Shown here: positions 1 through 64,000 of the stretch, piece after piece | Numbering within the stretch: the stretch's first letter is position 1 | Layout: each line of letters starts with the position of its first letter | DNA from: an uncultured bacterium | Lineage (GTDB): Bacteria; CAIJMQ01 | DNA length: 64,000 bases | Assembly: GCA_903821905.1 (NCBI GenBank) | Contig: CAIJMQ010000001.1 | Coordinates: 1 to 64,000, forward strand | Reading direction: 5' to 3' | Notes under the pieces: model-generated | Databases searched by the model: none | What the model was told of the DNA's origin: nothing | Seen by the model: only the letters and a program-made list of their open reading frames with translations | Translations under genes and position numbers: made by a program

Positions 1-1
1 T

Positions 2-568
2 AAAATACCTTTATCTGTTTTATTTGCTTTTGATGTTTGGGATGAGTCCCGAAGCGAAAAAATAATTTCGTCATTGATGTTACCTATATATAAACCAATT
101 TGCAAAAAAGACTTTTTATTTTATCTAACATTAGAACCTGAAGTACAAGATAGTTTTAATTTGCCTTATTATGAATTTGTTGAGAATAATCCCATAGAAA
201 AACCTATCCCTAGATATTGTAGGATAAGCATTGTATTTTTTAGAGGAGAACAGCTTCCTAATCCATATAGTATGATACATATGGGCATTGCAAGGCACCA
301 GGCAAATATTGAAATCTGTAAGACCGGACTTGTCTTAAAAATATACAAGGCAAAAACCGGAACTTATCCTGAGACATTGGATTTTTTAAGCGAACTTCCC
401 ATTGACCCTTTTAGCGGTAATAGTTTAATTTACAAAAAATCTGCCGATGGTTTTATTCTTTATAGTTTAGGACCGAATATGAAAGATGATGGCGGAATTC
501 TAAGACCAACTGATTACAAGGACCCAAATTATGAGAATTATGATATTGTCTGGAAATGTGAGAAATAA
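2..568 (+). CDS. Pseudopilin-like protein, 5' truncated by window edge
   Basis: The reading frame is open from position 2, so the N-terminus lies outside the window; the first in-window start candidate (TTG at 74) is probably not the real start. The last ~80 residues carry an LPIDPFSG...YKKSADGFILYSLGPN...DDGG pattern. That pattern is typical of the C-terminal domain of type II secretion pseudopilin-like (GspG/G-like) proteins that are abundant in Planctomycetota- and Omnitrophota-type genomes. No transmembrane N-methylation segment is visible because the start is missing. The stop lies 1 bp before the larC start, so the two may be co-transcribed. The specific function is unknown. Confidence 0.6.
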   Translation, partial: KIPLSVLFAFDVWDESRSEKIISSLMLPIYKPICKKDFLFYLTLEPEVQDSFNLPYYEFVENNPIEKPIPRYCRISIVFFRGEQLPNPYSMIHMGIARHQANIEICKTGLVLKIYKAKTGTYPETLDFLSELPIDPFSGNSLIYKKSADGFILYSLGPNMKDDGGILRPTDYKDPNYENYDIVWKCEK

Positions 569-569
569 A

Positions 570-1739
570 ATGCGTATTGCATACTTTGATTGTTTTTCGG
601 GAATCAGCGGGGATATGATACTTGGGGCGTTGATTGATTTAGGTGTAAGCTCCAAAGAATTGGAGAAAGAACTAAAGAAGCTGAATATTCCTGCTTTCAA
701 ACTTGAAGTTAAGAATGTGAAGAAGCAGGGCATCGGCGGGGTAGGGGTTGAAGTTGTCACTAAGGATAAGAGAGAACGACGGCTCAAAGATATTCTGCAG
801 ATAATTGCTAAGAGCAGTTTGGATAAAGATATTAAAGAATCAGCTAAGAAAATATTCACTCGCTTGAATGATGCTGAAGCCCAAGTCCACCGCGAACATA
901 AAGAGCATATGCATTTCCACGAACTCGGGATGCTGGATACTATTGTTGATGTGGTTGGCGCTGTGGTTGGAATAAAAAAGTTAGGAATTGAACGAATCTA
1001 TAGTTCACCTCTTCATCTGGGAACTGGTTTCGTGAAATGTGTTCACGGAACTTTACCTATTCCTGCACCTGCTACTGCAGAACTTCTCAAAGGAATTCCT
1101 GTTTATAACAAGGATATCAAAGCAGAATTAGTTACTCCTACGGGAGCGGTTCTCATTACTTCACTTGCTGAAAAGTTTGGCGATATGCCGAGAATGAAAG
1201 TAGAAAAGATAGGTTATGGAGCGGGACACAAAGACCTGCCGATACCTAACCTTTTGAGAGTTATGGTAGGGGAGATGGATGAGGATTATGAGCAGGATAC
1301 AGTTTCTCTTATCCAGACAAACATTGACGATATGAATCCGCAAATCTGCGGCTATCTCATGGAGAAGTTGTTTGAAGAGGGCGCGCTTGATGTCTGGTTT
1401 ACTCCAATCCAGATGAAGAAGAACCGACCTGCTATTTGCTTAAGCGTATTGGCGGAAAGAGATGATGTGAATAGTTTATGCGATATGATTTTTAGCGAAT
1501 CAACTACCATTGGAGTGAGAATCTCCGAGGTAAAGAGAATGAAATTGGCAAGAGAAACAAAAACTATCAAAACAAAATACGGCCAGGTGAATATCAAAAT
1601 AGGAAGAGCAGGTAAGGTAGTCAAAAACATATCTCCAAGTTACGACGACTGCAAGAAACTTGCTCAGAAACTGAACATTCCTCTAAAAGATATATTAGAG
1701 GAAGCGAACAAAGAAGCAAACCGACTATTTAAAAAATAA
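570..1739 (+). CDS. larC: LarC, nickel-pincer cofactor biosynthesis protein
   Basis: LarC inserts nickel into the pyridinium bis-thiocarboxylate precursor to make the nickel-pincer nucleotide, the cofactor of LarA-type lactate racemases and related epimerases. The start at 570 gives MRIAYFDCFSGISGDM, the conserved N-terminus of the family; an upstream ATG at 531 would add 13 unrelated residues inside the previous gene. The 389 aa form one unbroken frame, unlike Lactobacillus, where larC is read through a programmed frameshift. A His-rich stretch (HREHKEHMHFHE, about residues 108-119) is a likely metal-handling region. larB, larE and larA are not in this window. The stop overlaps the next start in TAATG, indicating translational coupling. 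Confidence 0.92.
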   Translation: MRIAYFDCFSGISGDMILGALIDLGVSSKELEKELKKLNIPAFKLEVKNVKKQGIGGVGVEVVTKDKRERRLKDILQIIAKSSLDKDIKESAKKIFTRLNDAEAQVHREHKEHMHFHELGMLDTIVDVVGAVVGIKKLGIERIYSSPLHLGTGFVKCVHGTLPIPAPATAELLKGIPVYNKDIKAELVTPTGAVLITSLAEKFGDMPRMKVEKIGYGAGHKDLPIPNLLRVMVGEMDEDYEQDTVSLIQTNIDDMNPQICGYLMEKLFEEGALDVWFTPIQMKKNRPAICLSVLAERDDVNSLCDMIFSESTTIGVRISEVKRMKLARETKTIKTKYGQVNIKIGRAGKVVKNISPSYDDCKKLAQKLNIPLKDILEEANKEANRLFKK

Positions 1740-3352
1740 TGAGCAAAATATTTTTCCCTCAATACAAGATAGGCAAAAGAGGATTTCAGTTGCATAAAGG
1801 GCTTACCGTATTAGAGCATATCAGGAAAACAGGCATAAAGATAAACGCTGAATGCGGCGGTAAAGGTAAATGCGGCAAGTGTATAGTGAGAATAGAAAAA
1901 GGCAGTGAAAGCCTAAACGAACTAACCAAACCCGAAAAATCCTTTTCCTTATCTTCCGACGAAAGATTAGCTTGTCAGGCAAAAATAATAAGGGATAAGA
2001 AAGGTATAATCGTTTTCATAAAAGAATCCGGCAAGTATGAAATTTTAAAGACAGATTCAGGAAAAGCTTTAGCATTAAATCCCTTCACTGTATTGAAGGA
2101 TGGCAAGGTAGTTCACGATGGTGAAGTAATAGACGATTATAAGGGTGGAATCTATGGGCTCGCCATAGATGTGGGAACCACCACCTTGGTTTTCCAGATA
2201 GTTAATCTCCAGAGCGGTGAAATTGTTGCCACAATAGCAAAAACAAATCCGCAGATTCTTTATGGTGGGGATGTCATATCAAGAATTGAATACGCAATAG
2301 TAGAAGATAATAAACTCGTCTATCGCACGGATGAAGAAATAAAAGAGAAAATAAAAGAATTACAGAAATGCGTGACGGATACAATAAACCAATCCTTGAA
2401 AGAATTTAAAACTCTTGCGCCCTATATTTATGAAGCTGTGGTTGTTGGAAACTCCACAATGAGAAATATCTTCTTCGAGTTGGGTATCTTTTCTCTGGGG
2501 ATGATGCCTTATGAACCAGACCATAAAGAACCGATTATAAAGGAAGCAAAAAAGCTCGGGCTTAATATCTTCCCCAAGGGAAAAGTTTACGGACCTGCTT
2601 TAATCGGTGGACACGCTGGTGCAGATGCTTTGGCTGATATACTGGCTTGCGAAATTTACAAGAGTGATAAACCGAGTATGCTCATTGATATCGGGACAAA
2701 CGGTGAAGTAATACTTGGGAATTCCCAAAGATTAATTAGTGCAACTCTTGCTGCCGGCGGTGCCTACGAAGGAGCAAATGTAAGTTTAGGAACAGGTGCT
2801 ATTGAAGGAGCGATAAAGAATATTCAAATTAAGAATGGTAAGGCTATATACGAGACAATAGGTGATAAGAAACCCATTGGCATATGCGGTTCAGGACTTA
2901 TTGATTTATTAGCAGAACTTTTGAGGTGTGGAATAATGGATAAAGAAGCAAAGCTAAAAGAAGATTTTTATGTAACCGACAAAATAAAATTAACCCAGTC
3001 CGATGTGTTTCAGCTTGTCAGTGCAAAAGCTTGTTTGAAAACAGACCAACTTATTCTCCTAAAACATTATGGTATAGATGTTAAAGATTTGGATAAAATT
3101 TATCTTTCCGGCGGTTTCGGCAATTATATAAATATTAAGAATGCTATAAAGATTGGTCTCTTACCCGATGCCGAAGAAAAAATAGTCAAGATAGGCAACG
3201 GTGCTTTAGAAGGCGCAAGAGAAATGCTTGTTTCCAAGGATAGCAGAAAAACTTCAGAGGAAATAGCCAAGAAGATTGAACACAAGAAACCCAACGAACT
3301 GGAAAAGAATTTTTCTTACTTAGTTGCAGATAATATGTACTTTGAAAATTGA
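1739..3352 (+). CDS. RACo-like 2Fe-2S/ASKHA reductive activator of corrinoid proteins
   Basis: The family (DUF4445-type) uses ATP and a low-potential 2Fe-2S cluster to re-reduce Co(II) corrinoid proteins of methyl-transfer pathways. Residues 1-95 form a plant-type ferredoxin with Cys39, Cys45, Cys48 and Cys79. An ASKHA ATPase fold follows, seen from the LAIDVGTTTL phosphate loop near residue 141 and the second MLIDIGTNGEV loop. The length (537 aa) is slightly short for the family. It is coupled to larC by a 1-bp overlap. Its natural partner could be the corrinoid iron-sulfur protein of the Wood-Ljungdahl pathway or a methyltransferase elsewhere; the methyl-THF-forming genes at 17.6-21 kb support that idea. 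The exact target is inference. Confidence 0.85.
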   Translation: MSKIFFPQYKIGKRGFQLHKGLTVLEHIRKTGIKINAECGGKGKCGKCIVRIEKGSESLNELTKPEKSFSLSSDERLACQAKIIRDKKGIIVFIKESGKYEILKTDSGKALALNPFTVLKDGKVVHDGEVIDDYKGGIYGLAIDVGTTTLVFQIVNLQSGEIVATIAKTNPQILYGGDVISRIEYAIVEDNKLVYRTDEEIKEKIKELQKCVTDTINQSLKEFKTLAPYIYEAVVVGNSTMRNIFFELGIFSLGMMPYEPDHKEPIIKEAKKLGLNIFPKGKVYGPALIGGHAGADALADILACEIYKSDKPSMLIDIGTNGEVILGNSQRLISATLAAGGAYEGANVSLGTGAIEGAIKNIQIKNGKAIYETIGDKKPIGICGSGLIDLLAELLRCGIMDKEAKLKEDFYVTDKIKLTQSDVFQLVSAKACLKTDQLILLKHYGIDVKDLDKIYLSGGFGNYINIKNAIKIGLLPDAEEKIVKIGNGALEGAREMLVSKDSRKTSEEIAKKIEHKKPNELEKNFSYLVADNMYFEN

Positions 3353-3380
3353 ACTCAGTATAGTTTAATTTTCCATCCCC

Positions 3381-3478
3381 CTCCTGTTAGTTTTACCCCA
3401 TGGAATTCGAAGAATTCCCGGGACTAAAGTCCTTGAAATTGCATTCGCAATTTCTAAGGGTGAAGTAAAACTAGGGGA
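3381..3478. repeat. Nested palindromic element
   Basis: Three perfect hairpins stand in a row: 3402-3418 (7-bp stem, GAA loop), 3421-3432 (5-bp stem) and 3435-3454 (8-bp stem, 4-nt loop). They are enclosed by an outer 9-bp perfect inverted repeat, TAGTTTTAC at 3388-3396 and its complement at 3465-3473. The fold resembles a cloverleaf with a closing stem. It lies after the RACo-like gene and no U-tract follows, so it is more like a REP/MITE-type repeat than a simple terminator. No second copy was seen in the window. Confidence 0.55.
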
Positions 3479-3561
3479 GATTAGCAAGTAGAGAGAAAGT
3501 CAAAATTTACCTCTTGTGATTCTTCTATTCGATAAACCTCGGGGTATTTCACAATAGCTAC

Positions 3562-3993
3562 TTATTTTTTTTGTTTTTCCTCTCTTTTTCTTTCATCATG
3601 CATTACGCTTTTCCCGGCAGCAAAACATAAAATTTCTAATAAAAGTAGAATAAATATTGTTGTCTTAATATTAGTTTCAAAAAACACATTGAATAGTATC
3701 AATACAGAAATACAAATCACTGTAAGCATTGCTCCTGTAGACATTATCACAAGAAAAAATTTCAGGTCTTCTCTAGGTATCAAAGTTATTATAATAAAAC
3801 AATTTAAGATGTAAACAGGAGAAGTAATAGCAAAAGATAACAATAGTAGTTTAAAGATATCTAGTTTAAAGAATAAGTCTTGATTAAAGACAAAAATAAA
3901 AAGAGTTCCCATAGATACTAGTGCAGTAATAATAGATGAATAAAAATATAACTTTCGAGAGGATAATTTTTCTAGTTCAGAAATTATTGACAT
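3562..3993 (-). CDS. Small four-helix membrane protein, unknown function
   Basis: The 143-aa product has a short charged N-terminus (SELEKLSSRK), four strongly hydrophobic stretches and a very charged tail (HDERKREEKQKK), so it is probably a polytopic inner-membrane protein with cytoplasmic ends. The start at 3993 is chosen because an AAGGAG ribosome-binding site lies 9 nt upstream; a start at 4014 would place that site inside the coding region. I do not recognise the family. It stands alone between the palindromic element and the cold-shock gene. It is AT-rich with no sign of transfer. Confidence 0.65.
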   Translation of the reverse strand: MSIISELEKLSSRKLYFYSSIITALVSMGTLFIFVFNQDLFFKLDIFKLLLLSFAITSPVYILNCFIIITLIPREDLKFFLVIMSTGAMLTVICISVLILFNVFFETNIKTTIFILLLLEILCFAAGKSVMHDERKREEKQKK

Positions 3994-4171
3994 ATTTAAA
4001 AACTCCTTACACATACATTGTTTATTAATTATATCGCGGCTTTACATTTTTTACTAATTAGGATTGTTGATATGAGTTTGCATTTCAATAATAAGTAGCA
4101 AGCCCTATATTAGATATCAGTATATTGACGATAACCTGCCCAATTTCATACTGCTTCACTTACTACTTAAA

Positions 4172-4207
4172 AAATAAGGCCCGACACTAATGTGCCGAGC
4201 CTTATTT
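4172..4207 (-). terminator. Intrinsic terminator of the cold-shock gene
   Basis: In the minus-strand RNA, a 16-bp stem (AAATAAGGC at one end, two G-U wobbles, 4-nt loop) is followed at once by a U-rich run. It begins 17 bp after the csp stop codon. This is the clearest rho-independent terminator in the window. Confidence 0.88.
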
Positions 4208-4224
4208 CTATCAACGATTACTCG

Positions 4225-4428
4225 TTATATTTTTACTACGTTTTTTGCCTGAGGACCTTTTGGACCTTCTTCGATTTCAAACTCTACTTCTTGACCTTCT
4301 TCTAAAGACTTGAAACCTTCGCCCTGAATTGCATTGTGGTGAACAAAACAATCTTTGCTTCCGTCATCTGGTGTTATGAAACCGTAGCCTTTCTGATCGT
4401 TGAACCACTTCACTTTACCTTTTGCCAT
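4225..4428 (-). CDS. csp: Cold-shock protein, CspA family
   Basis: A single cold-shock domain of 67 aa, the usual family length. It binds single-stranded RNA/DNA through the aromatic motifs RNP1 (KGYGFI, near residues 13-18) and RNP2 (CFVHH, where VFVHF is usual). Members act as RNA chaperones and some act as transcription antiterminators. The start is preceded by a strong GGGGGTGAAG ribosome-binding site. The gene is monocistronic, with its own near-consensus promoter, a ~118-nt leader containing a terminator-like hairpin, and a strong terminator. The position-2 replacement of Val by Cys in RNP2 is unusual but unlikely to abolish folding. Confidence 0.95.
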
Positions 4429-4480
4429 TACTTACTTCACCCCCTTTTTGTTCTATTACAGTAAATAATGGCAGAAATCA

Positions 4481-4520
4481 AAAAAATCCGTAAGGCGAAT
4501 TGCATTTTGCCTTACGGCCT
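4481..4520 (-). promoter_or_regulatory. Terminator-like hairpin in the csp 5' leader (candidate attenuator)
   Basis: Read on the minus strand, a stem built from CCGTAAGGC (4489-4497) and GCCTTACGG (4509-4517), extendable to about 12 bp with a G-U pair, is followed by seven U residues (4481-4487). It lies about 30 nt after the predicted transcription start and about 60 nt before the csp start codon, so it would stop transcription before the gene unless melted. No minus-strand gene ends just upstream that would need it as a terminator. Confidence 0.65.
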
Positions 4521-4553
4521 AAAATCTCTACTCACCTATTTACCTCGAAACAC

Positions 4554-4582
4554 AATATACTACCTTTCTTTTTGTTTGTCAA
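4554..4582 (-). promoter_or_regulatory. Near-consensus housekeeping promoter of csp
   Basis: On the minus strand: -35 TTGACA (4577-4582), a 17-bp spacer, -10 TATATT (4554-4559). The expected start is near 4547, giving a leader of about 118 nt. Confidence 0.85.
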
Positions 4583-4597
4583 GCCCAGTAAAGATTG

Positions 4598-4626
4598 TTG
4601 ATGAGAATTCGTATTTAACATATAAT
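4598..4626 (+). promoter_or_regulatory. Promoter of the GH5 gene
   Basis: -35 TTGATG (4598-4603), 17-bp spacer, -10 TATAAT (4621-4626). It is divergent from the csp promoter, whose -35 lies only 15 bp away. It gives a leader of about 43 nt ending in an AAAGGAG ribosome-binding site before ATG 4676. Confidence 0.8.
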
Positions 4627-4675
4627 CTTCCCCAATGAATAATAAATATATTATCTTTATGAAAAGGAGAAATAA

Positions 4676-6517
4676 ATGCAATTAATGACAATATATCACG
4701 TAAAGTTAATTGTTTTGTTTGCGATGGTTTTGATGTTATCGGTAAACTGGGGAAACATTTTTGCGTCCGAGAAGTCAGATATGGAGACAAAGGTAAAAGC
4801 TGTAGCGCCTCTTCCTTTAAAAGTAATAGGAACGGAGATTCTCAACAGTAAGAATAAAATAGTAAAACTGCGCGGTGTGAATGTGGACAGTCTTGAATGG
4901 ACAAGCGACGGAGAAGGGCATATTTTAGAGACAGTTAGGGTGGCAATTGATGACTGGAAAGTAAACTGTGTCCGTTTACCTTTGGCGCAGGACAGGTGGT
5001 TCGGCAAGGCTCCGGAACAAAAAGGTATATATGAACCATATCGCGCTCTTGTCAAAGAGATAGTTGACTTGTGCAGCTTGAAGGGCTGTTACATTATTTT
5101 AGATTTGCACTGGTCGAGTGCTGGACAGGAGGGAGGGACAAATATTGGGCAACATTTGATGCCGGATAGGGGCAGTGTGGCGTTTTGGAAGGATATCGCT
5201 GTTATATATGCTAATAATCCTGCAGTTATTTTTGACCTTTATAACGAGCCACATGATGTAAGTTGGAATGTATGGCTTAATGGAGGTTCAGTTGAGGAGA
5301 AGTCCGACAGTCCGGATCATAAAATGCTGACATACGAGGCGGTTGGGATGCAGGAGCTTTTGGATACGGTGCGCTTGACGGGTGCAAAGAATGTTGTTAT
5401 TGCAGGCGGTTTAGGTTGGGCATATGATATGTCGGGATTTCTAGAGGGAAAGCAGCTTATGGATTCGGATGGCAACGGTGTGATATATGCCAATCATACA
5501 TACGATATCAAAGGTGAGAGCGTATTTAAGTGGATATCGGATATGAAAAAAGCGTCTGCGAAGGTACCTGTGATTGTTTCGGAGTTCGGCGGTTCGGGCG
5601 GACCTGATTGGAGGCGGGGGTGGTGGGGTCAAAGTCCTTCTACGGCGATGGGGGATGACTGGCTGTTACATGTTTTGCAGGCAATACAAGATAACAATTG
5701 GTCATTTACGGCGTGGGATTTGCATCCTACGGCGGGACCAACTTTGATTTCCGGATGGGATTATAAACCGACACCGAATTTTGGCGTCTATGTGAAGAAA
5801 CTTTTGGTGGAAGGCAGATTACTGAAATATACGCCACCTGATTTGACTACACTGACTAAAGAACCAATAACAACACTACCTGAGACTGCACGTATTGGAG
5901 GAAAAGAATTATACGGTGATTGGCAGCTCAAAACAGAGGATGGAAAAAGGGGCGGCTCAATACTGGCTTTTTCGGGAGACGATGAAGGCAGATTGGTTGG
6001 GCAGTGGATTGATTCCAGGGGGATGAGCGAATTGGAAGACGTAAGGTTTAATGAGAATAAGGTCAATTTTTCTCAGACTGTCAGATTTGGCAAAGATAAA
6101 TTCAAAGCGCAATTTTTAGGCATTATTGATGGCGATAATCTTTCAGGGACATTTACGCACGGCGGGGCTCAGGACAAAATTGAGGCTGGTTGCATTAAGG
6201 AAATGATGACGGAAAATATACAAGCTGATTCGCCACTTATTGGCACCTGGAATCTCGAGGTAACAAGCAACTGGGGCAGTTCAAAACAGCGGCTGAAGGT
6301 CAACCCTGATATGAGCGGTATGTACGGGATTAACCCAATAGAGAAGATAAATCTCGAGGGAGACAATATTAGCTTCAAGATAGTAATGGAATGGGGTACC
6401 TATAAATTCGAGATGAATTTCAAAGGTAAACTGGAAGGGTCAACACTTACAGGAGAATTTAGCACTTCTAGGGGTTCACAGAAGGTAGTAGGCAAAAAGG
6501 CGAATACCGTCCGTTAG
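4676..6517 (+). CDS. Secreted GH5 glycoside hydrolase (endoglucanase-like) with duplicated C-terminal domain
   Basis: A retaining beta-1,4-glucanase/mannanase-type enzyme acting outside the cytoplasm. Residues 1-30 form a signal peptide (cleavage near NIFA-SEK). The catalytic TIM barrel spans about 45-390, with acid/base Glu191 in the NEP motif and nucleophile Glu303 in VSEFGG; LRGVN and DLHWS are other GH5 landmarks. After the barrel come two related ~90-residue domains (412-507 and 520-608). They share GDW/GTW starts, a GDNLSGTF/GSTLTGEF strand near the end and similar spacing, so they look like an internal duplication and may bind carbohydrate. The start is fixed by AAAGGAG 6 nt upstream and its own promoter. 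Substrate specificity cannot be read from sequence. Confidence 0.88.
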   Translation: MQLMTIYHVKLIVLFAMVLMLSVNWGNIFASEKSDMETKVKAVAPLPLKVIGTEILNSKNKIVKLRGVNVDSLEWTSDGEGHILETVRVAIDDWKVNCVRLPLAQDRWFGKAPEQKGIYEPYRALVKEIVDLCSLKGCYIILDLHWSSAGQEGGTNIGQHLMPDRGSVAFWKDIAVIYANNPAVIFDLYNEPHDVSWNVWLNGGSVEEKSDSPDHKMLTYEAVGMQELLDTVRLTGAKNVVIAGGLGWAYDMSGFLEGKQLMDSDGNGVIYANHTYDIKGESVFKWISDMKKASAKVPVIVSEFGGSGGPDWRRGWWGQSPSTAMGDDWLLHVLQAIQDNNWSFTAWDLHPTAGPTLISGWDYKPTPNFGVYVKKLLVEGRLLKYTPPDLTTLTKEPITTLPETARIGGKELYGDWQLKTEDGKRGGSILAFSGDDEGRLVGQWIDSRGMSELEDVRFNENKVNFSQTVRFGKDKFKAQFLGIIDGDNLSGTFTHGGAQDKIEAGCIKEMMTENIQADSPLIGTWNLEVTSNWGSSKQRLKVNPDMSGMYGINPIEKINLEGDNISFKIVMEWGTYKFEMNFKGKLEGSTLTGEFSTSRGSQKVVGKKANTVR

Positions 6518-6578
6518 GCGCCGGGTTAGGTTATGAGGCGAACAATTGTTGTGCCGATGGAGTTTTAGTTTCTCATTC

Positions 6579-6607
6579 TTGCCTCAATATTCTATTTACC
6601 TTATAAT
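6579..6607 (+). promoter_or_regulatory. Promoter implying a leaderless transcript
   Basis: -35-like TTGCCT (6579-6584), 17-bp spacer, perfect -10 TATAAT (6602-6607), then only 8 nt to ATG 6616. Transcription would begin at or next to the start codon, and no ribosome-binding site is present. Confidence 0.6.
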
Positions 6608-6615
6608 CTTCTCAA

Positions 6616-7389
6616 ATGAGCAATAAACACATTTTCGGGCCTGTTCCTTCAAGAAGATTAGGTTTTTCTTTAGGTGTGGATATTGTTCCTTCCAAAACAT
6701 GCACTCTTAACTGCATATATTGTCAGGTTGGCAGAACAACGTGCGAGACAATCGAAAGAAAAGAATATATAGCTCCTGACAAAATTCTTGCTGAATTAAA
6801 AGAGGTATTGAAGTCAGGTAAAAAGATTGACTATATTACTCTATCTGGTAATGGTGAGCCGACGCTGAATTCAAGTATAGAAAAGCTTATAAAAGGAATA
6901 AAAGAGATTTCTAATCTTCCGGTTGCTGTTATTACCAACGGAACACTACTTACTGATAAAAATGTGAGAGAAGAATTATTGTCGGCGGATTTGGTAATGC
7001 CTTCGCTTGATGCAGCAACGCAGGAAACTTTCAAAAAGATTGATAGACCTTATCCATCACTTAAGATAGAAAACATAATTGAAGGTATGGCAGAGTTCAG
7101 AAAAATCTATCATGGAAAATTTTGGCTTGAAATAATGCTTGTTAAAGGTATTAACAACAATCAAGATGAGCTTAATGCTTTAAAAACCGCCATAGAAAAA
7201 ATTAATCCCGATAGAATTCAGCTTAATACTCCTGTCCGTCCCACTTGTGAAAAAGGAGTGGAGATATTATCTTCAAAGAAACTTTTGGAAATAAAAGAAT
7301 TTTTTGGGAAAAAGTGCGAGATTATTCCGGAGCTTAACAAGAGAGAACACGAAGAACATATTAAACACATCAAATATGAGCATAGCTAA
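6616..7389 (+). CDS. Radical SAM protein, COG0731 (TYW1-like) family
   Basis: A 257-aa radical SAM enzyme. The [4Fe-4S]-binding CTLNCIYC (C-x3-C-x2-C) lies at residues 29-36. The N-terminal HIFGPVPSRRLGFSLGVD signature is characteristic of the COG0731 family, related to the archaeal/eukaryal wyosine tRNA enzyme TYW1. The SGNGEPTLN motif is the glycine-rich SAM contact. Bacterial members have no well-defined substrate, so the role is open. The start has no ribosome-binding site but sits 8 nt after a perfect -10, suggesting leaderless translation. Its end overlaps the next gene by 14 bp. Confidence 0.85.
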   Translation: MSNKHIFGPVPSRRLGFSLGVDIVPSKTCTLNCIYCQVGRTTCETIERKEYIAPDKILAELKEVLKSGKKIDYITLSGNGEPTLNSSIEKLIKGIKEISNLPVAVITNGTLLTDKNVREELLSADLVMPSLDAATQETFKKIDRPYPSLKIENIIEGMAEFRKIYHGKFWLEIMLVKGINNNQDELNALKTAIEKINPDRIQLNTPVRPTCEKGVEILSSKKLLEIKEFFGKKCEIIPELNKREHEEHIKHIKYEHS

Positions 7390-8044
7390 CAATTATCAGA
7401 AAACCCGAAAAGTAATTCCCGGTAATGTGACAATAATTTTAGCGGGGAAGGGGAGAACCAACAAAGAGATTGAAGAAGTTATAGATGCGGGTGCGGAGGA
7501 TTTGGGAGAAAACTATGTTCAGGAAGCAGAAAGAATGTATGAAGTTTTGGGCGAAAAGGCAGGAAAAGTGAAATGGCATATGATAGGGCATCTGCAGAAA
7601 AATAAAATCAACAAAGCACTCAAAATATTTGATGTTATCCAGACAATTGATTCTCAAGAAATAGCCGAAGCTTTAAATGAAAGAGCAGAAAAAATAGGGA
7701 AGACCGTTCCTGTTTATATCGAGGTAAACATCGGCGATGAAGAAGCAAAAAGCGGTGTAAAGGCGGACTACAGAGTTATAGAGAGTTTAGCTCGAGGGAT
7801 TTCACAACTCCAATCTTTACGTTTAGAAGGTCTTATGACAATGGAACCGCAAGTCGAAAATCCCGAAGATTCAAGACCATATTTCCAAAAAACAAAAGAT
7901 ATATTCGATAGAATTAAAGATCTTAACTTGCCTAACGTTGATATGAAATATCTTTCTATGGGTATATCGGGTTCATACAAAATAGCAATTGAAGAAGGAA
8001 GTAATATGGTGAGGTTGGGAACGGTTATATTTGGAGAGAGATAA
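7376..8044 (+). CDS. yggS: YggS/PLPBP-type pyridoxal phosphate homeostasis protein
   Basis: A single-domain alanine-racemase-like barrel that binds PLP and buffers cellular vitamin B6 and amino-acid pools; no catalytic turnover is known. The start at 7376 gives MSIANNYQKTRK and 222 aa, close to the family norm; the longer frame from 7304 would lie inside the previous gene. Visible motifs are ILAGKGR (probable PLP lysine, where the family usually has AVSKT), DLGENYVQEA, WHMIGHLQKNK, GLMTM and LSMGISGSYKIAI. It overlaps the radical-SAM gene by 14 bp, so the two are likely co-expressed. Confidence 0.92.
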   Translation: MSIANNYQKTRKVIPGNVTIILAGKGRTNKEIEEVIDAGAEDLGENYVQEAERMYEVLGEKAGKVKWHMIGHLQKNKINKALKIFDVIQTIDSQEIAEALNERAEKIGKTVPVYIEVNIGDEEAKSGVKADYRVIESLARGISQLQSLRLEGLMTMEPQVENPEDSRPYFQKTKDIFDRIKDLNLPNVDMKYLSMGISGSYKIAIEEGSNMVRLGTVIFGER

Positions 8045-8077
8045 TTAATAAAGTAAAAGAGGGAGGTTAAGTAATAT

Positions 8078-9652
8078 ATGGAAAAGCTATATATAATTAT
8101 ATTTGTTTTATTAATAGGTATGGTGTGGACAGGTTCAGCTCGCGCAAAAACAACGATTACTTCGGATAAAGATAACGTCAATCAACTCATTGTTCATGTA
8201 GATAAAGGTAAAGAAAAAATTGCGCCCGAAATCTACGGCCATTTTGCCGAACATTTGGGTCGCTGTGTATATGAAGGTTTCTGGGTTGGAGAGACTTCAG
8301 ATATTCCCAATGTAAGAGGTATCCGTAAAGATGTGGTCGATGCCCTCAAAAAAATTCAGGTACCGGTACTACGTTGGCCCGGCGGTTGTTTTGCAGATGA
8401 CTATCATTGGAAAGATGGAATAGGACCACGTGATGAGCGCAGCAAGAAGATTAACAACTGGTGGGGTAGTATGATAGATGCCAATCAATTCGGTACACAT
8501 GAATTTATGGACCTATGCGAGCAACTTGGCTGTGAAGCATATATCGCAGGTAATGTTGGTTCGGGGACCGTTGAAGAAATGCGGGACTGGGTTGAGTATA
8601 TGACTTCCGATAGTGGCAGCGATATGGCTAATCTGCGTCGTAAGAATGGCCGAGATAAACCCTGGAAGATTCCTTATTTTGGTATAGGCAATGAGAACTG
8701 GGGATGCGGCGGTAATATGACTCCTGAATACTATGCGGATATCTATAAACGTTTTCAAACTTATGTGCGCAACTATTCCGGCAATGAAATCGTGAAAGTG
8801 GCATGTGGCCCGAACGGTGCGGATTTGCACTGGATGGATATTGTTATGCAAAAAGCTGTCTGGCAGATGAATGCAATTACTGTGCACTATTATGTAAGAG
8901 GCAGCGGAGACTGGACGAATAAAGGAAGCGCTACGCAGTTTGGTGAAAAAGAATGGTTTGCACTTATGAAAAACACTCTGGGAATAGATGATGTTATTGC
9001 CAAAGACATTAAGATTATGGACAAGTATGATCCAAACAAACGGGTAGCTCTATTTGTAGATGAATGGGGTACCTGGTGGGATTCTGAACCGGGCGGGACA
9101 GCTCTGTATCAGCAGAATACCATGCGTGATGCTGTTTCAGCCGGTATTTTCCTGAATGTTTTCAATTCTCATTGTGATAGAGTTAAAATGACTAATATTG
9201 CCCAAATTAACAATGTGCTTCAGGCAATGATTTTGACCAAAGGCAAAGATATGATAGTTACTCCGACTTATCACGTGTTTGAAATGTTTAAAGTTCATCA
9301 GGGAGCTACATTACTGCCTACCGATATATCATGTCCTGCTTATAAATACGATAAAGAAAATGTGCCGTCGATGATAGTGTCTGCATCAAAAAATTCATCA
9401 GGAACAGTTCATATCTCGTTATGCAATCTCGATCCCAATAATGATGCTAAGTTGAATTGTAAGTTGGAAGGTCTGAAACCGAGCAAAGTTACAGGGCGAG
9501 TGTTGACTGCCGAAACTATGAACGCACACAACACTTTTGAAAATCCTGACACGATTAAGCCTACTACTCTGAAAGGTATAACTATTAAAGATAATATTAT
9601 TACTGTAACAATACCTTCCAAGTCGGTAGTTGTTTTAGCGGTTCAGCCATAA
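8078..9652 (+). CDS. Exported alpha-L-arabinofuranosidase, GH51
   Basis: Releases terminal arabinofuranose from arabinan, arabinoxylan or arabinogalactan side chains. Residues 1-24 are a signal peptide (ARA cleavage box), so the enzyme is exported; many GH51 enzymes are intracellular. The barrel shows the GH51 pattern GHFAEHLGRCVYEG, LRWPGGCFAD, acid/base Glu206 in GIGNENWGCGG and nucleophile Glu329 in VDEWGTWW, followed by the C-terminal beta-sandwich. The 524-aa length is normal. AGAGGGAGG lies before the start. It is followed by GH42 beta-galactosidase in the same direction, which suggests stepwise attack on arabinogalactan. Confidence 0.93.
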   Translation: MEKLYIIIFVLLIGMVWTGSARAKTTITSDKDNVNQLIVHVDKGKEKIAPEIYGHFAEHLGRCVYEGFWVGETSDIPNVRGIRKDVVDALKKIQVPVLRWPGGCFADDYHWKDGIGPRDERSKKINNWWGSMIDANQFGTHEFMDLCEQLGCEAYIAGNVGSGTVEEMRDWVEYMTSDSGSDMANLRRKNGRDKPWKIPYFGIGNENWGCGGNMTPEYYADIYKRFQTYVRNYSGNEIVKVACGPNGADLHWMDIVMQKAVWQMNAITVHYYVRGSGDWTNKGSATQFGEKEWFALMKNTLGIDDVIAKDIKIMDKYDPNKRVALFVDEWGTWWDSEPGGTALYQQNTMRDAVSAGIFLNVFNSHCDRVKMTNIAQINNVLQAMILTKGKDMIVTPTYHVFEMFKVHQGATLLPTDISCPAYKYDKENVPSMIVSASKNSSGTVHISLCNLDPNNDAKLNCKLEGLKPSKVTGRVLTAETMNAHNTFENPDTIKPTTLKGITIKDNIITVTIPSKSVVVLAVQP

Positions 9653-9708
9653 AGAAATATGATAAAACTTAAACTTAACAATAAAAAACAATTTCATAGG
9701 AGGAAGAT

Positions 9709-11781
9709 ATGATAAAAAAATATCCACCGATTAATCCTAGATTCCCGCATTTTCTTCACGGCGGTGATTATAATCCCGAACAGTGGCAGGATACGCCTAA
9801 AGTTTGGGATGAGGATATCCGTTTAATGAAGCTTTCGCATTGCAATACTATGTCAGTCGGAATATTTTCCTGGGTTAGTTTGGAACCGGAAGAAGGCAAA
9901 TTCACGTTTGGATGGCTTGATACTATTATGGATAAATTTTCTAAGAATGGGATTTATGCAGTTCTTGCAACTCCAAGTGGTGCCCGACCTGCCTGGATGT
10001 CTAAAAAATATCCTGAGGTGCTTAGGGTGAATTCAGATCGGGTAAGAATATTACACAGCGGTCGCCACAACCATTGTTTTACATCTCCTATTTACCGCGA
10101 AAAATGCAGAATCATAAATCAGAAACTTGCCGAAAGATACAAAGACCATCCTGCGCTTTTCGTCTGGCATATTTCAAACGAATATGGTGGTGATTGTCAC
10201 TGCGAGCTTTGTCAGGAAGCTTTCAGGAAATGGTTGAAGAATAAATACGGAACACTTGATAAACTCAACCATGCTTGGTGGACAAGATTCTGGAGCCATA
10301 CTTTTACCGATTGGTCTCAAATAGAATCTCCTGCTCCATATCCGCACGGTGAAAGTTCAGTTCATGGTATGAACCTTGATTGGAAACGTTTTGTGACATA
10401 TCAGACAGTAGATTTCTTCAAAAATGAAATTGTTCCTCTTAGAAAAATCACTCCTAAAATACCTGTGACGACAAACTTTATGGGAACATACCAGGGGTTA
10501 AATTATTGGAAGTTTGCAGATGAATTAGATGTTGTTGCTTGGGATAACTATCCCCAGTGGCATGGTTGGGAAGAAGACTGGATGCTTGGTTGTAAGGTGT
10601 CTTTTGTTCATGATATCAACCGCTGTATTAAAGGCGGTAAACCGTTTATGTTGATGGAAAGCACTCCGAGCATGCAAAACTGGGCTGATGTATGCAAACC
10701 CAAACGACCAGGCATGCATCTCTTATCTTCTATTCAGGCTGTTGCGCACGGTGCGGATACCGTCCAGTATTTCCAATGGCGCAAGAGTAGGGGGAGCTGT
10801 GAGAAATTTCACGGTGCAGTAGTTGACCACTGCGGACACGAGAATACACGTGTTTTTCACGATGTAACTGAAGTTGGTAAGACAATTGAGAAACTCGATG
10901 CAGTAATTGGAACTACAGTAAGACCTGAGGTAGCTCTTATTTTCGATTGGGAAAATAATTGGGCTATTGACGATACTCAAGGTCCACGCCGTTATAAGAA
11001 AGATTATCAGTCAACTTGCGAGAATCATTATCGTCAGTTCTGGATTAGAGGCATACCCGTAGATGTCATAAATATGGACTGTGATTTCTCTAAGTACAAA
11101 ATTGTAATTGCTCCTATGCTTTATATGGTTAGACAAGGCGTAGCAAAGCGTTTGGACAATTTTGTACAGAGGGGGGGAACATTAATTGCCACGTATTGGA
11201 CAGGCATAGTAGATGACAATGACCTTTGCTTCTTGGGAGGATTCCCCGGCCCGCTTAGAAAAGTGCTTGGTATATGGTCTGAAGAGATTGATGCTTTATA
11301 TGATAAGGACAGAAATTATGTTGTCCCTTTCAAAAATAACCCGCTTAAACTTTCAGGCAAATATGAAGCAAGAGAACTATGCGATTTAATCCACGCAGAA
11401 AAGGCAAAAGTTCTTGCTGAATATAAGCAGGATTTCTATGCAGGACGACCTGCGCTTACCGTTAATAAGTTTGGCAGAGGCGAAGCGTATTATATGGCTT
11501 CCCGCAACGATGAGAAGTTCCTGAATGATTTCTATCAAGCCATAATCAAAAAACTTAATATCAGAAGAGTTATAGATACCAAATTACCTCAAGGGGTTAC
11601 AGCGCAAGTCCGCACAGACGGTAAAAAAGAGTTCGTGTTTCTTATGAACTTCAAACAGGAAAAGCAGGAAGTACAGTTAGGCAAAACTTCATATAAGAAT
11701 CTATTGAATGGAAAAACAGTGAGTGGTAAATTGGTCCTTCCATCTTTTGGCATAGCAGTGCTAGAAAGAGCAGAGAGATAA
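9709..11781 (+). CDS. Beta-galactosidase, GH42
   Basis: Hydrolyses beta-galactosides, typically galacto-oligosaccharides from plant galactans. The 690 aa cover the TIM barrel (1-390), a trimerisation domain with a glutamine-amidotransferase fold (~395-610) and a small C-terminal beta domain. Acid/base Glu158 lies in HISNEYGG and nucleophile Glu317 in LMEST. Cys123, Cys163, Cys165 and Cys168 match the structural zinc site of this family. There is no signal peptide, so it works in the cytoplasm on imported products of the exported GH51 enzyme encoded just upstream. A TAGGAGGAAGAT ribosome-binding site precedes the start. Confidence 0.94.
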   Translation: MIKKYPPINPRFPHFLHGGDYNPEQWQDTPKVWDEDIRLMKLSHCNTMSVGIFSWVSLEPEEGKFTFGWLDTIMDKFSKNGIYAVLATPSGARPAWMSKKYPEVLRVNSDRVRILHSGRHNHCFTSPIYREKCRIINQKLAERYKDHPALFVWHISNEYGGDCHCELCQEAFRKWLKNKYGTLDKLNHAWWTRFWSHTFTDWSQIESPAPYPHGESSVHGMNLDWKRFVTYQTVDFFKNEIVPLRKITPKIPVTTNFMGTYQGLNYWKFADELDVVAWDNYPQWHGWEEDWMLGCKVSFVHDINRCIKGGKPFMLMESTPSMQNWADVCKPKRPGMHLLSSIQAVAHGADTVQYFQWRKSRGSCEKFHGAVVDHCGHENTRVFHDVTEVGKTIEKLDAVIGTTVRPEVALIFDWENNWAIDDTQGPRRYKKDYQSTCENHYRQFWIRGIPVDVINMDCDFSKYKIVIAPMLYMVRQGVAKRLDNFVQRGGTLIATYWTGIVDDNDLCFLGGFPGPLRKVLGIWSEEIDALYDKDRNYVVPFKNNPLKLSGKYEARELCDLIHAEKAKVLAEYKQDFYAGRPALTVNKFGRGEAYYMASRNDEKFLNDFYQAIIKKLNIRRVIDTKLPQGVTAQVRTDGKKEFVFLMNFKQEKQEVQLGKTSYKNLLNGKTVSGKLVLPSFGIAVLERAER

Positions 11782-11792
11782 GGATTATAACA

Positions 11793-12998
11793 ATGGCTAT
11801 TAATAAAATCCGTATAGTATTTGGATTGTTAGTTGTGAGTTTAATTTTAACATTGCCATGTTTTGGTGAAGAGCAAAAAATGCCTAACAAACAAAACTAT
11901 GAACGACTTAAACATAAGGAATTTGGTGTATTGATGAATACGTTATTGGAACGCACTCTCTATGACTGCTCAAAAGCACAAGAAGAGATAAATGCAATTG
12001 TATCTGACCCAAAAACCAAGATAACTAAAAATGCTGATGGTTTTTGGGTTGTTCTCGAGGAAAAAGGTAATCAGCTAATTAATATTGACTTCTGGTCGCA
12101 GAATGGACCACTACAAACTGCTTCCAAGAATTTCTATTGGAACAAGATTACTTGGAAACAAATACCCGGTTCTCCTGGATACGATATTGAGTATGATGAA
12201 AAGGGAAATATTATTACGTTTGGGAGAAGACCCCCAGGGGAGATATTAGATTTCTATCCGAATGGTAAATTAAAGCTCTTTTTTGTCAGGCTTTCCGAAA
12301 AGCAAAGTTTCTCAGCAGAATGGGATGCTGAAGGCAAGCTTATTCGAGAGGGGACAAGGATAACAGGTCCCCTGCCTTCTCAATTTGAGGGAGAGATAAA
12401 TGATTATCAGAAAGTTGCAGATAGCCATCCCAACACTCCAGAAGCAGTTGATTCTTTACGTAAGATAGCAGAGATATATGAAAAAGAAGAAAGGGAGTAC
12501 GAGAAAGCAATAGAATATTACAAACGTGCAATAGAAAATTCTACGAATGAAGATGTTATTGCAGAGATGAAATGGTTTATCAGCCAGGACTATCTCAATC
12601 AAAAGGAATATTCCAAAGCAATTGAGGTGCTGCAAGAGATAATAGAGAAATATCCGAAAAGTAGCTATGTTGCCCAGTCGAAATTGTTAATTGCTGACTG
12701 TTATGAAAAAATGGAAGACTACGCAAAAGCTATAAGCCAATATGAAGAGATTGCTAAGAATTATCCCAAGGAAGAACAGAAACAGTCTGCTCTGTCAAAG
12801 ATTGGAATGCTTTATACCGCTATGAGAGATTATAAAAATGCCGTTGAATCATATGAGAAGATAATAACGAAATATCCTGGCACTCTTGTTGCAAAGGTTG
12901 CTAAATACCAGATAAGGGTTATTAAGGAATATTATGAAAAGGGGCTTGAGCCATCTGTGGAAGAACTCCAGAAAATATCCAAAGAAGAGGGGTTTTGA
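11793..12998 (+). CDS. Exported protein with C-terminal TPR repeats
   Basis: Residues 1-25 are a signal peptide (LTLPCFGEEQ). About 25-200 form a region of short beta-rich, tyrosine/glycine-containing repeats resembling the MORN-like variants of antitoxin/phosphatidylinositol-type proteins (DEKGNIITFGRR, FYPNGKLKLFF, DAEGKLIREG). About 205-390 contain four or five TPR-like units (EYEKAIEYYKRAIE, EYSKAIEVLQEIIEKYP, DYAKAISQYEEIAKNYP, DYKNAVESYEKIITKYP). It is probably a periplasmic protein-interaction scaffold. It lies 11 bp behind GH42 and could be co-expressed. The specific role is unknown. Confidence 0.7.
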   Translation: MAINKIRIVFGLLVVSLILTLPCFGEEQKMPNKQNYERLKHKEFGVLMNTLLERTLYDCSKAQEEINAIVSDPKTKITKNADGFWVVLEEKGNQLINIDFWSQNGPLQTASKNFYWNKITWKQIPGSPGYDIEYDEKGNIITFGRRPPGEILDFYPNGKLKLFFVRLSEKQSFSAEWDAEGKLIREGTRITGPLPSQFEGEINDYQKVADSHPNTPEAVDSLRKIAEIYEKEEREYEKAIEYYKRAIENSTNEDVIAEMKWFISQDYLNQKEYSKAIEVLQEIIEKYPKSSYVAQSKLLIADCYEKMEDYAKAISQYEEIAKNYPKEEQKQSALSKIGMLYTAMRDYKNAVESYEKIITKYPGTLVAKVAKYQIRVIKEYYEKGLEPSVEELQKISKEEGF

Positions 12999-13012
12999 TA
13001 TTCAGTCCCTCT

Positions 13013-13040
13013 TGAGATTTTGGCGCAGTATAGATATAAT
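13013..13040 (+). promoter_or_regulatory. Promoter of the hydrogenase/methylene-THF reductase operon
   Basis: -35 TTGAGA (13013-13018), 16-bp spacer, -10 TATAAT (13035-13040), about 70 nt before ATG 13110. All following genes to 21055 are spaced by less than 10 bp or overlap, so this could drive the full ~8-kb unit. Confidence 0.75.
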
Positions 13041-13109
13041 TCCACTCTTCAAGGTAGCAAAATATGAATTTGGACTTCTCATTTAAGCCATAGTAATAAG
13101 GAGATAAAT

Positions 13110-14156
13110 ATGCGGTATGTGAGTTTGCAGAAGGACAAGTTACCCCAGTTCGTCAATTCTTTGCAAAAAAAGTATAAAGTTGTTGCTCCCGTGAAGAAAG
13201 AAAATCTGTTTGTATTTGCTACGATAGAAGACCCCGAAGAAGTAGAACTTGATTATATGCCTACAATACTACCTCCCAAAAAATATTTCCTTCCGCAACA
13301 CGAAAAATTAGGAAGTTTTGTGAAAGATAATGTTGCGATGGCGGATACCAATATTGATGTTGAGCCAACTGTTTTGTTTGGCGCGCATACCTGTGATATT
13401 GAGGGTATAGAATGTCTTGATATTGTTTTCCACGATACGCCTGCAGACCCTTATTTCGGAAGAAGGAAAAAATCTATCATTATCATAGGTTATGAGTGCA
13501 TGAAACCGTGCGATGAATATTCTACGTGCGTTACTATGGATACGCTCAATCCCAGAGCCGGTTATGACATTATGATTACGGATATCGGCGATAAATATAT
13601 TCTATACATAAATTCACCCGAAGGTATGGGGATAATAGGGAAAAACCCGATTTTTGGGAAAGTTGAAAATGAACGTGATGTGAAGACGAAACTCTTGAAA
13701 CTCAGGGAAGATAAAGTGAAAAATTTTAAAGTTCAGATTGATGCTGATTATAAGGAACTTAATAAAATATTCGGCACTTCTTATAACAGTAAAACATGGC
13801 AAGATGTGGGGAAGAGATGTGTTTCCTGCGGCAATTGCACGGCTGTATGCCCTACGTGTTATTGCTTTGATATAAACGATGAAGTTAAGCTTGATATGAG
13901 TGGCGGGAAAAGGGAAAGAGTGTGGGATTCCTGCCAGCTTGATGAATTTGCAATGGTTACAGGCGGTGAGAATTTCCGTAAAGAACGTTCTTCAAGACAA
14001 CGGCACCGATATTACAGGAAATTTGATTATTCCGTAAAAAAATACAGCAAGTTTTTCTGTGTAGGATGTGGAAGATGTACCCGCACTTGTATGGCTGATA
14101 TTAGTTTGATTGAGACTGTAAATGAATTGGCAAAGGAGCATAAAAATGCAAAGTAA
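13110..14156 (+). CDS. hydB: Ni/Fe hydrogenase beta subunit (HydB-type, group 3b)
   Basis: An electron-transfer subunit of cytoplasmic NAD(P)-linked (sulf)hydrogenases. It carries two [4Fe-4S] clusters in the C-terminal third: CVSCGNCTAVCPTCYC near residue 234 and CVGCGRCTRTC near residue 318. The N-terminal part (VAPVKKENLFVFATIEDPEEVELDY) matches the family. It relays electrons between the small subunit and the flavoprotein gamma subunit. AAGGAG lies 8 nt upstream of the start. It is first in a four-gene hydrogenase set in the order beta, gamma, delta, alpha, the order known from Pyrococcus sulfhydrogenase. It overlaps the next gene by 11 bp. Confidence 0.92.
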   Translation: MRYVSLQKDKLPQFVNSLQKKYKVVAPVKKENLFVFATIEDPEEVELDYMPTILPPKKYFLPQHEKLGSFVKDNVAMADTNIDVEPTVLFGAHTCDIEGIECLDIVFHDTPADPYFGRRKKSIIIIGYECMKPCDEYSTCVTMDTLNPRAGYDIMITDIGDKYILYINSPEGMGIIGKNPIFGKVENERDVKTKLLKLREDKVKNFKVQIDADYKELNKIFGTSYNSKTWQDVGKRCVSCGNCTAVCPTCYCFDINDEVKLDMSGGKRERVWDSCQLDEFAMVTGGENFRKERSSRQRHRYYRKFDYSVKKYSKFFCVGCGRCTRTCMADISLIETVNELAKEHKNAK

Positions 14157-15009
14157 ACTATTGAAAAAAGAGATGACAATTCCTGCCGATTTTTTATATT
14201 CGCCGCGGGCTGCTACGATAGTTAAAACCAAACAAATGACGGCAAATGAGAAATTTTTTGAAATCAAATTTGATGACGGAGAACCCCTTGGGCATGAGCC
14301 GGGACAATTTATTCAACTTTCTATTTTCGGGATAGGTGAAGCTCCTGTTGGTATTTGTTCGTCTCCGACAAAAGAAGATAGAAGCACTTTTGAAGTTTGC
14401 GTGCGGAAAGTAGGGACATTTACCAATGCGTTACATAAACTTGATGTAGGCGATAAACTCGGCATCAGAGGTCCTTATGGAAGAGGGTTCCCGATTGATG
14501 AACTCAAAGGTAATGATGTTCTTATTGTTGCGGGAGGGCTTGGTATTGTTCCGCTTCGGTCTCTTATAAATTTTATTATTGATAGAAGAAGGGATTTCGG
14601 TAATGTAATGATACTACTTGGTTGTAAAGGTCCCAAAGACAGGCTTTTCACCGATGATATGAAAGAATGGGAACGCATGCTTAATATCAATTATGCATGT
14701 ACTGTTGATAGAGCTGACCCTGATTGGAAAGGAAACGTAGGTGTAATTACTACTCTTATGCCGGGTGTTCATATTGATAAAAACAGAACATATGCCGTTG
14801 TTGTCGGTCCGCCCATTATGTATAAATTTGTAATAGCTGAACTTCTCAAGAAAGGTCTGTCTGAAAACCAGATAATCCTTTCCTTGGAACGCCGGATGAA
14901 ATGCGGTCTCGGCAAATGCGGGCATTGCCAGATAAATAGTGTATATGTATGCAAAGATGGTCCAACATTTACCTATGCTGAATTAAAAGGATTGGGGGAG
15001 GCGTTATGA
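14146..15009 (+). CDS. hydG: Hydrogenase gamma subunit, FAD/NAD(P)-binding (HydG-type)
   Basis: The diaphorase subunit that exchanges electrons with NAD(P). The ferredoxin-reductase fold shows an FAD site (GQFIQLS, VRKVGTFTNAL), an NAD(P) site (VLIVAGGLGIVPLRSLI) and a C-terminal 2Fe-2S motif (MKCGLGKCGHCQI with a later VCKDGP). The start at 14146 is chosen for its AAGGAG box; the longer frame from 14122 begins well inside hydB. 287 aa is normal. The stop overlaps the next start in ATGA. Confidence 0.92.
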   Translation: MQSKLLKKEMTIPADFLYSPRAATIVKTKQMTANEKFFEIKFDDGEPLGHEPGQFIQLSIFGIGEAPVGICSSPTKEDRSTFEVCVRKVGTFTNALHKLDVGDKLGIRGPYGRGFPIDELKGNDVLIVAGGLGIVPLRSLINFIIDRRRDFGNVMILLGCKGPKDRLFTDDMKEWERMLNINYACTVDRADPDWKGNVGVITTLMPGVHIDKNRTYAVVVGPPIMYKFVIAELLKKGLSENQIILSLERRMKCGLGKCGHCQINSVYVCKDGPTFTYAELKGLGEAL

Positions 15010-15782
15010 GCCAGAGTAAAAACAAAAAAGTGCGCATTGCTTTATTTGATTTTGCCGATTGCGAAGGTTGCCAGCTCCAAGTTACTTATCTTAATGACCA
15101 GTTGGTTGGACTTTTGGAACACTGTGAAATAGTGAATTTTAGAGAGGCAATTTCAGAAAGAAGCGATGATTATGATATAGCCCTTGTTGAAGGTTCAATT
15201 ACAAGAAAACACGATGAAGAACGCGTCAAAAAAATACGCGAGAATGCAAAGATACTGATTGCTTATGGTTCATGTGCTTGTATAGGCGGAGTGAACGGTT
15301 TAAGGAAAAAATTCACTCAAGAAGAAGCAAAAGATATAGTTTATAAAGGCAGGGAATTTCCCATTGATGTAGGAGAACCAAGACCGGTTCACGAAGTCGT
15401 TAAAGTTGATTATTTTATATACGGTTGTCCTACTAATAATGAAGAAACAATAAAAGCACTGAAATCAATTCTTATCGGCAAAGGTTATACTCCGCCCAGA
15501 TATCCTGTTTGTGTCGAATGTAAACTAAAAGAAAACGTCTGCTTGTTTGAAAAAGGTCAGGTTTGTCTGGGACCGGTGACAAGGGGCGGTTGCGGCGCTT
15601 GGTGTACGAGTTATGGAAATACTTGTTACGGATGCAGAGGACTTCTTGATAAACCCGCGCAAGAGGGACAGATGGATATATTAAAGAAAAACGGATATAC
15701 ACTGGAAGAACTAAAGCAAAAATTCGAAACTTATAATTTATGCAGAATGATGGGAGAGCAAAATGCAACAGAAAAATCTTAA
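15006..15782 (+). CDS. hydD: Hydrogenase small (delta) subunit
   Basis: The [NiFe]-hydrogenase small subunit with the NADH:quinone oxidoreductase 20-kDa fold, which takes electrons from the NiFe centre. The proximal-cluster ligands are visible in DCEGCQL (residues 17-23), GSCACIGG and YGCPTNNEE. The C-terminal cysteine-rich stretch (CVECKLKENVC, GPVTRGGCGAWC, NTCYGC) holds the medial and distal clusters. 258 aa is typical for group 3b. It is translationally coupled to both neighbours: 4-bp overlap before, 20-bp overlap after. Confidence 0.93.
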   Translation: MSQSKNKKVRIALFDFADCEGCQLQVTYLNDQLVGLLEHCEIVNFREAISERSDDYDIALVEGSITRKHDEERVKKIRENAKILIAYGSCACIGGVNGLRKKFTQEEAKDIVYKGREFPIDVGEPRPVHEVVKVDYFIYGCPTNNEETIKALKSILIGKGYTPPRYPVCVECKLKENVCLFEKGQVCLGPVTRGGCGAWCTSYGNTCYGCRGLLDKPAQEGQMDILKKNGYTLEELKQKFETYNLCRMMGEQNATEKS

Positions 15783-17097
15783 TATAAATGTTGATTACTT
15801 GACCCGGGTTGAAGGACACGGGGATATCGTAATCAATGTTAAGGAAGGTAAGCTCGAGAAATGTGAGCTTCAGGTAATAGAAGCTCCCCGGTTTTTCGAG
15901 GCTATGCTGAGAGGCAGGTCTATATTTGAAGCACAGCATATTACTTCCAGAATTTGCGGAATATGTTCAACGGGACACAGCCTTGCTTCGATAAAAGCTT
16001 CTGAAGATGCAGCCGGTTTTACACCTACGCAACAAACTGTTCTACTTCGGAAACTGCTCCTTCATTATGAAACTCTTGACAGCCATCTTTTACACGCGGC
16101 TTTTCTTGTGGCGCCGGATGCTTTGGGTGTGCCCAGTGTTCTTCCGCTTTTAACTACTCATAAAGCTCTTGTTCTCATGGTATTGGGTATGAAGAAAGAT
16201 TATAGCGACCTTTGCGATATTCTTGCGGGAAGACATACTCATCCCATTACAGTATGTCCGCGCGGATTTACTAAGCTTCCCACGAAAAAAGAACTCCAGA
16301 AAACAAAAGATATTCTTACCCAGCATGTAGCAAAACTTAACAAGATTGTAGACCTCTTTACGACATTAAAATTGCCAAACTTTGAGAGAGCGACAGAATA
16401 CGTGGCATTGACCCATCCCGAAGAATATGCATTTTTAGACGGTAATATTACTACCACGGATATGAGGGATTCCGTTATTCATCCCCACGATTATAAAGAA
16501 GTTATTCATGAGTTTCATGTTGCTCACAGCACATCAAAACATTCTAAAAATAAAAGAGATTCATATATGGTAGGTGCTTTGGCAAGGATTAATATCAACT
16601 TTAATAAACTAAACAAGCAGGCAAAATCCGTTGCAAGTGCGCTGAATTTTAAAACTCCTTCGTATAATCCATATATGAATACGATTGCCCAGGTTATTGA
16701 ATCGGCTCATTGTTTATACGATGCAATAGCAATCGTTGACCATTTCTTGAAGATAGGCATTAACTATGATGAAGTTGTCAGTTCCTGGCCGAAAGTTGAC
16801 GAATGGCCTACATTTAAATGCAAAGCAAGAAAAGGCGTGGGTGCTGTTGAAGTCCCGCGCGGGATTCTTATACACGAATATACCATCAATGAGCGCGGTA
16901 TAATAAAAAATGCCAATTGCTGTATTCCGACTAACCAGAACCTTGCCAATATCGACCTTGATATGAAGAAACTCGTTCCCGAGGTATTGGATAAATCAAA
17001 AGAAGAGATTACACTACTTGCCGAAATGTTAGTTAGAGCATATGACCCGTGCATTTCATGTTCGTGCCATATGCTTGATGTGAAATTTATCGAGTAA
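15763..17097 (+). CDS. hydA: Ni/Fe hydrogenase large (alpha) subunit, group 3b-like
   Basis: The catalytic subunit. Nickel and iron are held by Cys65 and Cys68 of RICGICSTGH and Cys430 and Cys433 of DPCISCSCH. After insertion of NiFe(CN)2CO the C-terminal peptide after His436 (MLDVKFIE, only 8 residues) is removed by the protease encoded next. The set of four subunits and the lack of a twin-arginine signal place it in the cytoplasmic, bidirectional group 3b class. Cys435 next to the terminal His is an extra cysteine not required by the motif. GGGAGAG precedes the ATG inside hydD. Confidence 0.94.
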   Translation: MQQKNLNINVDYLTRVEGHGDIVINVKEGKLEKCELQVIEAPRFFEAMLRGRSIFEAQHITSRICGICSTGHSLASIKASEDAAGFTPTQQTVLLRKLLLHYETLDSHLLHAAFLVAPDALGVPSVLPLLTTHKALVLMVLGMKKDYSDLCDILAGRHTHPITVCPRGFTKLPTKKELQKTKDILTQHVAKLNKIVDLFTTLKLPNFERATEYVALTHPEEYAFLDGNITTTDMRDSVIHPHDYKEVIHEFHVAHSTSKHSKNKRDSYMVGALARININFNKLNKQAKSVASALNFKTPSYNPYMNTIAQVIESAHCLYDAIAIVDHFLKIGINYDEVVSSWPKVDEWPTFKCKARKGVGAVEVPRGILIHEYTINERGIIKNANCCIPTNQNLANIDLDMKKLVPEVLDKSKEEITLLAEMLVRAYDPCISCSCHMLDVKFIE

Positions 17098-17106
17098 TAC
17101 CAATTA

Positions 17107-17568
17107 ATGGAGAAAACACTCGTCATAGGTGTAGGTTCTGTATTAAGAAGTGACGATGGTATAGGAATAAGAGTAGTAGAAGAGCTTCAGAAGGAAAAAT
17201 TCCCCTCCAAGGTTAAGTTCATAAGTGGCGATATCTCTGGTTTAGAGCTTATAAAATATTTCTCCGACTTTGCGCGGGTTATTATTATTGATGCTGCGGA
17301 TATAAAAGAAAAACCCGGCACGATTAAGTCATTCAAGGGTTCCCAGCTAAAGAAAAGCGATTTCTCCGATATTGTTTCAACTCATGGCATGAATCTTATT
17401 GAGACATTAACACTTGCGGAAAAGTTGGATATCTCACCTGAAATAGTTATTGTAGGCATCCAGCCGAAAGATACTTCATTCAAATTAGAACTGACACTTG
17501 AAATAGAAGAGAAAATACCTTATATAGTAAATGCAGTTAAAAAGATAATTAATAGAGATAAAAAATGA
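17107..17568 (+). CDS. Hydrogenase maturation protease (HyaD/HycI family)
   Basis: Cleaves the C-terminal tail of the large subunit once nickel is in place. 153 aa, the normal size, with GVGSVLRSDDGIG at the N-terminus (nickel-sensing Asp/Glu region), then IIIDAADI (second acidic ligand) and THG (His ligand). It is positioned right after its substrate gene with a 9-bp gap, and its stop overlaps the next start in ATGA. Confidence 0.92.
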   Translation: MEKTLVIGVGSVLRSDDGIGIRVVEELQKEKFPSKVKFISGDISGLELIKYFSDFARVIIIDAADIKEKPGTIKSFKGSQLKKSDFSDIVSTHGMNLIETLTLAEKLDISPEIVIVGIQPKDTSFKLELTLEIEEKIPYIVNAVKKIINRDKK

Positions 17569-19562
17569 TTGATTATACGAAATACCGGCTGAAATCAAAG
17601 GAAGAACTCGCGGAGATTCTCTCTGGAATTTCCAGTATTTTTGTTGTCTTGTGCCTGAAATGTTACAAAGAATTTCAGGTTGTAGAAGAGCCGGAATGTC
17701 CTGATTTCCAGGAATATCTAAAAGAGAAAGGGATAAAATTTGCAGGATGTATTGACCAAGATTTTTTATGCAATAACTATCTCACAGATAAAAAATTGGC
17801 TGAAGTTAAGCTCAATGATGCGGAAGCGGTCGGCGTTATATCCTGCGGTTTAGGAATTCAGAATATTGCTAAATCATTGGAAGGTAAAAGAGTTATAGCT
17901 CTTGCTGATTCAATTCCCCATGGCGGAAATGCAACAAGTATTGTAGGCTATCATGGAATAGCACTTGAGAGCGAGAAATGTTCTGCCTGCGGAGAGTGCT
18001 ATTTAAATATTACAGGCGGGATTTGTCCTATAGTAGATTGTGCCAAGAGTCTTTTAAATGGTCCCTGCGGCGGAGCTAAAAACGGCAAATGCGAAGTAAA
18101 TTCCAACCTTGACTGTGCATGGGAAAAAATATACGAACGGCTTAAAAACCAAAACAGAGAATTCATAAGTAAAAAGATAGAAATAAGGGATTATGGCAAA
18201 TTCAAATTTGATAATAAAAAGAAGCTTTCTCTTTCTAATCAGGCACGAAGAAAAGAAAGTTTTTACGGCGGTGTATATCCCTTAGATAAGAAAGAAGATA
18301 CCCAAAATCTTGCCATTGCAGTTTTTCCTGAACCCCAACAAGTAACTATATTCCTCTCTCAACATACAGGTTCTCCGGCTGAAGCTTTAGTAAAAGTCGG
18401 CGATACGGTAAAAATTGGGCAGAAAATAGCAAAAAGCACAGGACTGATATCTTCCTCGATTCATTCGAGTGTCAACGGTAAAGTTGTTTCTTTGAAAAAA
18501 AGAATTCATCCTTCCATATTAAAACCTCTCCCTGCGATAGTTATTGAAAACGATGGTTTGGATGAGTTTGATTCTTCAGTAAAACCTATTTTAAATTGGG
18601 AAAACGAGTCAAAAGAGTCATTGACACAGATATTGCAAGATAAAGGGATTGTCGGTTTAGGCGGTGCTATGTTTCCCACTCACGTTAAACTCTCTGCGCC
18701 GAAACCTGTTGATACTTTGATTATCAATGGCTGTGAATGTGAACCGTATCTGAGTGCAGATAACAGAGTGATGGTCGAGTATCCCGAACAAATAATGAAG
18801 GGTATTAGTGTTGCGAAAAAACTTCTCGGTGTGGAAAATGTTATTGTCGTAGTTGATGAGAATAAACCTGAAGCGATTGAGAAACTTAAGAGTTTACCAA
18901 ACATCAAAGTTGAAGTTCTGAAAACCAAGTATCCTCAAGGCGCAGAAAAGATATTAGTAAAGAAGTTGCTTAATAGGGAAGTTCCTGAAGCGGGTTTACC
19001 TTTTGATGTCGGGGTTGTAGTTTCCAATGTGAGCACAATTTTTGCAATCTATCAGGCAATCTTTGAAGGACTGCCTCTGATTCAAAGAGTGGTTACGGTT
19101 TCCGGTGACAGTATAGTGCGAAGCGGTAATTTTTTGATGAAAATAGGCACTTCCCTAAACGATATCGTCAAGTTCTGCTTTAAAGGAAATAAAGAAAAAA
19201 TTTTTGAAGAATATCATATTAAAATGGGTGGTCCGATGATGGGTATAGACCAGATTAGTCTTGATTCAAGTGTTATCAAAGGTTCAACGGGATTCACTTT
19301 CCTGAAGAAAAACCCAGCTGAGCTTTCGGAAGAGCGCGCCTGTATAAAATGCGGTCGTTGTGTTGAAGTATGTCCTGTGGAACTTGAACCTCTGTATTAT
19401 GCCTATTACGGACAGAAGAAAATGTGGAATGAAACTATCAAGTATAATGTTGCCAATTGTATAGAATGCGGCGCATGCGAATATGTCTGTTCATCAAAAA
19501 TAAGTCTTTTGAGTTTAATAAAAAAGGCAAAGAAAAATGCTCATAACAAAGTTAAAAAATAA
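17565..19562 (+). CDS. MetV-RnfC fusion protein, electron input module for methylene-THF reductase
   Basis: Residues 1-200 are a MetV-type domain (methylene-THF reductase C-terminal/zinc-cysteine family) ending in CSACGECYLNITGGICP and SLLNGPCGGAKNGKCEV with all conserved cysteines. Residues ~230-665 are RnfC-like: a barrel-sandwich start (GGVYPLDKKEDTQNL), the glycine-rich GIVGLGGAMFPTHVK flavin/NADH region, NGCECEPY, and two C-terminal [4Fe-4S] motifs (Cys593/596/599/603 and Cys632/635/638/642). In Acetobacterium MetV and RnfC2 are separate subunits of an NADH-dependent MetF enzyme; here they are one chain. It would feed NADH electrons to MetF. It overlaps both neighbours. There is no Rnf membrane complex nearby, so a role in Rnf itself is unlikely. 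Confidence 0.88.
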   Translation: MIDYTKYRLKSKEELAEILSGISSIFVVLCLKCYKEFQVVEEPECPDFQEYLKEKGIKFAGCIDQDFLCNNYLTDKKLAEVKLNDAEAVGVISCGLGIQNIAKSLEGKRVIALADSIPHGGNATSIVGYHGIALESEKCSACGECYLNITGGICPIVDCAKSLLNGPCGGAKNGKCEVNSNLDCAWEKIYERLKNQNREFISKKIEIRDYGKFKFDNKKKLSLSNQARRKESFYGGVYPLDKKEDTQNLAIAVFPEPQQVTIFLSQHTGSPAEALVKVGDTVKIGQKIAKSTGLISSSIHSSVNGKVVSLKKRIHPSILKPLPAIVIENDGLDEFDSSVKPILNWENESKESLTQILQDKGIVGLGGAMFPTHVKLSAPKPVDTLIINGCECEPYLSADNRVMVEYPEQIMKGISVAKKLLGVENVIVVVDENKPEAIEKLKSLPNIKVEVLKTKYPQGAEKILVKKLLNREVPEAGLPFDVGVVVSNVSTIFAIYQAIFEGLPLIQRVVTVSGDSIVRSGNFLMKIGTSLNDIVKFCFKGNKEKIFEEYHIKMGGPMMGIDQISLDSSVIKGSTGFTFLKKNPAELSEERACIKCGRCVEVCPVELEPLYYAYYGQKKMWNETIKYNVANCIECGACEYVCSSKISLLSLIKKAKKNAHNKVKK

Positions 19563-20181
19563 GGAAGAACTCCTTGCGTCTTTTGAGAAAAAGCCGTTCA
19601 TCATAAAATGTTTCGGCTGTAAGGAAGTATATTTTCCCGAAGACAAGATTGAAGAGTTACTAAAAGAAAACGAGAGCAAAATAACAGGAGTTGCCCGTTT
19701 GGATTATCTCTGCAGGGAAGAGTTCAGTAAACTTTATCTGGCAAAATACGGCCAGCAGATTAAAAATTCCGGTGTAGTAATAGTTTTTTCCTGCGGAGTA
19801 GGTGTTCAAGTTATAGCGAAACTGTGTCCTGAAAAAGAAGTTCTTGCCGGCTGTGATACTTATTATCTGGACGGCTTTCAGGGATTATCAGTCCAGGATT
19901 TAAACTGCGAACAATGCGGCGAATGTTATCTGAATTATACCGGCGGCATTTGTCCTATTACGGCTTGTTCCAAAGGTTTATTGAATGGTCAATGCGGCGG
20001 TGCTAAAAACGGCAAATGTGAAGTGAATGTAGAAATGGATTGTGGCTGGGAATTAATATATAAGAAATTAAAAGGTCTGAAGCTTGAGAATGTAACAAAA
20101 CAGTCAAAGGTTCTAATCAGAAACTATAAACGCATTCTTGATGAATTAGGGTATAATAAAGACCATATTAAAGAGGAATAA
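19537..20181 (+). CDS. metV: MetV, methylene-THF reductase partner subunit
   Basis: A stand-alone 214-aa MetV with CEQCGECYLNYTGGICP and LLNGQCGGAKNGKCEV, the iron-sulfur/zinc cysteine set of the family; further cysteines near the N-terminus (IKCFGCKE, YLCREE) and FSCGVGVQV resemble the MetV half of the preceding fusion. The two MetV regions share the motif backbone but differ clearly elsewhere, so this is an old duplication. It sits 1 bp before metF and is the expected direct partner of MetF. Confidence 0.9.
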   Translation: MLITKLKNKEELLASFEKKPFIIKCFGCKEVYFPEDKIEELLKENESKITGVARLDYLCREEFSKLYLAKYGQQIKNSGVVIVFSCGVGVQVIAKLCPEKEVLAGCDTYYLDGFQGLSVQDLNCEQCGECYLNYTGGICPITACSKGLLNGQCGGAKNGKCEVNVEMDCGWELIYKKLKGLKLENVTKQSKVLIRNYKRILDELGYNKDHIKEE

Positions 20182-20182
20182 A

Positions 20183-21055
20183 ATGGATTTTGCTAAAAAA
20201 ATACAAAGCGGACAATTTGTCATTACTTCGGAAATCGGTCCTCCTAAGGGTGTGGAAATAGAAGGAGCTTTAAAAGAAGCAGAAACTCTAAAAGGTAAGG
20301 TGGACGCTTTCAACGTTACAGATTTACAGAGTTCTGTAATGAAATTGGGCTCTCTTGCTACATGCCGTCTGCTTGTTGAAAGAGGGTTAGAACCGATATT
20401 CCAGATTACTTGCCGCGACAGAAACAGGTTGGCTTTACAATCGGATTTACTTTCTGCTTATGTGCTGGGAATAAGAAATGTTCTTGTTCTTACCGGTGAC
20501 CATCCTGTTTTAGGCGACCATCCACAAGCAAAACCCGTATTTGACCTTGATTCTATAAGTTTACTGAAAGCGGCAACAGGTCTTATGGAAGGTAAAGATA
20601 TGGTCGGCAATGACCTTGTTGGTAAACCGGAATTTTTGCTCGGTGCAGTTGTCAATCCGAGTGCAGACCCTTTAGAACCTCAGATTATCAAGATGGAGAA
20701 AAAGATCCAAGCAGGTGCAAAATTTTTCCAGACTCAAGCAATATATGATGTAAAGAGTTTTGAAAATTTCATGAACATAGTCAAAAAATTCAATGTTCCC
20801 ATTCTTGGCGGAATAGTTCTTTTGAAATCCGCCGGTATGGCAAAATTCATGAACGAGAAAGTTGCAGGTATAAATGTTCCCGACAAATATATCGCGATGA
20901 TGGCAGAGGCAAGTAAAGAAGATAGACCTAAAGTCAGTGTTCAAATAGCTGCAGAGCTGATAAAAGGCATGAAAGGTCTCTGTCAGGGAATACACATTAT
21001 GCCTCTTGGCTGGGAGAAACATGTCCCGTCTGTTCTACAGGAATCTGGATTCTAG
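20183..21055 (+). CDS. metF: MetF, methylenetetrahydrofolate reductase
   Basis: Reduces 5,10-methylene-THF to 5-methyl-THF with FAD, a step of the methyl branch of the Wood-Ljungdahl pathway and of methionine supply. The 290-aa TIM barrel shows the catalytic Glu in TSEIGPPKG, the FAD contacts ITCRDRNR and VLTGDHP, and FQTQAIYD. The bacterial MetF fold lacks its own NADH-oxidising partner, which fits with the MetV and MetV-RnfC proteins encoded directly upstream. Last gene of the tight operon; 42 bp separate it from hypF. Confidence 0.94.
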   Translation: MDFAKKIQSGQFVITSEIGPPKGVEIEGALKEAETLKGKVDAFNVTDLQSSVMKLGSLATCRLLVERGLEPIFQITCRDRNRLALQSDLLSAYVLGIRNVLVLTGDHPVLGDHPQAKPVFDLDSISLLKAATGLMEGKDMVGNDLVGKPEFLLGAVVNPSADPLEPQIIKMEKKIQAGAKFFQTQAIYDVKSFENFMNIVKKFNVPILGGIVLLKSAGMAKFMNEKVAGINVPDKYIAMMAEASKEDRPKVSVQIAAELIKGMKGLCQGIHIMPLGWEKHVPSVLQESGF

Positions 21056-21097
21056 AAATATACACCCCATATTTTCTGCATCGGTAACCTAAAAGCT

Positions 21098-23413
21098 ATG
21101 AAGAAAATCTCTCGGTTTAGAATAGAAATCAAAGGCAAGGTTCAGGGGGTAGGTTTTAGGCCCACTGTTTACAGATACGCTGTTCAAAGAAAGCTAATGG
21201 GGTGGGTGAGTAATAGCTCTACAGGTGTAATTATAGAGATTCAAGGGAAGAAAAATGATGTGGAGAGTTTTATTGCCATGTTAAAGAAATTTCCACCTTC
21301 CCGTGCAGAAATAACAGCTTTTCAAATCACCGAAATCAAACCCAAAAGAGAAACATCCTTCAAAGTTCTTTCAAGTATTATCGGAAAAGAGATGAAAACA
21401 AGAATATCTCCCGATATTGCCGTCTGTAAAGATTGTTTGAAAGAACTTTTTGATAAAAAAGATAGGCGCTATCTTTACCCTTTCACAAACTGCACTAACT
21501 GCGGACCGCGTTTTACCATCATAAAAAACATCCCTTACGACAGACCTAATACCACAATGAAAAGGTTCAAGATGTGTAAGTCCTGCCAGAGTGAATATGA
21601 CAATCCTTCTAACCGCAGATTCCATGCTCAACCAAATGCTTGCAGCGTATGTGGTCCTAAGGTGTTACTGATACAAAAAACCAAAGTTAAAAGTGCAGGG
21701 ACAGAAGCTATAAAGAAAACTACTGAACTACTCAAAGAGGGGAGGATTGTTGCGATAAAAGGATTGGGAGGATTTCATCTTGCCTGTGATGCTCTGAATG
21801 ATGAAACAGTTAAGACATTACGGAGCAGAAAATACAGAGAAGATAAACCATTTGCTCTTATGGCGAAAGATTTAAAAACAATAAAACAATATTGTGAGGT
21901 TTCACGGGAAGAAGAAAAACTTCTACTCTCCTGGAAATCTCCGATTGTTCTCCTAAAGAAAAAAGCGAATTCATCTATTTCAAAACATATAGCACCAAAT
22001 AACAAATATCTCGGCTTTATGCTTCCGTATACTCCTTTACACCATTTATTATTTTCTAAACTCACGGTTCTTGTTATGACAAGTGGTAATATAAGCGATG
22101 AACCGATTGCGTACGATAACGATGAAGCGATGAAACGGCTTAAGAATATAGCTGACTATTTTCTTATTCACAACCGCGATATTTATATCCGCTCTGATGA
22201 TTCCGTTACAAGAATTTTCCCCCCTCCCAAAAAGGAATTTATTCTCCGTCGTTCCAAAGGTTATATTCCTGACCCAATCCGCAATCCGAATTCCGCAATC
22301 CGCAATGTAATCCTTGCTTGCGGTGGACATTCCAAAAACACTTTTGCCATAGCTAAAGGCGAAGAAGTAATCCTAAGCCACCACATAGGAGATTTGGAAA
22401 ATGTAGAGACATATAATTCCTTTGTAAACGGTATAGAACATTTCAAGAAATTACTTGAAATTAAACCCAAAATTATTGCTCACGATTTACATCCTGAATA
22501 TTTCTCTACTCAATATGCCAAGCAATTTGCTTCTCGCCACTCATCATTTACCACTGTTGCTGTTCAGCATCACCATGCACATATCGCTTCAGTTATGGCT
22601 GATAATCTATTGAATAATCGTAGAGTAATAGGTGTTGCTTTTGACGGAACAGGGCTTGGTTCTGACGGGAATTTATGGGGAGGTGAATTCCTGATTGCTG
22701 ATTATAAGGATTTCAAACGGTTCGCACATCTTAAATATATTCCTCTTCCCGGAGGAGAAAAGGCAATAAAAGAACCGTGGAGAATAGCATTTAGTTATCT
22801 TTATTCCATATTCGGTGATGGACTCTGGAGGCTTGACATAAACTTTGTCAAAAAACTTGATAAGAAAAAGAGTAAAGTTTTAAAGGGAATGCTCGACAAA
22901 GGTATCAACACACCTCTCACTTCAAGCGTCGGTAGATTGTTTGATGCAGTCGCTTCCTTAATCGGTATAAGAGATACGGTAAATTATGAGGGACAAGCGG
23001 CGATAGAATTGGAGATGGCAATTGAGGAAAGACAAAAGGTAAAAGGCAAAACGCAAAATTACGGATATACAATACAAAAAGAAAACAATATCTACATTAT
23101 TAATCCGGATGGAATCATCAAAGGAATAGTGGAGGATTTAAAGCGTGGGTTATCCAAAGAAATTATTTCTCTAAAGTTCCACAACACAATTGTTAAGCTG
23201 ATTGTTAAGATGGCTAAGAAACTCAGAGAGGATACGGGATTAAAAGAAGTTGCTCTTGGTGGGGGTGTGTTCCAGAATATGTTTATTTTAACTGGTGCTT
23301 ACAACGGACTTAAAAAAGTAGGATTTAGAGTGTATATCCACAAAAAAGTCCCGACAAATGACGGCGGTCTTTCATTAGGACAGGCGGTGATTGCAGCGCA
23401 TCAGGATGATTGA
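21098..23413 (+). CDS. hypF: HypF, carbamoyltransferase for NiFe-hydrogenase cyanide ligands
   Basis: Activates carbamoyl phosphate and passes the carbamoyl group to HypE. Domains in order: acylphosphatase-like (1-90, FRIEIKGKVQGVGFRP), two zinc fingers (CKDC...CTNC; CKSC...CSVC, about 107-187), YrdC-like adenylation (~200-380) and the Kae1/TobZ-like carbamoyltransferase part (VQHHHAHIASVMADN, AFDGTGLGSDGNLWGGE, ALGGGVFQN). 771 aa is normal. An asparagine-rich linker near residues 393-403 looks like an in-frame insertion of short repeats. Its stop is 4 bp from the convergent gene's stop, with no terminator between them. The remaining hyp genes begin 4.1 kb further on. Confidence 0.95.
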   Translation: MKKISRFRIEIKGKVQGVGFRPTVYRYAVQRKLMGWVSNSSTGVIIEIQGKKNDVESFIAMLKKFPPSRAEITAFQITEIKPKRETSFKVLSSIIGKEMKTRISPDIAVCKDCLKELFDKKDRRYLYPFTNCTNCGPRFTIIKNIPYDRPNTTMKRFKMCKSCQSEYDNPSNRRFHAQPNACSVCGPKVLLIQKTKVKSAGTEAIKKTTELLKEGRIVAIKGLGGFHLACDALNDETVKTLRSRKYREDKPFALMAKDLKTIKQYCEVSREEEKLLLSWKSPIVLLKKKANSSISKHIAPNNKYLGFMLPYTPLHHLLFSKLTVLVMTSGNISDEPIAYDNDEAMKRLKNIADYFLIHNRDIYIRSDDSVTRIFPPPKKEFILRRSKGYIPDPIRNPNSAIRNVILACGGHSKNTFAIAKGEEVILSHHIGDLENVETYNSFVNGIEHFKKLLEIKPKIIAHDLHPEYFSTQYAKQFASRHSSFTTVAVQHHHAHIASVMADNLLNNRRVIGVAFDGTGLGSDGNLWGGEFLIADYKDFKRFAHLKYIPLPGGEKAIKEPWRIAFSYLYSIFGDGLWRLDINFVKKLDKKKSKVLKGMLDKGINTPLTSSVGRLFDAVASLIGIRDTVNYEGQAAIELEMAIEERQKVKGKTQNYGYTIQKENNIYIINPDGIIKGIVEDLKRGLSKEIISLKFHNTIVKLIVKMAKKLREDTGLKEVALGGGVFQNMFILTGAYNGLKKVGFRVYIHKKVPTNDGGLSLGQAVIAAHQDD
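22276..22306 (+). repeat. Short direct repeat inside hypF
   Basis: The 10-mer AATCCGCAAT occurs at 22276-22285 and again at 22297-22306, with ATTCCGCAATCC-type partial units between. It encodes RNPNSAIRN in frame between the adenylation and carbamoyltransferase parts of HypF. Confidence 0.6.
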
Positions 23414-23417
23414 TTGG

Positions 23418-24197
23418 TTAGAATTTTTTTCTTTCTTTATCAGGTAAAGCAACTTTAGCTGAATATTGTTTCATATTGATAGTTTGCAAGTGATTCAAAT
23501 GATGTTTTTCTCTTAAATAACTGATAATTTTATTTTCTTCTTTTCTATCAAAATTGCAATCGGCAATCAATGTACCTTCTTTTTCCCTTAAGACTTCCGG
23601 ATCACAGAGTCCTTTTGAAAGAGTCTGATACATGTATGATTGTTTGAAAGTTTGATAATTGGGAGATAGTGTATTTACGCAAAGTTGTAATTTGTTTCGA
23701 TAAGTTAAAATAGCACCATCTAACTCGTTAAAGTGGGAATAAAAAGCACTCTCCTTAAAATAATAACAAGTCATCAAATCTGTCCTTTGCATACTAAATA
23801 AATCTTGTGTGCCGAATAGTGTTGCATGAAAACGCATGTTGAGTAACGAATCATTATGGCCTGACGAATGTAGCCAGATGATATGAAAGATGTTATGATT
23901 TGGATCATAATTCTTCATTTGTTCTACACCATCAGATATAATAGCGTATAACCTGTTTCTCGGACCAGTAGGTGTTTCATTCCCTACGATTTCCCCTCTT
24001 TTTAATGATTCTCTTTCTCGCTTTGTTTCTTCTAGATCATCACTTTTAACTTTTAGTTCAATAATATATTTATCTTTTTCATGCCATGCATTTATATCAG
24101 GAGTTTTTACATCAGCCTGAGATGGAATCTTCTTCGCCTCAAGTCCAATTTCTTTTAATATTTCTATAACAACGTTTTTTGAATAGTTATCTTTCAT
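23418..24197 (-). CDS. Nuclease-like protein with possible PD-(D/E)XK core, unknown
   Basis: The 259-aa product is not recognised. An N-terminal basic helix (NVVIEILKEIGLEAKKI) is followed by TPDINAW...YIIELKVK, which has the D-x(n)-E-x-K spacing of PD-(D/E)XK nucleases. The rest is mixed alpha/beta with no clear motif (GNETPTGPRNRLYAIISDG, IWLHSSGHND). A start at 24197 is preferred: the longer frame would run far into the GNAT gene. A TTG near 24231 is an alternative. It is last in a five-gene minus-strand block, 40 bp after the GNAT stop. It might be part of a defence or restriction function, but no methylase or toxin partner is adjacent. Confidence 0.5.
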   Translation of the reverse strand: MKDNYSKNVVIEILKEIGLEAKKIPSQADVKTPDINAWHEKDKYIIELKVKSDDLEETKRERESLKRGEIVGNETPTGPRNRLYAIISDGVEQMKNYDPNHNIFHIIWLHSSGHNDSLLNMRFHATLFGTQDLFSMQRTDLMTCYYFKESAFYSHFNELDGAILTYRNKLQLCVNTLSPNYQTFKQSYMYQTLSKGLCDPEVLREKEGTLIADCNFDRKEENKIISYLREKHHLNHLQTINMKQYSAKVALPDKERKKF

Positions 24198-24237
24198 AAT
24201 TTTATTTTTATCTCTCCACTCTTTCTCTGTCAATTTA

Positions 24238-24957
24238 CTATAAATCAAACCGCATAACGATAGAATCTTTAGCTTTTTCCGGGTCGATGCCGGCAGATTT
24301 TGCTTGTTCTTCAAGCGTCGTGACGAATTCTTTATATTCGCATAAATAGGGATGAGGGAATCTATCAACCATTTTGAACCCTAAATTTTCCCAGAATGTA
24401 TGTCCTGCGCTTCCCGTTGTCTGGTAGATGATGGGGAGGTCTTCAAAAGAATCGGTTTCTATTTGTTTCCATCCGTTTTCTCTTGCCCAATCAATAAGTG
24501 TTTTCACCATTCGTGAACCTATACCTTTGCGCTGATAGGGATTTTTCTCCTGACCGGGAGAACCTATCATCAGACAGTGGACTTTCAATGTCTTGTCTTC
24601 AAGTTTATCAAGTGGTGGGAAATCCATTTCTGTAAAATCATCTGACGGTCCTATGGGATAATCCTGCTGGAGGCAAAGAGAACCTGCATCTTTCATCTTA
24701 CATATCGTTTTTGGATAAAAGCGTATCTTTCCTATAATGTTGTCACCATCTCGCGCTACGACGACGCAAGCTCCATATACATCGGTGAGTTTTGTGAGTA
24801 ATGCTTTGTTTCTGGCGCGGTATTGTTCCCACGGCATCTTATTGTTAGACGGCAATTGGTCTATGGTTTTGCGTGTGAGTGGTCCACTGTGAAGGCATCG
24901 CCACAGAATAAAATCCTTCGTCATCATTTCGATAACGATATCATTGGGCATATTCAT
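24238..24957 (-). CDS. GNAT family N-acetyltransferase
   Basis: A 239-aa GNAT fold. The acetyl-CoA pyrophosphate loop is QRKGIGSRMVKTLIDWA (the Q/R-x-x-G-x-G/A motif), preceded by VHCLMIGSPGQEKNPY and followed by the typical FWENLGFKMVDRFPHPYL C-terminal strand and helix. The N-terminal ~60 residues are an extra segment. The start overlaps the stop of the upstream hydrolase in ATGA, so translation is coupled. The substrate is unknown. Confidence 0.82.
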   Translation of the reverse strand: MNMPNDIVIEMMTKDFILWRCLHSGPLTRKTIDQLPSNNKMPWEQYRARNKALLTKLTDVYGACVVVARDGDNIIGKIRFYPKTICKMKDAGSLCLQQDYPIGPSDDFTEMDFPPLDKLEDKTLKVHCLMIGSPGQEKNPYQRKGIGSRMVKTLIDWARENGWKQIETDSFEDLPIIYQTTGSAGHTFWENLGFKMVDRFPHPYLCEYKEFVTTLEEQAKSAGIDPEKAKDSIVMRFDL

Positions 24958-25682
24958 TTTTTACTTTTACCGGTTACGATACAATCGAGCATATTAACCA
25001 AAGCTTCAGGTGCAGTACGTTGCGGGTTATGGTCTGATTCTAATTTATAAATAGGCCATCCTCGTTTCTTTGCTCTTTCTGCATGAAATACAAAATCATT
25101 TTCATTAGCAATATGATTTGGTTGTACCATAAGAATATAAGATGCAGGCAGCTTTCTCGCGGATTGATTCTTGAGTATGATAGGCTCTGTAAAAGTTTTT
25201 GCAGATTGTGGCACGTCCTTTGGGAATGGCTGGTCTGCTTCAACCCAATGAGGTACAACAAAGCCGCCTTCCAATTTATATTCATTCCATTTACCACGAG
25301 GTTTCTGTATGCTTTCTACGCTCTCCCCATTTTCAGGAAGGAAGGCATCAATGTATATAAGACGTTGAATTCGGTCAGGTATCCTGTCTGCAACACCGGT
25401 AACGACCATTCCACCATAACTATGGCCTATAAGAATAACATTATGCAGGTCTTCGAATATAAACACATTAACTATGTCATTGATATGGGTGGATAAACTT
25501 ATATCGGGTGTGGCTAAATGCATTCGTTCGCCGAGTCCTGTAAGTGATGGTCTATAGACAGTATAGCCTTTCCGGGTGAGCATTGAAGCTGCTTGGCGCC
25601 ACGTCCAACTACCGCCCCAAGCGCCGTGGACAATGACTAAAACTGGTTTATCTGATGTGTTACTTCTTTTAGTGTGATTCAT
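24954..25682 (-). CDS. Alpha/beta hydrolase (esterase-like)
   Basis: A 242-aa alpha/beta hydrolase with an oxyanion-hole motif VHGAWGGSW, nucleophile Ser in GHSYGG, a candidate acid Asp in IDAFLP and a catalytic His in SDHNPQ. It resembles the salicylate-binding/methylesterase (EstC-like) branch. The start at 25682 is preferred because it follows the upstream stop by 4 bp with a GGAAAAG box; the longer frame would enter the SDR gene. No signal peptide. Member of the SMP-30/SDR/hydrolase/GNAT operon. Confidence 0.85.
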   Translation of the reverse strand: MNHTKRSNTSDKPVLVIVHGAWGGSWTWRQAASMLTRKGYTVYRPSLTGLGERMHLATPDISLSTHINDIVNVFIFEDLHNVILIGHSYGGMVVTGVADRIPDRIQRLIYIDAFLPENGESVESIQKPRGKWNEYKLEGGFVVPHWVEADQPFPKDVPQSAKTFTEPIILKNQSARKLPASYILMVQPNHIANENDFVFHAERAKKRGWPIYKLESDHNPQRTAPEALVNMLDCIVTGKSKK

Positions 25683-25686
25683 ATTA

Positions 25687-26622
25687 TTACTTTTCCAGCG
25701 CAATGTAATAATCGAGATGTTCCAGGATTTTTTGCCAGGGGTCGAACTCAAGGCCGAAATCCTTTTTCATCTCGGAGACATCCCAAAAACTTCCACCTTC
25801 TCCCCAGCCCTTATCAACCAACTCCACGTGGCTCTTTGAACCTATCTTTTCCACAGCTGCTTTAGCGATGTCATACCATGAGACAAATTTTTTGGAGAGG
25901 CCGAGATATGTTTTCCGATTCATATTCCCGTGAAGAACTTCTATATAGAGCTTTGCCAAGTCGCCTGCCCAAATGAATTGAGTGCCGTCATTCTTGGTGA
26001 CGGATATAGGTTCGTTTTGTACTGCGTTTCTTACAATGTTGCGAAAACGCGTATCACCCTGGATACTGCCTCCAGGAACTACGGGATTTCCAAATACGTA
26101 GCCTGGGCGGATGATGTTGACCCGTATCGGATAAAGATGTGATTGTGCAGTGATAAAATTTTCACTGGCTGCCTTCGTTGCGCCATAGAATGTTGCAGGG
26201 TGTTGTTTGGTAGTTGAGGTAACACTTTTGAGGTCTTTCTCGGCTTCGTCCCGTGGACCCATGTAAAGGCTGTCATTCACTGCCGTGGACGAGGTGTAGA
26301 TAAAGTGTTTCACTTTTGCCTGCGCCGCCGCGTTGGACAGAAACACAGTCGGCAGTGTATCGTCTAAAAGAACTTCCCATCCGGTTTTCTTGGTGTAATT
26401 CAGCGCGACCAGGATACAGGCATCTTTTCCAATGACTAATTTCCCGAGCAGCTTTCGGTCAGTGATGTTGCCCTGCACAATTTCAAGCGCATTGATTTTG
26501 TTAAGTTCCGGCACCTTGTTACGGTTGCGGGCCAGGATGGTTACGTGATGTCCATGTTTCACGAGTTCCATGGCTACGTACGAACCGATGAAACCCGTTC
26601 CACCAGTCAAGAATATTTTCAT
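25687..26622 (-). CDS. Extended short-chain dehydrogenase (NAD-dependent epimerase/reductase)
   Basis: A 311-aa Rossmann enzyme with the NAD(P) glycine motif GGTGFIGSYVA (residues 7-17), the catalytic YGATKAA (Tyr-x-x-x-Lys) and a Ser/Thr-rich YTSSTAVN segment, as in dihydroflavonol-4-reductase-like and nucleotide-sugar epimerase-like proteins. An AAAAAAGGAG ribosome-binding site lies upstream. The local base composition is visibly richer in G and C than in the flanking hydrogenase genes, which may indicate transfer. Substrate not predictable. Confidence 0.85.
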   Translation of the reverse strand: MKIFLTGGTGFIGSYVAMELVKHGHHVTILARNRNKVPELNKINALEIVQGNITDRKLLGKLVIGKDACILVALNYTKKTGWEVLLDDTLPTVFLSNAAAQAKVKHFIYTSSTAVNDSLYMGPRDEAEKDLKSVTSTTKQHPATFYGATKAASENFITAQSHLYPIRVNIIRPGYVFGNPVVPGGSIQGDTRFRNIVRNAVQNEPISVTKNDGTQFIWAGDLAKLYIEVLHGNMNRKTYLGLSKKFVSWYDIAKAAVEKIGSKSHVELVDKGWGEGGSFWDVSEMKKDFGLEFDPWQKILEHLDYYIALEK

Positions 26623-26646
26623 GATTTCTCCTTTTTTCTGCCGATT

Positions 26647-27510
26647 TTAGATTCTAACACGTGAGAAAAATTCGGGCAATCCATATATCCCATCGATTCT
26701 TAACCTGAAGAGTGCTCCTGCACCTGTGCCTTCTTTGGCTTTGGTGCTTTCTGTGAGCGCAGTCGTAACATATATATCGCCTAAATTATCACCACCGAAT
26801 GTAACACTTGAAACTTTCTTTGCGGGAAATTCAATGCGTCTTTTTTCTTTGCCATCGTGCGTATAACGATATAGTGCACCACCATCCCACCGTGCAGACC
26901 AGATATAACCTTGTGAGTCAACTGTCATACCGTCAGGTGTTCCTGCATTTTCGGGTGTCTGTAGCCATAGACGCTGATTAGTCAGCGTGCCTGTTTTTTT
27001 ATTGTAATCGAAAATATAGATAGTACGTAGAAGCGAATCGGTATAGTACATTTGTCTATGGTCTGGTGTAAATGCCATACCATTTGATATGCCTATACCT
27101 TCAAGAATTGAACGCAAAGAGCCGTCTGTGTCAAGGCGATAGAGGCGACCGCGGTGCTCGAGTGTACCAATTGTCCCGCAGAATACTCGTCCCTCCGGAT
27201 CTGCAATTACATCATTAAAACGGCTATTACGTTCGGTGGGAATTTCCTTCACAATGTAATCAAGTTTGCCGTTATGCCATTTAGCAATTGCCCCGTGCGC
27301 CATGAACAAAAGAAGCGCGCCGTCGGCTTGAACGGTGAAGCCGCCTACCGGAATACCGCTGTAGCATTGTTCGTGATTTCCAGTAGCAGGGTCATAACGA
27401 AAGAGTTTGCCTCGAGGAATATCGGTCCAATAAATACGATGTTCTAACGGATGCCACAGTGGGTTCTCACCGGTGTGACATTGATAATCGGCAATAAGTT
27501 CAGGTTGCAT
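26647..27510 (-). CDS. SMP-30/gluconolactonase-type lactonase
   Basis: A six-bladed beta-propeller hydrolase that opens sugar lactones using a divalent metal. Metal ligands visible: Glu in TGENPLWH, Asn in RFNDVIADPEGR, Asn in GISNGMAFTPD and Asp in PDGMTVDSQG. 287 aa is typical. No signal peptide, so cytoplasmic. With the SDR and hydrolase downstream it could form a small sugar-oxidation route (dehydrogenase plus lactonase). It is first in the minus-strand block and divergent from hypC across 57 bp. Confidence 0.9.
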   Translation of the reverse strand: MQPELIADYQCHTGENPLWHPLEHRIYWTDIPRGKLFRYDPATGNHEQCYSGIPVGGFTVQADGALLLFMAHGAIAKWHNGKLDYIVKEIPTERNSRFNDVIADPEGRVFCGTIGTLEHRGRLYRLDTDGSLRSILEGIGISNGMAFTPDHRQMYYTDSLLRTIYIFDYNKKTGTLTNQRLWLQTPENAGTPDGMTVDSQGYIWSARWDGGALYRYTHDGKEKRRIEFPAKKVSSVTFGGDNLGDIYVTTALTESTKAKEGTGAGALFRLRIDGIYGLPEFFSRVRI

Positions 27511-27567
27511 AGGTTTATTCTAACTGCAAATGCAAGAAAAAGAAAGATTTGATAAGATTGCATTACT

Positions 27568-27780
27568 ATGTGTTTAGCGATACCAATGAAGGTGGTAAAA
27601 ATAGAGGGCCCTAGTGGAATTGTTGAGCTTGGAGGAGTGAAGAGGAATATTAATCTTGAACTCCTTGATGGTGTTAGAGTTGGGGAATATGTAATAGTCC
27701 ACGCAGGTTTTGCTATACAGAAGATAGATGATAAAGAAGCAGAAGAGACGATTGAGATTTTAAAAGAAATAGCTAAATGA
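27568..27780 (+). CDS. hypC: HypC, hydrogenase assembly chaperone
   Basis: 70 aa beginning MCLAIPMKV, with the essential Cys2 that carries the Fe(CN)2CO unit together with HypD. The conserved VGEYVIVHAGFAI segment is present. No ribosome-binding site is visible; TAAGAT at 27553-27558 lies 9 nt from the ATG, so translation may be leaderless. The stop overlaps hypD by 4 bp. Confidence 0.95.
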   Translation: MCLAIPMKVVKIEGPSGIVELGGVKRNINLELLDGVRVGEYVIVHAGFAIQKIDDKEAEETIEILKEIAK

Positions 27781-28871
27781 AATACATTGACGAGTTTAGA
27801 AATCCGGAACTGACGAAGAAGCTTATTGCGAAGATAAGCGGGATGGTTTCGGATTATAAGAAAGATATAAAACTAATGGAGGTTTGCGGAACGCATACGG
27901 TAGCTATTTCACGTGCAGGGTTAAGAAAACTTTTTCCGCCAAACCTTAAACTGCTTTCGGGACCGGGGTGTCCTGTATGTGTAACGCCCAATAATTATCT
28001 TGACAGGGCGATTGCTTACTGCCGAAAAAACGATGTTATTGTGATTACTTTTGGCGATATGATGAAAGTTCCCGGCTCAACTTCTTCTTTGGAGAAGGAA
28101 AAGAGTAGGGGAGCAGATATTCGGGTTATTTATTCGCCCATTGATGCTTTGAAGATTGCGAATGATAATCCGAAGAAGAAAATAATATTTCTCGGAGTAG
28201 GGTTTGAAACGACTTCTCCAACTATTGCTGCAACTATCAAAACTGCCGAAGCAGGGAATATTAAAAACTTCCTTGTTCAGTCAGGGCATAAAGTTATCCC
28301 GCCGGCAATGGAAACACTTCTTGCAGATAAAGAAGTAAAAGTGGATGGCTTTATATGCCCCGGTCACGTAAGCACGATTATTGGCTCTATTCCTTATGAG
28401 TTCATACCTAAAAAATATAATATTCCCTGTGTTATTGTGGGGTTCGAGCCGCTTGATGTAGTTGAGGGTGTCTACATGCTTGTTAAGCAGATTGTTGAGG
28501 GAGAAAAAGCAAGTGTCCAGGTTCAATACACCCGTTCGGTGAAAAGAGAAGGAAATCCCAAAGCTGTTGTGCTTATGGGAGAAGTGTTTGAACGAGAAAA
28601 TTCCAACTGGCGGGGTTTAGGGATGATTTCCCAAAGCGGATTGAAGATAAGAAAAGAGTTCTCGGCTTTTGATGCTGTGAAGAATATAGAAGTTAAGGTA
28701 GAACCTACAAAAGAAAATAGACAGTGTATATGCGGTGAGGTTTTAAGGGGAGTAAAGAGCCCGCTGCAATGTAAACTCTTCGGGAAAATGTGCACTCCAG
28801 AAAATCCTATAGGTGCGTGTATGGTTTCTTCGGAAGGTACTTGTGCAGCATATTATAAGTATGGGGAGTAA
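27777..28871 (+). CDS. hypD: HypD, iron-sulfur scaffold for Fe(CN)2CO assembly
   Basis: 364 aa with the family motifs MEVCGTHT (Cys for iron ligation), GPGCPVC, FGDMMKVPG, GVGFETTSPT and FICPGHVSTIIG, plus the C-terminal [4Fe-4S] cysteines (CICGEVLRG, CKLFGKMC, CMVSSEGTC). It reduces carbamoyl-derived thiocyanate on HypE to cyanide and passes it to iron with HypC. Overlaps hypC by 4 bp in ATGA. Confidence 0.96.
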   Translation: MKYIDEFRNPELTKKLIAKISGMVSDYKKDIKLMEVCGTHTVAISRAGLRKLFPPNLKLLSGPGCPVCVTPNNYLDRAIAYCRKNDVIVITFGDMMKVPGSTSSLEKEKSRGADIRVIYSPIDALKIANDNPKKKIIFLGVGFETTSPTIAATIKTAEAGNIKNFLVQSGHKVIPPAMETLLADKEVKVDGFICPGHVSTIIGSIPYEFIPKKYNIPCVIVGFEPLDVVEGVYMLVKQIVEGEKASVQVQYTRSVKREGNPKAVVLMGEVFERENSNWRGLGMISQSGLKIRKEFSAFDAVKNIEVKVEPTKENRQCICGEVLRGVKSPLQCKLFGKMCTPENPIGACMVSSEGTCAAYYKYGE

Positions 28872-28967
28872 AGTCACAGTTCTTCTTTGACTTCTTTCTT
28901 TATATCTTATATATTTAGCTCTCAACAACTGAAATTAAAGGTAACATACAAACAAAAGGAGATGGTT

Positions 28968-29669
28968 ATGTTAAAACGAGTTTTTGCAGTAGCTTTAGTA
29001 GTAGGTATAGTTTCGTGCGGGATGGTATTTGCTCAAGATAAGGGGAAAGGGTTGAATACCGATTCCGAAAAATTGAGTTACACATTAGGAATGGATATCG
29101 GGAAATTTTTAAAAGATGTGCCCAGAGATATCGATTTCGAGATTTTCATCCAAGGTATTAAGGATAGTTTTAACGGAGATACGACTATTCTTACAGAGGA
29201 AGAGGCAACACAAATAAAACAGGAGTTTATTAAAGAAATACAGGCGGAAAATATGAAAAAGATGGAAGAAATAGCTGCAAAAAATAAAAAGGACGGTGAA
29301 ACATTTCTTGCTGAAAACAAGAAGAAAGCAGGAGTTAAAACTACAAAAAGTGGTCTACAGTATGTAATATTGAAAGAAGGAAATGGTCCGACTCCTAAGA
29401 TAGATGATAAAGTCAAAGTGCACTACCGTGGCACTCTAATTGACGGAACAGAGTTTGATAGTTCTTATGCACGCGGTGAACCGGTTACATTCCAATTGAA
29501 TAGTGTAATTACCGGTTGGACTGAAGGATTACAGCTTATGAAAGTAGGAGGGAAATATAAATTGTTCGTTCCTTCGGAGCTTGGATATGGCGAACGTGGT
29601 GCTGGTACTCAAATCGGCCCGGATACTGTGCTAATATTTGAAGTAGAATTGTTAGGAATCGAGAAATAA
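28968..29669 (+). CDS. Exported FKBP-type peptidyl-prolyl isomerase (Mip/FkpA-like)
   Basis: A 233-aa folding catalyst with a signal peptide (residues 1-24; VFA-QD cleavage, though IVSC could also act as a lipobox), an N-terminal helical dimerisation region (about 30-125, lysine/glutamate-rich) and a C-terminal FKBP domain (VKVHYRGTLIDGTEFDSSY...FVPSELGYGERG). It acts in the periplasm or at the envelope. The start at 28968 is set by AAAGGAG 8 nt upstream. It lies between hypD and hypB, but it is not the cytoplasmic nickel-binding SlyD: it has no His-rich tail and it is exported. Confidence 0.9.
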   Translation: MLKRVFAVALVVGIVSCGMVFAQDKGKGLNTDSEKLSYTLGMDIGKFLKDVPRDIDFEIFIQGIKDSFNGDTTILTEEEATQIKQEFIKEIQAENMKKMEEIAAKNKKDGETFLAENKKKAGVKTTKSGLQYVILKEGNGPTPKIDDKVKVHYRGTLIDGTEFDSSYARGEPVTFQLNSVITGWTEGLQLMKVGGKYKLFVPSELGYGERGAGTQIGPDTVLIFEVELLGIEK

Positions 29670-29681
29670 GAAAATAATTAA

Positions 29682-29734
29682 AACAAGGGACGGTTCTATT
29701 TTAAAACAATAGCAAAATAGAACCGTCCCTTGTT
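29682..29734. repeat. Perfect 21-bp inverted repeat (MITE-like palindrome)
   Basis: Left arm 29682-29702 and right arm 29714-29734 are exact reverse complements, with an 11-nt loop (29703-29713). The arms contain GGGACGGTTCT. It lies between the FKBP gene and hypB. A weak T-run (CCTTTTT) follows on the plus strand, so it may also stop transcription after FKBP. The long perfect arms with no coding content fit a small mobile palindromic repeat. Confidence 0.7.
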
Positions 29735-29749
29735 ATCCTTTTTAACCTT

Positions 29750-30421
29750 ATGAAAATTATTCAGCCAAGAGAAGGCGAAACGTTTGATATTGAGTTGGAA
29801 GAATCGCTACTTTCTAAGAATAGAGAGTTGGCTGATAATAATAGAAAAATCTTAGATGAAAATGAAATCATTGCGATAGATGTTATGGGTTCTATCGGCT
29901 CAGGCAAGACATCTCTTATCAAGAATTTAATCAAAGGACTTAAAGCTGGACATAGAATTGGTGTAATTGCCGGTGACCTTACTACTGAAATAGATGCGGA
30001 AAGGCTAAGAGAAGGAAGCACTCAAGTTTTGCAGGTTAATACGGGCAAAGAATGTCATCTGGATGCAAATCTTATAAAAAGAGCTTTAGAAAACATTAAA
30101 CTGAAAGAAATTGATATATTGTTTATAGAGAATGTTGGTAATCTTATATGTCCTGCGGAATTTCCTCTAGGCGCTCATAAAAGATTAGTTGTCATTTCAG
30201 TTACAGAAGGCCCTTATATGGTTGTAAAACATCCATTTATATTCAGAGAAGCAGATATTGTTGTAATCAATAAGATTGACCTTCAGGTTCAAATGGGTGT
30301 TTCTGCGGCTAAGCTAAAAGAAGATGTGTTAAAGATAAACAAAAAAGCCAAGGTTGTTCTTACGAATTGTGTAACTGGAGAAGGTGTTAAAGAGATTATC
30401 AAATGCATGAACTTTCAGTAG
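29750..30421 (+). CDS. hypB: HypB, GTPase for nickel insertion
   Basis: A SIMIBI GTPase delivering nickel to the hydrogenase large subunit with HypA. P-loop GSIGSGKTSL near residue 47; further family motifs GVIAGDLTTEIDAERL, CHLDANLIKRAL, FIENVGNLICPAEFPLG and VVINKIDL. 223 aa. There is no His-rich N-terminus, so it lacks a nickel-storage segment. It overlaps hypA by 19 bp. Confidence 0.95.
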   Translation: MKIIQPREGETFDIELEESLLSKNRELADNNRKILDENEIIAIDVMGSIGSGKTSLIKNLIKGLKAGHRIGVIAGDLTTEIDAERLREGSTQVLQVNTGKECHLDANLIKRALENIKLKEIDILFIENVGNLICPAEFPLGAHKRLVVISVTEGPYMVVKHPFIFREADIVVINKIDLQVQMGVSAAKLKEDVLKINKKAKVVLTNCVTGEGVKEIIKCMNFQ

Positions 30422-30771
30422 CAAATCAGATAGTTGAACGAGCTTTAGAAGTAGCCAAAGAAAAGAAAGCAAAAAAGATTAAAAGTATAGAACTTGCTGT
30501 GGGGGAATTAAGTTTGCTTGGAGAAGAACAGTTAAAGTTCTGGGTGAAAGAAATACTTAAGAGTAAAGAGATTGGTAAAGATGTACAGATAAAGGTAAAT
30601 TCAGTTAAAGCGAAGATAAAATGTAAGAAATGCGGATATGAGGGGAATTTGAAGCCAGCCAATCAAGACCATTTCCAGCCCGTGTTTTTCTGCCCGGATT
30701 GCGGAGAAAGTGATATTCAAATAGAGGGAGGCAGAGATTGCGTAATAAAAAAGGTACAAGTACAAATATAA
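30403..30771 (+). CDS. hypA: HypA, nickel metallochaperone
   Basis: 122 aa starting MHELSVA, where His2 binds nickel. The zinc site is CKKCGYEG and CPDCGES, about 20 residues apart. It hands nickel to the hydrogenase with HypB. The start lies within the end of hypB and the end overlaps hypE. Confidence 0.95.
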   Translation: MHELSVANQIVERALEVAKEKKAKKIKSIELAVGELSLLGEEQLKFWVKEILKSKEIGKDVQIKVNSVKAKIKCKKCGYEGNLKPANQDHFQPVFFCPDCGESDIQIEGGRDCVIKKVQVQI

Positions 30772-31781
30772 GACGGGTTCTTCTTGCTCACGGTGACGGC
30801 GGGAAGTTAATGCACCAGCTTATAGAAGAAGTCTTCAGAAAAAAATTCAATAACGAAATATTAAATGAGCTGAATGATTCTGCGGTTATTAAGTCATTTC
30901 TTCCTAAAAATTCAAAGCTCTCTTTTACGACAGATTCTTATGTAGTAAATCCTCTCTTTTTCCCGGGCGGAGATATAGGAAAACTTGCAATATGCGGCAC
31001 GATAAATGACTTGGCGGTTACAGGTGCAAAACCTTTATACATATCCTCTGCTTTTATAATCGAAGAAGGTTTGGAATATAAAATCTTAGAAAAAATAACC
31101 GATTCTATGGCGAGAATTGCCAGACAAGAGAATGTGAAGATTGTTACTGGTGATGTTAAAGTTGTAGAAAAGGGCAGTGCTGATAAGCTCTTTATCAATA
31201 CTTCTGGTATAGGTGTCATAGGTAAAGACATTAATCTTTCCCAAAAAACAATAGTTGCAGGAGACAAAGTCATTGTAAGCGGTTCGATTGGTGAACACGG
31301 TTTAGCTATTTTGTCTGCAAGAGGTAACTTCGATTTTCAAAGCAAAACAAGAAGCGATTGCGCATCTTTGGCGGGTCTTATTGCACAAATGCTCAAAACT
31401 TCAAAAAACATAAAATTCATGCGCGACCCTACAAGAGGTGGTTTGGCTACTACATTAAACGAAATAGTTGGAGGAATGGATTTCGGGATTTCAATAAATG
31501 AAAAAGATGTCCCAATAAAAGAAGAAGTTAAAGCCATTTGTGAGATTCTTGGATTCGATCCTTTGTATATGGCAAATGAGGGTAAAATTGTTGCGATTGT
31601 GTCCAATAAAGATGCTGATACGATATTGAAAGCTATGCGTAACCACCCATTAGGTAAGAATAGCCGGATCATAGGTGAAGTTATCAAAACTCCAAAGCAA
31701 AAAGTCATATCAAAAACAAAAATTGGTGGTACACGAATAATAGAAATGCTAACTTCTGCCCAGTTGCCGCGAATTTGTTGA
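30738..31781 (+). CDS. hypE: HypE, carbamoyl dehydratase
   Basis: 347 aa of the AIR-synthase fold. It dehydrates the carbamoyl group on its C-terminal cysteine to thiocyanate; the protein ends in PRIC, the required terminal Cys. Motifs: AHGDGGKLMHQLI (family: AHGSGG), TTDSYVVNPLFFPGGDIG, DPTRGGLATTLNE. The start is a TTG with a strong GGGAGG box 7 nt upstream; no ATG lies nearby in frame. It overlaps hypA by 34 bp. Confidence 0.94.
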   Translation: MRNKKGTSTNIRRVLLAHGDGGKLMHQLIEEVFRKKFNNEILNELNDSAVIKSFLPKNSKLSFTTDSYVVNPLFFPGGDIGKLAICGTINDLAVTGAKPLYISSAFIIEEGLEYKILEKITDSMARIARQENVKIVTGDVKVVEKGSADKLFINTSGIGVIGKDINLSQKTIVAGDKVIVSGSIGEHGLAILSARGNFDFQSKTRSDCASLAGLIAQMLKTSKNIKFMRDPTRGGLATTLNEIVGGMDFGISINEKDVPIKEEVKAICEILGFDPLYMANEGKIVAIVSNKDADTILKAMRNHPLGKNSRIIGEVIKTPKQKVISKTKIGGTRIIEMLTSAQLPRIC

Positions 31782-31803
31782 TTTTCTTTTTTAATCTCCC
31801 AAA

Positions 31804-31832
31804 ATGATATGCGGAGCTTTTTTCTGTATAAT
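31804..31832 (+). promoter_or_regulatory. Promoter before the NrdG-like gene
   Basis: -35-like ATGATA (31804-31809), 17-bp spacer, perfect -10 TATAAT (31827-31832); a CGGAG box precedes ATG 31853. Confidence 0.55.
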
Positions 31833-31852
31833 TAATATCGGAGTAATTCAAT

Positions 31853-32584
31853 ATGCAGAGGGAATCTACTAAATTAACAATAAAAGGTTTTATTCGGAAC
31901 TCACTTCTTGACTGGGACGGGAAGATTGTATCAACCCTTTATACGCCAAACTGCAATTTCCGCTGTCCGTTTTGTCAGAATGCTGAGCTTGTCCTAACTC
32001 CCGAGAAATTAGAAACTATTCCTCTGGAAGTAATTGGAGAATATCTAAAGAACAATAAAGGATGGGTCGATGGGGTATGTATAACCGGTGGGGAACCCTG
32101 CATGTATAAAGATTTGCCTGAATTCATTAGAGAAATCCGTAAACTCAATATGTTGATTAAACTAGATACAAATGGGGGATTCCCTGTTTTACTTCAGGAT
32201 ATAATCGAGAAGAAATTAGTGGATTATGTAGCTTTGGATATAAAAGCGCCTTTGGATTTAGCATCATATTCAAAAGTGGTTGGTGTAAATAATCCCAAAG
32301 TTTTGGAGAATGTTAAAGACAGTATAAAATTAATAATGGATTCCGGTATAGATTATGAATTCAGAACTACAGTTGTTCCGACTTTGCACGAAGAGAAAGA
32401 TATAGAACAGATAGCTAAATTTATCAAAGGAGCAAAGAAGTACGCTCTTCAAAATTTTTCTACCCAGGGGGAAATATTAGACCCGAAATTTAAGGATATT
32501 AAACCTTATCACATAGAAATTTTATATAGAATACAGAGGATAGTATCTGTCTATGTAAAGAAATGTGTTGTTAGAGGAAGCTGA
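31853..32584 (+). CDS. Radical SAM activase, NrdG-like (anaerobic ribonucleotide reductase activating type)
   Basis: 243 aa with the SAM-cluster motif CNFRCPFC near residue 39 and the SAM-binding ITGGEPCMY. The opening GFIRNSLLDWDGK is characteristic of the NrdG-like group often annotated as anaerobic ribonucleoside-triphosphate reductase activating protein. It would install a glycyl radical on NrdD; no nrdD is in the window. 5 bp before lipA, so probably co-transcribed. Confidence 0.82.
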   Translation: MQRESTKLTIKGFIRNSLLDWDGKIVSTLYTPNCNFRCPFCQNAELVLTPEKLETIPLEVIGEYLKNNKGWVDGVCITGGEPCMYKDLPEFIREIRKLNMLIKLDTNGGFPVLLQDIIEKKLVDYVALDIKAPLDLASYSKVVGVNNPKVLENVKDSIKLIMDSGIDYEFRTTVVPTLHEEKDIEQIAKFIKGAKKYALQNFSTQGEILDPKFKDIKPYHIEILYRIQRIVSVYVKKCVVRGS

Positions 32585-32589
32585 CAATA

Positions 32590-33474
32590 ATGAAAACTTT
32601 AATAAAAAATAAACTGCCCAAAGTAAGGTTGTCTTCTGATATGAGAGGATATGAAAACATGCTGGATATGATACGAGAAAAAAGCTTGAACACGGTATGC
32701 CAGGAGGCAGATTGTCCGAATATATTTAATTGTTTTTCAAAGGGCACTTTAACATTTATGATTCTCGGAGATATCTGTACGAGGAATTGTTCTTACTGCA
32801 ATGTTAAAACGGGAAGTCCTTTACCTTTGGATGAAAATGAGCCAAAGAAAATTGCAGGTGTGATTAAGGAACTTGCACTAGATTATGTAGTTATTACATG
32901 TGTAACAAGGGATGATTTGAAAGATGGTGGTGCAAGTGTTTTTGCTGAAACAGTCAGAGAAATAAAAAATAGGAATCCTGAGTGTAAAGTTGAATTATTG
33001 ATCTCAGATTTAAATGGTAATGAGAATGCTTTGAAGGTAGTTATAGGTGCAAATCCCGCAGTAATAGGTCATAATATTGAAGTTGCAAGAGAACTTTTTC
33101 CTCAAATGAGGCCACATGGAGATTACGAAAGGTCGATAGATTTGCTTAAAAATCTTAAAAAATATGACCCGGATATCATAACAAAATCAGGGATAATGGT
33201 AGGGTTGGGCGAAACACAGGAAGAAATAATCCGGACCATTAAAGATATAAAAAATACAGATTGCGATATAATAACGATAGGGCAATATCTTGCTCCAAGT
33301 GCGAAGCATGCTTTAGTAAAGAAATTTTATAGTATGGAAGGATTTTCTTTCTTTAAAAAATTAGGAGAATCACTAGGTTTTAAATGTGTAGAATCCGGAT
33401 CATTAGTGAGAAGTTCATTTAATGCGAGTCAATCTTATGAAAAGATAAGGAGAAAAATATGCGCCGTTTCTTAA
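32590..33474 (+). CDS. lipA: LipA, lipoyl synthase
   Basis: Inserts two sulfur atoms into octanoyl-H-protein/E2 domains. 294 aa with both clusters visible: the auxiliary cluster CQEADCPNIFNC (C-x4-C-x5-C, about residues 37-48) plus a serine from the C-terminal VRSSFNA motif, and the radical SAM cluster CTRNCSYC (about residues 66-73). No signal peptide. It overlaps the following IMPase-like gene by 16 bp. Confidence 0.94.
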   Translation: MKTLIKNKLPKVRLSSDMRGYENMLDMIREKSLNTVCQEADCPNIFNCFSKGTLTFMILGDICTRNCSYCNVKTGSPLPLDENEPKKIAGVIKELALDYVVITCVTRDDLKDGGASVFAETVREIKNRNPECKVELLISDLNGNENALKVVIGANPAVIGHNIEVARELFPQMRPHGDYERSIDLLKNLKKYDPDIITKSGIMVGLGETQEEIIRTIKDIKNTDCDIITIGQYLAPSAKHALVKKFYSMEGFSFFKKLGESLGFKCVESGSLVRSSFNASQSYEKIRRKICAVS

Positions 33475-34271
33475 AAGGAAGAGATAAGTCGGGAATAGAA
33501 GCAGCAAGAAAAGCAGGCAAGATCCTTATTGAAAATTTTAATAAAATCCACAAAATCAGCAAAAAAGCGGATGGTACTCTGGTTACAGATGTTGATTTGA
33601 AGATGGAAAAACAAATTGTAAATATAATCCGAAGAAAATTCTCGGGTGACGAGATACTTTCAGAGGAAAACGCATATCCTGTAAAAGGGGCTCATTATAA
33701 ATGGATAATTGACCCGCTGGACGGAACACACAATTATATCCGCGGTGTAAACATAGTAGGTATTTCAATTGCACTTGCCTTCAATAAGGAAATTGTAATG
33801 GGGATTATATATATGCCGTTTACAGAAGAACTTTATTTTGCTTCCAAAGGGGAAGGTTCATATCTGAATGGCAAAAAAATATATGTGTCCAATAAAACCC
33901 TTAGAGAAACTACTCTTATTTATGATAGTAATGTAATAAATGAGCAGACTGAGGTTATGCTTCAGCATCTAAAAAAACTTAAGAACAAAGTTTTTATTAT
34001 TATGAGAATGTTCGGTTCTACAGCGAGAAGTCTTTCTTATATTGCTGAAGGTAAAGCCGATTTAGAAATAGAATACACGGACAAGGTATGGGATTTCGCA
34101 GCAGGGGCTTTACTAATAGAAGAAGCGGGCGGAAAATTTACCAACCACAAAGGTAAGCATTGGGATATAAACAATACGGATTACATAGCTTCAAACGGAC
34201 TTATACACAATGAAGTTTTAAAAATAATAAATAATCATTCAAAAGATTTACAAAGTGGTGAGATATGTTAA
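33459..34271 (+). CDS. Inositol monophosphatase family phosphatase
   Basis: A 270-aa Mg-dependent phosphatase. Metal-binding motifs: SEENAYP, DPLDGTHNYIRG (family DPxDGTxNF) and WDFAAGALLIEEAGG. Substrates in the family include inositol-1-phosphate, fructose-1,6-bisphosphate and PAP; the sequence alone cannot decide. Overlaps lipA by 16 bp and the lipoprotein gene by 7 bp. Confidence 0.9.
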   Translation: MRRFLKGRDKSGIEAARKAGKILIENFNKIHKISKKADGTLVTDVDLKMEKQIVNIIRRKFSGDEILSEENAYPVKGAHYKWIIDPLDGTHNYIRGVNIVGISIALAFNKEIVMGIIYMPFTEELYFASKGEGSYLNGKKIYVSNKTLRETTLIYDSNVINEQTEVMLQHLKKLKNKVFIIMRMFGSTARSLSYIAEGKADLEIEYTDKVWDFAAGALLIEEAGGKFTNHKGKHWDINNTDYIASNGLIHNEVLKIINNHSKDLQSGEIC

Positions 34272-34831
34272 AGTATTTCGATATGGTAAAAAAATCTATC
34301 TTTATTTTCTTGATTGTTGGTCTTATTGCCGGATGTTCTGGAGGAGAACCTTCCAATACAACCAGTGAAAACCAGGAAAATATTCCTCCGTTGTTAAAGA
34401 GACCGGAATCATTTGGAAGTGCATCCGATTTTACAACAGTTAAAATAGGTGGGGGGGAATTCAAACTCTCATCTTTGCAAGGTAAAGTGATTCTCCTTAA
34501 TTTTTGGGCTGTAGGGTGTGGTATATGTAAAATGCAGATACCAATTCTTGTAGAACTTTATAAGCAATATAACAGTGAAGGATTAGAGGTTGTAGGGGTT
34601 TGTTTAGACCGTGAATCTATAGCTAAAAGTTATGCTGGATCAATGCATATGGAATATACATTGGTTTTGGTTAATCGGGAAATTGCAAATAAATATCGTG
34701 AGGTACGAGGTATTCCAATGACTTTTATCATTGATCGTCAAGGTAATATTTTGGAAAAACATATTGGTTATACTACTAAGAGTAAGTTTGAGGAAGAAAT
34801 TAAAAAACTCCTTAACAATAAAGATAAGTAA
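34265..34831 (+). CDS. TlpA-like thioredoxin-fold lipoprotein
   Basis: 188 aa: a signal sequence with lipobox (LIAGCSGGE, lipidated Cys near residue 25), then a TlpA/ResA-type thioredoxin domain with active site CGIC in LNFWAVGCGICKMQIP. It probably acts as a membrane-anchored periplasmic reductase that receives electrons from the CcdA protein encoded 8 bp downstream, for example in cytochrome c or disulfide reduction. The conserved cis-Pro (RGIPMTFIID) is present. Confidence 0.88.
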   Translation: MLKYFDMVKKSIFIFLIVGLIAGCSGGEPSNTTSENQENIPPLLKRPESFGSASDFTTVKIGGGEFKLSSLQGKVILLNFWAVGCGICKMQIPILVELYKQYNSEGLEVVGVCLDRESIAKSYAGSMHMEYTLVLVNREIANKYREVRGIPMTFIIDRQGNILEKHIGYTTKSKFEEEIKKLLNNKDK

Positions 34832-34839
34832 CTTATCAT

Positions 34840-35604
34840 ATGCAGGAAATATCTCTTTTTATTGCTTTCGGAGCCGGACTTTTGTCATTTTTTGCACCCT
34901 GCGTATTGCCGTTGATTCCAAGCTATATATGTTTTATCACCGGTCTTTCTCTTGATGAACTTCGAGAAAGCGAAACCCGAGACAGAAAAACTCAAAATCT
35001 TAAGAGAATATTTTTACAGACAGTTCTCTTTGTCTTAGGATTCTCTTTTGTGTTTGTTTCTTTAGGGGCAATGGTTTCTGTTTTAGGTGGTTTTCTTTTT
35101 ACATATGAGAAAGTAATCGGAATAATTGGCGGTTGTATAGTTATTGTCTTGGGATTACATGTTGCAGGAGTTTTTAATATTAAAAGTCTTGAATATGAGA
35201 AAAAAATACATCTGAGAAATAAACCTGTCAATATGTTCGGTTCTTTTATAGTTGGATTGGTTTTTGCCCTTGGCTGGACACCGTGTATAGGTCCTGCATT
35301 GGCAGCAATTTTCGCTTTAGCCGGAGCAGAAAAAACATTAGTTAAAGGCATAGTGCTTTTGAGCGCTTATTCTCTCGGTTTAGGTATTCCTTTTGTTTTG
35401 ACAGGTTTAGCATTAAATGTGTTTTTTAATGTATTTGATAAAATAAAGAAGTATCTCAAAATAATTACTATAATAAGCGGATTACTGCTTATAGTAATTG
35501 GAATCCTGATTGTATTCGGTTGGCCAAGGGTTTCCGTAATTGAGATTATTTTATTAGTTAAAGACCAAATATTGATTATATTCAATTGGCTAAGAACTTT
35601 TTAA
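34840..35604 (+). CDS. ccdA: CcdA-type thiol-disulfide electron transporter
   Basis: 254 aa, six hydrophobic segments. The paired membrane cysteines are in FFAPCVLPLIPSY (helix 1) and GWTPCIGPAL (helix 4), the hallmark of the CcdA/DsbD-beta family that carries electrons from cytoplasmic thioredoxin to the periplasm. Its neighbours are a periplasmic TlpA-like acceptor on one side and thioredoxin plus thioredoxin reductase on the other. Confidence 0.93.
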   Translation: MQEISLFIAFGAGLLSFFAPCVLPLIPSYICFITGLSLDELRESETRDRKTQNLKRIFLQTVLFVLGFSFVFVSLGAMVSVLGGFLFTYEKVIGIIGGCIVIVLGLHVAGVFNIKSLEYEKKIHLRNKPVNMFGSFIVGLVFALGWTPCIGPALAAIFALAGAEKTLVKGIVLLSAYSLGLGIPFVLTGLALNVFFNVFDKIKKYLKIITIISGLLLIVIGILIVFGWPRVSVIEIILLVKDQILIIFNWLRTF

Positions 35605-35621
35605 GAAAGGAGGGATTTAAA

Positions 35622-35960
35622 ATGGCAAAAGGAAAATCAATTGAAGTGAATGATACGAACTTTGAGGTAGAAGTGATTAACTCCGAAATTCCTGTATTGG
35701 TGGATTTTTGGGCTCCGTGGTGTGGAGCTTGTCGGACTGCCGGTCCTATCATAGAAAAATTAGCCGGAGAATATGATGGTAAGGTAAAAGTATGCAAACT
35801 GAGTGTTGATGACGGCGGGCAGACAGCTACGAAATATTCGGTTATGAGCATACCCACCATAATTCTATTCGAAAATGGAAAAGTTGTAGACCAAGTTGTT
35901 GGAGTTATGCCGAGTTTTGAATCTGATATTAAAGGAAAAATAGACTCGATTATTAAATAA
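35622..35960 (+). CDS. trxA: Thioredoxin
   Basis: 112 aa with the active site WAPWCGACR (CGAC, where CGPC is usual) and the cis-Pro motif MSIPTIILF. The start at 35622 is chosen because AAAGGAGGGA precedes it; the frame opens earlier at 35586 inside ccdA. Reduced by TrxB, encoded 19 bp downstream, and a likely donor to CcdA. Confidence 0.94.
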   Translation: MAKGKSIEVNDTNFEVEVINSEIPVLVDFWAPWCGACRTAGPIIEKLAGEYDGKVKVCKLSVDDGGQTATKYSVMSIPTIILFENGKVVDQVVGVMPSFESDIKGKIDSIIK

Positions 35961-35979
35961 TAATAGAAAGTCATTTCAC

Positions 35980-36921
35980 ATGGTTAAGAATACATATGAT
36001 GTCATTATTATAGGCGGAGGGCCGGCAGGTTTGACTGCCGGAATATATACCTCCAGAGATAGATTAAAAACTCTTCTCTTGGAAAAAGCAATCTGTGGAG
36101 GTCTTGTTGCTACTGCAGATTCTATTGAGAACTATCCTGGGTTTCCAGATGGCATTAAAGGCAAAGACTTATTGCTCAAGTTTAAAAAACAAGCCGAAGA
36201 ATTCGGAACAGAGGTTAAAGAACTAGAAGGAGTTAAGAGTATTAAACAAGAAAATGGAAAAATAAAAGTCCAGACAAATAAAGAAGAATATAATACTCAT
36301 TCATTAATAGTGGCATCCGGAAGTATACCCAAAAGTTTGGGAATACCGGGTGAAAAGGAACTTCTTGGTAGAGGGGTTTCGTATTGTGTGATTTGTGACG
36401 GTCCTTTTTTCAAAGATAAAGATGTTGTTGTAGTAGGTTGTGGTAATTCAGGATTACAAGAAGGTGAAGCATTGCTAAAGTTTGTAAAAAGTGTAACATT
36501 TGTAGAGTTTTTACCTTACATGAAAGCTGCAAAAATATTGCAAGAACGGCTCCAGAAAAATAAAAAAGCGACATTTTTACTAAACCACAAGATTACTTCT
36601 ATAAACGGTAAAAATATAGTGGATTCCATTACTGTAAAGAACCGTGAAACTAATGAAGAAAAAAAACTTCAGGTTGCAGGTGTCTTCATGTATGTAGGGT
36701 TTTTACCAAATTCCAAATTTTTAGAAGGTGTTGTTAAATTGGACAATACAGGATATATCAAAACGAACGAAAGAATGGAGACATCTGTCCCCGGCATATA
36801 TGCGATAGGTGATATCCGTTCAAAAGAAGTCCGCCAGATAGATGTTGCCTGCGGTGAAGCCACTGTTGCAGCTGTATCTATTCAATATTATTTGGAAGAA
36901 ATGAAGACTAAGACAAAATGA
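35980..36921 (+). CDS. trxB: Thioredoxin reductase
   Basis: 313-aa low-molecular-weight flavoprotein. FAD motif IIGGGPAGLTAG near residue 11, redox pair CVIC in GVSYCVICDG (family CATC), NADPH motif VVGCGNSGLQEG, and the C-terminal GVFMYVGFLPN and YAIGDIRSKEVRQ FAD contacts. The NADPH motif has Ser-Gly where typical enzymes have GGGDSA, so the electron donor might differ. Confidence 0.92.
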   Translation: MVKNTYDVIIIGGGPAGLTAGIYTSRDRLKTLLLEKAICGGLVATADSIENYPGFPDGIKGKDLLLKFKKQAEEFGTEVKELEGVKSIKQENGKIKVQTNKEEYNTHSLIVASGSIPKSLGIPGEKELLGRGVSYCVICDGPFFKDKDVVVVGCGNSGLQEGEALLKFVKSVTFVEFLPYMKAAKILQERLQKNKKATFLLNHKITSINGKNIVDSITVKNRETNEEKKLQVAGVFMYVGFLPNSKFLEGVVKLDNTGYIKTNERMETSVPGIYAIGDIRSKEVRQIDVACGEATVAAVSIQYYLEEMKTKTK

Positions 36922-36976
36922 ATATTAGGGAAGGAGCATTTGTAAGATTGAGAATTGCTAGAAAGGAGTTGTACAA

Positions 36977-37888
36977 ATGAAGAACGTGAAATGTGTATTT
37001 GACATCATAGCAATTGGTTTTTGTCTTTTATTCATTAGCATACGCATATCAGCCGCAGATTTACCGCAACCTGTCTCACAATCTATCTGGCCTACCCTGA
37101 ATCCAACGCAGTGGTACTGGTATGAGCCGGAGGTAAATCTTACTGTCGAACAGGTCGATACCATATTCAAGAACGTAGTCGCTACCAAAATTTCCCTCTT
37201 TGACTCCCGGTATTCCAATGTGGTGTTCAGTGTAGAAAATATCCAACCATCTATTGAAAAACCGAAGGAGACTAAAAAAGACTACACCGTTGAACCTTGG
37301 AAGTCAGCAAGTATCAGAGTTAAAACTTACTGCACGAGTACTACGGGGAATACTGCGGCGAATGGTCCTTACACTATTTTGATGCCTTTGGATGACATCC
37401 AGAAAATGTTCCTGTATTATCTCTCAAATGCCAATAATAGCCAGTGGCTTATGAGAATAGCCGCCGCTGACTCTTCAAAAGACTTTTACTTTAAAGATGA
37501 AGATTCTGCGCGCAAATTCGGGAGTGCGGTTGCTTCTGTTCTCACGCAAAAAGGCTTCAGCCTAAAGTTTCACAAACTCGGATTATCCACAGCGGACCTT
37601 ACTCCTGCGCAGGCAGAGGCGTTAGGAAAGACAAGGATCGATAATGTTTTAGTCACGCTTGTTGCCATTGACGGACCTGCAGACAAGGCTGGTATCCAGC
37701 CTTTAGATGTTATCACTGATGTTAACAGCGTCAAGGTAAAAAATTACTCCTATTTCAATTCACTTATCGAAGGCATTGCTTCTGGCACAAAGGTCACACT
37801 TACCTGTCTGCGACGCACAGAGATTGTGGAGAAAGACCAAAAACAGTTTGTCTGGAAGCCAACCGTGATTGAGGTGACAGCAAAATAA
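36977..37888 (+). CDS. Exported PDZ-domain protein
   Basis: 303 aa with a signal peptide (1-30, SAADLPQ cleavage region), an unrecognised middle part (40-205) and a C-terminal PDZ domain (about 215-290; VTLVAIDGPADKAGIQPLDVI with the glycine-leucine peptide-binding strand replaced by NVLVTLVAI). No protease catalytic motif is present, so it is probably a periplasmic binding or adaptor protein. GAAAGGAG precedes the ATG. Convergent with the importer genes. Confidence 0.72.
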   Translation: MKNVKCVFDIIAIGFCLLFISIRISAADLPQPVSQSIWPTLNPTQWYWYEPEVNLTVEQVDTIFKNVVATKISLFDSRYSNVVFSVENIQPSIEKPKETKKDYTVEPWKSASIRVKTYCTSTTGNTAANGPYTILMPLDDIQKMFLYYLSNANNSQWLMRIAAADSSKDFYFKDEDSARKFGSAVASVLTQKGFSLKFHKLGLSTADLTPAQAEALGKTRIDNVLVTLVAIDGPADKAGIQPLDVITDVNSVKVKNYSYFNSLIEGIASGTKVTLTCLRRTEIVEKDQKQFVWKPTVIEVTAK

Positions 37889-37965
37889 CTGCCCCAGTTT
37901 AATAAACAACTGCAACACTGGTTTTGAGTTTCACATATGACATTTTCCCCTCTTTATTCTCCTAT

Positions 37966-38958
37966 TTAATATGAGTTTTTTGAAGTGGGGATTAGATGGC
38001 ATGCAACGAAATGGTTTTTATTCTTTTCTTCAAGTTGCGGCTCTTCTTCCGAACATCTCTTTTCTGCAATCGGACATCTTGGATGAAATCTGCAGCCAGA
38101 GGGAGGATTTGAGGGAGAAGGAACATCTCCTTTTAATATTGTCCGTTTTTCTTTCAGTATTCCTGCGCGGGGTATTGCCGATATCAATGCTTTTGTGTAA
38201 GGATGAAGTGGTTTATTTATTATAGTTGAAGTATCTGCATATTCCACAATCTTTCCAAGATACATTACCGCTGTCCTGTCAGCTATGTTACTGACAATAC
38301 TCAAATCGTGCGAAATAAATAGATAAGATAACTTATGTTCATTTCTTAATTCTATAAGCAAATTGATAACCTGTGCCTGGATAGAAACATCTAAGGCACT
38401 TACCGCTTCATCACATATCACCAAACCCGGTTTTGTTGAAATTGCACGCGCAATACTGATTCTTTGTCTCTGTCCGCCCGAGAATTCGTGAGGATAACGG
38501 TGTAGTGCATCCGCATCCATTGCTACATTGTTAAGTAATTGCAGGGCTTCTTCTTTTTTTTGCCGAAGGTGAATCACACGGTGTTCAATCAATCCTTCAG
38601 TCAATATATCCATAACAGTCATTCTGGGATTTAGGGAAGAAAAAGGGTCCTGGAATATTATTTGTATTTTGTTCCTTAATAAACGTATATTTTTTTCATC
38701 CTTGGTTAAAATATCATTTCCTTCAAATAATATGGAGCCCGATTTTGCCTGGTCCAGCCTTACGATTGTTCTGGCAAGTGTGGTTTTTCCGCAACCTGAT
38801 TCACCTACTAAACCTAAAGTTTCTCCCTGATGGATCTCAAGATTTACACCGTCTACAGCACGTATATATCCGACTGTTCTGGATAAAATTCCCCGGCGGA
38901 TTGGGAAATAAGTCTTAAGATTATTAATATCAAGAATCGGCTTATTAAAGTTTTCCAT
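37966..38958 (-). CDS. Peptide ABC transporter ATPase, OppF-type
   Basis: 330 aa. Walker A GESGCGKTT, ABC signature SGGQRQRISIARA, Walker B GLVICDEA and the H-loop are intact. The C-terminal oligopeptide domain has the cysteines CRFHPRCP and the later C residues (possible Fe-S or zinc). It pairs with the OppD-type protein 3 bp upstream; together they equal the two halves of YejF, which is a single fused chain in E. coli. Confidence 0.94.
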   Translation of the reverse strand: MENFNKPILDINNLKTYFPIRRGILSRTVGYIRAVDGVNLEIHQGETLGLVGESGCGKTTLARTIVRLDQAKSGSILFEGNDILTKDEKNIRLLRNKIQIIFQDPFSSLNPRMTVMDILTEGLIEHRVIHLRQKKEEALQLLNNVAMDADALHRYPHEFSGGQRQRISIARAISTKPGLVICDEAVSALDVSIQAQVINLLIELRNEHKLSYLFISHDLSIVSNIADRTAVMYLGKIVEYADTSTIINKPLHPYTKALISAIPRAGILKEKRTILKGDVPSPSNPPSGCRFHPRCPIAEKRCSEEEPQLEEKNKNHFVACHLIPTSKNSY

Positions 38959-38961
38959 TTT

Positions 38962-39933
38962 TTATTTGTTCCTGTCTTCTGCCAAGAAACATCTCGCTTG
39001 GTTGCCGCCAATGTTGTAAAGAGGAGGATGTTCCCTACGACATTTATCAAAAGTATATTTGCATCTGTCTTGGAATCTGCACCCTTTAGGATAATTAAGA
39101 GGAGATGGAACCTGTCCGGGTATAGATTCCAATTTATTTCGTTTTACAGAAATTAGAGGAATTGAATTTAACAATGCTTCTGTATATGGATGTAGGGGTT
39201 TCTTAAAAATCCCCATAACTGTCCCGACTTCAACGATTTCTGAAGCATACATAACAGCTACACGGTCACACATTTCCCAGATAATACCCATGTTGTGTGT
39301 TATTAATAGCAATGATGTGTCCTTCTTCTTCATTTCGCGCATAAGGTCAAAAACCTGTGCTTGAATCGTAACGTCAAGAGCAGTTGTGGGTTCGTCGGCA
39401 ATAATCAGTTTCGGGTCAAGCATAAGAGCCATAGCAATCATAACCCGCTGACACATACCGCCAGATAGTTGGAACGGATATGCATACATATTTTTTACAG
39501 GGTCGCTAATCCCTGTTTTATGAAGCCATTCTTCTCCTACCTGCCACGCTTTTTTTGTATTGATATTTGTATGAAATTGCAGTGTTTCAACCAACTGGTT
39601 GCCTATGCAATGCAGTGGTGATAAAGCTGTCATAGGTTCCTGGAAAATCATGCTGATAGATTTTCCTCTGATTTTGCGCAGTTCCTCAATGGGAAGCGAT
39701 AACAAATTCTTATTATCAAATGTTATTTCTCCCGAATCTATACTGCCAGGTGGTGATGATACCAATCGTAAAATACTCATTGAAGTTACCGATTTCCCGC
39801 AGCCGGATTCACCAACTAATCCCAATACTTCACCTTTATTGATTGTAAGAGATACGCTGTCAACCGCACGCACGATTCCTTCATCTGTCTTAAAAGAAAC
39901 CGACAAATCTTTAATATTCAATAAATTTTCCAT
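38962..39933 (-). CDS. Peptide ABC transporter ATPase, OppD-type
   Basis: 323 aa. Walker A GESGCGKSVT, signature SGGMCQRVMIAMAL (Cys in place of the usual Arg/Gln), Walker B LIIADEPTTALDVT, plus the C-terminal CRFQDRCKYTFDKC domain. It energises the two permeases encoded just upstream. 2 bp behind the OppC/YejE-type gene. Confidence 0.94.
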   Translation of the reverse strand: MENLLNIKDLSVSFKTDEGIVRAVDSVSLTINKGEVLGLVGESGCGKSVTSMSILRLVSSPPGSIDSGEITFDNKNLLSLPIEELRKIRGKSISMIFQEPMTALSPLHCIGNQLVETLQFHTNINTKKAWQVGEEWLHKTGISDPVKNMYAYPFQLSGGMCQRVMIAMALMLDPKLIIADEPTTALDVTIQAQVFDLMREMKKKDTSLLLITHNMGIIWEMCDRVAVMYASEIVEVGTVMGIFKKPLHPYTEALLNSIPLISVKRNKLESIPGQVPSPLNYPKGCRFQDRCKYTFDKCRREHPPLYNIGGNQARCFLAEDRNK

Positions 39934-39935
39934 AT

Positions 39936-41525
39936 TTATTCCATCTTGCTGTAAGGGTGTGGGTCAAAAGCATCGCGAACACCTTCTCCTACAAAAATCC
40001 CCAGCATCATAACTACAAACAAAACCAATGAAGGATACAGTATCAGCCACCATGCCCAGCGGAACTGCTGTGCCTGATGTAAAAGTTCACCCCAGCTTGG
40101 GGTAGGTGGTGGCAGCCCGAATCCGAGAAAGTCCAATGCTGCCAATGACCCTATTGCGCCAACAAGATAAAAAGGGAAAAAAGTAATGATAGGCGTAAGA
40201 GCATTGGGCATAATATGCCGCAGAATAATTTTCAAAGGAGATAATCCTATACATTTTGCCGAATCTACAAAAGGTTGTTTGCGCAAACGCAGGAATTCGG
40301 CACGCATATAATACGAGATGCCTATCCAGTTAAAAATTCCGTAACAGAAAAGCAGTAAAGCAAAACTTCTTCCATAAATTGACCCCACTAATATCATTAC
40401 ATAAAGGAAAGGAAGAGCGCTCCAGATTTCAATCAAACGTTGTCCTGTAATATCCAACATACCTCCATAGTATCCTTGGATAGCTCCTATAAAAGTACCC
40501 AGAACCATTGATGCGGCAACCAAAAGAAATCCAAATGTCATAGAAATACGCAGTCCGTAAATTATACGCGCCAACACGTCACGTCCTGTGCTGTCAATCC
40601 CCAGCCAATGTCCGCGGACAGGAGAATAAGGCCAGCTGATATCATTTTTATCAACATTTATTTTGTAGGTTATGTTTTTGATAGTCAACGTAAAAGGTTC
40701 TACATATTCACTGAAACGTTCAATTACTACACCAAGTAAAAGATTATCCTCATCCTTTCCAATTTCTTTCCATAATATGGAAATCTGTCCGACTGTTTTT
40801 AAATCCCTATTAAAAACAACAGTTTCAGGTTTAAAAGTTCCCCTGAAAGTTTCTTGGAAACTTATACGAACTGTATCGGGCGGGCTATCTCGCTCAGAGA
40901 ATTTTGACAGCGAAACTTCCGCTTTGAGTTCAGGATTTATTTTACTGGTCAAGATAACTGATAAAGATGTAGACTCTTTATTAAGAAACCGTTCTTTTAT
41001 TGCATCTTCTAATTGGGGCTCTATGTTCCAATAATCGGTTAATGTTAGACCATCAACAGAATCATCTTGCGTATTAAAAAAGAAACCGGATGATGTTGAT
41101 TGAGCTATGCTGAAATCAGGGCGGATATTGATATTCCCGACCCTGGGAATAGGTGTCATTGTCAATATGACCTTCTCTTCTGAGCGTAATGATTCAGCAT
41201 CTATGTTTTCGTTCGGACCATATGGTATAAACGGAAAAACCATGAAATTTTCCCTACGAGTTTTGAAAACTTTCATGTTGTTTACCTTCTTGTAATTAGG
41301 TCGTGTTTGTTTCCCGTTATGTAAAAAGGCATCTTCAGGATAATACTTTAAAATAGGGAAATAGGACTTGGCGTTATAGCGGATATATAGCGGTTTATCA
41401 TTACAGATTAATTCAGAAGCAAGGCTCAATATATAAAGAGCAATAAGTAACAATAATGACCAATATGCCCGTTTTTTAGCTTTGAACCGTGTAATTCTTT
41501 TTTGTGTTATTGTGCTTGTATTCAT
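39936..41525 (-). CDS. Peptide ABC transporter permease, YejE/OppC-type with enlarged periplasmic loop
   Basis: 529 aa, about 190 longer than E. coli YejE. The N-terminal AYWSLLLLIALYILSLASEL helix and the CNDKPLYIRYNAKSYFPIL stretch match YejE. A segment of about 190 residues (roughly 105-300, beta-rich, e.g. SVILTSKINPELKAEVSLS) is inserted before HWLGIDSTGRDVLARIIYG. The permease core with EAA loop (EFLRLRKQPFVDSAKCIGL) follows. The extra part should face the periplasm. The frame is continuous, so it is not a frameshift artefact. Confidence 0.9.
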   Translation of the reverse strand: MNTSTITQKRITRFKAKKRAYWSLLLLIALYILSLASELICNDKPLYIRYNAKSYFPILKYYPEDAFLHNGKQTRPNYKKVNNMKVFKTRRENFMVFPFIPYGPNENIDAESLRSEEKVILTMTPIPRVGNINIRPDFSIAQSTSSGFFFNTQDDSVDGLTLTDYWNIEPQLEDAIKERFLNKESTSLSVILTSKINPELKAEVSLSKFSERDSPPDTVRISFQETFRGTFKPETVVFNRDLKTVGQISILWKEIGKDEDNLLLGVVIERFSEYVEPFTLTIKNITYKINVDKNDISWPYSPVRGHWLGIDSTGRDVLARIIYGLRISMTFGFLLVAASMVLGTFIGAIQGYYGGMLDITGQRLIEIWSALPFLYVMILVGSIYGRSFALLLFCYGIFNWIGISYYMRAEFLRLRKQPFVDSAKCIGLSPLKIILRHIMPNALTPIITFFPFYLVGAIGSLAALDFLGFGLPPPTPSWGELLHQAQQFRWAWWLILYPSLVLFVVMMLGIFVGEGVRDAFDPHPYSKME

Positions 41526-41529
41526 TTAT

Positions 41530-41856
41530 TTATCGTATTCCTAAAAAATGAGGATATATTAAGGAAGTAATAATAAATATTACTCCGCAGAATATTCCAA
41601 TTTGCCATCGCCTTTTATCAAAAAACAAACTAAAAAACCAACCCAAGAAAATTGCCATGATTATTGGAATTAGAAGATTATACTGAGAGATAAAAAAAGT
41701 GAATGTTTCATATCTTGTAGTACGTGACCATCTTAACGCAACAATCTGTGAATTCCACCAGCCGCTTACTATCCAGCCACACAAACCGGCGAATATTATA
41801 AAGAGTGTTTCTTTTCTGGATATCTTTTTAAACATTGTTTCTATCAATCTCCTCAT
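41530..41856 (-). CDS. Small membrane protein inside the importer locus
   Basis: 108 aa with three hydrophobic segments (TLFIIFAGLCGWIVSGWW, NLLIPIIMAIFLGWFFSLFF, IGIFCGVIFIITSLIYP). It overlaps the upstream permease by 4 bp and precedes the YejE-type gene by 4 bp, so it is made as part of the transporter operon. I do not recognise it. It could be an accessory subunit or a passenger. Confidence 0.6.
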   Translation of the reverse strand: MRRLIETMFKKISRKETLFIIFAGLCGWIVSGWWNSQIVALRWSRTTRYETFTFFISQYNLLIPIIMAIFLGWFFSLFFDKRRWQIGIFCGVIFIITSLIYPHFLGIR

Positions 41857-42893
41857 TTTTGGAAATTAATCCTCGGGTCAATTAATACATAACAGAAATC
41901 GGAAAGAATATTGCCTAAAAGTGTCAGTATGGATGTAAGAGAAAGTATTGCCATAAATACAGCATAGTCCCGTCCCATTATGGCTTCCAAGCTTAGACGT
42001 CCCATGCCTGGGATTTCAAATATGTTTTCGATTATTACGGACCCGGCAAACATAACCATTAGAATACCGCCGAAGCCCGTAGCAATAGGTATAAGAGAGT
42101 TTCTAAGTGCATGTCCCCAGACAGCTCTTCTGGAACTGCCTCCTTTTGCAAGGACAGTGCGTATGTAATCTTTTCCTATCTGTTCCATAAGAGAATTTTT
42201 CATCAAAAGAGTTAAAACTGCGAAGTTGCCTATTACGTAACAGAGCACAGGCAGAAACATATGCATAAAAATATCTTTCGTTTTTGCTGAGAGTGAGAGT
42301 AGTGCAAAATTATACGATTGGAATCCTGTGCCTGGGAAAATGTCCCATAAACCTTCCACTGTTCCGCATAAAACCATTTTCAAAATCATACCGAAGGCAA
42401 ACGAAGGGATAGCATAGCCGATGAATACGATTACACTTGAGGTGAGGTCGAATTTGCTTCCGTGCCGTAGTGCTTTAGCAATCCCGAGGGGAATACATAT
42501 AAGATAACTTAATAAAAATCCGGTGATTCCAAAAATCAGAGAAACAGGTAATCTTTCGCGTATAAGCTGCCAGGCGGTTTTGTTGGGGAACTTGTAGGAC
42601 TCCATCCGTAGTCCAATCCGGTCGGTAATCAGCCATTTCAGATACCGTTTGTAGAACGGCTTATCGAAGCCGAAATGGATTTCTAACTGTTTGCGGTATT
42701 CCGGCGTTATAGCCGTAGTTGCGGATGAGCCTCTTTCCGCTTCACCGCTTGCAGATGCTCTCATCTGCATTATCTTCTGTTCTACCGGACCTCCGGGAAC
42801 GAATTGGAGAATACCAAAACAAACGATAGTTATCCCGATAAACGTCGGCACTATTAATAAAATACGCCGTATAAAATATTCCGTTCTTTCCAT
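41853..42893 (-). CDS. Peptide ABC transporter permease, YejB/OppB-type
   Basis: 346 aa, normal for YejB. The N-terminal FIRRILLIVPTFIGITIVCF helix, the FVPGGPVEQ motif, the YGFDKP-like FGFDKPFYKRYLKW and the ending ILSDFCYVLIDPRINF are all characteristic of YejB. EAA loop: DYIRTVLAKGGSSRRAVWGH. Right before the start codon lies a 6-bp hairpin (AATACT-TCC-AGTATT) and no clear ribosome-binding site. Confidence 0.93.
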   Translation of the reverse strand: MERTEYFIRRILLIVPTFIGITIVCFGILQFVPGGPVEQKIMQMRASASGEAERGSSATTAITPEYRKQLEIHFGFDKPFYKRYLKWLITDRIGLRMESYKFPNKTAWQLIRERLPVSLIFGITGFLLSYLICIPLGIAKALRHGSKFDLTSSVIVFIGYAIPSFAFGMILKMVLCGTVEGLWDIFPGTGFQSYNFALLSLSAKTKDIFMHMFLPVLCYVIGNFAVLTLLMKNSLMEQIGKDYIRTVLAKGGSSRRAVWGHALRNSLIPIATGFGGILMVMFAGSVIIENIFEIPGMGRLSLEAIMGRDYAVFMAILSLTSILTLLGNILSDFCYVLIDPRINFQK

Positions 42894-42983
42894 AGAAATA
42901 CTGGAAGTATTTTAACATAAACTGGTGATGGTCTAAATTAAAATAAAACGATGAGTAAACTGATAAGATTTAACAGATGGAAT

Positions 42984-44168
42984 TTATTTGGCGTCTTCTT
43001 CAAGTCCTGGAGGAACCTTCTTCCAATCGTATCCTCTCAAGGCCTCTTCAAAACCCAAATTAAAAAGTGCCTGCATTTCAATAGGGTCAAAAAGTTCTTT
43101 TGCTTTAGATACATGCGTTGCCGGGATATAGGCAAGATTAAAATCACCTCTGCCTAATTTTGTAAAATTATATAATTGGTAAATGTCACCACCACTTTGA
43201 GACTTAATCATTGTATCAACAGTGCGGTCAGCAATAGAAAGGAGTTTATCCGGAACCTCTTCCCAAACAGCATCTATATAACCATTTCTAATAATATAAA
43301 TTTTGTATTGTATCTTGGAAATATCTACTCCTTTTTCTTTGGCAGCTTTCTCAACACCCTGGACAACATCATAAAGAAAAAACACTTGCTTCACTACTCC
43401 GCCATCAACATGCATCTCATCGTACTTTTTATCATTAGCCTCTACATTTAAATAAACTGGTGGAAATGCAATTGGAACGGATGCTGATGCCAATATGACT
43501 TTGCGAAACAACTTTAAGGCATTATCATCGCCTATGGAAGCAATTTTACCCATATCCCAAATAACAAGCCGTTGCGCATCCAGATTAGTAGTTCCCACAT
43601 AAAGCCTACGACCTTTGTTATATTCAATGGCTATCTCTTTTAGCAATTCCGCATCAAAGTACCGCTCAATAAGACGCTCTAATGGTTTACTGCTGGCGAA
43701 GGAATTATTAGATGGATGTATTCGCACAATATCCTTCGTTGAATACTTTGTGTAGAGTTCCTTTAATTTATCATCATACTCACTTCCCAAAAAGGCAAAT
43801 GGTGCAGTTATCGCTCCGGTACTTATTCCGGTAACAACCTTAAAAACTGGACGCGTTCCAGACTGCGACCATCCGTTAAGTAATCCCGCACCATAAGCAC
43901 CATTATTGCTTCCTCCTGAAATAGCAAGTAGGTAATAAGTCCGATTGGTTTTGAAACTAAGAAAAGAAGAACTTCCTTTTTCTTCTTGTTCCAACAATTT
44001 AATAAAATCTTTCTTGAAAGAATCACTGGGATTGCCACTGAACGCCCTGATATCATGCATACCATAAATCCGAACGCTGTTTAATAAATCTGGTGGGACT
44101 GCATGGCGTACACTTGCGCATCCAGACACAAAAAAAAGTATAATCAGCCAATATAATTGTTTTCTCAT
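42984..44168 (-). CDS. Patatin-like phospholipase lipoprotein
   Basis: 394 aa. Lipobox FVSGCASVR (Cys about residue 17), so anchored to a membrane. The patatin domain shows the glycine-rich oxyanion loop GGSNNGAYGAGLLNGW, nucleophile Ser in TGISTGAI and the catalytic Asp in HVDGGV. It would hydrolyse acyl esters of envelope lipids. It lies between the solute-binding protein and the permeases of the peptide importer; the gaps (90-92 bp) leave room for separate transcription. Confidence 0.9.
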   Translation of the reverse strand: MRKQLYWLIILFFVSGCASVRHAVPPDLLNSVRIYGMHDIRAFSGNPSDSFKKDFIKLLEQEEKGSSSFLSFKTNRTYYLLAISGGSNNGAYGAGLLNGWSQSGTRPVFKVVTGISTGAITAPFAFLGSEYDDKLKELYTKYSTKDIVRIHPSNNSFASSKPLERLIERYFDAELLKEIAIEYNKGRRLYVGTTNLDAQRLVIWDMGKIASIGDDNALKLFRKVILASASVPIAFPPVYLNVEANDKKYDEMHVDGGVVKQVFFLYDVVQGVEKAAKEKGVDISKIQYKIYIIRNGYIDAVWEEVPDKLLSIADRTVDTMIKSQSGGDIYQLYNFTKLGRGDFNLAYIPATHVSKAKELFDPIEMQALFNLGFEEALRGYDWKKVPPGLEEDAK

Positions 44169-44260
44169 CTAATATTTTCCTGAATCGCGATTCAAATAAA
44201 AAATCAACATAACTTTATCGTTCTTCGCGTTTATTTTATCACTTCATTACTAAAAAACTT

Positions 44261-46030
44261 TTATTCCTTGAATTCTTCGTCGAAGAAAACAGAAGCTTTT
44301 CGTCCAGGCAGATATTCGCCTTTTTCCATAGCACTGGTTAAGTCTTCAGCCGAGTCCTTGTCATACCACCAGTAACCGAAAACAGAGCTTTCATTAGCAT
44401 ATTTGGAAAGCACCGTCGACGGAGTGCCGAATTTATTCCAGTAAAGCAGACGAACATAATTTATCCTCCAGAGTAAGATATACGGACATTGTGAAGTTAC
44501 AATAGCATCAACTTCACGGCAAATTGCATTCCTCTGGTCTACTTCAAAAATCGTTTTTTGTTTTTCGATAAGAGCGTCGACATTCGGGTCTTTAAAACCC
44601 GTATAATTATTTCCGCTATTTCTTTCTGCTTCTTTAGATGCCCACATGCTTTCAGGGTCTTTGAATATTACAGAACTCCAAGCTGACCAGGTCATATCAA
44701 AATTGAATTCATCCATGTCCTTTATCCAAGCTGTCCAGTCCTTATTGTCTATTTTGAGTTCTATCCCAACATCTTTCAGGTCTTCTGCATAAATGCTGAT
44801 AAATTTTTCGGTGGATGAATCACTTAAGAGAAATTTAAAAGAAAATCTTTGTCCGTTTTTTTCGAGGAACCCGGTTTGGGGATTTACTTTCCATCCGGCT
44901 TCTTTTAATAACTCTCGTGCTTTTTCCTTATCAAAATTAAAAACAGGATTTTTACAGGGATTTTCCGGCGAATAAAGGTCTTCAAAGTAGGAACATTGCA
45001 TAGTATATTGGTTATACATAAGAGTACGGTTCATCTCTTCCCTGTCAAGCAAATACGCCATAGCTTTTCGTACCCGTATATCATCAAACGGCGGACGCCT
45101 CATATTCATTGCAAAACCCTGAAAAGATGCCGGCTCATAGTTATAAATTTTCTGTTTTATAATCCAGTTCTTTTCGAATTTTTCACCTTTTGTTTCATTT
45201 ACCCAAAGGCGTGCCGTATAAACGGGATATATGTCTATTAATCCTTTTTTAAACGCTTCAAACGCATTTTCCCGTTCTTCAAAGAATTTATAGATAATCG
45301 TTTGGAAATTACCTGTATTCTGAAAACGCTTGGCAGAACTAAGCCACCAGTCGTTTCTGCGTTGCACCTTGATAAAAAGCCCTTCATTGATTTCCCCAAG
45401 TTTATACGGGCCGGATACAACCGGAAATTCAAAATTTATCTTATTGAAATCCTGTTTTTCGAAAACGTGCTTGGGCAGGATATTAAGTCCGCCCAGTGCC
45501 AACAGGTTTCTCCAATGAACTTCTTTTGTTTTGAATTTTATTGTCTGTTCATCTATCACTTCTGGAGGAAAGAATTTTTCCAATGCTACTTTATAAGAAC
45601 CGGTTAAATTCTTGGGGTCCATAATGGCTTGGAATGTCCACTGAACATCATATGCGGTAATAGGTTTGCCGTCACTCCATCTTGCGCGTTTATCGAGCCA
45701 GAATGTAAATGTTGTTTTGTCTTCTGAAATACTCCACCGCTCTGCTATCATCGGCTCATATTCGGCGGTAATCGGATGCAAGGTAAGAAGAGAATCATAC
45801 ATAGAAGAAAAAACATCATATGTAAAAGAATTGTTATCAAGATAAGCATTCAAACTCTTGGGATATTGACCGGAGTAGGTTGATATTTCTCCTCCTACTT
45901 TAGCATTAGGACTTGCTAATGGATTGGGCTGGTCTTTCCAGTTCTCTTTGGGAAAAAACTCGTCTGCTGGAACTTGAGTTAATGCAACGAATAAGATTAT
46001 GAGAATTAGGAATATTCTTTTGCCCCACAT
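44261..46030 (-). CDS. Peptide-binding protein of the ABC importer, YejA-like (SBP family 5)
   Basis: 589 aa with a signal peptide (MWGKRIFLILIILFVALTQVPA). Family-5 features: a YDVFSSMYDSLLTLHP opening, WSDGKPITAYDVQWTF, LNILPKHVFEK, RKAMAYLLDREEMN. It delivers peptides, and in the Yej family microcin-C-like compounds, to the permeases. The start at 46030 is chosen because the next 25 residues form a good signal peptide; the longer frame from 46237 would enter the divergent protease gene. No lipobox, so it is free in the periplasm, which implies an outer membrane. Confidence 0.9.
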   Translation of the reverse strand: MWGKRIFLILIILFVALTQVPADEFFPKENWKDQPNPLASPNAKVGGEISTYSGQYPKSLNAYLDNNSFTYDVFSSMYDSLLTLHPITAEYEPMIAERWSISEDKTTFTFWLDKRARWSDGKPITAYDVQWTFQAIMDPKNLTGSYKVALEKFFPPEVIDEQTIKFKTKEVHWRNLLALGGLNILPKHVFEKQDFNKINFEFPVVSGPYKLGEINEGLFIKVQRRNDWWLSSAKRFQNTGNFQTIIYKFFEERENAFEAFKKGLIDIYPVYTARLWVNETKGEKFEKNWIIKQKIYNYEPASFQGFAMNMRRPPFDDIRVRKAMAYLLDREEMNRTLMYNQYTMQCSYFEDLYSPENPCKNPVFNFDKEKARELLKEAGWKVNPQTGFLEKNGQRFSFKFLLSDSSTEKFISIYAEDLKDVGIELKIDNKDWTAWIKDMDEFNFDMTWSAWSSVIFKDPESMWASKEAERNSGNNYTGFKDPNVDALIEKQKTIFEVDQRNAICREVDAIVTSQCPYILLWRINYVRLLYWNKFGTPSTVLSKYANESSVFGYWWYDKDSAEDLTSAMEKGEYLPGRKASVFFDEEFKE

Positions 46031-46057
46031 TTTATTAATTTTACCACATTCTATAGG

Positions 46058-46086
46058 TTGGATTACACGCAGTTCTCTGATAAGAT
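46058..46086 (+). promoter_or_regulatory. Promoter implying a leaderless M48 protease transcript
   Basis: TTGGAT (46058-46063), 17-bp spacer, TAAGAT (46081-46086), then 8 nt to ATG 46095 with no ribosome-binding site. The geometry is the same as at 6579-6616. Confidence 0.4.
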
Positions 46087-46094
46087 AATACCTG

Positions 46095-47858
46095 ATGATA
46101 CGCAAACTATTTATCATATTATTCCTTATCCTTTTTGCTTCCACCTGCTGTTTCTCAAGAACTACAGATGAAGACAGGCGTTTCAAAGCAGGGTTAATGA
46201 TAGCGCAAAAAGTGGAAGAAGAATATCCTGTTTCCAAAGATGAAAAGGAATTCCTAAGAGTTAATGCTATAGGTTTGCGTATTGTAAGCCAGATTAAGGA
46301 CTTGAAATATCCTTACAGCTTTAGTGTTATAAAAATAGAAGATGCTAACGCTTTTGCTTTGCCCGGCGGGTTTGTATATGCAACAACAGGGCTTCTTGAC
46401 CTTGGTTTAAATGATTCGGAACTTGCCTTTGTCCTCGCCCACGAAATTGCCCATAACGAATGCGACCATATATTCAAAATACAAAATACTCAGAACTTAC
46501 TCTCTGCAATAATGATAGGAGTGGAAATTTTTGCAATGAGTAATACATCTGCCTCTAAAGATGTAAACGAAATCCAGGCAGAATCTGCTGCCCGCTCTTT
46601 GGCATATTCGCTTTCAGGCGCAATGATAACAAGCGGTTATTCGCGTGAATTTGAAAAGGAAGCCGATTACTGGGGAAAAATCTATACAGCAAAAGCAGGT
46701 TATGATGTAGGCGGAGCAAAGACCGCTTTAGATAAAATAGATATTATGAAAGAAAAACGCCCCGACTTATTCTCAAGCTTGTTAATGACCCATCCTTATA
46801 TCCTTGAAAGAATCGAAGAAGCGGGAACATCGGCAATCACTTTCCCCAAAAATGAATTTATTGAAGAAGAAATTAGAGAGTCGGGCAACTTCATACAATC
46901 CAAACTTGTAAAAGAAGCGGGTTACTATCAAAACAAGAAAGAAAAAATTCTCCCGCTTATGCTTTACAGGAATGCTTACTTTATATGTCCCCAAGGCAGC
47001 CAGAGTGATAAAGCTTTATATGAGCTTGTCAGAAATAAGGAAGAGCTGGAAAGAAAGAAAACTAAATTCCTCATAAACTGGGATTCCTTGATTAAGGGTT
47101 ATGGGAAACTGTTGAAAGAGCACCCGGATACACCGCTAAAAAAAGAAGTTACGGCTAAACTTGAATCGCTGACACAAGAACGAGACGAAGTTTACAAATG
47201 GTATGAAGAACATATCGGGACAGATATGAAATTGGACTATTATTCCAATTTCATCGTATTCTTTCCCGAAAGCCCTTTAGTTCCCAAGGCGCGATACTTC
47301 CTCGCACAGAAATATGTTTCATCAGGTGATTACGATAAGGGCTTAAACGAGTTTATAACTCTGGCAAAAGATTCTAAAAACGATGAGTGGAGCAGTAAAG
47401 CAAAAGAAGAAATTGTTCCTGTAATAGACAAGGCAACAGATATAGTTCTTTTAGGAAGATTACTGAATATGGATTTCCCAACGGAAGTTAAAGATAAAGT
47501 AAACGCATGGCTTAAAGAAACTATTCCTCAAGTGAAGGGGCTTGAACCGTTAGAGGTCCCAGTACATACTAAAGGTGCAGCAGTCGTCTCCGGCGATTTA
47601 CTTCCAACAGGTCTTGAAAAATTAGATAAATTCTCCAAAGAATTCCCGGAAAGTCCCTACAAAGCTCTTGTTGACCAAAGGAAGGGAAAGTTAGCGGAGG
47701 AATTGTACATTGAAGCACGAGCCCAAAGCTTGTCAGGCAACTGGCCCAAGACAGTCAGCATCTACCGTCAAATCCTAAAATACGCCCCCGATACTCCCAG
47801 CGCCGAACAGATAAGACAAGAGTTCGACAGGTTAGAGAAGATAAGGAAAGAGACGTAA
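46095..47858 (+). CDS. M48 metalloprotease with C-terminal TPR-like repeats
   Basis: 587 aa. A signal sequence with STCCFS that could be a lipobox. Zinc site HEIAH in LAHEIAHNECDH (about residues 116-127), third ligand in EFEKEADYWG. This is the BepA/LoiP-like layout of envelope quality-control proteases. From about residue 270 to the end come several TPR/outer-membrane-assembly-like helical repeats (YYSNFIVFFPESPLVPKARY, SGDYDKGLNEFITLA, GNWPKTVSIYRQILKYAPDTP). Probably works in the periplasm on outer-membrane proteins. Confidence 0.9.
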   Translation: MIRKLFIILFLILFASTCCFSRTTDEDRRFKAGLMIAQKVEEEYPVSKDEKEFLRVNAIGLRIVSQIKDLKYPYSFSVIKIEDANAFALPGGFVYATTGLLDLGLNDSELAFVLAHEIAHNECDHIFKIQNTQNLLSAIMIGVEIFAMSNTSASKDVNEIQAESAARSLAYSLSGAMITSGYSREFEKEADYWGKIYTAKAGYDVGGAKTALDKIDIMKEKRPDLFSSLLMTHPYILERIEEAGTSAITFPKNEFIEEEIRESGNFIQSKLVKEAGYYQNKKEKILPLMLYRNAYFICPQGSQSDKALYELVRNKEELERKKTKFLINWDSLIKGYGKLLKEHPDTPLKKEVTAKLESLTQERDEVYKWYEEHIGTDMKLDYYSNFIVFFPESPLVPKARYFLAQKYVSSGDYDKGLNEFITLAKDSKNDEWSSKAKEEIVPVIDKATDIVLLGRLLNMDFPTEVKDKVNAWLKETIPQVKGLEPLEVPVHTKGAAVVSGDLLPTGLEKLDKFSKEFPESPYKALVDQRKGKLAEELYIEARAQSLSGNWPKTVSIYRQILKYAPDTPSAEQIRQEFDRLEKIRKET

Positions 47859-47966
47859 TTAAATATTATCTTGCAAGGTTTGATTCCGTTTCACTTCATT
47901 TTATGTTTGGAATCTAACTTGGAGCTAGTTAGATACACATGCACAAGTGTAGCCAGTTGCTACATG

Positions 47967-48665
47967 TTATGTTGAATTAACTTCAGCATGTTCTTTGTTC
48001 CAGAGAGCTTCATCCTTAAACTTGAACATTGTCTTCTTCTTTTCGGCAAGCTGGGCGATTTTTTTACCGAGCTCAGTTAGTTTGCAAGTGAAGTAATCGC
48101 TACCCTGAATTGACAAAAGACCACCCTGAATAAGTTCCTGTACATCATCTTCCAATCCTCTGCCTTTCCATTTATTGACGGTAGCTGACCAAAACTCTGG
48201 TCTGAAATAAAGTTCACTTAACGTTCTTCTCCACCCAAAGCGTTCAACAGTTTGTTCAAGTGCGAATTGCTGGAGAGTTGTTTGAATTGGTTTGAATTTA
48301 TCTTCCGTAGCATAACCAAGTTGTTTTGCAATGTTACGCGCCACATCATCAATTCGGTTATCTACATTGGTTTTTGTGAAGGAAATACTGCTACCAGAAT
48401 AACGTCTTTTAAGATATTTTGAGTAATAAGAGTCCTCTTGCATTTCAGGTCTGAACTTGGTTTGCAGTAAAAAAATTGCGAATAAGAAAATTGGAACATT
48501 TATGATGGCTGATATTACCAGTGCGCCGGAAGCCCAGGTGGGATCGGATATCTTTTGTGCTGAGAATAGGAAAGAACCGTCTATGAGAATCAAGCCAATT
48601 AGCCACGCTGCTAACAACTGGATTGGTTTGGTTATTTTTTCGGGCGATATCTTATTTCCATTCAT
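47967..48665 (-). CDS. Membrane protein with two N-terminal helices, unknown
   Basis: 232 aa. Two hydrophobic segments (LLAAWLIGLILIDGSFLF and ALVISAIINVPIFLFAIFLL) followed by a soluble, charged C-terminal region that ends in a helix-rich LTELGKKIAQLAEKKK stretch resembling a winged-helix-like fold. No recognised family. Preceded upstream (48729-48796) by the decayed tail of another gene. Convergent with the M48 protease. Confidence 0.6.
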   Translation of the reverse strand: MNGNKISPEKITKPIQLLAAWLIGLILIDGSFLFSAQKISDPTWASGALVISAIINVPIFLFAIFLLQTKFRPEMQEDSYYSKYLKRRYSGSSISFTKTNVDNRIDDVARNIAKQLGYATEDKFKPIQTTLQQFALEQTVERFGWRRTLSELYFRPEFWSATVNKWKGRGLEDDVQELIQGGLLSIQGSDYFTCKLTELGKKIAQLAEKKKTMFKFKDEALWNKEHAEVNST

Positions 48666-48728
48666 ATGTAGACCCCCTAATCCAACAAGATCTAATTTTC
48701 AAAATAATAGTCTTTACCTCTTTTTTTC

Positions 48729-48796
48729 AAATGCTGCTTTAGTTGTTCTTCAACTTAATTCACAATCAAGGTCTGCCTGAGTTTGGAGATTCCAAG
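48729..48796 (-). pseudogene. Decayed copy of the 3' end of the 133-aa gene at 49628
   Basis: On the minus strand this stretch reads ISKLRQTL, then a ~16-nt insertion with a stop, then VEEQLKQHL. The intact gene at 49628-50029 ends ISKLRQSLEEQLKQQL. At the DNA level AATCTCCAAACT-AGGCAGA and GAAGAACAA-TAAAGCAGCA match almost exactly on both sides of the insertion. It is a broken partial duplicate. Confidence 0.7.
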
Positions 48797-48805
48797 TTTC
48801 CAGAC

Positions 48806-49147
48806 TTAACTCTTTTTTATATGCCGAATTGCAAAAATAAACCAAATAAAAATTACTACGAACTCAATTAAAAAAGCTATGTTTGATGGGTATTTAGCAG
48901 GAAAATAAATTTGCGTTAAACCTTGGACAATAGAAAATACACCCAATATAAGCCCCAAAAAAATAGCCAAATACAAGTCAAGCTTCCGGCAAAAATAATT
49001 AAAACCATTCACTAAAAGAAAAAATACACCAATCACGATCCAAAACCAACCTTTTGCAATATTTGTGCGGAATATAAAATGCTCACATAACATCAAAATT
49101 ACAACAAATAGCACCAAAAACAACCATGGAAAGATTCTTTTTTTCAT
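48806..49147 (-). CDS. Small polytopic membrane protein, unknown
   Basis: 113 aa with four hydrophobic segments (FPWLFLVLFVVILMLCEHFIF, WFWIVIGVFFLLVNGFNYF, YLAIFLGLILGVFSIVQGL, IAFLIEFVVIFIWFIFAI) and a basic tail. Its own promoter (49169-49197) gives a leader of only ~15 nt. It sits between a promoter and a gene tail that both resemble those of the 133-aa gene, as if it replaced the middle of a duplicated copy. Confidence 0.6.
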   Translation of the reverse strand: MKKRIFPWLFLVLFVVILMLCEHFIFRTNIAKGWFWIVIGVFFLLVNGFNYFCRKLDLYLAIFLGLILGVFSIVQGLTQIYFPAKYPSNIAFLIEFVVIFIWFIFAIRHIKKS

Positions 49148-49168
49148 TAATTAACCCTCTTTTTCTAA

Positions 49169-49197
49169 ATTATCTTCCTCGCCAGCGAATATGTCAA
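49169..49197 (-). promoter_or_regulatory. Promoter of the 113-aa membrane protein gene
   Basis: On the minus strand: TTGACA (49192-49197), 17-bp spacer beginning TATTCGCTGG, GATAAT (49169-49174). The spacer start is the same as in the promoter at 50073-50101. Confidence 0.75.
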
Positions 49198-49216
49198 ACT
49201 TCTGACTGTTAATTCT

Positions 49217-49588
49217 TTAAGAACGGGCTCGGAGTTCTTTTCTGTATAGCCAATTTATCAAGAATAAAACACCAATCAGGATAGGAGGACAGCCAATCGG
49301 CAATGTCCGGGTTAAATGCCCACCCAATCGGCTACAGAACATGACGATGTACAATACACCAAGTCCAATAAATATAATACCTATAACCCATTCCCAGCGC
49401 CGCCAGCATATTATTAGCAGGGCAAGGATGATCCACGTTGGGATTAGATGCATCAGTAGAGCTACAGTTGTCCCCCAGAACCCATAGTGACCAAATACAT
49501 CGAGGGCAAATATGCTGATGAACGCGGCAAACAGAATACACAGAATCCTGGGTGTCCAGAACAGCAATTGCTTCGCAGGTTTTGTCAT
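49217..49588 (-). CDS. Small four-helix membrane protein, unknown
   Basis: 123 aa with four hydrophobic segments (ILCILFAAFISIFALDVFG, TTVALLMHLIPTWIILALLI, WVIGIIFIGLGVLYIVMF, GCPPILIGVLFLINWLY). The layout of alternating helices with WRRWEW after helix 2 resembles short DUF-type membrane proteins of unknown role. AAAGGAG lies 8 nt upstream of the start. It is 39 bp behind the 133-aa gene and probably shares its promoter. Confidence 0.62.
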   Translation of the reverse strand: MTKPAKQLLFWTPRILCILFAAFISIFALDVFGHYGFWGTTVALLMHLIPTWIILALLIICWRRWEWVIGIIFIGLGVLYIVMFCSRLGGHLTRTLPIGCPPILIGVLFLINWLYRKELRARS

Positions 49589-49627
49589 AATTTCATCTCC
49601 TTTTAATAATTATCTCTCCAGATTATT

Positions 49628-50029
49628 TTACAATTGCTGCTTTAATTGTTCTTCCAAACTCTGCCTAAGTTTGGAGATTTCCATTTTACGAACAGTTTGA
49701 GTTTCGCGGGGTGATTGTCTGGCGGATACGGTTCGCTGGGACTCTAATAAAGAAATGTGTTCTATGGTTTCGTTTGCTATATGTCCGGCTCGTATCATTG
49801 CTTGTGCAAATACAATAAACTCCCGCCAGTAGATTTTATCTTTTTCCAAATCGTAGATAAGTTCCAACAGGAGTTTAGCTGCTGCTTTCTCGGGCGTAAT
49901 TCCCTGATAAAGCGCTAAATCTTTGACTATTTTTGTGATGTCTCTGGATGACTTTCTGCAGTAGTATTTGGTAAGAACTAATGTGAGGATAATGCTTCCC
50001 AAAACCAACAGAACAACTGTAAGTACCAT
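49628..50029 (-). CDS. Single-pass membrane protein with helical C-terminus, unknown
   Basis: 133 aa. One N-terminal membrane helix (VLTVVLLVLGSIILTLVLTKYY), a helical middle part and a Glu/Gln/Leu-rich coiled C-terminus (ISKLRQSLEEQLKQQL). An AGGAGG-like CTGGAGG box precedes the start. Its promoter at 50073-50101 and its tail both have second copies nearby. Function unknown. Confidence 0.6.
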   Translation of the reverse strand: MVLTVVLLVLGSIILTLVLTKYYCRKSSRDITKIVKDLALYQGITPEKAAAKLLLELIYDLEKDKIYWREFIVFAQAMIRAGHIANETIEHISLLESQRTVSARQSPRETQTVRKMEISKLRQSLEEQLKQQL

Positions 50030-50072
50030 AACTTAACCTCCAGTGTTCAAATATATTAAACTGCTTAGGTGG

Positions 50073-50101
50073 ATTATCTTTAACACCAGCGAATAAGTCA
50101 A
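50073..50101 (-). promoter_or_regulatory. Promoter of the 133-aa gene
   Basis: On the minus strand: TTGACT (50096-50101), 17-bp spacer beginning TATTCGCTGG, GATAAT (50073-50078); about 40 nt before ATG 50029. Confidence 0.72.
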
Positions 50102-50104
50102 ATA

Positions 50105-50974
50105 TCAAAACAGAGCATCTTTGAGAACTGTACCTTCCGGCAATGCAAACTGAAAATCTTTCTTACTCATTTTAGGAGATGAGATTTCCATGTGGGTCTC
50201 AGTAAAAGAACCTTTAATTGTCTTTAGGATTTCTCTTGTTTTATTCGTCATCTCTCTCATTTTTTGCTTGTTCTCTTCTGTGACTTCCTGCCCTGCCCCC
50301 TTGAGCGTTTCTGTAAGCTGTTCATCAGTCATTTCAGGCATTTCCATTCTCTCTGCAGGAAGTTCAAGAGAACGAGAGTATTTCAAGATGAGATACTTCT
50401 CCTTTGAAATCCAAAATGTTTCCTTCTTTGATATTGTTGATGCTCCACTGATAACGTAGCAGTCTTCTTCTCCAACTTTCTCGGTTTTTTCGATTATCGG
50501 GTCTTTTAGTCTTGAGAATGGATCACTCTGCCCGAATACGGATAGGAAAAGTGAAGGTATCGTTAAAGCGGCACCACTGGAGATTCCTGTCGCGCTGCTC
50601 AATGCAATTTCGTCACTGCTCATTTTCGAATATGCCTTCATCACTCCCATATAGAGGTATGGCTGGGTACCATCGCTCCATACAGCTCCGGACTGACTCA
50701 TGCCTGGCATCGGCATATTTTCCTGAGTCCAGGAAATGAGGTAGAGATTCGGTTTCTGTAGAATTATCGAAAATGAAGTCTTTATGTTCATTTTTATTGC
50801 ACCAGTGTCGATATCCGACAAAACAGTTCCCTGTGCTTTATAGGTTTGCATGGACTTGTAGGTTGACATGACTTTTCCAAATATATAGTTGCTTGGACTA
50901 TCATCATCCATTGCCAGCACATGTGTGCTCAGCAGCACCATGGCAGCAAGTACAAAGTATCTAATTCTGGTCAT
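50105..50974 (-). CDS. LolA-like outer-membrane lipoprotein-sorting family protein
   Basis: 289 aa with a signal peptide (residues 1-21, VLA-MDD). The unclosed beta-barrel pattern of the LolA/DUF2092-type fold is visible: FGKVMSTYKSMQTYKAQGTVLSD, followed by alternating strands and ETFWISKEKYLILKYS. A charged Lys/Glu-rich insert (residues ~215-250) separates the strands. It may bind a hydrophobic ligand in the periplasm. The start at 50974 has AAAGGAG 6 nt upstream. Last gene of a minus-strand group starting at 52617. Confidence 0.7.
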   Translation of the reverse strand: MTRIRYFVLAAMVLLSTHVLAMDDDSPSNYIFGKVMSTYKSMQTYKAQGTVLSDIDTGAIKMNIKTSFSIILQKPNLYLISWTQENMPMPGMSQSGAVWSDGTQPYLYMGVMKAYSKMSSDEIALSSATGISSGAALTIPSLFLSVFGQSDPFSRLKDPIIEKTEKVGEEDCYVISGASTISKKETFWISKEKYLILKYSRSLELPAERMEMPEMTDEQLTETLKGAGQEVTEENKQKMREMTNKTREILKTIKGSFTETHMEISSPKMSKKDFQFALPEGTVLKDALF

Positions 50975-50998
50975 GTTCATCTCCTTTCTCAATTTACG

Positions 50999-51391
50999 TC
51001 ATATTCCATACTTAATCCCTTTAAAGATATAAACTATAGAGGAAAACATTTTTGTTGGCGAAATGAAAAATATGTAAATTAAAACTATTAAAATAATAGC
51101 TGTTATTATGGCAGATAGAATCCGGACTCTTTTGTCGTATTTTCTCGTGATTCTGCAGGTAATTCCCATAACTAAAGAAACTATCCCAAACAAGATTCCT
51201 CCTGTAATTGCGTAAAGTATAACAAGCATAAAGAAGTGAGGGTAGGGGTGGTAATTCCTGGAAAAAGCCCGGGCTAAAAGGCTGTATGTAGAGCCAAAAA
51301 TTACACCTAATATGGTAGCAATTATAGTGGCTAACACTACTGCCTTATTAATGATTTTTTCCATTTCCCGATTAGATTCTTTTATTTTCAT
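50999..51391 (-). CDS. Four-helix membrane protein, unknown
   Basis: 130 aa with four hydrophobic segments (VVLATIIATILGVIFGSTYSLL, FFMLVILYAITGGILFGIVSLVMGI, ILSAIITAIILIVLIYIFFI and a shorter C-terminal one). A KYDKRV basic loop separates helices 2 and 3. It lies 3 bp after the methyltransferase gene and 24 bp before the LolA-like gene. No family recognised. Confidence 0.6.
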   Translation of the reverse strand: MKIKESNREMEKIINKAVVLATIIATILGVIFGSTYSLLARAFSRNYHPYPHFFMLVILYAITGGILFGIVSLVMGITCRITRKYDKRVRILSAIITAIILIVLIYIFFISPTKMFSSIVYIFKGIKYGI

Positions 51392-51394
51392 ATG

Positions 51395-52147
51395 TTACTT
51401 TCTTATTGCCGCTACATTTAAAAGTCCTGTTGGTTCTTCGGGGTTATTTTTGTCGTATTTGAAATATTCGGTAATCATAGGGGAAAAACCTGCTTGTCTT
51501 AGTTCGGATAAAAGAGATTTCCAATGCGCTATATACCGCATAGGAATATATTCTTTTCCTCCTATGACTCTTGAACCTTCAAATTTACCGTAAATTTTTG
51601 CATCGATATAAATTATATTGCCCAAAATTCTCTGACTGCTATATGTTTTTAGAAGGTTCTTACGGCTGATAGGGGAGCACATACTCATAAATACTAAAAT
51701 TCCGCTCGGGTTAAGAATTTGACGGATTTTATTCAAAGCTATCTTTCTGTCTTTTTTGTCGGTGATGCAATGCATAAAATGTCCGTCTATACAAAGGTTG
51801 TATTTGCCCAAAGATTTTACATTTGTAGAACAAAAATCTTTGTTTATGTATTTTATTTTAAATGTTTTGGATTGGGCTTTTGCCATTTGTATCGCAGTTT
51901 TACTGATATCTATGCCTGTAACGGTAAACCCTTTTTTTGCAAGCCATCTGCTGATTGTTCCCGTTCCGCAGCCGAGTTCTATTGCGCGGGTTTTCTTCGG
52001 AGCCCATTTCAGCATAAAAACATTTTCTATAAAATGTCTATCAGGAGGGAATATCGACCAAGGATAATTTCTTCGTTCCCAGGATTTAATCCCTTTGGAT
52101 TTCATCCTTTTATATTCGTTCTCATGCGCTTCATAAGATTTCCGCAT
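51395..52147 (-). CDS. Class I SAM-dependent methyltransferase
   Basis: 250 aa. Motif I RAIELGCGTGTISRWLA, motif II VTGIDISKTAIQMAKAQ, the post-motif CIDGHFMHCITDKKDRKIALNKIRQILNPSGILVFM. A DUF-type small-molecule methyltransferase fold; the substrate is not predictable. The start at 52147 (ATG, AAAGGA 13 nt upstream) is chosen over TTG at 52171, which lacks a ribosome-binding site. Confidence 0.87.
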   Translation of the reverse strand: MRKSYEAHENEYKRMKSKGIKSWERRNYPWSIFPPDRHFIENVFMLKWAPKKTRAIELGCGTGTISRWLAKKGFTVTGIDISKTAIQMAKAQSKTFKIKYINKDFCSTNVKSLGKYNLCIDGHFMHCITDKKDRKIALNKIRQILNPSGILVFMSMCSPISRKNLLKTYSSQRILGNIIYIDAKIYGKFEGSRVIGGKEYIPMRYIAHWKSLLSELRQAGFSPMITEYFKYDKNNPEEPTGLLNVAAIRK

Positions 52148-52174
52148 TGTTGCTGTGGTATCCTTTCCCAAAAG

Positions 52175-52378
52175 TTATTTATCTTTACCAACTCTGTTTA
52201 GGTAAGTCAGGATTATTGCAATTACTGAACCTAAGATGATTCCGTTGACAAAGGGGAACCACTTGGAAGATTGACTTATATGAAATACTTCCATCACGGC
52301 GATTTTTAATACCGCGACGATAATCCCAACTCCTAATCCTACGATAATAGCGGTCTTATAATCTCTTAATGGTTTCAT
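52175..52378 (-). CDS. Small two-helix membrane protein
   Basis: 67 aa: two hydrophobic segments (TAIIVGLGVGIIVAVLKIAV and FVNGIILGSVIAIILTYL). The start at 52378 overlaps the previous stop in ATGA, giving translational coupling. No family recognised. Confidence 0.6.
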   Translation of the reverse strand: MKPLRDYKTAIIVGLGVGIIVAVLKIAVMEVFHISQSSKWFPFVNGIILGSVIAIILTYLNRVGKDK

Positions 52379-52617
52379 TGGGTATTTTTTTGTTTCAGAG
52401 CCGGCCATTCTGCAAATGCAATGTATAGAATTAGAATAAAATTTGCGATTGGCACAAACATGAGTAGTGATAGTGGACCAGGAAAACCTGCTTTCTCGCA
52501 AATTTTCCAATATGCAATTACCATTAACACTGCAAGAGCCAGGAACAGACATATAAAAAACAGGTAAAACAATCCTATCATTGCAACAAGAGCAGATGCT
52601 GCTGGATGTACCATCAT
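52375..52617 (-). CDS. Small membrane protein, DUF-like
   Basis: 80 aa with three hydrophobic segments. The middle sequence YWKICEKAGFPGPLSLLMFVP followed by ANFILILYIAFAEWPALKQ is a recurring pattern in small uncharacterised bacterial membrane proteins. AAAAGGAGG precedes ATG 52617. First gene of a five-gene minus-strand group. Confidence 0.65.
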   Translation of the reverse strand: MMVHPAASALVAMIGLFYLFFICLFLALAVLMVIAYWKICEKAGFPGPLSLLMFVPIANFILILYIAFAEWPALKQKNTQ

Positions 52618-52672
52618 ATTTCCTCCTTTTAATCGGAATATAGTTCCGATGGCTTACGTTGCGGGGCTCATT

Positions 52673-55015
52673 TTATTCTTTAACAGGAAGAGCAAAATGA
52701 AATGTGGCTCCTTTGCCTGGCTTGGAGTCAGCCCATATTTTCCCTTTGTGGCCGAGAATTATCTCTCTGGAAATAACCAGCCCCAGTCCCGTCCCGCCTG
52801 TTTTTCTATTTTGAGGGTTTCCCAACTGCTTAAAACTTTGAAAGAGTTTAGGCATATCTTCGGGAGTAATCCCGGGACCTGTATCAGATATGGAAACACG
52901 GACGGAGTTTTTATCAAGAAGTGTGGAGATTTCCACACTGCCTTTATCGGTAAACTTTAAGGCATTATTGATTAAGTTGTTCAACACCTGAATAATTTTG
53001 TCACGGTCAAACTTAATTTTGGGTAAGGTATCATCAAGTTTGATGTTGAACTTCAAATTTTTTCCTTGGGCGAGTGGCTTCATAGAATTGTAAACTTCCA
53101 GAATGGTTTCATTGATATCATTTTCGCGTAGATCAAATGGCATTTTTCCGGCTTCTAACTTCTGGTAATCCAAAACCTCGTTTATAAGACGGGTTAATCT
53201 ATCCACGTTTCTTTTTGCAATTTCCAGAAAATCTTTCTGCTCATCGTTTACAGCACCGGCGGAGCCGTCATACACGATATCAATACCTTCTTTTATGGCC
53301 GTGAGGGGTGTTCTTAATTCATGGGAAACAGTAGAAGTAAATCGCGATTTTGCTTCTAAGGATTCCCGTAAAATTCTTTCCGTTTCTTTAATCTGGGTTA
53401 TATCTTTTGCAATATGTACTGACCCTTTGAGATTACCGTTGTCATCAAAGATAGGCGAAGTAGTTACTAAAAGAGGAATTCCTATATTAGGGTCATTGAT
53501 TTCTTCGACATGCATTTTTTTGTCTTTTTGGGTTTGTTCGAAAGGACATCCTGCAAACGGCTTGTCTTTTTTGTGTAGTACCTCATAGCATTTCCGTCCG
53601 ATAATATCCTCCGGCTTCATTTTGAGTGTGTCAGCAAATGCCTTATTTACTTTTATAATGGTGAAGTTTGTATCCTGAATAAATACCATATCCGATATAG
53701 AGTTAAACGTTCGGCTCCATTCTTCTTCTGCCCGCCTTATTTTTTCTTCGGCTTTTTTGCGTTCGGTAATCTCCCTATTAAGATTGTCTATGGAAGTGGT
53801 GCTTTTCTCTAGGTGGGAAGTCATAATATTAAATGAATCAGCAAGCTGTTCTAGTTCATCTCCTGTTTTTATATTCACCTTATAGCTAAGGTCTCCAGTC
53901 ACAATACGGTCTGTAGCATCGTGAAGATAGTGTATTGGTTTTATGAATATCCCGCTTATGACAAAACTCATAAATGTTAATACCAATATCATCATTGTTC
54001 CAAAGATAGACCAGAAAATAAGGAGTGCGTTTAAAGGTGAAAAAACCTCTTTTACGTCCTGTTCTATACAAACTTTCCACTGCATTGTTTTTTCTGTAAA
54101 CAGTGGATGCTTCACTAAGGCTGAGGCAATAAACATACGCTTGCTATTTGGTTCGTCGAGGATATTCGTTACTATCCAATTATTTCTTTTGGTCAAGAGC
54201 TTTGTGAGGTTTTTTTCTTCAATAAATTTACGACTTAATGGTTCAACACCTTCACGGTATAAAATAAATCCATTCTGGTCTATGATGACGGCATGTCCTG
54301 TTTTACCTATTTTAAATGCCTTCATAGGTTCGAAAAACTTACGCACATCTACCCTCTCTATTAATATACCAATAACATCTTCGGTTTTATCTATTACCGG
54401 AATAGCAAAGGTAATAGCCAATATTCCCGTAGATTGGTCAACTTTTCCGCTTTCTATAAATAGCTTCCCTTTTCCACCATTAAACGTTTCCTGCCACCAG
54501 GTCTCGTCTGCTTGATAGAAATCCGAGGTTCTACCGGATGAAGCTACTAGACCCCCAAACTTATCGGTTAAAAATATTTCAGCAATCTCTTTCCTCTCTT
54601 TTAGAAAAACCTCCCGCAAATAGGTACTTATCTCATTATTGAGATATTTTTTTATTAAGGGTGCATTATCCGAGGCGCCAATCCATGCTTTATCGGTAGT
54701 TTCCAGATATTCCTTTATCGTCCTATCATCCTTATCAATGTATTGTGCATTTGCCTCTTTTATGGCATTTTGCCACAAAATGCGGCTGGCATGGATTTTC
54801 ATGTCGGCTATTCTTTCGTCTATCATTCCTGAAAAATCCTCTGCCAAAAGCTGTGCCATTTTTACGTGACTCTCGCCTATGGTATTTTGGAAAAATTTCA
54901 TTCCCCATAAGTATGCCAGAATTAATCCCACAACTATTACAAAAATGGCAGGTAAACATATGAGCAGCGTGAGTTTTCGTCTCATACCTGTTTTTTGCTT
55001 ACGGTGAACTGTCAT
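52673..55015 (-). CDS. Sensor histidine kinase (dCache-HAMP-PAS-HisKA-HATPase)
   Basis: 780 aa. TM1 near residues 14-38, a large extracytoplasmic dCache-type sensor (~40-325), TM2 (~330-355), HAMP (~355-410), coiled helix (~410-430), PAS (MVFIQDTNFTIIKVNKAFADTL), HisKA with phosphoacceptor His in TSTVSHELRTPLTAI, and HATPase motifs NNALKFTDKGSVEIS, SDTGPGITPEDMPKLFQSF, GGTGLGLVIS. It phosphorylates the response regulator encoded 6 bp upstream. The ligand is unknown. Confidence 0.95.
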   Translation of the reverse strand: MTVHRKQKTGMRRKLTLLICLPAIFVIVVGLILAYLWGMKFFQNTIGESHVKMAQLLAEDFSGMIDERIADMKIHASRILWQNAIKEANAQYIDKDDRTIKEYLETTDKAWIGASDNAPLIKKYLNNEISTYLREVFLKERKEIAEIFLTDKFGGLVASSGRTSDFYQADETWWQETFNGGKGKLFIESGKVDQSTGILAITFAIPVIDKTEDVIGILIERVDVRKFFEPMKAFKIGKTGHAVIIDQNGFILYREGVEPLSRKFIEEKNLTKLLTKRNNWIVTNILDEPNSKRMFIASALVKHPLFTEKTMQWKVCIEQDVKEVFSPLNALLIFWSIFGTMMILVLTFMSFVISGIFIKPIHYLHDATDRIVTGDLSYKVNIKTGDELEQLADSFNIMTSHLEKSTTSIDNLNREITERKKAEEKIRRAEEEWSRTFNSISDMVFIQDTNFTIIKVNKAFADTLKMKPEDIIGRKCYEVLHKKDKPFAGCPFEQTQKDKKMHVEEINDPNIGIPLLVTTSPIFDDNGNLKGSVHIAKDITQIKETERILRESLEAKSRFTSTVSHELRTPLTAIKEGIDIVYDGSAGAVNDEQKDFLEIAKRNVDRLTRLINEVLDYQKLEAGKMPFDLRENDINETILEVYNSMKPLAQGKNLKFNIKLDDTLPKIKFDRDKIIQVLNNLINNALKFTDKGSVEISTLLDKNSVRVSISDTGPGITPEDMPKLFQSFKQLGNPQNRKTGGTGLGLVISREIILGHKGKIWADSKPGKGATFHFALPVKE

Positions 55016-55021
55016 TTCTGT

Positions 55022-55411
55022 CTATTGCTCCTTCTCATCTTTACCATATGTTTCCAGAATGTATTTAATTGTATTTATCAGTTCATTCGGAGCATAGGGC
55101 TTTTCCATATAAGCATCTACGCCTTCTTCAAGGACTTTCTTTTTGTAGTCTTCGTCTTTTTGCCCGGTAAGGACAACAATGGGAATAAATTTGGTATAGT
55201 CAGAATTACGCAGATTCTTCAAAACAAAAAGGCCATCTCCGCTGGGGAGCATTAAATCCAAAATAATAAGGTCAGGTTTATTTTTGATGGCCATTGCGGT
55301 TCCACGATAACCATCACTGGCTACTATAACCTTAAAACCGTTCTGAGAAAGCCGCTTGAAAAGAACTTTAGCGATATCAGACTCATCTTCTATTATCAAG
55401 ATTTCAGCCAT
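55022..55411 (-). CDS. Single-domain response regulator
   Basis: 129 aa receiver only. Acidic pocket EDESD (residues 8-12), phosphoacceptor Asp in LIILDLMLPSGDG, Thr in VVLTGQKDED, Lys in MEKPYAPNEL. It lacks an output domain, so it acts by protein contact (CheY-like) or in a phosphorelay. Partner of the kinase directly downstream. Confidence 0.94.
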   Translation of the reverse strand: MAEILIIEDESDIAKVLFKRLSQNGFKVIVASDGYRGTAMAIKNKPDLIILDLMLPSGDGLFVLKNLRNSDYTKFIPIVVLTGQKDEDYKKKVLEEGVDAYMEKPYAPNELINTIKYILETYGKDEKEQ

Positions 55412-55476
55412 ACTAACCTCTTCCTATATTTTAAAGGGATATCAAATATTAAACGAGATGCTTTAAGTAAATTCCC

Positions 55477-56610
55477 TTACTTATTAATATGTAAAATCTT
55501 GGCGCCGTCGAAGCCGTTGAATTTTGTTGTTGAAGCAGTACTGTAGGCACCGATATTTTTTGTATAAAGATAATCGCCTATTTCCAGATTACCTGGCAGG
55601 TGTTCAGAGACGGATACTTTATCGAAGCTATCGCATGTGGGACCGACAACTGCACAAACTTCTTTTTTACCACGTTTGAACGTTTGAAAGTTAGGAGTCC
55701 AGTGGTCGTAAACAATCCCTGAAAATGTATGATAGACACCGTCGTTTATATGATAGAAGATTTTGCCGTCTCTTCGTGCTTTTCCTATTACCTCTGAGAT
55801 AAGTATTGCTGCTGTTGCGACCATAAATCTGCCGGGTTCAGCTATAAGTTCTATATCGTCGGGGAATAATCTTTTACATTCGGAATCTATTACTTTTGCA
55901 AGTTTTTCAAATCTGGGAACCATGTTATCATAAGGAACCGGGAATCCGCCGCCTATATCAATTATGTTCATCTTGTAACCTTTTTTTCTGGAATGATTGA
56001 AAATATCGGAAGTTATATGCAGCGCCGATGTGTAATTGTCAAAGTTGGTGCACTGACTTCCTACGTGGAAGCTTAAACCTTCGACATTCAAGCCTAAACC
56101 AAATGCCTGTTGTATTAAATCAGCTGCTTCACCGGGTTCTGCGCCGAATTTAGAACTCATCTCTACCTGTGAGCCGGTATCGGGAACTTTTAGCCGTAAA
56201 ACCAGTCCTGCCGTCGGACAATATTCTTTTATTTTCTTAAGCTCATCTACATTATCATAAGTAACAAGCGGCTTATATTTTTTTATCTTTTTTAAAGTGT
56301 CCCGGTCTTTTATCGTGTTAGAGAAGATTATCTTATCCCAGACGAAGAAGTCCTTGTCTTTTTTTCTGAAACTTCTTATTTGGTCATAAATCTGTATGAA
56401 CTCGTTATAGGAAGCTACATCAAAGCTGGAACCCTCGTCGAATAATGTCCTGATTATTTCCTGGTTGGAGTTTGCCTTTACTGCATAATAGACCTGAACA
56501 TTGGGCAAATTTTTACTGAAAATACGGAAGTTTTCCCTTATCTTGTCATGGTCGATTATGAATAGGGGAGTCCCGTGTTTCTTTGCTAATTTAAGAAGTT
56601 TCTCTTTCAT
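55477..56610 (-). CDS. Type III PLP-dependent decarboxylase (ornithine/lysine decarboxylase family)
   Basis: 377 aa of the alanine-racemase-fold decarboxylases. The PLP lysine is in YYAVKANSN (residue ~45), the phosphate-binding glycines in DIGGGFPVPYDN, the active-site Glu/Arg in IAEPGRFMVA and Cys in VVGPTCDSFDKVS. It makes putrescine or cadaverine from ornithine or lysine. It starts 1 bp after the DHS-like gene, so the products are probably used together in polyamine synthesis. Confidence 0.9.
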   Translation of the reverse strand: MKEKLLKLAKKHGTPLFIIDHDKIRENFRIFSKNLPNVQVYYAVKANSNQEIIRTLFDEGSSFDVASYNEFIQIYDQIRSFRKKDKDFFVWDKIIFSNTIKDRDTLKKIKKYKPLVTYDNVDELKKIKEYCPTAGLVLRLKVPDTGSQVEMSSKFGAEPGEAADLIQQAFGLGLNVEGLSFHVGSQCTNFDNYTSALHITSDIFNHSRKKGYKMNIIDIGGGFPVPYDNMVPRFEKLAKVIDSECKRLFPDDIELIAEPGRFMVATAAILISEVIGKARRDGKIFYHINDGVYHTFSGIVYDHWTPNFQTFKRGKKEVCAVVGPTCDSFDKVSVSEHLPGNLEIGDYLYTKNIGAYSTASTTKFNGFDGAKILHINK

Positions 56611-56611
56611 T

Positions 56612-57796
56612 TTAAGCAGATAGTTTCCTGATAGAAGTTTTTAGTTTCTCCACTTCTTTGTTATTTTCAAGATAGGATTCTATCAGCTTTTGGTGTAATT
56701 CATTGCCTCTGTCATATAATCTTTTTAGCTTTTTGGGTTTAGTAGACTGTATCGTATAAGCAACCATAATCGGAAATGCTACTGTTACATCAAGATAAGC
56801 GGTTACTGTTTCTTCTAATTTTGTCGGGTCAATTTTTCCCCAGCTTACAGCTTCAGTTGGTGGAGCGCCTGATAGTCCGCCAGTGTCGGGTCTTGCATCT
56901 GTTATATTGATGTCATAATCTTGTCCGAGTTCCGGTATCATCAAAACTTCCTGAATCTGTGGTTCGGTCTGGAGCATAAAGTTCTTTGGACTTCCGCCGC
57001 CGATTAAGATAACACCTGTTTTGCCTTTTTCATATCTCTTGGCATTTAGGATTATTGCAGTGGAATCGTTAACATCTATGCTCGGATTTATTTTTAGTTT
57101 GAATTTGTTTAATAATCCGGAGGCTTCAGCCAGAAGCTCGATACCTGCCACATTCATTCCGATTGTCGAATCACCGGGTGATGATGTGAAAACAGGTATT
57201 CCGTTTCTATATGCTGCAGCCAGAATACTTACTTCGCCGATTTTGTTTTTTTGTTCCAGTTCGCTAAGGATTTTGCCAAGGTGATGGTAGCACTCACGAG
57301 TGCCCATTTCTTTCTGAAATTCTGGACGTATAAGTATTGCTCTTAATCTCCTGTCGGTTTCCATCAGAACGTCTTCATAATCAAAGAGAATATCGTAAAT
57401 TCTTGTTACGCCTTTGTCTCTCAAATCCGCATCGTCAACATTGTGACTTCCTCGAAACATAGGAAGATTGAATGCATAATGTATGTCGTGATACATATTT
57501 GCGCCGGTTGCGACTATCCAGTCGACAAAACCGTGGTTCATTAGTGGTATTACAGCTGATGGCCCAAGCCCTGCCGGTGTGAGTGCACCTGCCAGGCTTA
57601 ATCCTATAGTAACATCTTCTTTTGAATATCTATCTCTCAGAAGCTGACAAGCGGCTCGCAATCTTCCGCCATTATAAGCATCTAAGTTATCTATCAGTTT
57701 TACTATATCTGTGTCTTTGTTAATAGGTTTTGGAAGAATTCTTTTTCCTGATAAATATTTCGCTTTATTTGGGCAGTTTGACTTATTATGTTCCAT
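56612..57796 (-). CDS. Deoxyhypusine synthase-like protein (probable polyamine synthase)
   Basis: 394 aa. Motifs of the DHS fold: SLAGALTPAGLGPSAVIPLM, DWIVATGANMYHDIHYAFN, VILIGGGSPKNFMLQ, ITDARPDTGGLSGAPPTEA and AVSWGKI with the catalytic Lys conserved. Bacteria have no eIF5A to modify, and bacterial homologues are thought to make homospermidine- or spermidine-type polyamines by aminobutyl transfer. Its pairing with the PLP decarboxylase supports that. AAGGAG lies before the start. Confidence 0.9.
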   Translation of the reverse strand: MEHNKSNCPNKAKYLSGKRILPKPINKDTDIVKLIDNLDAYNGGRLRAACQLLRDRYSKEDVTIGLSLAGALTPAGLGPSAVIPLMNHGFVDWIVATGANMYHDIHYAFNLPMFRGSHNVDDADLRDKGVTRIYDILFDYEDVLMETDRRLRAILIRPEFQKEMGTRECYHHLGKILSELEQKNKIGEVSILAAAYRNGIPVFTSSPGDSTIGMNVAGIELLAEASGLLNKFKLKINPSIDVNDSTAIILNAKRYEKGKTGVILIGGGSPKNFMLQTEPQIQEVLMIPELGQDYDINITDARPDTGGLSGAPPTEAVSWGKIDPTKLEETVTAYLDVTVAFPIMVAYTIQSTKPKKLKRLYDRGNELHQKLIESYLENNKEVEKLKTSIRKLSA

Positions 57797-57825
57797 TTCT
57801 TCTCCTTATATTTTATTTTAATAGA

Positions 57826-57854
57826 ATTATCTTTAATACCGATATTAATGTCAA
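57826..57854 (-). promoter_or_regulatory. Promoter of the polyamine operon
   Basis: On the minus strand: TTGACA (57849-57854), 17-bp spacer, GATAAT (57826-57831), then a ~23-nt leader with AAGGAG before ATG 57796. Confidence 0.78.
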
Positions 57855-57864
57855 TTTTTATCTA

Positions 57865-58323
57865 TTAATATCCGGATTTTTTGCCTGTCATCCGTGATAT
57901 TTTGACTTTCATAACCGCGGTTTTATTTAGTGCTTGGTCAGGGAAAGAAAAGGTATCTTTTGAATACTGTTTCATTATGATATTAAATGCTTTTCTTTTT
58001 TCCTCTATTGTTTCTAAAAATGAAAGCTTTCCCATTGCAATTACAGATTTGTATTTCATGTCCCAATTACAAGCTTGGTCTGATTTTATAAGTTCCGTAT
58101 CAATTTCAAATTCAAGACAAACTTTCGGATTTTTCTTTAGAATGTCGATTTTCATTCCTTCGGTCGCACCATGCAGATATACGACGTCGTTTTCATATCC
58201 GAAACACATCGGGACAATATAAGGGATATTATTATCACTCATTCCGAGACGGCATACTTGGGACTGTTTAATAATATCTTCAATCTGGGATTTGTCTATT
58301 ATTTCTCTATCTTTTCTTCTCAT
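57865..58323 (-). CDS. Pyridoxamine-phosphate-oxidase-like FMN protein (NimA-type)
   Basis: 152 aa split-barrel fold: CRLGMSDNNIPYIVPMCFGYENDVVYLHGA, then KIDILKKNPKVCLEFEID and a C-terminal VIAMGKLSFLET strand. It belongs to the family that includes NimA-like flavin reductases and heme-utilisation-type proteins. No ribosome-binding site before the ATG. Single gene. Confidence 0.85.
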   Translation of the reverse strand: MRRKDREIIDKSQIEDIIKQSQVCRLGMSDNNIPYIVPMCFGYENDVVYLHGATEGMKIDILKKNPKVCLEFEIDTELIKSDQACNWDMKYKSVIAMGKLSFLETIEEKRKAFNIIMKQYSKDTFSFPDQALNKTAVMKVKISRMTGKKSGY

Positions 58324-58354
58324 AATTTATAACAATTATATTTAACACTAATTT

Positions 58355-58387
58355 TTAATCGCGTAAGACTGCCGGGAATTTATCATT
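58355..58387 (-). pseudogene. Relic of a second GH28 gene (C-terminal codons)
   Basis: On the minus strand it reads NDKFPAVLRD followed by TAA, matching the exact C-terminus (PDKFPAVLRD) of the GH28 gene 0.9 kb away. The last nine codons differ at four places, all at synonymous third positions. No further similarity is visible upstream. Confidence 0.65.
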
Positions 58388-58429
58388 ATAGGTTCTATTT
58401 TCCCCTCTCTTATCTAAAACAAGATTAGT

Positions 58430-59227
58430 TTATTGGGTTGATATAGACGTTTTCTTTAATACTATTCTATTTTTGTTGTTTTCAAATTCCAACCATTTCT
58501 TCTGGTTTAAATCACGAATCTTAAAATTCAAGCCGTCTTCGCTAAGCCAAATTAAATTTTTGTTAAAGGAATAACCTCGAATTATTTCCTTTTCCCATAG
58601 CAATTTGCCTTCCCTGTTAAGATAAGAAAAATGGACATTATAAGTTGTGTGGTTGAATGTGCTTATTAATATATAAGCACCGTCTTGGCTTATGAGGATA
58701 TTGTTAAGGTCGGACTCCGTTTTTTTATCTCCTATTTTTTTGTCCCACGAGGTAGTCTGTGTCGCGACACGGTAAAGGGTAACCTGTGAAGAGCGGTCTG
58801 CTATAAGATAATACTTTCCGTTGCCGGAGAGGCAAGTTTTGCTTATCCATCTCAAGCCTCCGCCCAATTCAACTGTTTTTAATAGCTCGCCGTCACCTTT
58901 GTAAAAAGATATGCTTTTAAAACCACCTTCATCGTACCAGCCCCAGTTTACAAGAACAAAATAGTTGCCATCGTTTGAAATATCTACGAATCCCGGCGTA
59001 GTGGGAAGTTGTTTTGTCCAAAGTATTTCATTGTTTTGTTTAAGTGAACATTCCGAAGGACTATTATCGGGATAGCCGAGAATTTTGATATCTATGGAAT
59101 AAATACTGTTCTGCGATGAGAACGTTTTTGTCGTGCCTATTTCGGGAGGGACTGATTTGGCATATAGGAACTGGCAGGATAAAACGAAAAAAACAAGCAG
59201 TGTGAAACCCAATATTTTTCTATTCAT
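58430..59227 (-). CDS. Exported beta-propeller-like protein, unknown
   Basis: 265 aa with a signal peptide (residues 1-24, LYAKSVPP). Repeated WD/YVTN-like blade motifs: DISNDGNYFVLVNWGWY, CLSGNGKYYLIADRSSQVTLYR, LISQDGAYILISTFNHTTYN, WLSEDGLNFKIRDL. Probably a periplasmic propeller of about four to five blades. Role unknown; its neighbours are pectin and sugar enzymes. Confidence 0.68.
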   Translation of the reverse strand: MNRKILGFTLLVFFVLSCQFLYAKSVPPEIGTTKTFSSQNSIYSIDIKILGYPDNSPSECSLKQNNEILWTKQLPTTPGFVDISNDGNYFVLVNWGWYDEGGFKSISFYKGDGELLKTVELGGGLRWISKTCLSGNGKYYLIADRSSQVTLYRVATQTTSWDKKIGDKKTESDLNNILISQDGAYILISTFNHTTYNVHFSYLNREGKLLWEKEIIRGYSFNKNLIWLSEDGLNFKIRDLNQKKWLEFENNKNRIVLKKTSISTQ

Positions 59228-59293
59228 TTTGCTATCTTATAGTATCAAATTGATTTATGCAAGACTTTATAATATTCCCACTTTGGCATAAAT

Positions 59294-60658
59294 TTAGTCA
59301 CGCAATACTGCCGGGAATTTATCAGGGAAAGCTGATTCACCTTGAAAGTTTTCTATGATTAGATTGGCAGCGTTGTGAATTTCAAGTGCGTGGCGGAAAT
59401 ATGTTTGGCGGTTTTTACCCCAAACCACTTCACAATTGCGCATGGTGACGTTCGTTGCATTTTGAATGTAGAATCCAGCCGTTGGATTATCTATTATACC
59501 CTTGCCGTTGAAGGGGCGGATATCGTACTGTCCACCGGGTACTTTTGACCATTTGTCAATTTCTAATCGTATATTTTCCAAGAGTATATTTTCTATTAAT
59601 CCGGGTTTTGAACCGTGAATAAAGACGCTATTTTCACTATGTGCTATAACATTCACAAAACGTATATTTCTAATATGTCCCACCTTATCTACCCACGGAG
59701 CAGCAGATATATATATTGGTTCACCACGGCCCCACCATGCAGTGCTAAAGATGCGGGTTTCTATTATCATATTCTGAAAAAGTACATTCTCAATATTGCT
59801 TTCTTCATTAAGATGGACTCCCAAGCCACGATGGCTTGAGTGAATAACACAAGAATCAAAAATTACATTGCGGATTGGCTGGCGGCATTCACAACCGACA
59901 TTTAGCGGGGTTGAAGTAGACATGATAGTACAGTTTGTGACAGTAATATTTTCACATGCACCGAACGTAGCTGCCGGACTGCGGCATGTTTTAAGGCATA
60001 TGCCGTCATCTCCTGCTACGATGTGGCAGTCGCTGATGGCTACATTTTTACAACAGTCCAGGTCTATACCGTCATTGTTGGGTAGTTTAGTATCGTTGGC
60101 TATACGGATACCGTTGATGACGACATCATTGCAACCAGTTAGTCGCACTGTCCAGAAAGCGGCATCTTTTATAGTTAAGTCACGCATAGTTAGATTATTA
60201 CATCCGATTAAATAGAGAGTGAAAGGGCGTTCTTTATATGGGTTGGGCGGACGCATTTCATAAATGTCACCAAGGTCTTTTTCGATAAAAGCGTGTCCTT
60301 GTCCGTCTATTATGCCGCCTCCGGTTATTGCAATATTATTGGCGTGAAAGGCAACGATGAATGCGCGTTTCGGGAATTCGTCTTCTACTATCAATCTGTC
60401 TGTAAGTATGTCTATATCTAATTTGTTAGGGTAATCTGCATAGTTGCTGCTGGCGAGTAGGGTAGTGCCGCGCTCGAGATGTAATTCCACGTTGGATTTC
60501 AGTTCCAGAGTGCCGCTTAAGAAAGTATGACCTGCCGGCACAAGAACAGTGCCACCGCCAGATTTTGTACACTTATCAATTGCACTTTGGATTGCCTTGG
60601 CATCGTTTGTTTTATCGTTGCCTTTGGCACCAAAATCCAGAATATTGTAAGTCGACAT
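59294..60658 (-). CDS. GH28 polygalacturonase-family glycoside hydrolase
   Basis: 454-aa right-handed beta-helix of the pectinase family. Family acids: Asp in NNDGIDLDCC and Asp pair in VAGDDGICLKT; the usual GHG motif is represented by SSHRGLGVH. The opening FGAKGNDKTNDAKAIQSAIDKC is typical. No signal peptide is visible, so it probably works in the cytoplasm on imported oligogalacturonates, as do many exo-acting GH28 members. Confidence 0.9.
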   Translation of the reverse strand: MSTYNILDFGAKGNDKTNDAKAIQSAIDKCTKSGGGTVLVPAGHTFLSGTLELKSNVELHLERGTTLLASSNYADYPNKLDIDILTDRLIVEDEFPKRAFIVAFHANNIAITGGGIIDGQGHAFIEKDLGDIYEMRPPNPYKERPFTLYLIGCNNLTMRDLTIKDAAFWTVRLTGCNDVVINGIRIANDTKLPNNDGIDLDCCKNVAISDCHIVAGDDGICLKTCRSPAATFGACENITVTNCTIMSTSTPLNVGCECRQPIRNVIFDSCVIHSSHRGLGVHLNEESNIENVLFQNMIIETRIFSTAWWGRGEPIYISAAPWVDKVGHIRNIRFVNVIAHSENSVFIHGSKPGLIENILLENIRLEIDKWSKVPGGQYDIRPFNGKGIIDNPTAGFYIQNATNVTMRNCEVVWGKNRQTYFRHALEIHNAANLIIENFQGESAFPDKFPAVLRD

Positions 60659-60687
60659 AGAATCTTCTTTTAAGCCGTGACAGGGAA

Positions 60688-62055
60688 TTATTTCAATATT
60701 TCTTTTGTTCTCCTGATGATTTCAAGACAAGCTCTGCTGTTATGATAGGGGCATTTCCACTCAGAGACTTTATACTTGATTTCTTTTGGGTTGTCTTTTT
60801 GATAAGAATCCCAGAACCATTCTCCGTTCTTAGAATCAACAATATCTTCTTGAATAAATGCCCAGCATTTTTCAGCAGCTTTAAAGAAATGTTCTTGTTT
60901 GCTTAGCTGGTAGGCATTAATGAAACCAACTACCGCTTCTGCTTGTGGCCACCAGTCTTTGTTGGCAGCTGTTATTTTTCCGTTCTCACCTTCATAGAAA
61001 AGACTGCCGTCAGTATCTAAACCCTGTTCATATACTGCTTGTGCCATTTTCAATGCTGTTGCTTGTATTTCTTTTATTGTTTCCTCATTACCTAAAACTT
61101 CAGCTGCTTCGCATAATAGCCAATTTGCTTCGATATCATGACCAAAAGAAACTGTCTCTTTTGTAGAATTCCACTTTTCGTCAAAGAATAACTTCAAGTG
61201 AGAAGTTTCAGGATTGATTATATATTTTTGATGGATTTCTATAAGTTCTTCTAATCTTGTTTTTACTTGAGGGTCTTTCCAAATGCGATACAGGTTTGTA
61301 TATGCTTCAAGCAAGTGAAGATGTGTGTTCATAGTTTTTTTCTCCCTTACATCGCCGCTTGCTAACATTGCTTTCTCAGCAGGTTTCCAATCTCGGCTAA
61401 ATGTTTCGAAGTAGCCTTTATTTGCATCGTCGTGACAATTCTTTTCAACAGTATAAAAAAGCTCTTTTGCTTTTTCCAGAGCAGTTTCATCTCCTGTTGC
61501 AAGATAATATTCCGATAGGGAATAAATTAGAAATGCTTGGCCGTATACTTCTTTGCTGGTATCTTGTGGTACGCCATTTGCGTAAAGCATCCAATACGCA
61601 CCACCGAATTCTTTGTCCCAGAAGTATTGGTTTATATAGTCATAGGATTTTTTTGCCATCTCAAGATACTGGTCATTTTCTTTGAATCTATAGGCAGCTG
61701 AAAATGTCCACAAAATTCTTGCGTTTAGCACCAGCCCCTTTGGGCCATCCTCCTCAATGACATTTTTATTCGACATCCTGCCGATAAAACCACTAAATTC
61801 TTTGTCTTGGCAATTCTTTATCCAAAACGGAAGAATGTCATTTTCCAATTCAATCTGTGCACTTCTTGAAAGAATCCTGACTTCTGCTTTGTTAACCATT
61901 GTGTTTGAACCTCCATAATTTGTACCAGGTGTTGATATTATATTACCGAAATTATCTGCATAGAGTTTTACAGAATCTGTAATGATGAATGTAAAAAGCA
62001 TGGCTATTGCTATCGTAATTATTTTGATACTCTTCTTAATCGTTATATAATTCAT
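60688..62055 (-). CDS. Exported AGE-family sugar epimerase (cellobiose 2-epimerase-like)
   Basis: 455 aa. A signal peptide (residues 1-33, KLYADNFG) is present, which is unusual because AGE epimerases are generally cytoplasmic. The (alpha/alpha)6 barrel carries the catalytic histidines in FGHDIEANWLL and WKCPYHNSRAC, the pattern of cellobiose 2-epimerases and mannose isomerases, and NTHLHLLEAYTNLYR. It would epimerise the reducing-end glucose of cello- or manno-oligosaccharides outside the cytoplasm. AAAGGGA precedes the start. Confidence 0.88.
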   Translation of the reverse strand: MNYITIKKSIKIITIAIAMLFTFIITDSVKLYADNFGNIISTPGTNYGGSNTMVNKAEVRILSRSAQIELENDILPFWIKNCQDKEFSGFIGRMSNKNVIEEDGPKGLVLNARILWTFSAAYRFKENDQYLEMAKKSYDYINQYFWDKEFGGAYWMLYANGVPQDTSKEVYGQAFLIYSLSEYYLATGDETALEKAKELFYTVEKNCHDDANKGYFETFSRDWKPAEKAMLASGDVREKKTMNTHLHLLEAYTNLYRIWKDPQVKTRLEELIEIHQKYIINPETSHLKLFFDEKWNSTKETVSFGHDIEANWLLCEAAEVLGNEETIKEIQATALKMAQAVYEQGLDTDGSLFYEGENGKITAANKDWWPQAEAVVGFINAYQLSKQEHFFKAAEKCWAFIQEDIVDSKNGEWFWDSYQKDNPKEIKYKVSEWKCPYHNSRACLEIIRRTKEILK

Positions 62056-62091
62056 GCGATTATTTCCCTTTCCGTAGCCTATTTCTTATGT

Positions 62092-62144
62092 ATCAGCGAG
62101 TGGCTACAAAAATATCGCTGATGTATTAATTCTTGTAAATTATA
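62092..62144 (-). promoter_or_regulatory. Upstream region of the epimerase gene: -10 TATAAT and an inverted repeat
   Basis: On the minus strand TATAAT lies at 62139-62144 without a good -35. About 15 nt downstream is a perfect 8-bp inverted repeat ATCAGCGA/TCGCTGAT (62092-62099 and 62115-62122). The repeat would fall in the transcript leader and could be an operator or hairpin. Confidence 0.4.
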
Positions 62145-62173
62145 TTAAAAAGTTTAAAACAATAATCTTGAAA

Positions 62174-62659
62174 TTATACACTTTTTTCAGTTTTAATAGT
62201 GATATGTTCTTCGTCTTTTCCGAGCGGTTCAAATCGTTTTTTAAACAGATCGATAGCAGCTTCGTTTATCCATAAAGTTCCTTCCGGAAGTTGCTCTGTG
62301 CGTTTTAGGACTCTACGGCGCATTTTATCTTCCTTGCAGACAATATAATAAAGTCTGATGTCTGCACCTAATTCTTCCGCTTTTTTCCTTGCTTCATCGC
62401 GAGAACTTCGTGACCAGAACCCAAAATCCAGTATCACATCAATATCCAGAGCTACTAACCGCTCGGAATTTAACCATATCAAGTCAATGATATTAGCCAG
62501 ATATTTTTGGAAATGTTTAGCTGGAGGATTGCTCCCATAAAGTTTACTCATCCATTCGTCCGGAGTAAAACGGACTGCGTTCAACTTTCGCTCCAATTTT
62601 TTGGCAAAAGTGGTTTTACCTGCGCCTACAAATCCGTGTAAAAGATGAATCGTTGCCAT
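62174..62659 (-). CDS. P-loop kinase-like ATP-binding protein
   Basis: 161 aa with Walker A GFVGAGKTTFAKKLE (residues ~10-24), a DVILDFGFWSRSSRDEARKKAEELG segment and a basic lid (CKEDKMRRRVLKR). The layout resembles small-molecule kinases of the AAA_33/zeta-toxin/chloramphenicol phosphotransferase type. No antitoxin gene is adjacent. Substrate unknown. Confidence 0.82.
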   Translation of the reverse strand: MATIHLLHGFVGAGKTTFAKKLERKLNAVRFTPDEWMSKLYGSNPPAKHFQKYLANIIDLIWLNSERLVALDIDVILDFGFWSRSSRDEARKKAEELGADIRLYYIVCKEDKMRRRVLKRTEQLPEGTLWINEAAIDLFKKRFEPLGKDEEHITIKTEKSV

Positions 62660-62673
62660 ATTTAATCAAGTAG

Positions 62674-63321
62674 TCATTCAGTGCCTTTTTTAGAAAAATT
62701 AGGAATTGAATAATGCTGTTTGAGGAAACGTCTTATCCGCCTTTGAAATGGCGTTTCGTCGCGTGGAAGATATTGGTATTTTTCAATAAGCGATTTAATC
62801 TTAAGTTTATCAATATATTCCTTTTTCTTAAAAAGTCCCAAAGTATCCGCCCTTTCTATTTCATTCAGGAATTGGAGGACAATATGATATCTAGGCCTGT
62901 TCCAAAAATCATGGATTAATATTTTTATGTTATTTATATTCAAGATAGTGTTGAGAATACAGGAAATTCTGAATCTCCCATCAATTAATACCAAATCATA
63001 ATCTTTATTTTTGTTAAAGATGCTTGTCGAGTAATTGGGCCAGAGATGTTTCATTGAAGCGTCAACTGGTTGCCCCCATTTTTTCGTTGGACCTATGTCT
63101 ATAAAGTGAATACGTAGACGGTTAGAATCTAGTGCTTGGACAATGTTCGCATCAATTAGTAAGTTTTTTTCTATGAAGTTTTTGTCTGATTCAATGGAAT
63201 CTATTCTTTTTATATTGAGAAACTTTACCGCGAGTTTAGTGCTTTCTCCGGAACCAAATTCCAGGTAATTAGCGCAGTTTTTTAATGATTTCTCAAGAAG
63301 TTTGATTTCTGATTCTGTCAT
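62674..63321 (-). CDS. SAM-methyltransferase-like protein
   Basis: 215 aa. An N-terminal Rossmann signature NYLEFGSGESTKLAVKF (motif-I-like), IDSIESDKNFIEKN (acidic end of strand 2), YDLVLIDGRFRISC and ILIHDFWNRPRYHIVLQFL. The target is unclear; similar proteins occur in surface-polysaccharide and small-molecule clusters. AGAGGA precedes the start. It is 14 bp before the P-loop kinase gene. Confidence 0.68.
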   Translation of the reverse strand: MTESEIKLLEKSLKNCANYLEFGSGESTKLAVKFLNIKRIDSIESDKNFIEKNLLIDANIVQALDSNRLRIHFIDIGPTKKWGQPVDASMKHLWPNYSTSIFNKNKDYDLVLIDGRFRISCILNTILNINNIKILIHDFWNRPRYHIVLQFLNEIERADTLGLFKKKEYIDKLKIKSLIEKYQYLPRDETPFQRRIRRFLKQHYSIPNFSKKGTE

Positions 63322-63406
63322 ATGTTTATTTCCTCTAATATTTTTCCTTTACTTAGCAGTCACCGCAAATCCTTAAGCGAAATTTATAGGTCATGGCGGG
63401 TTAAGG

Positions 63407-64000
63407 TCAATTACTACGATTTGTTATAGATTTCTTGCTTCTTGTTGTTTGCAGTTCGTTGTTCGGCATTCGCCGGTTTAAGAAATCAATGGAAAGGTCA
63501 ATTACCTCTTTTGCTTCGTCCGGAGTTGTGGTGCCAACTGTTACCATATCTTGCTCGCGGATAGTATTCCAGACATATGCCAAGCCTACCGGAGGCAGAA
63601 GTTGACCTGCAGCTAACGGTTTGATTGTAATTACAGGTTTTTTGGCATTCTTAATTATTCGCATTACCCAATCCACTTCGATTTGCATAAGGAAACCAAC
63701 TGCATTATAGATTTGGATGTACGTTTCCACGTCGGTTCCTGTAGCATCTGCGATTGTAACAGCTTCCGGCATGTGGGTGGACAGTCCAGGAATCATCTCT
63801 CGTTCCCGTATCATACGGGTGTACTTATCAATATCGCGGATTGTATTGTGCATGCGGTCGATTAAAATATCAGTTACGCATTGATGAGGCATACAGACTG
63901 TTGTTCCCAGTTCTTTACATCTGTCGAACACGCGCTCGGGTTCATTTTCAGGCTCTCCTCCGGGAAGGATGTTGAAGTGTGGGGTTATAATAAGTTTTGC
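63407..64000 (-). CDS. TIM-barrel aldo-keto-reductase-like protein, N-terminus outside window
   Basis: The frame is open to the window edge on the minus strand, so the start is missing; an internal GTG at 63931 is not the true start. The visible part includes PHFNILPGGEPENEPERVFD, TVCMPHQCVTDILIDRMHN and the C-terminal VITIKPLAAGQLLPPVGLAYV, VTVGTTTPDEAKEVIDLSIDFLN, which resembles aldo-keto-reductase barrels (IKPLAAG; VGTTTPDEA cofactor end). Function not assigned. Confidence 0.6.
   Translation of the reverse strand, partial: AKLIITPHFNILPGGEPENEPERVFDRCKELGTTVCMPHQCVTDILIDRMHNTIRDIDKYTRMIREREMIPGLSTHMPEAVTIADATGTDVETYIQIYNAVGFLMQIEVDWVMRIIKNAKKPVITIKPLAAGQLLPPVGLAYVWNTIREQDMVTVGTTTPDEAKEVIDLSIDFLNRRMPNNELQTTRSKKSITNRSN

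Follow-up and report, generated by a model that had tools for sequence, protein, structure and literature searches.

A predicted RnfC2 subunit with an N-terminal MetV domain, encoded between a [NiFe] hydrogenase and the metV and metF genes of a methylenetetrahydrofolate reductase

The locus

The window, meaning the whole 64,000-nt stretch of DNA that was analysed, comes from a 1.3 Mb MAG that is 84% complete (G000) and whose closest relatives are recorded as MAGs labelled Candidatus Omnitrophota and Candidatus Ratteibacteria (L037, L038). Nine genes on the forward strand, joined by overlaps or by gaps of at most 42 nt, form the region of interest. The first four are assigned by Pfam and NCBIfam to a group 3b-like [NiFe] hydrogenase and encode a HydB-like Fe-S subunit (13110..14156), a HydG-like FAD/NAD(P)-binding subunit (14122..15009), a HydD-like small subunit (15006..15782) and a HydA-like large subunit (15763..17097). 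A hydrogenase maturation protease of the HycI/HyaD family follows (17107..17568), and its stop codon overlaps the start codon of rnfC2 (ATGA). The end of rnfC2 (17565..19562) overlaps by 26 nt with metV, which encodes a separate MetV subunit (PF12225; 19537..20181). The series is completed by metF, encoding the catalytic subunit of methylene-THF reductase (PF02219 in Pfam; 20183..21055), and by hypF, encoding the hydrogenase maturation carbamoyltransferase (Pfam and NCBIfam; 21098..23413). A sigma-70-like promoter match of 11/12 lies 5' of the nine genes (13012..13040, forward strand), but it is a consensus match only, and the total number of such matches is no higher than in shuffled sequences. 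More maturation genes are located at 27777-31781, namely hypD, a hypB-like gene, hypA and an AIR-synthase-like gene that is a hypE candidate, with a gene for an FKBP-type isomerase interrupting them.

The rnfC2 reading frame is uninterrupted from its ATG and encodes 665 aa, of which approximately residues 1-215 form a MetV domain (17565..18209) and residues 232-661 an RnfC domain (18258..19547). Pfam identifies PF12225 at aa 124-205 (5.8e-29), RnfC_N at aa 232-331 (2.7e-29), the Nuo51-type FMN/NADH domain Complex1_51K at aa 358-497 (3.4e-46) and a 4Fe-4S dicluster domain at aa 592-646. The NCBIfam model TIGR01945 (rnfC) spans aa 232-661 with 479 bits against a cut-off of 246 bits. Twelve cysteines of the MetV domain (30, 33, 69, 94, 139, 142, 145, 154, 159, 168, 176 and 184) are invariant in fused, fusion-adjoining and unlinked MetVs, and all eight cysteines of the two RnfC [4Fe-4S] motifs (aa 593-603 and 632-642) are invariant across 37 fusions. 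The domain models and the cysteine alignments thus bear out the original prediction of a MetV domain with all its cysteines joined to a complete RnfC domain with two [4Fe-4S] motifs.

The same prediction had named a frameshift or an assembly join, by which two genes are made to look like one, as the finding that would undo it. There is virtually no chance of such an artefact, because three sister genomes within the family (77-81% identity to the window protein) carry the fusion intact, as do further phyla and isolates. Outside the class, a MAG labelled Aerophobetes (L040) carries it at 59% identity.

Distribution and phylogeny of the fusion

Scanning 84,980 species genomes yields 123 related stretches, of which the best 80, ranked by score, were analysed. 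The original prediction had proposed surveying proteins with PF12225 ahead of RnfC for their taxonomy and gene neighbourhood, and the survey finds that each of the 80 loci, isolates included, encodes the fused MetV-RnfC in one ORF; since the list is ranked by score, it is uninformative on how often RnfC and MetV stay unfused. The fusion reaches at least 95% of full length in 79 loci and is cut by the contig end in the other. A metV gene follows in all except L049 and L062, where the contig stops in or just past rnfC2. In nearly all loci with a continuing contig, metV overlaps or directly adjoins rnfC2 and is followed by metF, as in the window; in L039, no metF is detected after metV. The matches listed for a plasmid collection are partial RnfC matches only, each with a query coverage below 80%.

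A tree of MetV domains was built from 28 fused domains, 28 fusion-adjoining MetVs and six unlinked MetVs, with A. woodii RnfC2 not in the tree. All 28 fused domains form one clade (support 100/99) that holds the window protein together with those of Blautia schinkii and B. wexlerae. The fusion-adjoining MetVs form a second group (87/97), and the six unlinked MetVs fall outside. The simplest reading of this topology would be one old duplication and fusion followed by inheritance or transfer, and the survey results fit an RnfC2 that arose only once. The protein is spread across Omnitrophota/Ratteibacteria-type, Aerophobetes, Elusimicrobia, Desantisbacteria, Firestonebacteria, Dehalococcoidia-labelled and Bacillota genomes. 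The high-scoring fusions (L052-L116) are mostly from gut Lachnospiraceae, Oscillospiraceae and other Bacillota, in which type III methylenetetrahydrofolate reductase (MTHFR) is widespread. A literature search for Ratteibacteria hydrogenases or for RnfC2 in Elusimicrobia gave nothing useful.

Identity and electron path of the enzyme

The protein encoded at 17565-19562 is very probably the RnfC2 subunit of a type III (3S) NADH-dependent MTHFR, RnfC2-MetV-MetF. The genes rnfC2, metV and metF are adjacent, and RnfC2 has the ~220-aa N-terminal MetV-like extension given in the published definition (PMC3315566). The RnfC domain keeps the flavin/NADH region and both [4Fe-4S] motifs at the level of sequence and fold, and the fused clade described above groups the window protein with B. 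schinkii and B. wexlerae, which are listed among type III organisms (PMC8760232). Gene order and Pfam assignments agree with the original prediction in placing a second MetV and MetF after the fusion and in reading the enzyme as an NADH-linked MTHFR.

The fusion is not unprecedented. The original prediction took MetV and RnfC2 to be separate subunits in Acetobacterium and knew of no characterised enzyme with the two joined; this contrast was mistaken, because the literature already describes A. woodii RnfC2 (Awo_c09290) as a fusion with a 220-aa N-terminal MetV-like extension, present besides a separate MetV (PMC3315566, PMC8760232, PMC8515935). The A. woodii enzyme has moreover been purified as RnfC2-MetV-MetF with 1:1:1 stoichiometry, 2 FMN and about 24 Fe (PMC8760232). 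By sequence comparison, the window RnfC2 is orthologous to that of Blautia and, going by published description, to that of A. woodii.

Among solved structures searched by sequence, A. woodii RnfC (PDB 9eri_C) is the closest to the RnfC part, at 359 bits, and no MetV structure is found. It is also the best match to the predicted fold of the RnfC half (E 3.5e-51, TMt 0.85, 40% identity), and the MetV half of the model is of lower confidence, low in places. By analogy with the A. woodii enzyme, electrons from NADH would enter at the FMN of the RnfC domain and travel through the two RnfC [4Fe-4S] clusters to those of both MetV modules, the fused domain and the separate subunit. These clusters would then deliver electrons to the MetF flavin, where methylene-THF would be reduced to methyl-THF. 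NADH is the presumed donor of the window enzyme, a choice between NADH and NADPH not being readable from sequence. The fusion may fix the order of electron transfer, as had been proposed from the sequence, but there are two MetV modules and the sequence is silent on which of them contacts MetF.

According to a hypothesis of Poehlein 2012, given in PMC3315566 and PMC8760232, RnfC2 would instead take the place of RnfC on the membrane Rnf complex and thereby link ion pumping to the MTHFR reaction. In favour are the complete RnfC domain of the window protein, whose predicted fold matches A. woodii RnfC at 40% identity, and the presence of RnfD/E in the sister genomes G001-G003. Neither RnfD/E nor a second RnfC is found in the window's own genome (84% complete), however, and the sister genomes have separate RnfC proteins of their own. 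Docking on Rnf is thus very improbable for the window enzyme, and possible in the sister genomes having RnfD/E.

Relation to the hydrogenase

Hydrogenase genes also accompany MetV in related genomes. In G003 (L038), both the hydrogenase-protease-rnfC2-metV-metF order and the hydrogenase itself are as in the window. A GxxExxY-type-like ORF, recognised by eye, lies between metV and metF of G003 (L034:861-1295) and breaks the tight spacing. In G002 (L037), where the window has the 3b-like enzyme, rnfC2-metV-metF is directly preceded by an unrelated [NiFe] hydrogenase of group 4 type, which comes with subunits resembling Mrp antiporters, with HydB/HydG-like NAD(P) proteins and with a protease (G002:C10:118600-134700; L032, L145, L037). 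A third type of hydrogenase is encoded in G004 and G005, which belong to a different family within the class; its protease gene overlaps a metV that stands alone, metF being located elsewhere, and this lone MetV may carry electrons for the adjoining hydrogenase. The corresponding segments (L126:9431-12853 and L127:4368-7790) contain genes for cytosolic-looking small and large hydrogenase subunits, the protease, the lone MetV, hypF and a HypD-like gene. Among the best 80 loci, several of which have contigs that are short upstream, linkage to relatives of the window or G002 hydrogenases is seen only in L037 and L038. The hydrogenase-MTHFR gene neighbourhood is therefore unusual and restricted to one family, and it is this neighbourhood, unlike the fusion itself, that is new here.

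The co-operonic hydrogenase is probably coupled to MTHFR through electron exchange with a common NAD(P)H pool. A closer association can also be envisaged, in which hydrogenase and MTHFR form a single H2:methylene-THF oxidoreductase unit or tight metabolon, beyond the sharing of NAD(P)H, such that methylene-THF would be reduced at the expense of H2, or H2 released on oxidation of methyl-THF. The compact run of nine same-strand genes and the preserved order in G003 speak for such a unit, as do the unrelated Mrp-linked hydrogenase at the equivalent place in G002, the lone MetV directly after yet another hydrogenase and protease in G004 and G005, and the reduction of methylene-THF with H2 by membranes of S. 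ovata, which has an Hdr-type MTHFR (PMC9430772). Yet the linkage is confined to two of the 80 loci, both from the window's own family, and the differing hydrogenase types argue against one conserved interface. Furthermore, hydrogenase and MTHFR each have an NAD(P)H flavin subunit, so that a shared soluble carrier suffices and a direct unit, which is unlikely, is not needed. It is likewise doubtful that the locus represents a lineage-specific, dedicated H2/methylene-THF module that lies outside the Wood-Ljungdahl pathway and has been rebuilt at one locus with unrelated hydrogenases. That MetV genes are repeatedly linked to different hydrogenases within one class offers a testable starting point for work on H2 and C1 metabolism.

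Metabolic role

The predicted product of the MTHFR is methyl-THF, and the genome content suggests its use. CdhC/AcsB is absent from the four family genomes G000-G003; absences in G000 alone are weak evidence because this MAG is 84% complete, but G001 (96%) and G002 (92%) are also without acetyl-CoA synthase. CdhC/AcsB is found in G005. No Prismane/CODH (CooS) match is present in G000, G001 or G003, and G002 has one of about 440 aa and unassigned type. A complete Wood-Ljungdahl acetogen is thus rejected, there being no AcsB/CdhC in the family and no CODH match in G000. The NADH-dependent 'acetogenic' MTHFR can accordingly occur in genomes without detectable acetyl-CoA synthase.

The window's genome does contain formate-THF ligase (FTHFS) and a B12-binding protein. 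Genes for homocysteine S-methyltransferase and a pterin-binding protein lie next to each other on G000:C38; ABC transporter genes, one of them for a periplasmic binding protein, come after them, and no MetH activation domain is found in this genome (84% complete). A RACo-like corrinoid reactivation protein is encoded at 1739-3352 of the window, and RACo_C_ter corresponds to DUF4445. G002 has a relative of this protein (L145:443-2122) on the contig with its MTHFR cluster. These genes match the components of a split corrinoid methionine synthase whose reactivation is of the DUF4445/RACo type, a split enzyme with DUF4445/RamA-like reactivation having been described (PMC5764234). Because of this match, methionine supply is the likeliest purpose: there is a reasonably good chance that the MTHFR provides methyl-THF, at the expense of NADH, for methionine formation by the split corrinoid methionine synthase. 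Elsewhere in the window (4676-11781 and 59294-62055) are genes for GH5 cellulase-like, arabinofuranosidase-like, GH42 beta-galactosidase, GH28 and GlcNAc 2-epimerase proteins, which are consistent with a polysaccharide- or sugar-fermenting life.

Comparison with known systems

The MetVF core is shared with the Hdr-type (type IV) MTHFR of Sporomusa and Moorella, but the window has RnfC2 instead of HdrCBA-MvhD; type IV is rejected, as the metVF genes have hydrogenase genes and hypF for neighbours rather than hdrCBA-mvhD. Type II (MetVF only) is rejected as well, for it has no NADH-oxidising partner gene and here rnfC2 overlaps metV. The RnfC of the A. woodii Rnf complex (9eri_C) has in common with the window protein the whole RnfC domain, the FMN/NADH region and the two [4Fe-4S] motifs, but it has no MetV domain and is encoded in an rnf operon. 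Assignment of the window protein to an Rnf complex is rejected, since no rnfDGEAB genes adjoin it and PF03116 is not found in G000 (84% complete).

The relatives aligned are those of Blautia and Alkalibaculum, A. woodii RnfC2 being compared by published description alone. As described, A. woodii RnfC2-MetV-MetF (Awo_c09290-09310) has the same gene order, N-terminal MetV domain on RnfC2, separate MetV and MetF. It differs in that its cluster includes fhs1, fchA and folD, whereas the window trio is flanked by the [NiFe] hydrogenase, protease and hypF genes, and in that CODH/ACS is not found on the side of the window organism. The B. schinkii and B. wexlerae clusters (L100, L075, L064) have the full-length fusion at 45-47% identity, metV and metF downstream and membership of the common fused clade, but a tblastn search of the flanks compared gave no relative of the window or G002 hydrogenase. 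The hydrogenase itself most resembles the group 3b sulfhydrogenases (HydBGDA/ShyBCDA), with the full HydB-HydG-HydD-HydA set of four subunits in identical order and 185-260 bits to the Hyd and Shy models. Its subunits fall far under the NCBIfam equivalog cut-offs of characterised members (e.g. 246 versus 880 bits), so that it is called 3b-like, and it differs from the sulfhydrogenases further in being joined to MTHFR genes.
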